In this document: positions 1-24,106 of the stretch, one piece after another
How positions within the stretch are numbered: the stretch's first letter is position 1
How the letters are laid out: each line of letters starts with the position of its first letter
Notes under the pieces: model-generated
What the model was told of the DNA's origin: nothing
Database searches by the model: none
The model's input: only the letters and a program-made list of their open reading frames with translations
Made by a program: the position numbers and the translations under genes
Virus record (IMG/VR): IMGVR_UViG_3300005548_000033
Location: 1 to 24,106 of that record
Length of the DNA stretch: 24,106 bases
Source: a virus
Reading direction: 5' to 3' (one strand)

Positions 1-301
1 GTACTGCGTTCCTCGTCTGGAGCTCTTCGTTCTTGTCGACCAGGCCAGGAATGCGTTCGGTCTCCAAGTAGAGAGTCACAATCCGATTCTGGAGATTTTC
101 CACCAAGGTGTTTGCTGCTTCAATTTCACCTTGCATGCCAAGCATCTTGATGGCGTCTGCTGCTGACGTAGACGTCTTCAGGCGAGCAATCTCGTCATCC
201 TTCTCTTGAAGCTTGGTGCGGTAGTGAACGAGCATATCCGCGCGATCAGCTTGCAACGTCTGCACGGTTTCTTCATGGAATCGCTTCGTGACGAGCATCA
301 T
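1..301 (-). CDS. Coiled-coil hypothetical protein (3' end outside window)
   Basis: The frame opens at a double ATG (301 and 298) and stays open to the window edge, so about 100 residues are visible and the C-terminus is missing. A GAGG lies 4 nt before the first ATG and 7 nt before the second, so the second ATG may be the real start. The visible part is rich in Glu, Lys, Leu and Gln with heptad-like spacing (for example KLQEKDDEIARLK), which suggests a long coiled coil. No catalytic motif is visible. It is the last gene seen of the leftward accessory operon, 5 nt after the preceding stop. Function unknown. Confidence 0.7.
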   Translation of the reverse strand, partial: MMLVTKRFHEETVQTLQADRADMLVHYRTKLQEKDDEIARLKTSTSAADAIKMLGMQGEIEAANTLVENLQNRIVTLYLETERIPGLVDKNEELQTRNAV

Positions 302-306
302 GTACC

Positions 307-597
307 TCAGAAGAGAGCAAAGGTTCCTTGCAGATTCAGGTTTTCATCTTTGCCGTAGTCAGAGAGGATGACAGCCTTTCGAATCAGCTGCTCATCTTCT
401 GTCTTCTTCAGCAGGTCGAGCCTGGCCTTCTGCAAACCGACCAATTGCCCGCCCTCATTGTTGTAGTGGAAATCAATGATTCGCACCAACTCCATGAGAT
501 TGTTGTCGGCCAGTGGATCAGGAGGCGGCTTCAACCACTTGGAGAATGATTCTTGCGAATTGAACGAAAATGCATCTACAACGTTTTCTGTATCCAT
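307..597 (-). CDS. Hypothetical protein, 96 aa
   Basis: The ATG at 597 is preferred over an in-frame TTG at 609 because it needs no rare start. It overlaps the preceding gene (stop at 576) by 22 nt. The protein is acidic and mostly helical in appearance, with a charged helix around residues 45-75 (RIIDFHYNNEGGQLVGLQKAR) and no cysteines or recognisable motif. It lies in a tight minus-strand series of small genes and probably shares their transcript. I do not recognise a family. Confidence 0.65.
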   Translation of the reverse strand: MDTENVVDAFSFNSQESFSKWLKPPPDPLADNNLMELVRIIDFHYNNEGGQLVGLQKARLDLLKKTEDEQLIRKAVILSDYGKDENLNLQGTFALF

Positions 598-791
598 TCT
601 CTCATCCAACCTTCACTCTGCTCGAGCATGTTACCGATCTGGTATGCCGCGGGGTTGCGGTACACGTATTTCGGTAGGCCGCCGTTACAACCGCATGAGT
701 CCGGTTGGAAGTCCTTCAGAATCTTGTCTTGATTATCAAGGAGCAGCCGGATGATATTTACCAACTTCTCCTCTTGATCGGTGGCGAGCAT
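576..791 (-). CDS. Hypothetical protein, 71 aa
   Basis: The ATG at 791 overlaps the stop of the preceding gene as TGATG, the coupling seen throughout this operon, which supports the start. Residues 1-30 form a probable amphipathic helix (EEKLVNIIRLLLDNQDKILK). They are followed by a short segment with two close cysteines (CGCNGG, near residue 33) that would fit a small loop or half of a metal site; no second cysteine pair exists. The C-terminus is Trp-rich. Function unknown. Confidence 0.7.
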   Translation of the reverse strand: MLATDQEEKLVNIIRLLLDNQDKILKDFQPDSCGCNGGLPKYVYRNPAAYQIGNMLEQSEGWMREWIQKTL

Positions 792-991
792 CAGAAGAAT
801 TGTTCGTCGTCGATGTGGTAGTTGCAGAATTGACGGGACAACGCGTCAATCTTCCCCCTGATCGCTTTCTCTACTTCAGCCCATTCGCTGGGCCACTCGA
901 AGAATTCTTCATCCAATTTACGGATGGCGTGCGCGCGCTGCATGGATTCGAAAGAATCGTAGCCGTCTTCAAGTTCCTCGTAGCGCCTCAT
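791..991 (-). CDS. Hypothetical protein, 66 aa
   Basis: The start is the ATG at 991, giving a 23-nt overlap with the cREC gene upstream. The frame continues open further upstream, but that part lies inside the cREC gene and looks like out-of-frame translation. Shine-Dalgarno support is weak. The product is acidic and helical (MRRYEELEDGYDSFES at the N-terminus, then a WPSEWAEVEKAIRGKIDAL helix). No motif is recognised. The start is less certain than for its neighbours. Confidence 0.55.
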   Translation of the reverse strand: MRRYEELEDGYDSFESMQRAHAIRKLDEEFFEWPSEWAEVEKAIRGKIDALSRQFCNYHIDDEQFF

Positions 992-1367
992 AAAGTCGCT
1001 GGAGTCCAAGCCGCATACGGTCACGGCCGACGGGATTAGCTGAGTGTACATTCGGCATCTCTGCAGGGCAGTACCCTGGGTTGTTCTCGAGCCAGACCAC
1101 GAAATCGTGTCCGGATTTTTCATGCACGCAATGCGGCATGCTCTGATATTCAGACTTGACCAACCAAGCTTCGACAAGCGTTGTTCGGTCCGTCGTATTA
1201 AGCCCAGTGAAATGTTGCATGCACGCGAGGCATGCTCCTAGATCGTGGTCGAGAGACATCTTCTCGACCTGCGGATTCCTCTCGCAGAGTTCGATTGCTT
1301 CAGCAACCGTCTTGGCGTGGAGCCAACCGATTGGCGCTGGGCGCATATCGTCGAGCCAGAGCTTCAT
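969..1367 (-). CDS. Cyclic-phosphate-processing receiver (cREC) domain protein
   Basis: The 132-residue protein starts at the ATG at 1367, coupled as TGATG to the gene before it. It carries the hallmark pattern of the cREC family, a receiver-like fold: an N-terminal strand ending in LWLDDMRPAP (Asp6, Asp7), then SLDHDLG (Asp40, His41, Asp42), then GHDFVVWLE, and the C-terminal signature HSANPVGR (residues 108-115). A Cys-containing insert (CLAC at 46-49, HC at 79-80) lies between the acidic motif and the GHD strand and may bind metal. The family is predicted, from its context in other genomes, to process cyclic phosphates on RNA or nucleotides; biochemical activity is not established. In a phage it could act in RNA repair or remove a cyclic-nucleotide defence signal (inference). 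Confidence 0.85.
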   Translation of the reverse strand: MKLWLDDMRPAPIGWLHAKTVAEAIELCERNPQVEKMSLDHDLGACLACMQHFTGLNTTDRTTLVEAWLVKSEYQSMPHCVHEKSGHDFVVWLENNPGYCPAEMPNVHSANPVGRDRMRLGLQRLYEALRGT

Positions 1368-1606
1368 CAGTAGATGTCCACTCGGGTTTCGCCGATTCCC
1401 ACCTCGTCGATCCATGAACAGAATTCGGATGCGATCCAGAACCCGTGTTCCTTCAACAGATACTGGCCTTCCTTGAAGAAGGTGTAGTCGTCCTCAGCAT
1501 CTTTGTTCAGGACCCTGAGGGCGTAATCACACTTCGCGTACTCACTGAGAGAACTATCAGTGATCTTTTCGCGAAGATCATCCAACTTTTGAGCAGTTGT
1601 GAGCAT
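1367..1606 (-). CDS. Hypothetical protein, 79 aa
   Basis: The ATG at 1606 lies 1 nt after the stop of the 57-aa gene upstream (TGATATG), so it is chosen over an in-frame TTG at 1633. The protein is acidic and helical (LTTAQKLDDLREKITDS at the start) and ends with a Trp/Gly segment (SWIDEVGIGETRVDIY). No domain is recognised. Its stop overlaps the ATG of the cREC gene by one base, so the two are probably translated together. Confidence 0.7.
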   Translation of the reverse strand: MLTTAQKLDDLREKITDSSLSEYAKCDYALRVLNKDAEDDYTFFKEGQYLLKEHGFWIASEFCSWIDEVGIGETRVDIY

Positions 1607-1607
1607 A

Positions 1608-1781
1608 TCAGTGTCCGATGAGGAAGTGGCCAATGATCGAGAAGGGCCAAACCTTCTCCCAGAGCCAATGTTCGAAGGGATAGGAGACAGTCAGGCCAAT
1701 CCAGAAGGTTCCCGAAAGCAAAGTGCTACGACATTGCCTGTAGCACTTCACAAAGAAGCCGTTTTTGACGTGGTAGTGCAT
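1608..1781 (-). CDS. Small hydrophobic/aromatic protein, 57 aa
   Basis: The 57-residue frame begins at the ATG at 1781, fused as TGATG to the preceding stop, and ends 1 nt before the next gene's ATG. It exactly fills what would otherwise be a 175-nt gap, which is the main evidence that it is real. The N-terminal third is basic with two Cys (VKCYRQCRS). The rest is rich in Trp, Phe, Ile and Leu (GTFWIGLTVSYP, then WPFSIIGHFLIGH), so membrane association is likely. Function unknown. Confidence 0.6.
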   Translation of the reverse strand: MHYHVKNGFFVKCYRQCRSTLLSGTFWIGLTVSYPFEHWLWEKVWPFSIIGHFLIGH

Positions 1782-1954
1782 CAGTCGGCATCCATGCAGT
1801 CAGATTCTACCCATCCGCCACGATCGTCGTTGGCGTCCTTGTCAGACGCTGAGATTCGTAGCGTGTCACCGTCCTGTCGGCGGATCACCTTGACACTGAG
1901 TCCTGAGTGATCCAATTCCTCGGCCAGGTGGCGGATACGGTTCGCATTTGCCAC
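1781..1954 (-). CDS. Hypothetical protein, 57 aa, GTG start
   Basis: The start is a GTG at 1952-1954, preceded at 5 nt spacing by the strongest ribosome-binding site in this block (AGGAGG). No in-frame ATG fits. The protein has a helical, basic first half (RIRHLAEELDHSGLSVKVIR) and a very acidic, Asp-rich C-terminus ending DCMDAD. It lies between two other short genes and is coupled to the next one by TGATG. No family recognised. Confidence 0.65.
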   Translation of the reverse strand: MANANRIRHLAEELDHSGLSVKVIRRQDGDTLRISASDKDANDDRGGWVESDCMDAD

Positions 1955-1967
1955 GTTGACCTCCTGG

Positions 1968-2165
1968 TTAGCACCAGCTAGAAACCCACTTGCCTGCGAA
2001 AAGGTCAATATCCATGTCGAGGCCGTTACGTTCGTACTCTTCTTCCGAAGTTGAAATGCCGCCGGAAATGTTGTACGCGTATCCTGATGCCTTGAGGACA
2101 TCACGCAATTCGTTGATCTTCTCCTGCACCATCTTCTTGGTGTCGGCGCGATCTTTCGCGTTCAT
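1968..2165 (-). CDS. Hypothetical protein, 65 aa
   Basis: It starts at the ATG at 2165 within a TGATG junction. The product is charged at the N-terminus (AKDRADTKKMVQEKINELRD, probably one long helix), then has a Gly/Ser loop and an acidic C-terminal half ending WVSSWC. No motif recognised. It is part of the same leftward operon. Confidence 0.65.
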   Translation of the reverse strand: MNAKDRADTKKMVQEKINELRDVLKASGYAYNISGGISTSEEEYERNGLDMDIDLFAGKWVSSWC

Positions 2166-2533
2166 CAGCAGTTGCTCCCGTGCCAGCCGTATTCAGGCTG
2201 TTCGCCGACATCAACTTCGATATCGTCAGTCCAGCCCATGTTGACTCCGATCTTACCAGCAAATCCGCCAGTGAAACCAGCCTCTGTCATCAGCTTCTCG
2301 ATCTCGGAGAGTTTCTCTTTGATCGTTGTAGCGTGTCCTTTCGCAAGGGCCTGGCGCTTACGGATCGCTTCCTGCTCGATTGCGATACGGCGCTGGTTCA
2401 ACGCCTGTTCCTCAAGCTCGATCTCTCGCAGTGCAGCGCCCTTACGCTGACGGAGGTCCGTCAAACGGGCTTCGAGCTCCTGCAGGTTGAGTTGCTGGAT
2501 CGGAACCATGGCGGAAGGCTTGTTGGTGGCCAT
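2165..2533 (-). CDS. Coiled-coil protein, 122 aa
   Basis: The ATG at 2533 has a good upstream GAGGAG site. Residues about 14-85 form a long continuous charged helix with heptad hydrophobics (NLQELEARLTDLRQRKG, then RRIAIEQEAIRKRQAL), a strong coiled-coil or helical-hairpin signature. A Gly-rich turn (GFTGGFAGKIG) and a short acidic tail follow. It resembles small phage scaffolding or chaperone-like helical proteins only in general shape; no homologue is recognised. It is TGATG-coupled to the gene after it. Confidence 0.7.
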   Translation of the reverse strand: MATNKPSAMVPIQQLNLQELEARLTDLRQRKGAALREIELEEQALNQRRIAIEQEAIRKRQALAKGHATTIKEKLSEIEKLMTEAGFTGGFAGKIGVNMGWTDDIEVDVGEQPEYGWHGSNC

Positions 2534-2544
2534 CTGTTTTCTCC

Positions 2545-3507
2545 TCAGTAGGCAGGCTTAGTGTATGGCAAAACGATACCGCTGTCAAGACCTTTCTTGA
2601 ATCTGTTGACGAATTCCTGGCTGTCGAGGCCATACATTTCAAGCACCGTGTCGTAGTTTTCCCATGCAAACTCACGGAACCAACCCGACGTGATCGAAGT
2701 GCACACCTTGAACAGCGCCATCTTGAATGCCCAGTCGATACGCTCAGGATTCTCGAACGAGTCGAAGGGGATGATCGAACGCTCCAACGCCAAAACCATC
2801 GACTCTTCGAGCACACACATCAACTGAGTGACCAGACTGGATGCATAGAAGTTTTCCTTCTTCATGAAAACCTCATCCTGGCAATCCTTGACGTACGTGT
2901 ACGCAGGATCGTTCGGAGCCGCGATGGCTCGGTGAATTGAGTCATGGTCATATTTGTACGGCACGTCGTCTGTGAAGAAATCCTTCTTCGTCTGCTTCAG
3001 GTTCGGGTGCGCGTAGTTGTAAGTCTCCTTCATGCGCTGCTTGTACAGCGGACGTAGGAGATAGGTGTCGATTCCGATCTTTGCTCCCTTTGAGCGCATG
3101 AACTGGATGTCGCGCATCGTCTTGAGGAAGTGCGGCGAGTTCTTCTTGTATCGATGCGACATCTTGAGCATGTACAAGAAATTGAGGGGTGGCACTCGAA
3201 CCCACACATCACCGATCGAGAAGTCGAGCCACTCTTCCGATTGGTTGACCCAATCGACAAGCTTCTCAGTCAAGGTGCCAGGCCAGGCGATTTCGCACTC
3301 AAGGACCATGTTATCCTTGAAAAATGCATAGACCTTGTCGCCGTCCTCCGAATGCTTCACGGCAGTGATTTCACCATGGATCTTCGAAAGCTCCTTGGCC
3401 AACTCCGTGAATTCCTGCACGGTTCCCATCATGTCGTAGTCCAGCTTCGGCTCACGGGAATCCGGGAACCGCTTATGGAGCGCTTGTGATCCGATTAGGA
3501 TAGTCAT
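2545..3507 (-). CDS. Possible nucleotidyltransferase-fold protein, 320 aa
   Basis: The ATG at 3507 is chosen because it overlaps the preceding stop (TGATG); the frame is open upstream but lies within that gene. The N-terminus reads ILIGSQALHKRFPDSREP followed by KLDYDMMGT. This GS-plus-DxD arrangement is typical of the first strands of the polymerase-beta-like nucleotidyltransferase fold, and LECEIAWPG could supply the third acidic strand. The remaining 200 residues look helical (MLKMSHRYKKNSPHFLKTMRD). The fold call is by pattern only and could be wrong. It sits two genes away from a SLOG-fold protein, so a nucleotide-related role would fit its context. Confidence 0.6.
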   Translation of the reverse strand: MTILIGSQALHKRFPDSREPKLDYDMMGTVQEFTELAKELSKIHGEITAVKHSEDGDKVYAFFKDNMVLECEIAWPGTLTEKLVDWVNQSEEWLDFSIGDVWVRVPPLNFLYMLKMSHRYKKNSPHFLKTMRDIQFMRSKGAKIGIDTYLLRPLYKQRMKETYNYAHPNLKQTKKDFFTDDVPYKYDHDSIHRAIAAPNDPAYTYVKDCQDEVFMKKENFYASSLVTQLMCVLEESMVLALERSIIPFDSFENPERIDWAFKMALFKVCTSITSGWFREFAWENYDTVLEMYGLDSQEFVNRFKKGLDSGIVLPYTKPAY

Positions 3508-3689
3508 CAGTGCACTTCCGTGAGTTTGCCAGCGTCCCATTGTTCTTTGGACGTCCGATATACAAAGCCGCCATGCCAGGCCATGAAACCGACGATCTCT
3601 CCATGGGAATGAACTCGGATGCACCGAGTGTTCTTCCAGGTGACCTCAGGTTCGGCCAAAGCACGAGCTTGAAGTTCTTCGAAATTCAT
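3507..3689 (-). CDS. Hypothetical protein, 60 aa, at a strong promoter
   Basis: The ATG at 3689 lies only 5 nt after a near-consensus -10 hexamer, so a transcript from that promoter would be almost leaderless. Transcripts from further upstream could use a weak AGG. The protein has a helical start (NFEELQARALAEPEVTW) and a beta-like Gly/Trp segment (GEIVGFMAWHGGFVYRTS). It is coupled by TGATG to the possible nucleotidyltransferase gene. Function unknown. Confidence 0.6.
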   Translation of the reverse strand: MNFEELQARALAEPEVTWKNTRCIRVHSHGEIVGFMAWHGGFVYRTSKEQWDAGKLTEVH

Positions 3690-3694
3690 GGCCT

Positions 3695-3723
3695 ATTCTA
3701 TTTGAAAGTGTATTAGATGTCAA
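3695..3723 (-). promoter_or_regulatory. Host sigma70-type promoter
   Basis: On the minus strand there is TTGACA (3718-3723), a 17-nt spacer, and TAGAAT (3695-3700). This matches the -35 consensus fully and the -10 consensus at 5 of 6 positions. The -35 is preceded by GC (GCTTGACA), as in the second promoter at 5887-5915. The expected start point, about 3688, falls on or beside the ATG of the 60-aa gene. It overlaps the 3' end of the SLOG gene. It is likely an early promoter read by unmodified host polymerase. Confidence 0.6.
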
Positions 3724-4123
3724 GCAAATCTTTCGGGAACATGATCATCATTGGCCGCATCATCTTTCGTGCGTACCGAATGGTTGCCCAGGTCCCCGAA
3801 CGAAGCTGCTCTTCCAACTCGCCAGGGGTGGCGATCATGCCGTCACAGACTTCGACGATCGTCTTGTTCCGTTCCAACGGAGGCTTCGGTTCGAGAATCA
3901 CGTCGCCTTGTTTGAAAGCACGTTGATTCTCGAGGTTGCAAGGATGGATCACGATCTTGCAGTTGGGACAGACCTCTCGCACGATATCATGAGCGTCAGA
4001 ATCAGCCCCAATACAGTCGCCGTGATGGAATTCAACAGGCTGGATGATACCGATCGAGTGACCAAACCGCCACTTCTGATGATCGGTCATGCCCCGCCGG
4101 GTGCCCGTGAACCCTTGCTTCAT
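3713..4123 (-). CDS. SLOG-fold (DprA/YspA-like) nucleotide-binding protein
   Basis: This 136-residue protein has the features of the SLOG superfamily, Rossmann-like folds that bind nucleotide-derived ligands. It has an N-terminal strand and loop GFTGTRRGMT (residues 4-13), a second loop HGDCIGADSDAH (34-45), an ERNKTIVEVCDGMIATPG segment (84-101), and a C-terminal SGTWATIRYARK helix (109-120). Its length suits a single-domain member. SLOG proteins act as nucleotide sensors or hydrolases in several bacterial conflict systems; the role here is unknown and could be counter-defence. The start at 4123 overlaps the upstream stop as ATGA. Confidence 0.8.
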   Translation of the reverse strand: MKQGFTGTRRGMTDHQKWRFGHSIGIIQPVEFHHGDCIGADSDAHDIVREVCPNCKIVIHPCNLENQRAFKQGDVILEPKPPLERNKTIVEVCDGMIATPGELEEQLRSGTWATIRYARKMMRPMMIMFPKDLLDI

Positions 4124-4356
4124 CGCTGCGTGAATCCCTTGTCATCCACGAAGACCGTGTAACTCGCAACCGACTCACGATTCTTCTTGATCATGACGTT
4201 CAGGTTGTTGTCGAGCAACAGGTCCACGAGTTTGTAGAGATCGTCTCGGGTCAATCTCTCGACCGAGTTGTGCAGGATGTTGAGATTCTGCATCTTGGCG
4301 TGTACCGGACCGCCTGCCCAGGCGTAGAATGTGTACTCACAGACCAACGGGCACAT
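4120..4356 (-). CDS. Hypothetical protein, 78 aa
   Basis: The ATG at 4356 forms TGATG with the preceding stop and has a GGGAGAG 6 nt upstream, so it is preferred to an in-frame GTG at 4386. The product has an aromatic N-terminus (CPLVCEYTFYAWAGG), a helical middle (RLTRDDLYKLVDLLLDNN) and a beta-like end. No family recognised. It is translationally coupled to the SLOG gene after it. Confidence 0.65.
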   Translation of the reverse strand: MCPLVCEYTFYAWAGGPVHAKMQNLNILHNSVERLTRDDLYKLVDLLLDNNLNVMIKKNRESVASYTVFVDDKGFTQR

Positions 4357-4694
4357 CAGCAGCTCTCCCAGGAACTCGGCAGCCACATGGACTCCGAAGC
4401 GCCACTGGTCAGGCTCTCGATTTCAAGAGCATGATTCTCGCTGTTCCCGTATGACATCGACTCATCGACGCCGATGTCATAAGCCAGAGACATGTTGTTC
4501 TCGAAGGTCTCCATCGTCATCTTGCGGACGTCGTTCTGGAGCTCCGAAAGCTTCATGGCAGCCTTTTTCAACGTCTCGAGACGCTGCATGAAATCTGCAC
4601 GGTCCGTTGCCGTTGGGTTGTAGTGGACCTGATTCTCCGCAGATTCGAAGAGGTTGAACAGGTCCTTCACGTTTTCAACAGGTTTTGTGCTCAT
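4356..4694 (-). CDS. Helical hypothetical protein, 112 aa
   Basis: It starts at the ATG at 4694, overlapping the previous stop as ATGA. The central part (RLETLKKAAMKLSELQNDVR) is a probable coiled-coil helix; the C-terminal 40 residues are Ser/Glu-rich and look disordered. No motif suggests an enzyme. Function unknown. Confidence 0.65.
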   Translation of the reverse strand: MSTKPVENVKDLFNLFESAENQVHYNPTATDRADFMQRLETLKKAAMKLSELQNDVRKMTMETFENNMSLAYDIGVDESMSYGNSENHALEIESLTSGASESMWLPSSWESC

Positions 4695-5044
4695 CTCAGT
4701 GCCTTGGATGCGAGGGCGATGTGATGCCCGAGGTGGAGGAGGGCTTCGTCGTAAAGGCCCTTCGAAACAGCATCATACGCGAGGTCCATGCCAGCCCGAA
4801 CGTCGACAAGCGTATCACGCAGTTTGTTTCCGAACTTGACGTCATTGAACGTCGGCTCGCCGACACCGAAGACACAGATGCGGAAACCGTCGTCCTTGAG
4901 AGACCACTTGTTGATCTCGCGGGCACAATCCTCGCAATAGTACTTCATCGTCGAGGCGTTGTACCAGGTAGCGCCTGGCGCTTGACAAGCCGAGCGATTA
5001 CAGAGGCCGCCCTCTGCACCCTTAACGTTGGTCTTCTCGATCAT
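4691..5044 (-). CDS. Zn-ribbon protein, 117 aa
   Basis: The N-terminal 45 residues hold four cysteines in a zinc-ribbon-like layout (Cys15, Cys20, Cys37, Cys40) within LCNRSACQAPG and YYCEDCAREIN. I recognise this pattern as recurring in phage proteins of unknown function. The C-terminal half is a helical hairpin rich in Ala and His (LHLGHHIALASKAL). The start at 5044 overlaps a short upstream frame as ATGA. A role in nucleic-acid or protein binding is plausible; no enzymatic motif is visible. Confidence 0.7.
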   Translation of the reverse strand: MIEKTNVKGAEGGLCNRSACQAPGATWYNASTMKYYCEDCAREINKWSLKDDGFRICVFGVGEPTFNDVKFGNKLRDTLVDVRAGMDLAYDAVSKGLYDEALLHLGHHIALASKALR

Positions 5045-5097
5045 GTCAAATGCCCCGGGCCAAAGTTCGGATCAGTGTCTTTCGACGGGCCGTTCAT
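5041..5097 (-). CDS. Possible 18-aa microgene
   Basis: An 18-codon frame (MNGPSKDTDPNFGPGHLT) runs from an ATG at 5097 to a TGA at 5041. Both ends overlap neighbouring genes as ATGA, and a GAGG lies about 8 nt before the ATG. It fills the only gap between two coupled genes, which argues that ribosomes read it. It may matter only as a coupling device between its neighbours. Length alone cannot prove coding. Confidence 0.35.
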   Translation of the reverse strand: MNGPSKDTDPNFGPGHLT

Positions 5098-5225
5098 TTC
5101 TGCATCCTCGAAGGATCCTGGCAGTTGCCGACCAGTCCGGTGCGGCCCAGGATGTAGGTCTTGCCCTTGACGACAGCGCAGAGATAGCAGACGCCGTTGA
5201 TTGTGATGTTTCGATACGTGCTCAT
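5094..5225 (-). CDS. Small hypothetical protein, 43 aa
   Basis: It starts at the ATG at 5225, overlapping the previous stop as ATGA. The predicted protein is a small beta-rich chain (YRNITINGVCYLCAVVKG, then KTYILGRTGLVGNC) with three Cys. The CYLC and GNC cysteines could form a half zinc site, but a complete set of four ligands is not evident. Function unknown. Confidence 0.55.
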   Translation of the reverse strand: MSTYRNITINGVCYLCAVVKGKTYILGRTGLVGNCQDPSRMQK

Positions 5226-5389
5226 TTCAACTCCAGGCCGTTGCGTTCGGCGACGTCGTACCGGTACTGGTCCTTGTCGACGACTTGGCTGATGTGGTCG
5301 AGGTAGACCCACTCGTGGTTGATCCGGACGAGGATTGTTCCATCATCCGCAGTGTAGAGGTTCGAATTGATCTGGCGCATCTGCTTCAT
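5222..5389 (-). CDS. Small hypothetical protein, 55 aa
   Basis: The ATG at 5389 overlaps the previous gene's stop as ATGA; a longer open frame upstream is the antisense of the membrane-protein gene and is rejected. The product looks beta-rich (NLYTADDGTILVRINHEWVY) and ends with an acidic helix. It resembles small phage proteins of the type that display one or two strands and a helix; no name can be given. Confidence 0.6.
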   Translation of the reverse strand: MKQMRQINSNLYTADDGTILVRINHEWVYLDHISQVVDKDQYRYDVAERNGLELK

Positions 5390-5616
5390 TTCTTCACTTC
5401 CCACTTGATGCGTTCCGGATGGCGGATCATCGTATAGATGAACACCGCCGACACGAAAAGGAAGATGATGAGGAAGGGGCTCAGGATGAGCAGGAGCGGT
5501 CCGGTGAACCACCACCAGGAGATGTTGAACGAACTGGTGACGATGAGTCCGATGACCAGCCATGCCAAGATCCACGGCGTCAGGTTGATTGTGACAGTGC
5601 CAGGTTTGGTTCCCAT
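5386..5616 (-). CDS. Small membrane protein with two TM segments, 76 aa
   Basis: The ATG at 5616 has GGAGG 6 nt upstream. Two hydrophobic segments are visible: residues about 13-33 (PWILAWLVIGLIVTS) and about 36-64 (TGPLLLILSPFLIIFLFVSA). A positively charged tail (IRHPERIKWEVKK) would favour a cytoplasmic C-terminus. Phage proteins of this shape include superinfection-exclusion factors and holin-like proteins, but nothing here distinguishes these. It is far from the lysis genes, so holin is a weak guess. Confidence 0.7.
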   Translation of the reverse strand: MGTKPGTVTINLTPWILAWLVIGLIVTSSFNISWWWFTGPLLLILSPFLIIFLFVSAVFIYTMIRHPERIKWEVKK

Positions 5617-5618
5617 GA

Positions 5619-5846
5619 TCAGCCTCCCAAAGCTTCGACGGTTTCGACCATCGACAGCGAATCCGAAAAGTCGCAGAAGCGAGCCTTCGACGCCTCGGTG
5701 AAAAACTTGAGCGTCATATCGTTGATGTAAGGGCCGGTGGCCGCTTTACGTTCGAACGAGGCGATTTGGATGCCGTCTTCGAGAATGAAGCCCTTCGACG
5801 AATGGCGTGCGGGGTTCTTCGAGACGATTTGGACCGAGTACTGCAT
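5619..5846 (-). CDS. Hypothetical protein, 75 aa, first gene of an early operon
   Basis: It starts at the ATG at 5846 with AGGAG 6 nt before it. It is the first gene after the promoter at 5887-5915, which suggests it and the genes to its left are expressed early. The protein is beta-rich at the start (QYSVQIVSKNPARHSS) with a helix near residues 45-60 (LKFFTEASKARFCDF). No family recognised. Confidence 0.7.
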   Translation of the reverse strand: MQYSVQIVSKNPARHSSKGFILEDGIQIASFERKAATGPYINDMTLKFFTEASKARFCDFSDSLSMVETVEALGG

Positions 5847-5886
5847 CTTCAGCTCCTGAAGGTGAGGTGGTTTGGCCTACAACCAT

Positions 5887-5915
5887 AGTCTATTGGAAAC
5901 ACTTTCAAAAGTCAA
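5887..5915 (-). promoter_or_regulatory. Host sigma70-type promoter
   Basis: Minus strand: TTGACT (5910-5915), 17-nt spacer, TAGACT (5887-5892). It shares GCTTGAC at the -35 and ATAGA-T at the -10 with the promoter at 3695-3723. It lies between a terminator (5930-5960) and the first gene of the accessory operon (ATG at 5846), giving a leader of about 34 nt. This is the expected placement for an operon promoter. Confidence 0.65.
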
Positions 5916-5929
5916 GCATTTTCTTTGGA

Positions 5930-5960
5930 GAAACAAAAGAAAGGCGCCGTTGCCGACGCC
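5930..5960 (-). terminator. Rho-independent terminator after the secreted-protein gene
   Basis: Read on the minus strand, GGCGTCG and CGGCGCC pair (7 bp, one G-U) around a GCAA tetraloop of the stable GNRA class, followed by TTTCTTTTGTTTC. It lies about 60 nt after the stop at 6019 and just upstream of the next promoter, so it insulates two transcription units. Confidence 0.75.
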
Positions 5961-6018
5961 CCTCTGAACTCCTGGAAGTCTCAGGCCGCACTCTGAACCG
6001 CGCGGCGGAGCCAGGTCG

Positions 6019-6708
6019 TTAGTGCCACCAGAAGACCACGTTTCCTTGTGAGCTTGGAATATCATACCCAAACAAGATCTCGTAGGACTGGCCTGGGATC
6101 AGCTTGCAACGATATGGGTTTGCGTCAGCTGGATTCGTCGTTGTTGTGAGCAAAGTTTGATCCATGAATCGCTGATGTGACTTGAAGCAACCTGTGTCTG
6201 GGCCAGTCGGCCACGCGCCACCAACAGGAACAATCGCTACTCGTACTGAGTGAGCAGCATCATTTGGCGACGGTCCATACGAAACAGCAACAAGCGATCG
6301 AGAGATATTCGTCGGTGTGCCAGGCAGAACGTCAATACGGTCACGAATGATCTTGTTGGCTGGGAGAGTGACTGCCCAGGTCGGACCAGACAAGTACGGG
6401 AACACGCCGTTGAATGTTGGGACATTCGAGATACGACCAACGATTCCGCCAAAGTTAGTGCGAACATCGACGTTGTTGACCGGCCGGTAGACGCCGTGAT
6501 CACTGTAACGGATCTGTGTGAATGTCAGGGCCGTTGGATCATTCGGAGGAGGTGTGGTGGCGCAGTTTCCTGCGAAGTGGGTGGCATCAACCTGGGTCGC
6601 CGCGCAGAATGCTTCAACATTGTCCTTGTAGACGTGGACGTCGGCTGAAGCTGTACCGACAAAGAGAACGAGCAGAAGAGTGAAGATTTCAGGAATGAAT
6701 TTTCTCAT
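6019..6708 (-). CDS. Secreted protein with Sec signal peptide, 229 aa
   Basis: The ATG at 6708 follows GAGGTGA at normal spacing. Residues 1-22 make a classical signal peptide (MRKFIPEIFTLLLVLFVGT, then ASA before the predicted cut). The mature part is about 207 residues, rich in Pro, Thr, Asn and beta-favouring residues, with four Cys (in FCAAT, NCATT, TGCFK and YRCKL) that could form two disulfides. It ends in an aromatic strand (GNVVFWWH). It has its own terminator. A periplasmic or outer-surface role, such as superinfection exclusion, is possible but no family is recognised. It could also be an acquired bacterial gene. Confidence 0.75.
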   Translation of the reverse strand: MRKFIPEIFTLLLVLFVGTASADVHVYKDNVEAFCAATQVDATHFAGNCATTPPPNDPTALTFTQIRYSDHGVYRPVNNVDVRTNFGGIVGRISNVPTFNGVFPYLSGPTWAVTLPANKIIRDRIDVLPGTPTNISRSLVAVSYGPSPNDAAHSVRVAIVPVGGAWPTGPDTGCFKSHQRFMDQTLLTTTTNPADANPYRCKLIPGQSYEILFGYDIPSSQGNVVFWWH

Positions 6709-6718
6709 GCATTTCACC

Positions 6719-6976
6719 TCAAAGAACTGGTTTAGCGCCGCCCGAAGCATGATGTAGGGTAGAAATGTGGTGAGTCTCAGAACCATCTTCGTGCTGGACG
6801 GTCACACGAGTTCCGATATGAGAAGTGACAGTTCCAGTCATGCCGTGGTGCTTCGAAGGACGATAGTTCACCTGAACCTTCGTGCCTGCAGCAAGGTGCT
6901 TATCTGGGTTGACCTTCTCGCTGTTGATGCGAGAGTCTTCGTTCAGTTCTGTTGTCCAATCAGTGAAAGATTTCAT
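6719..6976 (-). CDS. Small SH3/KOW-like protein with capsid-targeting-like N-terminus
   Basis: This 85-residue protein starts at the ATG at 6976 (ATGA overlap with the gene before it). The N-terminus MKSFTDWTTELNE resembles the T4 capsid-targeting sequence MKTYQEFIAE. Residues about 28-75 have the spacing of a small SH3/KOW barrel: AGTKVQVNYR, then GMTGTVTSHIGTRVTVQ and a DGSETHH turn. Such barrels often bind nucleic acid or polymerase. If the leader is real, the protein may be packaged in the head and trimmed after the Glu; this is inference from similarity. Confidence 0.6.
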   Translation of the reverse strand: MKSFTDWTTELNEDSRINSEKVNPDKHLAAGTKVQVNYRPSKHHGMTGTVTSHIGTRVTVQHEDGSETHHISTLHHASGGAKPVL

Positions 6977-7065
6977 TGGTGTTGTACTCCGAAAGCGAGA
7001 TAGACGAAATGTGCCACTGCGATGAGGGCAACGAAGATGACGAGTGCGATGAGAAACTGTTTCAT
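6973..7065 (-). CDS. Single-TM microprotein, 30 aa
   Basis: The 30-codon frame has ATGA overlaps at both ends (start in the stop of the 239-aa gene, stop in the start of the KOW-like gene). Nearly the whole chain is one hydrophobic helix (FLIALVIFVALIAVAHFVYL) after a Lys/Gln start, so a single-pass inner-membrane peptide is expected. The double coupling and clean hydrophobic profile make it credible despite its length. Function unknown. Confidence 0.6.
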   Translation of the reverse strand: MKQFLIALVIFVALIAVAHFVYLAFGVQHQ

Positions 7066-7781
7066 TTCTCAAATCTCTTGGCGAAGGCTTCAACCTTCTC
7101 GTGTGGCGTCTGCTTGGCGTTTGCTGCTCGAACCGAGACGGCGAGCGTCTTGCCAGCATTGTGATAGACGTTGAAGTTGTGGCCTTCGTGCTCAATGGTC
7201 TTTGTTGACCCGTACGATTCGCCGTAGCCAGCCTTCGGAATCTTGTGTTCCTTCATCTTCTCTTCAGAAGTCTCAACGTGAATCGGTCGACCTTCATTTG
7301 ATCCGACGTAGCCTTCCTCAATACGAGATCTGATGATATCGATCGCGGATTGCTCTTCATGGAGCTTCTCAACCGACACAGCCATGTAGAATTTGACAGT
7401 GCCCTTGACATCAACGTCGTAGCCCATCACCTTGCCATTCTTCTCCTTGACACCGACGACCTTTCCTGCATGGCCGGCAGCCAAAACAGCAGCGCCCGGT
7501 CCATACGTTTCTGGCTTGTCGGCCATCCGAAGTTTCAAGAAATCTGTAGATGACATCTCCTCGATCTTTTCCTCAGGCTCCTGAATCAGATCTTGAAGCT
7601 GAGTGACCAACTGACGAACTTTCGTCATGTTCTTGATACGTGTACCTTTTGTCGTCAACTCCATCTGAATCTGGTTCAGATCGTTGAGAATTTCAGCAAA
7701 CATCTGAGTCAAACCCTGGTTGTTTGCTTTCAGGTAACCCTGTACCTTCGAAATTGCTGTACTTAGTGCCTGGGATGCCAT
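7062..7781 (-). CDS. Helical protein with KOW/SH3-like segment, 239 aa
   Basis: It starts at the ATG at 7781 with a weak AAGAAG upstream. Residues 1-85 are helical, probably coiled coil (LTQMFAEILNDLNQIQMEL). Residues about 98-140 look like a small SH3/KOW barrel (GPGAAVLAAGHAGKVVG, then NGKVMGYDVDV), recalling the small protein two genes downstream. The C-terminal 90 residues are charged and mixed. A TTAAATA element and a dyad lie just upstream. No catalytic motif is visible; a structural or nucleic-acid-binding role is possible. Confidence 0.7.
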   Translation of the reverse strand: MASQALSTAISKVQGYLKANNQGLTQMFAEILNDLNQIQMELTTKGTRIKNMTKVRQLVTQLQDLIQEPEEKIEEMSSTDFLKLRMADKPETYGPGAAVLAAGHAGKVVGVKEKNGKVMGYDVDVKGTVKFYMAVSVEKLHEEQSAIDIIRSRIEEGYVGSNEGRPIHVETSEEKMKEHKIPKAGYGESYGSTKTIEHEGHNFNVYHNAGKTLAVSVRAANAKQTPHEKVEAFAKRFEK

Positions 7782-8290
7782 CGTATTCTTCTTGGTGGGA
7801 TACTCACGTATTTAAGTATCCTACTGAGTATCAGTTGGGGCTGTTGAGCCACACCTTCGGCTGTTGCCAACCGAAGGTGCAGCAGTCATCAGTACGGAGC
7901 CGATAACCACACAGTGAGTCAAGCTGCTGTATAGTGCGGACGCGAGAACCGGACGGCGCCCTTCGCTTGCTTCGGAATATTCTGCCACACCGAGGAGAGA
8001 ACATCACATCTCAAATCGGTGACACTGGTCGCAGGTGAGCGTTGCCAGTCATGCCTTTGGATTGTGACTCAGAAGTACCTACAGCCTCTTGCTCACGGCG
8101 AGACACGTGGTCCGACGATTAGTGCTGGCCCATTGTGGCTGAGTCACGATGAAGAAAGGCAGCACGGCACTATGGCTCTGGGCTCAATCTCATCCTATAC
8201 CCTATCAGTCTAGTATGAAATCGTTAGGAAACTGGCCCAACTTTGATACAGTAAGAAGGCACACTTGCGATGCAGAGGCGTGCCCCGTGT
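7782..8290. other. Gene-free, inverted-repeat-rich stretch (candidate structured RNA or control region)
   Basis: About 500 nt hold no convincing gene, in a genome where genes otherwise overlap. Perfect inverted repeats are visible. GATACTCA/TGAGTATC lies at 7799-7806/7825-7832. CACCTTCGG/CCGAAGGTG lies at 7852-7860/7871-7879 (9 bp, 10-nt loop). CACCGA/TCGGTG lies at 7988-7993/8016-8021, with an inner GAGA/TCTC. ACTGG/CCAGT lies near 8024-8049. GTGACTCAG/CTGAGTCAC lies at 8064-8072/8139-8147. No tRNA TPsiC motif was found. A plus-strand GTG frame at 8019-8213 lacks a ribosome site and is not called. Confidence 0.5.
7799..7832 (-). promoter_or_regulatory. Late-promoter-like TTAAATA inside a dyad
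   Basis: The minus strand reads ACTTAAATACG, matching 6 of 8 positions of the T4 late -10 TATAAATA. It is flanked by an 8-bp perfect inverted repeat (GATACTCA/TGAGTATC) and ends 28 nt before the ATG at 7781. The dyad could be an operator or a hairpin in the DNA around the promoter. Similar TAAATA elements precede the AAA+ and PARP genes. Confidence 0.35.
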
Positions 8291-8647
8291 TTAATTTGGG
8301 AGGCTGAAGTCGATCCAATTCTTCTCGTTGCAGCCCCATCTGATTTGGCAGGAATACTTTTGCTCGATCTTCTTCACGATTTCTGAGATCTTGGAGGCAG
8401 AGTCGTTCGTCAGGATCTGCCAATCGTAATCCTCGCCGTCATCATCGTCAGGCATTTCATGACGAGGCGGATTCTCCCATCTGCCGAGATCACGTACTTC
8501 AAGAGTACCATGAGGAACTTCGTTGGTACGCCACTCGGTCATTCGGGTGTTGAGAGATGTTGACTTTAGAGCCAACATCAAGTCGTGAAGGATGTCAGTT
8601 GAACGTGCGTGGACGCCTTCGTTCATGAATTCTGTGAAGCCTTTCAT
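8291..8647 (-). CDS. Hypothetical protein with capsid-targeting-like N-terminus, 118 aa
   Basis: The ATG at 8647 overlaps the stop of the TM microprotein as ATGA. The N-terminus MKGFTEFMNE aligns position by position with T4 MKTYQEFIAE (Met-Lys-x-aromatic-x-Glu-Phe-x-x-Glu), so it may be a head-packaged protein cleaved after Glu10. The rest has an acidic loop (PDDDDGEDYDW) and a C-terminal alpha/beta segment (SKISEIVKKIEQKYSCQIRW). No enzyme motif is recognised. A weak hairpin lies after the stop at 8262-8287. Confidence 0.65.
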   Translation of the reverse strand: MKGFTEFMNEGVHARSTDILHDLMLALKSTSLNTRMTEWRTNEVPHGTLEVRDLGRWENPPRHEMPDDDDGEDYDWQILTNDSASKISEIVKKIEQKYSCQIRWGCNEKNWIDFSLPN

Positions 8648-8772
8648 CTACAATCCTTTTCGTGGCCTTGGTTCCAGAACCACATGCAAGCGAAGATCAT
8701 ACAGGCGCCGACCACTACAACAACGATCAGAGTCTGCAGGAGTTGGTTGAACCATTGAGTATCGGCGTCCAT
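8644..8772 (-). CDS. Single-TM protein, 42 aa
   Basis: It starts at the ATG at 8772 behind a good AAGGGG site and ends in an ATGA overlap with the next gene. Residues 13-34 form one TM helix (TLIVVVVVGACMIFACMWFW), with a short polar N-terminus (MDADTQWFNQ) and a basic tail. It is a good coding candidate because of its ribosome site, coupling and hydrophobic profile. Function unknown; a role in membrane anchoring or superinfection control is possible. Confidence 0.7.
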   Translation of the reverse strand: MDADTQWFNQLLQTLIVVVVVGACMIFACMWFWNQGHEKDCR

Positions 8773-8788
8773 TGAATCCCCTTGTGAA

Positions 8789-8847
8789 AGCTCTCGGTCC
8801 TGGGCCTATCCCCACTCTACCAGCTGGTGGGTTGATGACCGAGAGCT
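8789..8847. repeat. Long inverted repeat, 11-bp stem, upstream of the 42-aa TM gene
   Basis: AGCTCTCGGTC (8789-8799) and GACCGAGAGCT (8837-8847) are perfect complements separated by 37 nt, which themselves contain the palindrome ACCAGCTGGT. On the minus strand the hairpin ends 16 nt before the ATG at 8772, just 5' of the ribosome site. It has no U-tract on either side, so a leader structure, RNA-processing site or protein-binding site is more likely than a terminator. Confidence 0.55.
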
Positions 8848-8899
8848 GTGTTTCGCCGTCCTTGCTTCATCCTTGACCAGCTCACGAATCCTTCGTGAA

Positions 8900-9112
8900 T
8901 TACTTCCCCATGTTCTTCTTTCGAGCTTCTTCTGCGGCTTTCTCGAGGCCTGGATTGTGTGGCTTTCCGGCTGCGGCAGCCTCAGCGGCCTTCTTCTTGG
9001 CATGCAGAGCATCCAGTGCCTTGTTGAAGTATGCACCTTCGCCCGAGACAGTCTTTTCGTCAATGACAATCTTACCTTCAACGAGCTGGTCTACAAATGT
9101 GTTGAAATCCAT
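8900..9112 (-). CDS. Small Ala/Lys-rich protein with capsid-targeting-like N-terminus, 70 aa
   Basis: The ATG at 9112 has GAGGAA 7 nt upstream. The N-terminus MDFNTFVDQLVE resembles the T4 capsid-targeting consensus. The remainder is very rich in Ala and Lys (ALHAKKKAAEAAAAGK, then AEEARKKNMGK), basic and low in complexity, as in T4 internal head proteins that condense DNA or are injected. That comparison is inference. A 7-bp hairpin (TCACGAA/TTCGTGA, 8882-8898) follows immediately after the stop codon. Confidence 0.65.
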   Translation of the reverse strand: MDFNTFVDQLVEGKIVIDEKTVSGEGAYFNKALDALHAKKKAAEAAAAGKPHNPGLEKAAEEARKKNMGK

Positions 9113-9124
9113 GATGTGTTCCTC

Positions 9125-10618
9125 TTAGCTATAACGTTTGACGAGACGCTGCCATTCGGTTCCGCCAACACCAGCGGCAGCAGCACCGGCACGGATATTC
9201 AGACCACGGATCAGCTTTCGGATGTTCAGGTCGTTCTTGTTTTGGCCGATCAGGTCAACAACTTCGGTACGCTCGGCGTCCGACAGAATCAAACCATCAT
9301 CCAATGGGATGCCGTTGCAGATCTTGCGCATGAAGTTGAGAACTTCTTCGTCCGTTGGATCGATTGAGATCATCAGCGCACGTGTACGCAGAGCCTTGTC
9401 CGGGTCCAGCTTGTCTATCGCCAGGTTGGAGATGAAGACAATCTGTCCCTTGAACTCGTAGTATGTTGGGAGCATTCCCTGCTCGATGTCAGCGTCGGTG
9501 ATGACGTCTGGGTCTAGCAGATTCTTCGAAGCCTTCATCCAAGACAGCTTACGCACCTTCTTGGTGTCGGTAGCGGCCTTGATCAGGTTACGAGAGTCCT
9601 GATCCGAAAGAGCGCCGTCGGCGTCATCGAATAGGACCAGATCGTTTCGGTGCTTGAACAGCTCTCGATAGATACCGCCGGCAGATGCCGAACCAGTGAT
9701 CTTGAAGTAGCCGTCGCCGTCTCGCAGACCAGCATCCGAAAGGACCTTCTCAACAGTGTGGGTCTTACCGACACCACCTCGTCCAGCAATGAATAGGGCA
9801 TTCGAAGCGCCCTTGATCGTCAGCCTGATCAGACCCTCAAGGTCCTTCAGCTGGTCCTCATATGCGAGATGTTCCAAACCTTCTTTATCCATGGCGTCGA
9901 ACTTCGTGTCGCCTGTATATTTTTCACCAGTGCCGCCTGGAACGACCTTGACCTTGACAGCGCCAACGGCGTGCAGGATTGTGTCACGCATTGCCTTGAT
10001 CTTCTCGACGTCTGAATGCAGACCCTTGAAGATTGTATCACGCCCATCCTTCGCGAAGAGGTTAGCGTAGTGTTCGCGGATATACTGGATGATTTTATAT
10101 GTTGCAGTCTTGTTTGCCAAGGCCGTTAGAGGAACTTTTTCCCCTGCCTTGAGCGAGTTGATGACAATCTCAAACGGATCATCAGAAATGTTTTCTTCGA
10201 GGCGCATTGGCTCGAATGGATCTGGGATCGCGATGATGTCTTCAGGCTTGATATTTGGCGCCGTCAGGATCTGTACGATCGTCGGGAGGATTGTGACAAG
10301 TGACAGCTCACGATCGAACTCTAGGTGCCAGGTCGGATCCTTGCCGCCACCGCCTTCCCAAACGTCAACAGAGTCGAGCTCTGCTGAGCTGAAATTCGTG
10401 TGTACCCAATTGAATCGGATGGAATCATCGTTTCCGTAAAATAGACGAATACCGAAGCCACGGTTCTTGCTGTTCGAGAACTCTTCATAGCCAGGCATCC
10501 TGAAGATCAGGTGCGGAGTGTGCTTAACCAGGTAGGTCGTGATCAGCTCCGCCGCACGATCGATGTTGCCTGTCGAGATGGCTTCATTCAGCCATTCTGT
10601 GAATTCGAGAAGGATCAT
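9125..10618 (-). CDS. AAA+ family ATPase, 497 aa
   Basis: The protein has a Walker A motif GRGGVGKT (residues 279-286), a Walker B motif LVLFDDAD (327-334), a sensor-1-like GQIVFISN near residue 390, and an Arg-rich LRTRALMISI beyond it. Residues 1-250 are an alpha/beta region of unknown type beginning MILLEFTEWLNE, which resembles a capsid-targeting sequence. It is not the replicative helicase or the clamp loader by motif spacing. The start at 10618 has a poor ribosome site, but a CTAAATAA late-promoter-like element lies about 35 nt upstream. Substrate unknown; motor or remodelling activity is expected. Confidence 0.8.
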   Translation of the reverse strand: MILLEFTEWLNEAISTGNIDRAAELITTYLVKHTPHLIFRMPGYEEFSNSKNRGFGIRLFYGNDDSIRFNWVHTNFSSAELDSVDVWEGGGGKDPTWHLEFDRELSLVTILPTIVQILTAPNIKPEDIIAIPDPFEPMRLEENISDDPFEIVINSLKAGEKVPLTALANKTATYKIIQYIREHYANLFAKDGRDTIFKGLHSDVEKIKAMRDTILHAVGAVKVKVVPGGTGEKYTGDTKFDAMDKEGLEHLAYEDQLKDLEGLIRLTIKGASNALFIAGRGGVGKTHTVEKVLSDAGLRDGDGYFKITGSASAGGIYRELFKHRNDLVLFDDADGALSDQDSRNLIKAATDTKKVRKLSWMKASKNLLDPDVITDADIEQGMLPTYYEFKGQIVFISNLAIDKLDPDKALRTRALMISIDPTDEEVLNFMRKICNGIPLDDGLILSDAERTEVVDLIGQNKNDLNIRKLIRGLNIRAGAAAAGVGGTEWQRLVKRYS

Positions 10619-10650
10619 TATGGGTGTCCAAGTATGTGTGGCGTACCCAT

Positions 10651-10658
10651 TTATTTAG
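10651..10658 (-). promoter_or_regulatory. Late-promoter-like CTAAATAA upstream of the AAA+ gene
   Basis: Minus strand CACTAAATAAATGG lies between a terminator and the ATG at 10618. It matches the TAAATA core of the T4 late -10. The position, just after a terminator and about 33 nt before a start codon, is what a promoter needs. No -35 is required for T4-type late promoters. Confidence 0.35.
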
Positions 10659-10663
10659 TGATC

Positions 10664-10693
10664 CAAAAAGAAGGGCGACACAAGGCCGCCCTT
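10664..10693 (-). terminator. Rho-independent terminator
   Basis: Minus strand: AAGGGCG and CGCCCTT (7 bp) around a 9-nt loop, followed by CTTTTTGG. It lies 30 nt after the stop at 10723 and separates the DsbA/DexA unit from the AAA+ gene. Confidence 0.7.
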
Positions 10694-10722
10694 AAGATGT
10701 ACCGAGGTACACCGGGAGAATA

Positions 10723-11127
10723 CTAGCGAACGGCAACTCCTTTCGATCCCGCTGTCACCGTTCTGGCGATCAACTGAGACAGGAAGTTGGACCACAATGT
10801 GTCCGGCGCGTTCGGAGACAGGGGCTTCGATGCGATGTAGACCATGCCCTTGATGAATGTGTCGTAGTCTGAGATATACTTGTGGGCCAATTCTTCCTGA
10901 CGAGAGAAGAGGAACTCGACCAACGACTTGTCGATTGTGAGTGTATTCGGTGCTGGTGTTGCCATGCGCTGTGCTCCTTGAGCGACCGGAGCCGCAGGTT
11001 GTACTTTAGCAGCGGCAGCTGCTGCCTTGGCGCCAGGCTTTGGACCTGGCTTCTTTCGTTCAGTTGTTGCCACAATTTCTCTCGTCGGCTCTTCACCGAA
11101 CGGTGTTCCTGAGAATCTAGTTGCCAT
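10723..11127 (-). CDS. Hypothetical protein with basic, Ala/Pro-rich N-terminus, 134 aa
   Basis: The ATG at 11127 overlaps the DsbA-like gene by 11 nt. Residues 20-60 are low-complexity and basic (ERKKPGPKPGAKAAAAAAK); the KKPGPKPG element recalls an AT-hook-like or linker DNA-binding motif. The C-terminal 70 residues are helical (IDKSLVEFLFSRQEELAHKY). Immediate neighbourhood with a DsbA-like gene makes a role in DNA binding or transcription plausible. It lacks the hydrophobic C-terminal tail of T4 gp33, which is better matched by another gene here. Confidence 0.65.
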   Translation of the reverse strand: MATRFSGTPFGEEPTREIVATTERKKPGPKPGAKAAAAAAKVQPAAPVAQGAQRMATPAPNTLTIDKSLVEFLFSRQEELAHKYISDYDTFIKGMVYIASKPLSPNAPDTLWSNFLSQLIARTVTAGSKGVAVR

Positions 11128-11404
11128 CGCCGTCTCCCATCACGACGTCATAGAGCGAGAAGATGTCCTCGGTCTTGACCTGTTCCTTCTTGAATGTGCT
11201 CTTGTGGTACATTTGAGCCATCTTGCTCAAGTACTCCTTCGGCAGCTCAAACCTCTCGGCTGCGCCAGCCACGGAATCCTTGATCTTTGCGTCGAACGCT
11301 TCCTTTTGGAGCATCAGATCATGGGTATCAAGAACCCAGTCCTTGATTTCCTTACGGACGTGCGGATCCGACGGAATAGTGATTGCGCCTTGCTCAACAC
11401 TCAT
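11117..11404 (-). CDS. dsbA: DsbA-like dsDNA-binding protein, 95 aa
   Basis: Length and pattern match T4 DsbA (89 aa), a small dsDNA-binding protein linked to late transcription. Both have a helix, then a segment ending LSKMAQMYHK (T4: FNRLLALYHK), then EDIFSLYDVVM (T4: EEVVELYDAVF). The ATG at 11404 has AGGA 8 nt upstream. In T4 the gene sits between rnh and 33; here it is several kilobases away from both. The match was made by eye on remembered sequence, so the name is probable rather than certain. Confidence 0.6.
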   Translation of the reverse strand: MSVEQGAITIPSDPHVRKEIKDWVLDTHDLMLQKEAFDAKIKDSVAGAAERFELPKEYLSKMAQMYHKSTFKKEQVKTEDIFSLYDVVMGDGDGN

Positions 11405-11410
11405 GAATTT

Positions 11411-11665
11411 CTATCCTAGGACGAGATTGGTTGTACGAACTTTTGAAATTTGGGGCTCAAACCCCAGATGAGTAGAATGCCTGACTGATCGAAGCGCCTT
11501 ATTGGCTGATGCCCAAGACGTATAAAGAATCGGCCTCTGGCCCCTTGCACTGTTCCGCCTGGAGCTTAGTTTGAAAACCGGATTATTCAACTTGTCAAAC
11601 CCCACCAGGTAATTTGCACCGGGGTTATACGGTGAAAGCCTTCTTGTGATGGTGTAGAGAGCCAC
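11411..11665 (-). CDS. Hypothetical protein, 84 aa, GTG start
   Basis: The frame opens with a GTG at 11665, 4 nt after the stop of the DexA-like gene, with GGAG about 9 nt upstream (inside that gene's last codons). No ATG fits. The protein is basic: TITRRLSPYNPGANYLVGFD, then a Ser/Arg stretch, then a YTSWASANKALRSVR helix and a beta-like end. The last part resembles small phage proteins with a strand-helix-strand layout. Function unknown. It is called mainly because it fills the gap in frame and is coupled. Confidence 0.55.
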   Translation of the reverse strand: MALYTITRRLSPYNPGANYLVGFDKLNNPVFKLSSRRNSARGQRPILYTSWASANKALRSVRHSTHLGFEPQISKVRTTNLVLG

Positions 11666-11669
11666 AGCT

Positions 11670-12266
11670 TCATTCTCCAGAGTTGATTTTGTAGAGTTCT
11701 TTCATCTTTGCGGCGTCATGCGCAGCATCGTGCAGAGCATGGTGCTTCACAAATTCTTTCGGGACGCCACCTTGGAGTTCATACTGACCATTGTCAGTTC
11801 CAGCTAAGATGTCAATGAATGTGCGGACGTCACGTACGCGGAAGGTGTTGAAAGGAACCTTCATGCCGACTTGGTCGAACAGGTCTTCGATTTTTGGGAA
11901 GTCGAAAGCATTGCCGCGTGACCAGAGGTACGACTTCTTCCATTCGTACTTGCGGCCCTTGATCCAAGTCGTCAGTTTGGTCAGACCCTCTTCAAGGCCG
12001 ACATCGTTCGGAGACGGGATGATTGAATGGACCTTTGCTTCTTGGGGCTGGCCCTTCCAGAAATCGAGAGTCGACTGTGTAGTCTGACGGCCCATCTTCA
12101 GCTGTTCGGAGATTTTGAACTTCACGAAGAAGCCCTCACTCACCAGCTTTGGATACGTTTCATCACCTTCAAACGTGAAAGGAACACACGCTAGCGAAGT
12201 GACAACGGCGTGCTCTTTCAGACCAAGGGTTTCAACGTCGAATATTTGGTGCTCTACTACAGCCAT
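11670..12266 (-). CDS. dexA: DexA-like DEDDh 3'-5' exonuclease, 198 aa
   Basis: The DEDDh exonuclease motifs are all present: FDVETLG (Asp10, Glu12), SRGNAFDFPKIEDLF (Asp122) and HHALHDAAHD (His175, Asp180). The arrangement and length, slightly shorter than T4 DexA (227 aa), fit the DexA/Rv2179c-like branch, which includes exonucleases and exoribonucleases. It would degrade DNA or RNA 3' ends, perhaps host DNA or recombination intermediates. The ATG at 12266 has GGAG 6 nt upstream. Enzyme class is secure; DNA versus RNA substrate is not. Confidence 0.85.
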   Translation of the reverse strand: MAVVEHQIFDVETLGLKEHAVVTSLACVPFTFEGDETYPKLVSEGFFVKFKISEQLKMGRQTTQSTLDFWKGQPQEAKVHSIIPSPNDVGLEEGLTKLTTWIKGRKYEWKKSYLWSRGNAFDFPKIEDLFDQVGMKVPFNTFRVRDVRTFIDILAGTDNGQYELQGGVPKEFVKHHALHDAAHDAAKMKELYKINSGE

Positions 12267-12312
12267 GATATCTCCAAATCAGGATCATATTGTAATGGAC
12301 CGAGCCCTTGAA

Positions 12313-12636
12313 TCAGGCCGGATTTCTTAACAGTATCAAATACCGACCAAATTCAATCAGGTCATTCATGAATTCTGATGTGAAACGCACGACGTAAATC
12401 TCGCCACCATCAGAGTACGGAGTATCGATGTAGAGGACGGGCCCTTGGCCAGAACCTTCCATAGAGACATGAGGTCCGAACTGGTATTGGTCAAACTCAG
12501 TGAAGGATACGACCTCATTTTCAGAGATCGGAATCGTGCCGTCCATGAATGTGTATGAAACAAGCTGTGTCGGCGAAACCTGGCCAGTTTCTTCCTTCAG
12601 GTACTGGCCAAATGGCTTGATGATGAGTGGGTTCAT
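12313..12636 (-). CDS. Hypothetical protein, 107 aa
   Basis: The ATG at 12636 overlaps the PARP gene stop as ATGA, so the two are translated together. The N-terminus (IKPFGQYLKE) loosely resembles the capsid-targeting pattern but is displaced by several residues. The body is beta-rich and acidic (NEVVSFTEFDQYQFGP), then a EIYVVRFTSEF strand and a C-terminal helix. It might be an inhibitor or partner of the PARP-domain protein simply because of its coupling; nothing in its sequence shows this. Confidence 0.65.
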   Translation of the reverse strand: MNPLIIKPFGQYLKEETGQVSPTQLVSYTFMDGTIPISENEVVSFTEFDQYQFGPHVSMEGSGQGPVLYIDTPYSDGGEIYVVRFTSEFMNDLIEFGRYLILLRNPA

Positions 12637-15600
12637 GTATTGTCCGTATCGTCGTCTACGTCGATGCCCTTGTCCTTCATCAGGGTCTTGTACTTACCCT
12701 TCATGTCGCGCATCTCGGCCTTGTCTGTCAATTCAATTTCGTAGGCCTTGTAGATTCTCAGCTGGCCGTTTGGATTGAAGACGCACCACTCTGGCGAGCG
12801 GATACCATCAGTTCCATCAACACCTGCGCAGTTGTAGTCCTTGCCCTTCTTACCCAGGTTGGCTCTCATCTCAAAGATGTAGCCCTTGTTGCCTTTGCCT
12901 CGGGAGAATGAGCTGTCGGAAGCGTACTGAGCAGCCTTGTCAATGACGTTTGAGAAGTAGATGCCGTTGCCCAACATCTTGCCCGCGATAGCGACGCCGC
13001 CACCGCCTTCGATGATGACTGCGAATCCGAAACGGAGAATGAACGAAGCGGCAACTGAACCCGTTCCATGGAAGACCGGGATCATGACTTCGTCATCCTT
13101 GTGGACTTCATCCCACTTTGCAGTCAGTTCAGCTTGAATTGGAACGTCGACCTTGAATTCCTTCACAACCTTGATCGCAATGTCGCCGTGGCGATACTTG
13201 TTGTGTTTGTCGAGCTTGATGGAACGCTCGAGCAGCTCAGCCTCGTCCAGGTCGTTGTGCTCGACATGCAAGTCACGCCAGACCAGCTTCGCCTGGTTAC
13301 GCATGTCAAGGATCTCGTCCAAGGTCTCAAGTTTCGAGACATCGACTTTCTTCTCGGTTGGAAGCTCAATGTTGTTGAACTTCATGAGGATACGCATCTG
13401 CTCAGGAGTCGTCGGTGTCAACGGCTTGATGACAGACGTGTTCAACAGGTTGACGAGAACATTGACAGCAGAGAACTCAGCGAAGTACTTGGCCGCAAAT
13501 TCGCGCAGAACCGGATGCTTCTTGAGGTGCGCGAACAGCCTATCTGCGTCCTGCTTACGATCGTCAGCCCAACGGCCAATGATATCACAGACCGCCAAAC
13601 GAATAGCAGACTGGTGGTTGTATTCTTCAGCCGTTTTGTCCTGCTTCTTGTCCACGATCTCTTCGATAACATCGAGGAGCTTGGACATCGCCTCGAAAGA
13701 CAGAGCCGGGTGGTGCATCTTCGCACAATTGTCGAGGATGTGCAGTAGCTGTGCTGTATCTTTCGGCGTCTGAGACTTCAGGGCCTCACGCAGGTGCTCG
13801 TCTGGGAAAATCTGCAGGAGCTTGTCGACTTCAGCAGTCGGAAGAGCATCAGTAACAACCGCCAACGAGTCAGGTGAATGAGCATGCTGTGCCATGGCGG
13901 TGTATGCACGCTCTTGGATCTTTCGGGTGTACAAATTACCCATCCAATCAGACTTCATGTAGACGTCGCGTGAGCCCAAAACATCTGGGCGCCACTGAGT
14001 GATCTTCAGGTTATCAAATGCCTTACCGAAGAGTGCCTGCACATGATCAGGAACATCTTTTGATGGCAAATCTGCAAGGTTTCTCGACGGATCACAGAAC
14101 TTGATAGGATCGAGTCCACCTAGAGACATGCGCTTCTGGATGTTTGAGAAGACCTCGTTACGGATCTTCATGTTCTTGGACGCGAGGAGCTTCAGGTACG
14201 GAGACTTCGGTTCAGTCTTGGCGAGGAGCTCATAAGCCGACTGGATCTTGTCATCCGAGAATGCGAACTTCATGAAGTCTTCATAACCGAGTGACTTCAA
14301 CAGCATCAAAAGAACGCGTGGGTCGTTCCAGACCAGCTTGTCTTTCCACGGCAGCAGAACATCTTCCACGGCCTTCTTGAGGAACGCGAGGTTCTTTGGG
14401 GCCGTGATATTGAAGGTTCCGCGCTCCGAGTCGATCATGTCTGGGAGCTTGTTGACGTACTGCAATCTTGGAAGCATTGCTACATACTGACGCCACGCCA
14501 GAGGTGTTGAGCTGGCGATGATCATCATGTAGTACGTGGCCTTTGGCGAGACCATGTTTGGATGCAGGTTCGCGTACTCTTGGTTCAGATTGACCAAGAA
14601 GTGGTAGAAGGTTGCACGTGTGGAGATCGATTGGCCCTGGCAGTAGTCAACGATTGATCCGAGAACAAGTCCCAGACCAGGCGTACCGAGGTCTTTGATG
14701 TAGTCACAGATCCGGTCCATGACCGGCTTGGATTCCATCAACTCCCACAGCTTCTCCATCGAACCCAACAGGGGAACAATTCGAGAAGTCTGGAGCATAA
14801 ACGCTTCAGGTCGAAGGGTAGCGGTTCCGAGGCACGCCTTCCAGGCTTTCAGGATCGCGTCTTCTGGCGATACCGAGAGATCATGGATGACGTATTTCGA
14901 CTTGTTCTTTGGATTCGTGGCGTACTTGTCTTCGATCTGGATGAATGCCTTCTGAACTGCATTCATCTCATGCAGCAGTTTGGCATCGACTTTGATCATG
15001 TAGCCTTCGTCCATGTTCTCCACATTCTCTTCTGGAATGCCGAGAGCACGAGCGACCTTGATGTAGTTAGTGGCGTAGAATCTCGCCATCTGTGCTCGCA
15101 CGTCCTTGTCAAAGAACGACGACTGTAGGAACAGAGCGCCCAGCTCTGCTTTGAAATCCTTCGTTGCAGAGAGTTGGACGTCTTCTAGATTCTTGAGGAT
15201 TCGGAACAGCGAGTTGACGGTGGCAGGACCGCGATCCAGGCCCCATTTCTCAAACTGTGGGATGACGTTTTCGCAGACAATCTCAGTCGCCTTCCTGGAT
15301 TCATCTCCTGTCAGGAACCACTGCTTCTTCTGTGCATATTCAGTTCCGGACCACATCTTCACGAACTTCTCGATGTCAGACTCGAGATACGCTTTGGTCT
15401 GGATCCACTTTGACCGATACATGATCAGGATGTAGGTCAGGGCTGGGCCTGATCCAGCATGCTCAGTCAGAACGGCGTTGAGAGGTGACTTGGAAGGCTT
15501 GGACGGAATAGTGATCTTCGAGAGAAGCTCTTCGGGCGCGTTGTTCAGCCACGTCATGAACCTCTTCCAATCGAAGGTCTTCACATCTGAACCGTGGTGG

Positions 15601-15677
15601 CGGAGTACGTTTTCGATCTTGGAGATCGATTCGCCCGCACAAATCTCAAGGTTCAGTTGGGTGTAATCTGTTGTCAT
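12633..15677 (-). CDS. Large protein with C-terminal PARP-type ADP-ribosyltransferase domain, 1014 aa
   Basis: Residues 1 to about 840 are alpha-helical with no recognised domain, probably a solenoid of HEAT-like helices. The C-terminus has the PARP catalytic pattern. PVFHGTGS has His870 in the NAD-binding strand. GNGIYFSNVIDKAAQYA has Tyr907 in the position of the second triad residue. GYIFEMRANLG follows as the next strand. PEWCVFNPNGQLRIYKAYEI has Glu963 in the position of the catalytic glutamate. An H-Y-E triad is that of PARPs that can transfer ADP-ribose. T4 ADP-ribosyltransferases (Alt, ModA, ModB) are of the unrelated R-S-E class. Targets could be host polymerase, ribosomes or defence proteins (inference). 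The start at 15677 has a weak ribosome site. It follows a terminator and overlaps the next gene. Confidence 0.8.
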   Translation of the reverse strand: MTTDYTQLNLEICAGESISKIENVLRHHGSDVKTFDWKRFMTWLNNAPEELLSKITIPSKPSKSPLNAVLTEHAGSGPALTYILIMYRSKWIQTKAYLESDIEKFVKMWSGTEYAQKKQWFLTGDESRKATEIVCENVIPQFEKWGLDRGPATVNSLFRILKNLEDVQLSATKDFKAELGALFLQSSFFDKDVRAQMARFYATNYIKVARALGIPEENVENMDEGYMIKVDAKLLHEMNAVQKAFIQIEDKYATNPKNKSKYVIHDLSVSPEDAILKAWKACLGTATLRPEAFMLQTSRIVPLLGSMEKLWELMESKPVMDRICDYIKDLGTPGLGLVLGSIVDYCQGQSISTRATFYHFLVNLNQEYANLHPNMVSPKATYYMMIIASSTPLAWRQYVAMLPRLQYVNKLPDMIDSERGTFNITAPKNLAFLKKAVEDVLLPWKDKLVWNDPRVLLMLLKSLGYEDFMKFAFSDDKIQSAYELLAKTEPKSPYLKLLASKNMKIRNEVFSNIQKRMSLGGLDPIKFCDPSRNLADLPSKDVPDHVQALFGKAFDNLKITQWRPDVLGSRDVYMKSDWMGNLYTRKIQERAYTAMAQHAHSPDSLAVVTDALPTAEVDKLLQIFPDEHLREALKSQTPKDTAQLLHILDNCAKMHHPALSFEAMSKLLDVIEEIVDKKQDKTAEEYNHQSAIRLAVCDIIGRWADDRKQDADRLFAHLKKHPVLREFAAKYFAEFSAVNVLVNLLNTSVIKPLTPTTPEQMRILMKFNNIELPTEKKVDVSKLETLDEILDMRNQAKLVWRDLHVEHNDLDEAELLERSIKLDKHNKYRHGDIAIKVVKEFKVDVPIQAELTAKWDEVHKDDEVMIPVFHGTGSVAASFILRFGFAVIIEGGGGVAIAGKMLGNGIYFSNVIDKAAQYASDSSFSRGKGNKGYIFEMRANLGKKGKDYNCAGVDGTDGIRSPEWCVFNPNGQLRIYKAYEIELTDKAEMRDMKGKYKTLMKDKGIDVDDDTDNT

Positions 15678-15690
15678 CGGCAGGATCCAA

Positions 15691-15726
15691 AATAAAAGGG
15701 CACCATAGACCGCGTGCCCTTTTATT
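15691..15726. terminator. Strong bidirectional terminator between gp32 and the PARP gene
   Basis: AATAAAAGGGCAC (15691-15703) and GTGCCCTTTTATT (15714-15726) are 13-bp perfect complements around a 10-nt loop. On the minus strand the second arm ends in TTTTATTTT, a good U-tract, 20 nt after the gp32 stop (15746). An AATAAATA late-promoter-like element (15723-15730) overlaps its outer arm. Confidence 0.8.
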
Positions 15727-15730
15727 TATT
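15723..15730 (-). promoter_or_regulatory. Late-promoter-like AATAAATA upstream of the PARP gene
   Basis: Minus strand CTGAATAAATAAAAGG matches 7 of 8 positions of TATAAATA. A transcript beginning here would start inside the terminator hairpin and so would not form its full stem, letting polymerase continue into the PARP gene. Composition-driven chance matches are possible. Confidence 0.35.
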
Positions 15731-15745
15731 CAGTGAACGAAGACC

Positions 15746-16648
15746 TTAATCTTCGAGCATCTTGCGGTACGCCTCGAGGTCCTCGTCATCACCAGCTGGC
15801 GCTGATGCCTTCTGGCCCTGTGGCTTCTTCGGCTCGTCTGCGTCGAACGGAGGATCGTCGTTTCGAGTCGAAGTAGCACGCTCTTCATTGCCACCAGCCT
15901 GACGCTCCTGAGCAGGTGCGCCACCGATAACCGAGAGGAAGCGCTTCTTCAGCGTCTCGTAGTCCTTGAACTTGTCCGGGGCGATTTCCGGAAGCAGTGC
16001 GTACTGCGAAGCATAGAGTGCCTCGAGCTTCTTGTCGTCGCCATCGAACAACGGTGCCGGCTTTTCAAACTCCGACTTGTCGTATGAACGCTGCTTGTCG
16101 ACGATGCGCGCCTTGAGCTTGAAGTTCGCGCCTTCCCAGAAGTTGAACGGATCAAACGAGATTTCGTCTTCGAACTCTGGCTTGACGGCGCCCTGCAGCT
16201 TCTGGAAGATGCGCGGACCGTACTTATAGAGGAAGACTTTGCCTTCGTTCGCCGGATTCTTCGGATCAGAGATGACGAGGATATTGGAGATGTAGCGAGT
16301 CGAGCGCGAGTACTTCTTCGCCTCGTCCTTCATGCCTGCGTTCCACAGTTCAGCCCACTTTTCCGAGACCGGATCAGGTTCGCCAAGGGTATCACGAGAC
16401 GCTTCGATGTACCAGCGATTGGTACGCTTGTCCTGGAACGCGTACTCGAAGATCTTGACGTAGGGGAACTCTTCGCCTTCTGGCGGCGGGAGGAAACGGA
16501 TGGTTGCCATTCCGTTGCCGGCCTGGTCGACTTGGAACTCCCAATAGCGGGCGTCTTTCTCGTAGCCGGACTTACCTTCGTTGGTCAACTTGTTTGCGAG
16601 AGCTGCCATCGAATTCTTGCTGTTTTTCTTGAGGTTTGCAAATGACAT
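15746..16648 (-). CDS. 32: gp32-like single-stranded DNA-binding protein, 300 aa
   Basis: Length equals T4 gp32 (301 aa). Conserved segments are the core start (EFQVDQAGNGMATIRFLP), the NILVISDPKNPANEGKVF strand, the FWEGANFKLKARIV strand, and an acidic C-terminal tail (GDDEDLEAYRKMLED) that in T4 recruits replication partners. A basic N-terminal helix precedes, as in the cooperative B domain. The protein has no cysteine at all, so the T4 zinc site (His-Cys3) is absent; TLGEPDPVSEKWAEL replaces that loop. The ATG at 16648 has AGGAG 7-9 nt upstream. It coats ssDNA in replication and recombination. Confidence 0.9.
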   Translation of the reverse strand: MSFANLKKNSKNSMAALANKLTNEGKSGYEKDARYWEFQVDQAGNGMATIRFLPPPEGEEFPYVKIFEYAFQDKRTNRWYIEASRDTLGEPDPVSEKWAELWNAGMKDEAKKYSRSTRYISNILVISDPKNPANEGKVFLYKYGPRIFQKLQGAVKPEFEDEISFDPFNFWEGANFKLKARIVDKQRSYDKSEFEKPAPLFDGDDKKLEALYASQYALLPEIAPDKFKDYETLKKRFLSVIGGAPAQERQAGGNEERATSTRNDDPPFDADEPKKPQGQKASAPAGDDEDLEAYRKMLED

Positions 16649-16678
16649 GAGTGATCTCCTAATGCGGCGAAAGTGGCT

Positions 16679-17287
16679 CTAAGGCCTGAGTGCCAGTTGG
16701 TTTAGATTTGATACGAGTACTTCCTTCGGTACCGACAAGAAGTGCTGGTATTTATGGAGTTTGAACGACTCTTGCTTCCAGAATGGATTTTCTGTTGGCT
16801 GTTTCAGGAAACAGAATCCCCTATCGAGTAGCGAGATCGTCTCATCCGTGACTCCACCTATGATTGCTGACTTCTGCTTGATGATTGCAGGCCTGTCACC
16901 ATCGTTCAGAAGAAGGGTCTTGATGCTAACCTTCTTCTCGTCCATGTACTCCTTGATGTTGTCAACGTCAGAATTGAAGTTGAAGACCAAGGAGTTCGCT
17001 CTCCTCATTCGGCTCTTGTGGAAAGCCACAACATCCTCATGCTTCCACTCGCCGATCCAAAAGTTCGGATTGAACATGAACGCTGACACGAGAAACTCGC
17101 GTCGTTCATGATCGTCAGTGTATTTGTTTGTGAGTGCCTCGAAGTAGTACTGATCTTTTCGTGAGAACAGAGCGTTCTCTGAGATCTTTTCGCCTGCCTT
17201 CGAGTGCCAGATGAATGCTTCGGAGTTGAAATGCAACTTGATCGTCACATAATCCCTGAAGCAATTCAGGGTTGTGCGTCTACTCAT
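16679..17287 (-). CDS. 59: gp59-like replicative helicase loader, 202 aa
   Basis: Similar in length to T4 gp59 (217 aa). The region SRKDQYYFEALTNKY followed by FNPNFWIGEW, then VVAFHKSRMRR and FNFNSDVDNI, parallels T4 (KRRDKYFFQKLSEKY, QDAWIGDISD, LVFYREYIGRLK, FEEDIRNI). gp59 loads the gp41 helicase onto gp32-coated forks. The gene lies directly before gp32, the same order as T4, and its ATG at 17287 overlaps the gp33-like stop as ATGA. Both the synteny and the pattern support the call. Confidence 0.85.
   Translation of the reverse strand: MSRRTTLNCFRDYVTIKLHFNSEAFIWHSKAGEKISENALFSRKDQYYFEALTNKYTDDHERREFLVSAFMFNPNFWIGEWKHEDVVAFHKSRMRRANSLVFNFNSDVDNIKEYMDEKKVSIKTLLLNDGDRPAIIKQKSAIIGGVTDETISLLDRGFCFLKQPTENPFWKQESFKLHKYQHFLSVPKEVLVSNLNQLALRP
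16749..16756 (-). promoter_or_regulatory. Late-promoter-like CATAAATA upstream of gp32
   Basis: Minus strand CTCCATAAATACC within the 3' end of the gp59 gene matches 7 of 8 positions of the T4 late -10. It would give a separate gp32 transcript with a leader of about 95 nt. Weak evidence on its own. Confidence 0.3.
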
Positions 17288-17508
17288 AGCAGCTTCGCGT
17301 TCTTCTTCCTCAGGTCCCTTCGGACGTGGTTGCCTTCGATGGCGGCCAGTTTGATCTGGTCTCGCGCAGAGGCATCAATCTCATCGTAGAAATCTGCTGG
17401 GTCGATGTCGTGTGATTCGCAGTAGTGCGAAGCCGCTTCGAAGAGATTGATGCCGTTTACCTGGGCCAACTCATTCAATTGCAAAAGAATCTCTTCACTA
17501 TACGTCAT
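17284..17508 (-). CDS. 33: gp33-like late-transcription co-activator, 74 aa
   Basis: The segment NGINLFEAASHYCESHDIDPADF parallels T4 gp33 GMSYLEATTAFLEENSIPETQF in order and spacing, and the chain is helical and acidic like gp33. T4 gp33 (112 aa) bridges host RNA polymerase and the sliding clamp at late promoters; its last residues (LDFLL) touch the clamp. Here the end is NAKLL, a plausible but degenerate equivalent, and the N-terminal third of T4 gp33 is missing. The 33-59-32 order of T4 is conserved exactly, which is the stronger argument. RBS AGGG before the ATG at 17508. Confidence 0.65.
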   Translation of the reverse strand: MTYSEEILLQLNELAQVNGINLFEAASHYCESHDIDPADFYDEIDASARDQIKLAAIEGNHVRRDLRKKNAKLL

Positions 17509-17515
17509 GGTATCC

Positions 17516-17986
17516 CTATAGAGATGCTACCGAGTAGAACTTGTGGTGGCCGATCTGCTTGTCGAAAGCCAGGTTGCGGTCCTTGAATCCTTTCACACAG
17601 AAGTGGGTGGAAGTTTTGACACGAGGATCTGCGAAGGAGACTCCTGAGTTCCTTGAAAGGGCGAAGAGCCAAGCTCGGAGCTCAATCTCTTCGTACTCGG
17701 GAGACTTATGCGGTACGCGCCTGGTTCCAGCGTCCTTATCAGTCCAGACAAATTGTCCGGGCTGGTAGACCACACCGCAGATTGAGTCCCTGTAGTTTCC
17801 TGCTTGGACTCTGTTGAAGACGACTTGTGCGACCGCTGCTTGGCCTTCGTATCCTTCACCTCTTGCTTCATGATATAGGTTTTCCGCCAGGCATTGGATC
17901 TGTTTTGGATCCAGTTCCAAATGTTGTGTTGGTGTTGCCGTTGGTGCGATTGTATTCAGCAATACGGCGAATAGAAGTTTGAACAT
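17516..17986 (-). CDS. SleB/CwlJ-type cell-wall hydrolase (probable endolysin), 156 aa
   Basis: Residues about 28-150 match the Hydrolase_2 (SleB/CwlJ) pattern: CLAENLYHEARGEGYEGQAA, with the family's catalytic-type Glu in YHEARGEG, then VVFNRVQAG, and a Tyr/Gln-rich QPGQFVWT segment. Residues 1-20 (FKLLFAVLLNTIAPTA) look like a signal peptide or signal-anchor, so the enzyme can reach the periplasm without a holin. It would cleave peptidoglycan for lysis. The first 119 nt overlap the 3' end of the RecB-like gene in another frame. The lysis spanins are on the other strand about 5 kb away. Confidence 0.85.
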   Translation of the reverse strand: MFKLLFAVLLNTIAPTATPTQHLELDPKQIQCLAENLYHEARGEGYEGQAAVAQVVFNRVQAGNYRDSICGVVYQPGQFVWTDKDAGTRRVPHKSPEYEEIELRAWLFALSRNSGVSFADPRVKTSTHFCVKGFKDRNLAFDKQIGHHKFYSVASL

Positions 17987-18575
17987 GGTTCTTGGTTCTC
18001 TCTATAAAGACTTGGGGAACCGTGTTGCTCCGATCAGCTATGAGCAACACGATCTGCTTTACTTCGATGCCAAGAAGGTCATACAGACAGAGCGAGTAGA
18101 TCGTTGTCTGCAGGAAGTAGTCTTCTACGTACTCTCTTCTCTTAGTGGTTCTTGTGTTCTTTACGTCCATGACTGACAGTACTCCGTCGTAATAACCGAG
18201 TATGTCCAAGTAACCCATGACCCTCAGCCTATCTGACCAGACCTTCATTTGCAGGGCCAACGGCTCCACGAGGAGCAGCGGCTTCTTCAATTGACGGTAC
18301 AAATCATATCCGGTTTCGGATTTGTAGTTTTCTTGTTTGAAGTTGGTTTCGTTGAAATGCTTCTGAACAAGGGCGTCTAGCGAATTGCCGATCGTAGTGG
18401 ATTCCTTCACAATACGATCTGCTTCCGCCTCTCCTACTCGTTTCCTCCATTCCAGGAGAGCAGTGTCGTCTTGAGTAGACGACAGAACTCTGGTGACGCC
18501 GGGATATTTAGTGAGTGGCTTTTCCGAGGAGCTCAGAAAATCACTGACCCTCTGAGCTACCTCGACCTTTTCCAT
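17868..18575 (-). CDS. RecB/MGME1-like PD-(D/E)XK nuclease, 235 aa
   Basis: The start at the ATG at 18575 is fixed by a TGATG junction. The nuclease core is visible. TIGNSLDALVQKHF resembles the first helix motif (GTxxHxxxE-like, with Asn/Asp changes). Glu104 is in LLVEPLAL. GYLDILGYYDG has Asp124. VMDVKNT has Asp137 and Lys139. QTTIYSLCLYDL has the Gln156/Tyr160 motif of the RecB/Cas4/MGME1 branch. It likely trims DNA ends in recombination or repair. Its last 39 residues (Asn/Thr/Gly-rich) share DNA with the hydrolase signal peptide. Confidence 0.75.
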   Translation of the reverse strand: MEKVEVAQRVSDFLSSSEKPLTKYPGVTRVLSSTQDDTALLEWRKRVGEAEADRIVKESTTIGNSLDALVQKHFNETNFKQENYKSETGYDLYRQLKKPLLLVEPLALQMKVWSDRLRVMGYLDILGYYDGVLSVMDVKNTRTTKRREYVEDYFLQTTIYSLCLYDLLGIEVKQIVLLIADRSNTVPQVFIERTKNHVQTSIRRIAEYNRTNGNTNTTFGTGSKTDPMPGGKPIS

Positions 18576-19027
18576 CAGAGGTAACGTGCGATGAACGTCT
18601 GAACGCTCTTCACGGTCCACGGCAGGCCGGAAGAACTCTCGATATCGTTCTCGAAGAAGGTCTGACGAAGACGCTTCGCCGAGGCGGCACCGAGGCCGTT
18701 ATTATAGACCCACTGGGCCAGTTTGGCATAGTAGCCATCGTCGTGCCGGCTGGCGTCAAAGAGAGGAAGCGGCGAAGTCTTCACGCCATCGAATTCAAGC
18801 TCAGCGTGGTGTGGCTTGGTGTGAGTAGGAGACGGACCTGTCTCTTCAAACTCGTAACCGAAATCCTTGTCAAGTGCAGCTGCCGCCTGATTGGCGATTT
18901 CGATTGCAGCTGAAGGCTTGTACGGTTCAACAGAGAGGGCCTGCTTGAAGGCGGTGTGCCAGACTTCGTAGCGATTGGCCAGGTGCAACTGGAGCTCTGG
19001 GTTGTCAACAAAACTTGCGTACGACAT
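18575..19027 (-). CDS. Hypothetical protein, 150 aa
   Basis: The ATG at 19027 follows GAGGATACATC. It has a helical N-terminal half (NPELQLHLANRYEVWHTAFK), a Pro/His linker (PSPTHTKPHH) and a helical C-terminal half with basic residues (ASAKRLRQTFFENDI, then WTVKSVQTFIARYL) that could bind DNA. Its stop is TGATG-coupled to the RecB-like nuclease, so it may assist that enzyme. No family recognised. Confidence 0.65.
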   Translation of the reverse strand: MSYASFVDNPELQLHLANRYEVWHTAFKQALSVEPYKPSAAIEIANQAAAALDKDFGYEFEETGPSPTHTKPHHAELEFDGVKTSPLPLFDASRHDDGYYAKLAQWVYNNGLGAASAKRLRQTFFENDIESSSGLPWTVKSVQTFIARYL

Positions 19028-19036
19028 GATGTATCC

Positions 19037-19309
19037 TCAGATGTTGGCGAAAACGTCGAGTAGGTATGCTTCCACAATCTTGGGAAGCTTTGCTACTTCA
19101 GAGATTGGTACTTCAGGTGTGGTGATTTTGATGGGGCCGTACCTAGAGTTGACTCGCACGATCATGGCGATCGAGTCGTAGTAATACCCTTCGTGGACCT
19201 CAATCGAATCAGATGAACAGCCGTGAAACTCGAGCATTTGCTCGATGTATTTCTTCAACAGCGTCAATGTGGTACAATTTTCAATGAAATCAAGGCGCTT
19301 GTCATGCAT
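19037..19309 (-). CDS. Hypothetical protein, 90 aa
   Basis: The ATG at 19309 lies 3 nt after the FmdB-type stop. The protein is mixed alpha/beta: helix (TTLTLLKKYIEQMLEFHG), acidic turn, paired strands (SIAMIVRVNSRYGPIKIT) and a C-terminal helix (VAKLPKIVEAYLLDVF). There is no catalytic motif and no recognised family. Confidence 0.65.
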   Translation of the reverse strand: MHDKRLDFIENCTTLTLLKKYIEQMLEFHGCSSDSIEVHEGYYYDSIAMIVRVNSRYGPIKITTPEVPISEVAKLPKIVEAYLLDVFANI

Positions 19310-19312
19310 ACA

Positions 19313-19573
19313 TCACCGGAAAGTGTTGAAGTTGGCGGCACCGGGAGTTTGCTTCTTCAAGAGGTTGAGCCAATCAGTCCAGCCTTGGCCGGGCTTCTTC
19401 AAACCTAACCCGACAGGATCACCGAAACCAACGCGCCCGATGAATCGCTCGATGGCGCCTTCCTTCTTGCATTCTGGACACGGTTCGGCGATAGGCTGTT
19501 CCATCTCGGCAATCTTCAGCTGTTTCTCGAAGACGTGGTCACAGTCCTTACAGTGGAAATCATACAGGGGCAT
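19313..19573 (-). CDS. FmdB-type zinc-ribbon protein, 86 aa
   Basis: The N-terminus MPLYDFHCKDCDHVFEKQ and a second pair CPECK (Cys8, Cys11, Cys32, Cys35) are the FmdB/CxxC regulatory-protein zinc ribbon, followed by IERFIGRVGFG as typical for the family. The ATG at 19573, giving MPLYDF, is preferred over one 9 nt upstream, because MPxYxF is the family start. FmdB-type ribbons are small nucleic-acid- or protein-binding modules; no specific role can be assigned. It is the last of four adjacent zinc mini-proteins. Confidence 0.8.
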   Translation of the reverse strand: MPLYDFHCKDCDHVFEKQLKIAEMEQPIAEPCPECKKEGAIERFIGRVGFGDPVGLGLKKPGQGWTDWLNLLKKQTPGAANFNTFR

Positions 19574-19742
19574 ACAGGCCATCCGTCGGTTGAGCTTTCA
19601 GCCACTGATCCATGGCTGCAGTGTCGGCGATAGCTTCACAGCTGATCGATTCTTGGTAGCCGCACCCACACCACATGATGTTTGTGTGAGTTTGTACATC
19701 GTGACGAAGAATCATCACGGAGTTGCAGATTGCGCATTTCAT
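19560..19742 (-). CDS. Zinc-ribbon mini-protein, 60 aa
   Basis: The ATG at 19742 overlaps the previous stop as ATGA. Cys3 and Cys6 (KCAICNS) with Cys25 and Cys27 (WCGCGYQ) form a possible ribbon, with a spare Cys at residue 35. The rest is acidic and helical (CEAIADTAAMDQWLKAQ), the size of one ribbon plus one helix. It overlaps the FmdB-type gene by 14 nt. Confidence 0.65.
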   Translation of the reverse strand: MKCAICNSVMILRHDVQTHTNIMWCGCGYQESISCEAIADTAAMDQWLKAQPTDGLYAPV

Positions 19743-19936
19743 CGATAGTATCCGATGGGTTTGAAGATTTCTTCGCGGCCGGTGCCGCGGATGTCTTTGA
19801 TGAATCCGAGGTTCTTGTTGCATTCACAACAGACAGCATCACACGCTCTGGTTTCCCAGAAGCGTGGATGAGTGCATTTCCTCTTCTTGAGGCCTGCACG
19901 AAGGTCGTTGATCAGCCTGAGTATCAAGGCAAGCAT
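19739..19936 (-). CDS. Cysteine-rich mini-protein, 65 aa
   Basis: It starts at the ATG at 19936 in a TGATG junction. After a basic hydrophobic helix (LALILRLINDLRAGLKKRK) it has KCTHPR (Cys21, His23) and ACDAVCCECNKN (Cys32, Cys36, Cys37, Cys39), a plausible zinc site. The C-terminus is basic and Gly-rich. It probably contacts nucleic acid or a protein partner; no family recognised. Confidence 0.65.
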   Translation of the reverse strand: MLALILRLINDLRAGLKKRKCTHPRFWETRACDAVCCECNKNLGFIKDIRGTGREEIFKPIGYYR

Positions 19937-20088
19937 CAGATGGCTTCCAGTAGGTACTTGTCGCCTTGATCAGTCTCTTCGACATTCAAGGCGTAGTAGC
20001 ATGCAGGACACTTCTCGATAGAACCAGGCGACCAGAGTTCAACATCGATCTCGAAATAGCAGACCGGGCAAGTACAGGTGAGATGCAT
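19936..20088 (-). CDS. Zinc-ribbon mini-protein, 50 aa
   Basis: A 50-codon frame from the ATG at 20088 (TGATG with the RNase H stop) to a TGA at 19936 (TGATG with the next gene). Two CxxC pairs (CPVC at 7-10 and CPAC at 27-30) form a compact zinc ribbon, preceded by an extra Cys5, and followed by an acidic tail (NVEETDQGDKYLLEAI). Both-sided coupling and a complete four-Cys set support it. Confidence 0.7.
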   Translation of the reverse strand: MHLTCTCPVCYFEIDVELWSPGSIEKCPACYYALNVEETDQGDKYLLEAI

Positions 20089-20954
20089 CAGAAACCTCCA
20101 CCTTCCATCAACTTCGTGAGCCTATTCTTCACGAAGTAATTGTATGTTTTCCCTGTGACAGGAACTTGGGATTCGTAATTCTGTATGATCTTTTGAGTCA
20201 GATCTTCAGGAATCTCGCGGAGATCAACCAAGGTCTTGTTCCGTTTGAATGCCTCAAGCATGTCGAAGGTGGTGCAGAACTTCTCAGGATTCGCGAGACC
20301 GAGTGCCTCACATTGAGCCAGCCAGGTAGCCTTCACAGGCTTCTGCCGCTTACCCTCAGTCACCAGCGTGTCTGGATCAGAGAGAATGTTCGGGACGCCG
20401 TCGCCGTCATCACCTTTCACGATGTGCCGGAGCAGGCTGTAGTCAGTACTCTTCGGGGTGATCCACTTACCATGGTGCAGTGACCACTGCTTGATGTTCG
20501 GACTGATCGTCAACTGAACCTGGACAAAGTCCTTATCAGATGAGAAGATCGCGACATCACGATGTGGCGCGTACACCTTGCAGAGCGATCCAATGAGATC
20601 GTCAGCCTCGGCTCCATCGACTTGCAGTGAGACAACAGGCAGGTGCTCTCGTACTTCTTCCTTGAACTCTTCGTACAGAGGGAAGAAGGCCTTCCAGTCG
20701 AACTTGTCTTTGTCCCGGGCCTTCTTGCGATTGCCCTTGTAGTACTGGAAGAAGTCACGGCGCCAGTAGTTCTGTGCGTCATAGCACATCACCCACTCAG
20801 CGTACTGCTTGTTCCGGGAACGGAGTTTGATCAGTTCCTCGATGACGAGGATACGAATCATTTGCAGATCAGGTTGGTCACCTGTCTGCTGGAACCAACC
20901 CTGGCACTTGCTGAATACCAAGTTGGATGCGTCAACGAGGGCAATACCCTTCAT
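20088..20954 (-). CDS. rnh: T4 RNase H-like 5' nuclease (flap endonuclease family), 288 aa
   Basis: It has the FEN/RNase H metal-binding residues in order: LVDASN (Asp8), CYDAQNYWRR (Asp59), VDGAEADDLIG (Glu116, Asp118, Asp119), SSDKDF (Asp140, Asp142) and KGDDGDGVPNI (Asp182, Asp183, Asp185). The QYYKGNRKK segment is the usual helical arch region. The length is near T4 RNase H (305 aa). It removes RNA primers and short flaps from Okazaki fragments. It lies two genes downstream of the primase, and the ATG at 20954 has an AGAGG site. Confidence 0.9.
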   Translation of the reverse strand: MKGIALVDASNLVFSKCQGWFQQTGDQPDLQMIRILVIEELIKLRSRNKQYAEWVMCYDAQNYWRRDFFQYYKGNRKKARDKDKFDWKAFFPLYEEFKEEVREHLPVVSLQVDGAEADDLIGSLCKVYAPHRDVAIFSSDKDFVQVQLTISPNIKQWSLHHGKWITPKSTDYSLLRHIVKGDDGDGVPNILSDPDTLVTEGKRQKPVKATWLAQCEALGLANPEKFCTTFDMLEAFKRNKTLVDLREIPEDLTQKIIQNYESQVPVTGKTYNYFVKNRLTKLMEGGGF

Positions 20955-20955
20955 G

Positions 20956-21141
20956 TCAATCCTCTATCACGATTTCCTTGAGCTTGACGTACTCGCTCGG
21001 GAAAACTAAGAATGGTACATTGTTTTCACTGGCGTCAGCCTTTGCTTCTTTGATGAGTTGCAGGACGCTGTCCAGGTAGGCCTGTTTCTTGTTTCGTGGG
21101 ATAGTTGAAGTGTTAACTTCAACGTAGATGATTCTCTTCAT
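20956..21141 (-). CDS. Hypothetical protein, 61 aa
   Basis: The ATG at 21141 overlaps the previous stop as ATGA. It has a strand-helix-strand layout (RIIYVEVNTSTIP, then AYLDSVLQLIKEAKAD, then VPFLVFPSEYV). The protein ends 1 nt before the RNase H ATG. No family recognised. Position suggests a replication accessory role, by context only. Confidence 0.65.
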   Translation of the reverse strand: MKRIIYVEVNTSTIPRNKKQAYLDSVLQLIKEAKADASENNVPFLVFPSEYVKLKEIVIED

Positions 21142-21326
21142 TTCAAAGTCGCCTTGTGATGTCTTCGTTCATAGCACTCCAAGTCAAGATCGTCGAGGTC
21201 ATCTTCAAGGGTTAGATGACTCAGGGTCTGTCGGATTTGACGTTCGCGAGCCCGGGTGGAGCGGTCTTCGATGGACTCGGCCTTTTTCTGATTAGCGTCA
21301 GAACGCGGGTGGTTGCTTTTGCTCAT
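21138..21326 (-). CDS. Charged hypothetical protein, 62 aa
   Basis: It starts at the ATG at 21326, one base after the primase stop (TGACATG). The N-terminal half is basic and Ser/Asn-rich (SKSNHPRSDANQKK), then an Arg-rich helix (RARERQIRQTLSHL), then an acidic Asp/Leu run (LEDDLDDLDLECYE) and a basic end. It could bind a DNA or protein partner, but this is speculation. The open frame further upstream lies inside the primase gene and is not used. Confidence 0.6.
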   Translation of the reverse strand: MSKSNHPRSDANQKKAESIEDRSTRARERQIRQTLSHLTLEDDLDDLDLECYERRHHKATLK

Positions 21327-21327
21327 G

Positions 21328-22422
21328 TCACTTTTTGATTGGGTGCTTGAACTCTGACAGAGCCAGTTGTGCGGAGAGTCCTTGCTTCGTTCGCTGGCTG
21401 AGGTATGCGTGGAGCTGGTCCCTGCTCCATCCGTTCTTGATGGCTTCGTTCGCATCTTTGAATGGGAATTTTCGGTCGTATATAACCACCGGAATGCCTA
21501 GGTCCACTGCCTTCTTGAATTGATAGAAGATTTCATAGTTGGAGCGGTAGTCATTGTCAAAGACGAAAACGAAGTCGTCACACTTTTCTTGCAGGTATTT
21601 AATCTCCGACGTGAGAGCACCGCCGGCGACTGCGATTCCGTTGTCGATCATCATCGCGTCAATCGGGCCTTCAAAAACCCATACGCGCTTTGACCAGTCA
21701 ACGTGATTGAGGCCCCAGACCTTCTTCCCTAATTCGTCAAGTTGGAAGGTTTGGTGCCGTCGATGAGGGTCTGGGCTTTCGAGGATTCGGGCCTGGACGA
21801 ATACCGGTAGACCGCCATCATAGAAAGGGATGAGCACAGCGGTTTCGACCGCTCTTGGAACTCTTTCAGAATATCGGGGAATGGCACGGAATACCTCTCT
21901 GAGATCTGCTGTATAATGCAGCTCATGATAGAGTACTTCAGGTATTCTCCTTCCTTGAACGTACGTTTTGGCTGGATGTTCTGCCGGGAGGCTTGCGATG
22001 GTCGGGAAGCGCGCAAGTATGCCTGCCTTTCTTTCAAGCCCTTCCCTGGATCCCTCGGAATCTGTGTCATTTTTGTCATGGTTGAATACCGGTTTCGTGC
22101 TGGTGAGTTCAGCTTCACGTTGTTTGGGTGTACGCTTCTCGCCGTTGTAGAATCTCTCGTAGCAGTATTCCTGCCAGAGCCCAACAGAGAAGTGTTTGAT
22201 AAAGTTAGCAAGACTCATGCTCGCCTGACAGTTGTGACAGCGGAACGCCACAACATCATCGAAAGTGTATAAATATCCTCGAGTCTTGTATTTGTTCTTC
22301 TGGGAGTCGCCGCAGATAGGGCACCGGAAGGTGTACAACCCAGAATTCAGAGTCTTGAAACGCTCTAAATAGACAGAGATGAGGTTGATGTACTTTTGAT
22401 CTACATAATTCATCAGCGTCAT
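21328..22422 (-). CDS. 61: gp61-like DNA primase, 364 aa
   Basis: It has an N-terminal zinc-binding domain with CPICGD (Cys34, Cys37) and RCHNCQ (Cys62, Cys65), and a Toprim catalytic core with VWVFEGPIDAMM (Glu251) and VFVFDNDYRSN (Asp289, Asp291). The size is close to T4 gp61 (342 aa). It makes RNA primers for lagging-strand synthesis with the gp41 helicase. The start is ambiguous: an ATG at 22422 (assumed) or 22413; a GGAGG lies 16 nt before the first, an unusually long spacing. The opposite strand carries TATAAATA at 22268-22275. Confidence 0.88.
   Translation of the reverse strand: MTLMNYVDQKYINLISVYLERFKTLNSGLYTFRCPICGDSQKNKYKTRGYLYTFDDVVAFRCHNCQASMSLANFIKHFSVGLWQEYCYERFYNGEKRTPKQREAELTSTKPVFNHDKNDTDSEGSREGLERKAGILARFPTIASLPAEHPAKTYVQGRRIPEVLYHELHYTADLREVFRAIPRYSERVPRAVETAVLIPFYDGGLPVFVQARILESPDPHRRHQTFQLDELGKKVWGLNHVDWSKRVWVFEGPIDAMMIDNGIAVAGGALTSEIKYLQEKCDDFVFVFDNDYRSNYEIFYQFKKAVDLGIPVVIYDRKFPFKDANEAIKNGWSRDQLHAYLSQRTKQGLSAQLALSEFKHPIKK
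22268..22275 (+). promoter_or_regulatory. Exact T4-type late -10 TATAAATA, antisense within the primase gene
   Basis: The plus strand reads GTATAAATATCC, a full 8-of-8 match to the T4 late promoter element. It points at the rightward genes that start at 22469, giving a leader of about 190 nt. The gap between divergent genes is only 46 nt and shows no good sigma70 promoter, so a site inside the primase gene is reasonable. An exact 8-mer can also occur by chance. Confidence 0.35.
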
Positions 22423-22468
22423 TATAAGTGATTTGATACCTCCTCCTTCCCCACTACGGAAACAGTAT
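22423..22468. other. Divergent switch point between leftward and rightward genes
   Basis: This 46-nt interval separates the primase start from the PKD gene start and is the only strand change in the window. A leftward GGAGGAGG lies in it. A TATAAT overlaps the primase ATG on the minus strand but has no good -35. No rightward promoter is evident within it. Confidence 0.5.
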
Positions 22469-22852
22469 ATGGCCAAGAACGACGATCATCTGTGGTTCCA
22501 CCCTCAGACGGGTGAGCCAATTCCGCGCGACGATAAGCCTGCATCCAAGGCCACGGCTGCGCCACAGCTCACATTCTCGAAGCTCTCGGGTCCTGCTCCG
22601 CTTGATCTGACTGTCAAGTTCCCAGGTGGAGCTGACCTCAGTTCCGCTGTCATCCACTGGGGTGACGGTTCGAAGGACTCCAAGATTGACCTCCACACGA
22701 CTGGCGAAGCGACGCACGCGTATCACAACGTTGGCGAATGCACACTCAAGGTTGCGGTGACTCTCGGCGACGGAAACATCCACACCGTCGAGAAGCTCGT
22801 GAAGATCAAGCCTGCAGCTCCCGTCAAGAAGGCTGACGAAGCTACCGCGTAA
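22469..22852 (+). CDS. PKD-domain protein, probable virion protein, 127 aa
   Basis: The ATG at 22469 gives MAKNDDHLWFHPQTG; a GGA is 8 nt upstream. Residues about 33-115 match the PKD fold: Pro-rich start, DLTVKFPGG, the diagnostic HWGDGSKD (Trp64-Gly65-Asp66-Gly67), a HAYHNVGE turn and LKVAVTLGDG. PKD and Ig-like domains are common decorations of phage capsids and tails. The N-terminal 30 residues are charged and Lys-rich with a Pro/Ala linker. No signal peptide or TM segment. A virion surface role is inferred from fold and from its late-type neighbours. Confidence 0.75.
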   Translation: MAKNDDHLWFHPQTGEPIPRDDKPASKATAAPQLTFSKLSGPAPLDLTVKFPGGADLSSAVIHWGDGSKDSKIDLHTTGEATHAYHNVGECTLKVAVTLGDGNIHTVEKLVKIKPAAPVKKADEATA

Positions 22853-22878
22853 CCCCAACCAAGGTGAAGTGATACATA

Positions 22879-23271
22879 ATGGATCGGCCTAAGATTGACC
22901 AGAAAGACGTCAAAGAATTCGCCAAGGATGGCTTCAAGTTTCAGGGGGTCTTTTCGGAGGCCCACTTTGAAAGGGAATTCGTCGTCTTCATCACCATCAG
23001 GAAGATGATATCTCGGTTCCTCAAGACTGGAGAGATCAACGAGAAGTTGTTGATTAACAACATCATCTGTACGTTGAACTCTTTCGGAATCAGGAAGTGC
23101 AACGTCGTTTTCCGGTTGATGTGTTCAGACGTGCAGTATAGTGTGGTGAAAGCTATACTCATGTTCCTCAGATGCTACGATTTTGCGGTTGGTGAAGATG
23201 TCTATCCCAATCGAATTATCGTGGACATCCTCAAGGATGTATCTGTTCGGTACAATCTTGATCACTTGTAG
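22879..23271 (+). CDS. Hypothetical protein, 130 aa
   Basis: The start at 22879 has AAGGTG about 12 nt upstream, slightly long. The protein looks all-helical: a charged N-terminus (KIDQKDVKEFAKDGFKF), a KLLINNIICTLNSFGIRK helix, a SDVQYSVVKAILMFLR helix, and a C-terminal DILKDVSVRYNLDHL. Proteins of this shape occur in other T4-like phages but I cannot name a family. It lies between the PKD and spanin genes and is presumably late. Confidence 0.7.
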   Translation: MDRPKIDQKDVKEFAKDGFKFQGVFSEAHFEREFVVFITIRKMISRFLKTGEINEKLLINNIICTLNSFGIRKCNVVFRLMCSDVQYSVVKAILMFLRCYDFAVGEDVYPNRIIVDILKDVSVRYNLDHL

Positions 23272-23280
23272 GACTCCAAA

Positions 23281-23808
23281 ATGTTCACGAAACTACTCGC
23301 ATACGTTCTCGGCGCCATCTTTCTCATCGGATTGGGAGCCGTGCCAGCCTGGTACTACACACAGCAGTACGAGGTCAACAAGTACACCGCCCAGATTGAG
23401 AAGGCAAACCAAGAGGCCGACCAGAAGCTCATCGACCTCACAGTAGCGAAGGGCAAGGTTGAAATTGAGCTTTACCAAGCGAAGAACGACATTCAGAACA
23501 AGTATGAAAAGGCCATTCGAGATGATCAGGAAACTATTGCTAAGCTCCATGCTACTAATACAAGGCTGCAGTTCACTATCGCCAACAAAGATCGTGAACA
23601 CGCCAGTGCCGGAAATCCCGGCTCCACCAGCGGCAGTGACAACACCGGCTCCACCACCGTCGTACTTCCTCAACCAATTTCTGACGCTATTCTCAGCCTC
23701 GCCCTTAGAGCCGATTCCGTATCTGAACAGCTCCGAGCCTGCCAATCCTGGGTTGCCACCACTCAAGCAGCCCTAGACAAGTGGAAGAAAGACAACAAAA
23801 TCAAGTAG
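23281..23808 (+). CDS. Inner-membrane spanin (Rz-like), 175 aa
   Basis: It has the i-spanin layout: an N-terminal TM anchor (residues about 5-24, LAYVLGAIFLIGLGAVPAWY), then about 75 residues of charged periplasmic helix (TAQIEKANQEADQKLIDL), a Gly/Ser/Thr linker (GNPGSTSGSDNTGSTT), and a helical C-terminus with LRACQSWVATTQAALDKW. The single TM plus long coiled coil and the lipoprotein gene embedded in it identify the pair. It joins the inner and outer membranes in the last step of lysis. AGGA lies 7 nt before the ATG. Confidence 0.8.
   Translation: MFTKLLAYVLGAIFLIGLGAVPAWYYTQQYEVNKYTAQIEKANQEADQKLIDLTVAKGKVEIELYQAKNDIQNKYEKAIRDDQETIAKLHATNTRLQFTIANKDREHASAGNPGSTSGSDNTGSTTVVLPQPISDAILSLALRADSVSEQLRACQSWVATTQAALDKWKKDNKIK
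23522..23776 (+). CDS. Outer-membrane spanin (Rz1-like lipoprotein) embedded in the i-spanin gene, 84 aa
   Basis: It is read in the +1 frame wholly inside the i-spanin gene. The ATG at 23522 has AAAAGG 9 nt upstream; an alternative in-frame ATG is at 23504. The N-terminus MIRKLLLSSMLLIQGCSS is a lipoprotein signal with Cys16 as the lipidated residue. The mature part is Pro-rich (VPEIPAPPAAVTTPAPPP, later PGLPPLKQP), as in Rz1. It would bind the i-spanin across the periplasm. This nested layout is known from lambda and other coliphages. Confidence 0.8.
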   Translation: MIRKLLLSSMLLIQGCSSLSPTKIVNTPVPEIPAPPAAVTTPAPPPSYFLNQFLTLFSASPLEPIPYLNSSEPANPGLPPLKQP

Positions 23809-23829
23809 TCACCCTACAAGGAACGAAAG

Positions 23830-24106
23830 ATGCCTGACTCAAAGAAGACTGTGGTGACACAGACTCCGCCTGCACCCGCTCCAGCATCCACTATCGGTGC
23901 TGCGCGCAGGGTTGCTATTCTGTCTCAGAAGACCGGGACACAGACTCGATCCACAACTATCGACGGAACAAAGATCTTCACAATCCTTCCGTTGCAAGAC
24001 GGCGAAGTCAAGCTGCATCAAGACAATCACGGCGACTTCTTCTTCCCAAATAGTAATCCGATCACAATCACATTCAAGGGAGCATGGCCGGTTGATCCTC
24101 CGCCAC
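23830..24106 (+). CDS. Hypothetical protein, 5' part only (runs off window)
   Basis: The ATG at 23830 has AAGGA 7 nt upstream and the frame stays open to the window end (92 codons). The N-terminal 20 residues are Pro/Ala/Thr-rich (TVVTQTPPAPAPASTIGAAR). The rest looks beta-rich (TTIDGTKIFTILPLQDGEVK, then HGDFFFPNSNPITITFKG), as in structural tail, head-fibre or decoration proteins. The C-terminus is unseen, so no identity can be given. Confidence 0.65.
   Translation, partial: MPDSKKTVVTQTPPAPAPASTIGAARRVAILSQKTGTQTRSTTIDGTKIFTILPLQDGEVKLHQDNHGDFFFPNSNPITITFKGAWPVDPPP

Follow-up and report, generated by a model that had tools for sequence, protein, structure and literature searches.

T4 uses a tag to pack proteins into its head, from which they are delivered along with the DNA; to our knowledge, proteins delivered with phage DNA are known for very few phages. 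In the parts of the source used here, mutagenesis of T4 IPIII assigns targeting to residues 4 and 7 and processing to residues 8 and 10 (L/I-x-E), and T4 Alt is described as a head-packaged ADP-ribosyltransferase that gp21 cuts at both ends (PMC9026906). ADP-ribosyltransferases and 2H enzymes have also been proposed to enter with the DNA as polyvalent, head-packaged effectors, a proposal that, in the portion of the article drawn on, rests on gene context and on fusions with head proteins (PMC9503650). In the giant phage SPN3US, a gp21 relative cuts head-protein propeptides after Glu and a targeting role has been proposed for them; as far as the part of the article used here describes them, they are mostly much longer than 20 residues and have the motif A-x-E (PMC5694885).

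We analysed a window of 24,106 nt from an uncultivated T4-like phage (IMGVR_UViG_3300005548_000033), in which five neighbouring genes encode an N-terminal peptide closely resembling the T4 head-packing tag (Table 1). Like the tag of T4 IPII and IPIII (MKTYQEFIAE), these leaders are N-terminal on otherwise unrelated proteins with late-promoter-like sites nearby, and contain an aromatic pair at spacing 3 followed by hydrophobic-x-Glu. The pair, corresponding to the T4 targeting residues 4 and 7, is found near the N-terminus of all five leaders, and within the first 10-20 residues or so the processing motif L/I-x-E appears as LNE, LVE, LNE and LKE in four of them and as MNE in the leader at 8647. 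Unlike the T4 tags, the window leaders vary in length, and two have [LIVM]xE one turn later; their cargo would range up to a large AAA+ ATPase and would also contain a portion of an ADP-ribosyltransferase. They differ as well from the SPN3US propeptides in length and motif, and their cargo is proposed from a short N-terminal tag, unlike that of the polyvalent effectors. The first-pass annotation had reported four capsid-targeting-like N-termini (6976, 8647, 9112 and 10618), which are all present on the minus strand, and a weaker match at 12636, also on the minus strand; the latter turned out to be a strict match, and the offset leaders are those at 6976 and 9112.

Table 1. Leader genes, neighbouring genes and late-promoter-like sites in the window (a slash marks the predicted cut)
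Feature	Coordinates	Strand	Evidence or remark
85-aa protein, offset leader MKSFTDWTTELNE/D	6719-6976	-	motif scan; no significant family match
30-aa membrane peptide	6973-7065	-	stop overlaps start of 6976 gene (ATGA); read by eye
239-aa protein without leader	7062-7781	-	first gene of the unit ending in the 6976 gene
TAAATA late-promoter-like site	7809-7814	-	33 nt upstream of the 7062-7781 gene
118-aa protein, leader MKGFTEFMNE/G	8291-8647	-	phrog_38558 1.5e-17, residues 46-117
Small single-span membrane peptide	8644-8772	-	stop overlaps start of 8647 gene (ATGA); by eye
70-aa protein, offset leader MDFNTFVDQLVE/G	8900-9112	-	no convincing family match
497-aa AAA+ ATPase, T4 NrdC.10 relative, leader MILLEFTEWLNE/A	9125-10618	-	phrog_1250 4e-32
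TAAATA late-promoter-like site	10652-10657	-	39 nt upstream of the AAA+ leader gene
107-aa protein, leader MNPLIIKPFGQYLKE/E	12313-12636	-	phrog_18612 profile positions 1121-1208; alignment
1014-aa PARP-type ADP-ribosyltransferase	12633-15677	-	phrog_18612 E 5e-65; TAAATA upstream
TAAATA late-promoter-like site	15723-15728	-	51 nt upstream of the ADP-ribosyltransferase gene

Among the 46 curated window genes (47 were listed and one mis-framed small ORF was removed), three (8647, 10618 and 12636) match the strict motif [FYW]xx[FYW][LIVMF]xE, whose definition derives from the T4 spacing, where 0.06 would be expected; the P of 5e-5 is the lowest value that 20,000 shuffles can give. Gene calls from a second, independent program gave 3 matches in 51 genes, against 0.07 expected (P 6e-5). 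The relaxed motif, which allows [LIVM]xE up to 4 residues later, was found in 5 of 46 genes (0.24 expected by shuffling) with P at the same 20,000-shuffle floor of 5e-5, a value that is optimistic since the motif was picked after the leaders had been seen. Three of the five leader gene starts (12636, 8647 and 6976) form an ATGA overlap with the preceding gene.

By tblastn, the AAA+ protein matched T4 nrdC.10 and LR756502, a 642-kb phage, while a search of viral_contigs gave no match. Its AAA+ domain is homologous to that of T4 NrdC.10 and phrog_1250, and the T4 and KVP40 NrdC.10 proteins differ in having neither a leader nor the long N-terminal region of the window protein. The SH3-like proteins suggested in the first-pass annotation gained no support from profile searches. 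A fold model of the AAA+ protein, made without relatives, had a mean pLDDT of 37.6 and was not used. No relatives were found for the 118-aa protein in viral_contigs and phages, or for the 239-aa protein in phages. The tRNA and Rfam scans found nothing, and neither did a protein-level search for the tag in eight records.

The motif was then counted in other phages, where the T4 control scan recovered IPII and IPIII. It was present on 6 of 318 genes in Xanthomonas phage X1 (0.72 expected, P 1e-4) and on 26 of 998 genes in LR756502 (3.8 expected, P 7e-14), while none of the 1024 genes of Mendera, pf16 and contigs G001 and G004 has a strict leader, although gp21 is present. The six X1 leader proteins are WEM34225.1, WEM34269.1, WEM34273.1, WEM34321.1, WEM34323.1 and WEM34387.1. 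In IMG/VR, a DNA pattern for MKxFxEFIxE matched at least 120 stretches and the permuted pattern 0; nearly all matches are gene starts on unrelated proteins, such as SAM lyase, ADP-ribosyltransferase and GNAT. A stop lies less than 40 codons upstream in 78 of 81 starts. The tag is modular: 48 PHROG families were matched among the 61 of 81 leader proteins scanned (at least 40 aa with a ribosome-site match), and ten leader proteins, most of them also within the 61, were inspected individually. After the Glu, A, S or G follows in 46 of the 71 unique leaders among the 81 starts, against a background of 19% (P 4e-17), and Glu at +6 is under selection in LR756502, where it stands in 25 of 49 N-terminal motifs versus 61 of 537 internal ones (P 2e-10). 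A tag specific to T4 alone is ruled out by the motif excess in X1, LR756502 and IMG/VR. LR756502 has 33 candidate leader proteins, 28 covered by the Pfam scan and 10 by the PHROG scan, and PPK2, IMPDH and RNA ligase are among the proteins with the leader.

In some phages leader genes are also linked to predicted late promoters. In IMG/VR, TAAATA precedes 43 of 81 leader genes versus 75 of 357 intergenic others and is the best of 4096 hexamers, and in X1 and Mendera it lies upstream of the sheath, portal and major capsid genes. All 6 X1 leader genes belong to late units, compared with 59 of all 318 genes (P 3e-5), and one of them (48831-49076) lies between a prohead core gene and gp21. Three TAAATA sites precede the units of the window, whose late units hold 3 of 4 called leader genes versus 11 of 51 genes (P 0.03; 9112 is not among the genes called by the script, and 8647 is not assigned to a late unit). 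LR756502 showed no TAAATA enrichment (5 of 33 leader genes versus 125 of 965 others, P 0.43). In leader-bearing contigs over 60 kb, the gp21 family was found in 6 of 12 and a T4-type portal in 7 of 12. The gp21-type protease that the first reading of the sequence suggested looking for is absent from the 24-kb window, where head genes are also missing, and was found in X1, Mendera and pf16 as well as in T4 and KVP40.

The catalytic domain of the window ADP-ribosyltransferase is presumably PARP-like (PF00644) and not of the Alt type; the 1014-aa protein scored E 1.6e-5 and 24.9 bits against PF00644, just under the cut-off of 26.7. It resembles Alt in being large, probably late, and with a predicted protease site before its C-terminal piece. 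Unlike in Alt, this piece, a folded domain in the model, is encoded by its own gene, and the transferase itself has no N-terminal tag at T4 spacing (MTTDYTQLNLE, with no L/I-x-E there and no clear tag of its own). The 107-aa protein is homologous to the C-terminal domain of the PARP-type ADP-ribosyltransferases that pf16, Mendera and X1 each encode as one ORF. The gene at 12636 is the strongest case, because the C-terminal domain is split off exactly at the internal FxxF[ILM]xE of the fused relatives, which is also the predicted cleavage site. In the model of the 107-aa protein, residues 23-107 are folded with mostly high confidence and the leader is not. Structure searches with this domain model gave nothing in the PDB at E 0.001 and three BFVD matches at that threshold, all to large proteins (1202 to 1373 aa in length), among them one named as the PARP protein of pf16. 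For comparison, 24 sources were read, in 8 of which (L251, L254, L255, L256, L259, L262, L264 and L266) the script found no usable frame; the internal motif matched in 10 of the 16 usable ones, in six distinct lineages by eye. In Aeh1 and Ah1 it occurs without the second aromatic, in L253 without the Glu, and in L261 and L265 no motif was found. The window carries the motif as a gene start, not internally. Besides, several relatives show LxE followed by N[TS] in the N-terminal-tag test.

We consider that the five window leaders are T4-type capsid-targeting sequences, with a probability of about 0.8. The head-packaging reading proposed in the first-pass annotation is supported by the IPIII targeting and processing features, the above-chance count, the mostly late-promoter units and the widespread modular tag. 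Against it stand the T4 spacing in only three of five leaders, the lack of a leader in the NrdC.10 homologues of T4 and KVP40, the lack of a strict leader in Mendera and pf16, which are close relatives in culture, and in contigs G001 and G004, the absence of gp21 from the window, the window ADP-ribosyltransferase without a clear tag of its own, the 8647 gene outside the assigned late units, and, in LR756502, leaders on some metabolic enzymes and no excess of TAAATA before leader genes. Leaders on cytoplasmic enzymes had been named beforehand as counter-evidence, and here the outcome is ambiguous: no replication protein of the window has one, but the LR756502 enzymes that do may be effectors packaged in the head or may count as a warning. 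T4 tags are already known, and the window leaders are further instances together with an unusual case of gene fission.

The motif with its excess, the modularity and preferred residues in other phages, the association with late promoters, the internal motif kept in relatives and the split gene are observed here; packaging, cleavage, injection and host function of the tagged proteins we infer. They would be made late and drawn into the prohead core via the aromatic pair of the leader; a gp21-type prohead protease would cut after the Glu of [LIM]xE, and the mature proteins would stay inside the head and be ejected with the DNA as early effectors. The cargo would comprise three small proteins, the AAA+ ATPase related to NrdC.10 and, from the PARP-type ADP-ribosyltransferase, its C-terminal module. 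In the relatives the protease would free this module from behind an internal motif copy, and in the window phage the gene is split there. At even odds, taken jointly, we propose that one sequence-readable N-terminal tag marks the injected sets of T4-type phages well outside T4, including large sets of metabolic and counter-defence enzymes such as the 33 candidates of LR756502, and that the same tag between domains turns one ADP-ribosyltransferase precursor into two injected effectors, fixed by fission in the window phage. With such a tag, many unannotated late genes of uncultivated T4-like phages could be tested as encoding effectors that act on host defences in the first minute of infection, and the split ADP-ribosyltransferase is a natural test of the cut position of the prohead protease.

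A chance resemblance of short N-termini is extremely unlikely: two of the five leaders do need the relaxed motif, and the window is a single gene set with a motif partly chosen after the fact, but P lies at the shuffle floor and the fixed-definition motif is highly significant in other genomes. Both the shuffles and a comparison with positions inside these proteins led us to reject a chance origin of the window leaders. The leader might instead be a helix that sorts the protein to, or docks it on, some other partner (a membrane, the tail or a replication complex), and resemble the T4 tag by accident. Its shortness, its N-terminal position and its presence in LR756502 on enzymes, PPK2, IMPDH and RNA ligase among them, would suit such a helix, which nevertheless predicts neither the invariant Glu followed by A/S/G, nor the late-promoter link, the leader found within the head operon of X1 or the motif between ADP-ribosyltransferase domains; we find it quite improbable.

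Two T4 proteins, gp67 and gp68, are removed or degraded as the head matures. The motif could similarly serve targeting or scaffold binding on proteins that share this fate and are never injected, as the X1 leader gene among core genes and the small size of several cargos (70-118 aa) might suggest; this is unlikely, given that elsewhere leaders precede enzymes or likely effectors (SAM lyase, ADP-ribosyltransferase, GNAT and an Acb1-like 2H protein). For the ADP-ribosyltransferase, a sequencing or assembly frameshift in place of real gene fission is a minor possibility. The window is a metagenome contig and the single contig shown to cover the junction, a single-base error near it could join the frames, and the gene is a single ORF in pf16, Mendera and X1. 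However, the two ORFs meet in a clean ATGA overlap, the second beginning with Met directly before the leader, and ATGA overlaps also begin two other leader genes in the window.

Five genes on the minus strand of the window had been proposed in the first-pass annotation to begin with a leader like the T4 capsid-targeting sequence MKTYQEFIAE, and all of them, the four claimed outright and the fifth at 12636, were found at their starts. The strict motif with T4 spacing, [FYW]xx[FYW][LIVMF]xE, occurs in 3 of 46 curated genes (0.06 expected by shuffling), and all five leaders match the relaxed motif, with [LIVM]xE up to four residues later (0.24 expected); both tests are at the floor of 20,000 shuffles, the relaxed motif having been defined after the sequences had been seen. 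Starts called by a mechanical ORF finder carry the strict motif in 3 of 51 cases, where internal positions predict 0.07. The residue after the leader Glu is D, G, G, A and E. Both the observation and its interpretation as T4-type capsid-targeting tags hold up; the end steps, from packaging to injection, are inferred.

The record IMGVR_UViG_3300005548_000033 is 24,106 bases in all, the same as the window, and profile matches give it a T4-like myovirus gene set, including gp32-like single-strand binding protein, gp59-like helicase loader, late-transcription and DsbA-like regulators, RNase H/exonuclease and primase. Stenotrophomonas phage Mendera has the same order of primase, exonuclease, loader, binding protein, ADP-ribosyltransferase, exonuclease and DsbA, and its single-strand binding protein is 54% identical. 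No gene for gp21, the protease that cuts the T4 tag, was found within the 24,106 nt.

The tag also occurs in other phages. The 642-kb phage LR756502 carries the strict motif in 26 of 998 genes (3.8 expected, P 7e-14) and Xanthomonas phage X1 in 6 of 318 (0.72 expected, P 1e-4), followed by KVP40 (3 of 409, P 0.05) and T4 (3 of 268, P 0.07; IPII, IPIII and gp61.1), while none of 1024 genes across Mendera, pf16 and two contigs has it. The 33 LR756502 leaders, alternative starts counted, share an M[IK][IK]K[KR][YFW]x[DEQ]F[IL]NE-like sequence, and the likeness extends to positions left unfixed by the motif. This phage has a T4-type portal, and just past it lies a protease match that scores under the threshold of its family. 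When MKxFxEFIxE was turned into a DNA pattern, IMG/VR yielded at least 120 matching stretches, and none for the permuted control. From the matches listed, 81 starts were extracted, and in 78 of them an in-frame stop codon lies fewer than 40 codons upstream, so what the pattern picks out is the beginnings of genes.

Signs of cleavage were also found. In the available part of PMC9026906, residues 4 and 7 of the T4 IPIII tag serve targeting and residues 8 and 10 processing, and gp21 cuts after L/I-x-E. In LR756502, Glu stands six residues past the first aromatic in 25 of 49 N-terminal motifs versus 61 of 537 internal ones. Of 71 unique starts among the IMG/VR matches listed, 46 have A, S or G directly after the Glu, a position that the DNA pattern leaves free; the figure is 19% at the equivalent position in other genes.

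In Mendera, pf16 and X1, one protein (1202 to 1395 aa) aligns with two window ORFs, of 1014 and 107 aa, taken together, and the junctions in these three phages read FEEHLME/A, FTNFINE/A and FEDYMME/K respectively (slash after the Glu); in the window, KPFGQYLKE/E starts a separate gene with an ATGA overlap with the preceding ORF. A frameshift error in the contig could also give such a split, and we consider this unlikely. The ADP-ribosyltransferase is read as a precursor with a putative interdomain protease site, resolved into two genes in the window. Among further relatives, the motif is kept in ten sequences (about six lineages), varied in two and lacks the Glu in one. In the model of the 107-aa protein, a well-folded domain begins at about residue 23, and the leader before it is modelled with low certainty. 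Several relatives also have an N-terminal LxE followed by N[TS]xY, such as YQRFLAE/NTLY in Aeh1, a pattern that the N-terminus of the window protein does not fit. For T4 Alt, gp21 is described as cutting at the C-terminal side as well (PMC9026906, available part). In its alignment with PARP-type domains, the larger window product retains the His (FHGTG) and the Tyr (GIYFS), but Ile occupies what we take to be the site of the PARP1 catalytic Glu, which suggests, from sequence, mono-ADP-ribosylation. In Aeromonas phages Aeh1, phiAS5, PX29 and Ah1, the homologue directly adjoins an ADP-ribosylglycohydrolase gene.

Signs of late expression accompany the tag. TAAATA lies upstream of the sheath, portal, scaffold and major capsid genes in X1, of the sheath, tube, portal and capsid genes in Mendera, and of the ADP-ribosyltransferase gene in both phages and the window. 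Three of nine window sites stand 8-80 nt before a gene start: one at the ADP-ribosyltransferase gene, one at the AAA+ leader gene and one at the first gene of the unit ending with the 6976 gene. All six X1 leader genes fall within TAAATA-headed units (versus 59 of 318 genes), one of them between a prohead core gene and a gene with a gp21-type protease match. Among the IMG/VR matches listed, TAAATA precedes 43 of 81 leader genes versus 75 of 357 others with free upstream DNA, and is the strongest of 4096 hexamers upstream of leader genes. No TAAATA signal was found upstream of LR756502 leader genes.

The papers found to mention the capsid targeting sequence concern, by title, mainly T4, P1, P22 and SPN3US. 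The searches, which covered mainly open-access literature, including passages of PMC3012670, PMC5694885 and PMC7824862, turned up no survey of this tag across uncultivated phages. Head-packaged ADP-ribosyltransferases have been proposed from fusions and gene context (PMC9503650), in a paper that lacks the phrase "targeting sequence". T4 IPIII enables infection of a particular E. coli strain, and without its tag acts in the cytoplasm (PMC9391042, available part). The T4-type tag is an already known kind of element; as far as these searches show, its members, its breadth and gene fission at the tag site are new.

The cargo is diverse. Pfam cut-offs were exceeded in LR756502 by PPK2, IMPDH, T4 RNA-ligase-1-like, 2H/Acb1-like, methyltransferase and HNH nuclease proteins, most of the 28 leader proteins scanned having no Pfam match. 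Among the IMG/VR matches listed, 61 leader proteins include SAM lyase (5), DUF5661 (4), DUF6321 (3) and one each of polyvalent-type ADP-ribosyltransferase, GNAT and helicase, to which PHROG adds a deoxyribonucleotidase. SAM lyases and Acb1-kind 2H enzymes are known counter-defences, so such cargo fits injection; the case is less plain for IMPDH and PPK2, which could speak against injection.

Positions of the ADP-ribosyltransferase gene and of minor features in the window and elsewhere
Feature	Source	Position	Strand	Remark
ADP-ribosyltransferase	window	12633-15677		PARP-type
Tiny membrane peptides	window	6973-7065; 8644-8772	-	each coupled to a leader gene by ATGA overlap
Long span	window	about 7830-8290		no convincing gene; no match in tRNA and Rfam scans
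Cell-wall hydrolase (endolysin PHROGs)	window	17516-17986	-	inserted amid replication genes
Small protein	window	22469-22852	+	PKD/Ig-like look by eye; possibly a decoration protein
Spanin-like pair	window	23281-23808; about 23525-23776	+	membrane protein; lipoprotein-type ORF (LIQGC lipobox) nested in another frame
Gene 61.1 (gp61.1)	T4	18966-19130		tag-like N-terminus MKTFKEFIKED; annotated hypothetical
Two adjoining tagged genes	locus L164	6037-7306		one a polyvalent-type ADP-ribosyltransferase

Follow-up and report, generated by a model that had tools for sequence, protein, structure and literature searches.

What a T4-like phage would do with an enzyme of the PARP class is the question raised by one open reading frame in the window, by which we mean the whole 24,106-nt stretch of viral DNA analysed here. 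Phage PARPs have been catalogued for twenty years without an assigned function. A sequence-only reading of the window had recognized an H-Y-E layout at the end of a 1014-residue protein. We asked what class of domain this is, how it varies among relatives and when and where such a protein might act.

The PARP-class domain and its locus

The locus comprises the following features.

12633-15677, minus strand: PARP-domain protein, 1014 residues (ORF list; phrog_18612, E=5e-65; Pfam PARP, E=1.6e-5)
12708-13289, minus strand: PARP-class ADP-ribosyltransferase (ART) domain, residues ~797-990 (PARP1 homology, AlphaFold2, Foldseek)
13068-13070, minus strand: His870 codon, H of H-Y-E (kept in 30/32 aligned sequences)
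12957-12959, minus strand: Tyr907 codon, Y of H-Y-E (kept in 32/32)
12789-12791, minus strand: Glu963 codon, E of H-Y-E, predicted catalytic (kept in 32/32)
13398-13805, minus strand: helical segment preceding the ART domain, residues ~625-760 (AlphaFold2 pLDDT about 58-92)
13818-15677, minus strand: N-terminal part, residues 1-620, helical and fast-evolving (low pLDDT; no BLASTP match before ~478)
12313-12636, minus strand: ORF2, 107 residues, the family C-terminal domain as a separate ORF (tblastn, profile, sequence)
15723-15728, minus strand: TAAATA, core of a T4-type late promoter, 45 nt ahead of the PARP start codon
15698-15719, minus strand: GGGCAC...GTGCCC terminator-like hairpin and T run between gp32 and the PARP gene (read in the sequence)
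15746-16648, minus strand: gp32 single-strand DNA-binding protein, upstream neighbour (Pfam, E=7.7e-35)
11670-12266, minus strand: Rv2179c-like exonuclease, downstream neighbour (Pfam, E=2e-26), also downstream in relatives
9125-10618, minus strand: AAA+ protein, 497 residues, related to T4 NrdC.10 (targeting-like start MILLEFTEWLNE^A; TAAATA core 33 nt upstream)

The motifs FHGTG(S) with His870, GNGIYFSN with Tyr907 and PEWCVF with Glu963 form a PARP-like triad exactly as first placed. The two checks that had been suggested for this assignment, a profile search against PARP families and a comparison of the predicted structure with the PARP fold, both return PARPs. Pfam PARP (PF00644) matches the window protein with E=1.6e-5 at 24.9 bits, slightly below the curated cut-off of 26.7. 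It also hits each of the eight phage homologues scanned, the lowest E being 1.4e-7. PARP1 structures are matched by sequence with E=0.002 when the window protein is used alone and E=2.3e-7 with the family profile, and this homology covers residues 797-922. Because it starts near residue 797, the domain spans ~200 residues and begins ~70 residues ahead of the coordinates given by the sequence-only reading. That reading had equated the domain with the last 145 residues; the triad does lie there, but the domain starts near 797, not 870.

We built a full-length AlphaFold2 model from a 32-sequence alignment. For residues 800-1000 its pLDDT is mostly 80-97, falling briefly around 896-899; for residues 1-600 most values are under 50, in keeping with the earlier description of a large, mostly helical N-terminal part that has no recognized fold. 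Modelled separately, residues 625-1014 reach a mean pLDDT of 84 and a pTM of 0.80, with the ART part mostly above 90. In a Foldseek search of the PDB, the best 50 matches are all PARP1, PARP2 or PARP3, with E down to 3e-10; those of the 625-1014 model are exclusively PARP1 or PARP2. The whole-chain TM against PARP structures is only about 0.4 (rmsd 12-17 Å), we think because the helices flanking the ART core fail to superpose. Long Foldseek alignments (3Di) had suggested a PARP1-like regulatory helical domain; superposition, at the same rmsd, did not, and we do not adopt this assignment. PADLOC returned no match for the window protein.

The H-Y-E enzymes are defined by a triad at strand 1, strand 3 and the front of strand 5 (Otto et al., PMC1266365). 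In our model strand 864-872 contains His870, strand 906-909 contains Tyr907 and strand 963-966 has Glu963 at its front edge, and this placement, by model and alignment, agrees with the published class definition. The window protein thus contains a PARP-class ADP-ribosyltransferase domain, confirmed by fold and triad, at about residues 797-1000. Triad conservation and the lack of Alt homology likewise uphold the earlier distinction from the R-S-E class of Alt, ModA and ModB.

Across 32 aligned sequences that share 24-37% identity, the tyrosine and glutamate are kept in all and the histidine in 30, being replaced by Tyr in L018 and by Ser in L034. These two losses, and the distant similarity to viral coat proteins that Otto et al. 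(PMC1266365) noted for the large domain(s) of the Aeh1 protein, would suit a degenerate or structural product, that is, a virion or assembly protein carrying an inactive PARP domain. We regard this as quite improbable, since the triad persists despite such low identity and the window copy retains all three residues.

The phage family and its late-promoter core

The window protein matches phrog_18612 over residues 686-1001 (E=5.1e-65), and ORF2 matches positions 1121-1208 of the same profile. A PARP in a T4-like genome had been called unusual, which does not stand: a PARP was described from the T4-like phage Aeh1 in 2005 (PMC1266365), and phage PARPs were reported again later, with function at most predicted (PMC4245714, PMC10789625, PMC9503650). 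By tblastn we find relatives in 36 phage records, among them phages of Stenotrophomonas and Aeromonas, Pseudomonas phage pf16, Xanthomonas phage X1, Ochrobactrum phage OC and, with a distant PARP, two Lysinibacillus phages. A profile search finds relatives encoded at 45 viral loci, and the same kind of search across 84,980 prokaryote genomes returned one matching contig, from a MAG. Phage PARPs are already known, and the new element here is evidence bearing on the family's use. Three observations go beyond the sequence-only reading: the late promoter, the targeting sites of relatives and the detached C-terminal domain.

Family members are typically about 950-1500 residues long. The window copy does end with its PARP domain, as had been proposed, but most relatives carry a further domain of ~100 residues after it, on which Pfam finds nothing significant; the OC phage member has no such domain. 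One phage contig, L019, holds tandem complete PARP genes (3133-7056 and 7173-11108; 1308 and 1312 residues), both starting LxE^NSLYTD (the caret marks the putative cut), which recalls the partial alt duplication alt.-1/alt.-2 in T4. In the Lysinibacillus phage LysYB1 (Herelleviridae; L009:3895-6513), a different PARP protein with a possible WGR-like start is encoded directly before the portal, protease and capsid genes, and this gene position also suggests head association.

The TAAATA core, a short motif defined, like the cleavage-site motifs below, partly after seeing the sequences, is found in the 100 nt ahead of the PARP gene at 32 of 38 loci, compared to 4.6% of background windows from these contigs, although the homologues share ancestry and such motif counts are not independent. 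It usually lies 26-45 nt from the start codon. In Aeh1, Ah1 and phiAS5 the core before the PARP gene reads CTAAATA, which is the published Aeh1 late promoter, and in that phage late promoters are reported exclusively 5' of late-gene orthologues (PMC1524935). In phage Marzo, intergenic GATAAATA sites precede the tail tube, endolysin, neck protein and PARP genes. The window core (15728-15723) sits at the edge of the terminator hairpin after gp32, as do those of pf16 and X1; it is one mismatch from TATAAATA and falls within the A/T-rich flank of the terminator.

Late expression bears on one alternative, in which the PARP is a toxin restrained by an ADP-ribosylglycohydrolase (ARG/ARH) in a toxin-antitoxin or superinfection-exclusion module. 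Iyer et al. 2022 (PMC9503650) propose an ART-ARG toxin-antitoxin pair for certain Aeromonas phages. Their passage on it leaves the PARP gene unnamed, and the pair presumably corresponds to the ARH and PARP neighbours of Aeh1 and its relatives. An ARH gene indeed lies 135-189 nt upstream of the PARP gene in Aeh1, Ah1, phiAS5 and L052. However, ARH is absent from the complete pf16, Marzo, X1 and OC genomes and from 16 of 17 further records, the window neighbours scanned include none, and a constitutive toxin-antitoxin pair fits poorly with a late promoter and prohead-type sites. We therefore think such a module a distant prospect for the family. Because it is missing from most records, ARH appears to be mostly a branch-specific addition in Aeromonas phages, where it may instead protect the producing cell. 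A macrodomain does not serve as a general partner either, being present in only 3 of 15 records.

Putative prohead-protease sites and the atypical window copy

Every full-length relative (33/33) has an N-terminal [LIM]xE within its first 34 residues, compared to 17% of internal windows. The strict form LxE^N[ST][LFI]Y is present in 27 of the 33, with one occurrence elsewhere within the same proteins. The site often sits in MKxFxxFLxE, and examples include MKFKEFLELQE^NSLY (L021), MTKNFKSFLGE^NSLY (L045), MMKRFSDYLLE^NSLY (L036), MLLLE^NSLY (Marzo), ..YQRFLAE^NTLY (Aeh1) and ..LLTE^LF (pf16). A second site, F..[arom][LIM].E, stands between the PARP domain and the ~100-residue C-terminal domain in 25 of 32 sequences, compared to 1.2% of internal windows. 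An alignment of the C-terminal domain, built mostly from sequences selected for having the motif, has four invariant columns, one of which is the glutamate of this site.

Known T4 substrates served as controls. Both ipII and ipIII begin MKTYQEFIAE^A, and Alt begins MELITE^LFDED and has ELTE^SVIYDG near its C-terminus; published mass spectrometry places the Alt cuts after ITE-6 and LTE-619 (PMC5694885). Aeh1 offers a control within one phage, because MSIKEMLMTE^A opens its own Alt homologue and FGEMLTE^A stands at its PARP junction. The Marzo scaffold protein, of a kind that such proteases normally cut, contains 13 [LIM]xE[AGSNT] sites against 2.2 in shuffles, and 0 of 5000 shuffles reach 13. 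Many of these sites have Asn following the Glu, like the PARP starts. Given this excess, the phage's protease plausibly cuts at such sites. We did not find virion proteomics for any family member in the literature, and the pf16, OC and X1 papers report none of this protein.

Taken together, these motifs suggest a route similar to that of T4 Alt. A T4-type late promoter would drive synthesis of the family PARP late in infection, the protein's N-terminal targeting peptide would bring it into the prohead (core), and there the prohead protease would trim one or both ends by cutting after LxE sites. The protein would then be injected with the DNA, as Alt is despite belonging to an unrelated ART class, and within minutes of entry into the new host would use NAD+ to ADP-ribosylate host machinery or defence proteins. 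DNA or RNA ends, which the sequence-only reading had also suggested, are possible alternative targets. The sequence-based case for packaging of the family PARP is fairly strong. For the complete model, a late-made, head-packaged, injected and doubly clipped PARP-class ART analogous to Alt, we judge the balance to be moderately in favour.

One extension of this model concerns the product. Met901 and Lys914, both invariant, correspond in the alignment to PARP1 Met890 and Lys903, residues with a role in chain elongation, and by this alignment polymerase activity is possible. That a head-delivered PARP, clipped at both ends like Alt, builds poly(ADP-ribose) on host proteins nevertheless seems to us doubtful.

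An alternative is that the protein is a late intracellular enzyme that stays out of the head and modifies phage or host proteins at assembly or lysis, its N-terminal motifs being assembly-interaction peptides. Like ModA and ModB, such an enzyme would be produced inside the infected cell, although late. The late-type promoter core, the window copy with no N-terminal site and the position of the PARP gene beside gp32 and the exonuclease, not among head genes, would all be accommodated. However, LxE sites at two ends with a conserved scissile glutamate match Alt and the internal proteins, and T4 Alt is also encoded away from the head cluster, next to gene 30 (DNA ligase). We consider an unpackaged enzyme unlikely and continue with the packaged, injected PARP as the preferred reading.

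The window phage is the weakest case for packaging, and here the claim is held less firmly, since its PARP protein has no recognizable N-terminal site. No LxE targeting peptide is evident there, in contrast to all full-length relatives. By BLASTP the relatives leave it unmatched before residue ~478, and the family N-terminal region (profile A5) matches neither the window protein nor any of the window's six frames. The C-terminal domain is encoded separately: ORF2 matches the C-terminus of the pf16 protein (tblastn, E=1e-12) and the C-terminal-domain profile A4 (E=1.2e-29, with ORF2 itself included in A4). ORF2 begins MNPLIIKPFGQYLKE^ETGQ, a capsid-targeting-like site, and thus the site that is internal in relatives stands here at the start of a separate protein. 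In the packaged-PARP model the window phage would carry an altered version, in which the separate C-terminal-domain protein retains the targeting-like start. Two histories would give this arrangement: the domain separated and took its targeting signal along, or a free-standing ORF2 came first and was fused in the relatives.

The ORF2 ATG overlaps the PARP stop codon by 4 bases (ATGA). A programmed frameshift joining the two frames was considered and rejected, because no slippery heptamer was seen by eye near the overlap; we prefer coupled reinitiation, and ORF2 is probably translationally coupled to the PARP ORF. Since one contig covers the junction and no second one spans it (L002 reaches residues 1-598 only), the split may be an assembly error. 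Searches of viral contigs with ORF2 and with the AAA+ protein found nothing.

Targeting-like starts recur in the window. Three small minus-strand ORFs begin MKSFTDWTTELNE^D (6719-6976), MKGFTEFMNE^G (8291-8647) and MDFNTFVDQLVE^G (8900-9112), and we regard them as candidate internal head proteins. A loose targeting motif is present in 5 of 41 gene-like window ORFs, including ORF2 (P=0.004), and a tighter motif, chosen after seeing the data, in 4 (P=2.4e-6). With these starts, the region would fit a late cluster of head-protein genes. In L016 and L051, too, the AAA+ protein starts with a targeting-like peptide; an AAA+ ATPase packaged inside the head would be odd. Elsewhere in the window, positions 2545-3624 (minus strand) encode a DUF7275/DUF7277 protein (phrog_2141, E=5e-99). 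In L022, two paralogues (9229-10002 and 10062-10847) start MKTFKQYIQE^ASVTPIKS, almost the T4 IP targeting sequence, and with a WRGE motif after this start they may belong to the R-S-E type of ART.

Comparison with known systems

The window copy shares with the Aeh1 pART (NP_944019; phrog_18612) a PARP domain near the C-terminus, the H-Y-E triad and an upstream late-promoter core. Three features of Aeh1 are missing from the window copy: the LAE^N site at the N-terminus, fusion of the C-terminal domain and a neighbouring ARH gene. The best cultured relative by identity is pf16 gp92 (AND75015), at 46% over the PARP region and with a C-terminus homologous to ORF2; unlike the window copy, it is a single ORF of 1312 residues with an N-terminal LLTE^LF site.

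With PARP1, PARP2 and PARP3 the window protein has in common the ART fold, the triad, the GxGIYF motif and a lysine at Tyr+7. It differs in that the Pfam scan finds no WGR match and the helices before the ART domain do not superpose on the PARP helical domain. The Tyr-to-Glu spacing is 56 residues in the window protein, compared to 92 in PARP1.

The T4 IPII and IPIII targeting sequence resembles the MKxFxxFLxE^ start found in the PARP family and in other window ORFs; these T4 proteins are small internal head proteins, not ADP-ribosyltransferases.

Other ART and NAD genes lie near the PARP gene in some phages. Just upstream of it in L031 is an R-S-E class ART (G008:C1:103549-104067; PF03496, E=1.9e-8), so that two ART classes stand side by side. 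Marzo (MZ326868.1 59743-62325; L004:12698-15280) has, a few kb from its PARP, genes annotated as a bifunctional ADP-ribosyltransferase/ADP-ribosylpyrophosphatase and a nicotinate ribosyltransferase. The nadV gene of Aeromonas phages is similarly placed near PARP, and a supply of NAD+ for the ARTs is possible.

The closest parallel in layout is T4 Alt. Like Alt, the family consists of large ARTs of T4-like phages in which one short LxE site lies at the N-terminus and another follows the ART domain. Unlike the PARP family, Alt is of the R-S-E class, and its packaging and processing are experimentally known. Membership of the PARPs in the Alt family was rejected, given their H-Y-E triad and the lack of sequence homology (hhalign of the family's N- and C-terminal domains against Alt, E=0.2 and 0.27); the processing layout alone is alike. 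Neither pf16, Marzo, X1 and OC nor several further large records yielded an Alt-like protein, and in these the PARP may therefore stand in for Alt. If the packaging model is true, the role of phage PARPs is testable in cultured phages, and the family would be a natural example of PARP chemistry on bacterial targets. Two unrelated ART classes would also have been recruited to one delivery route, with Aeh1 and phiAS5, and more weakly the L031 phage, carrying both an Alt-like protein and a PARP.
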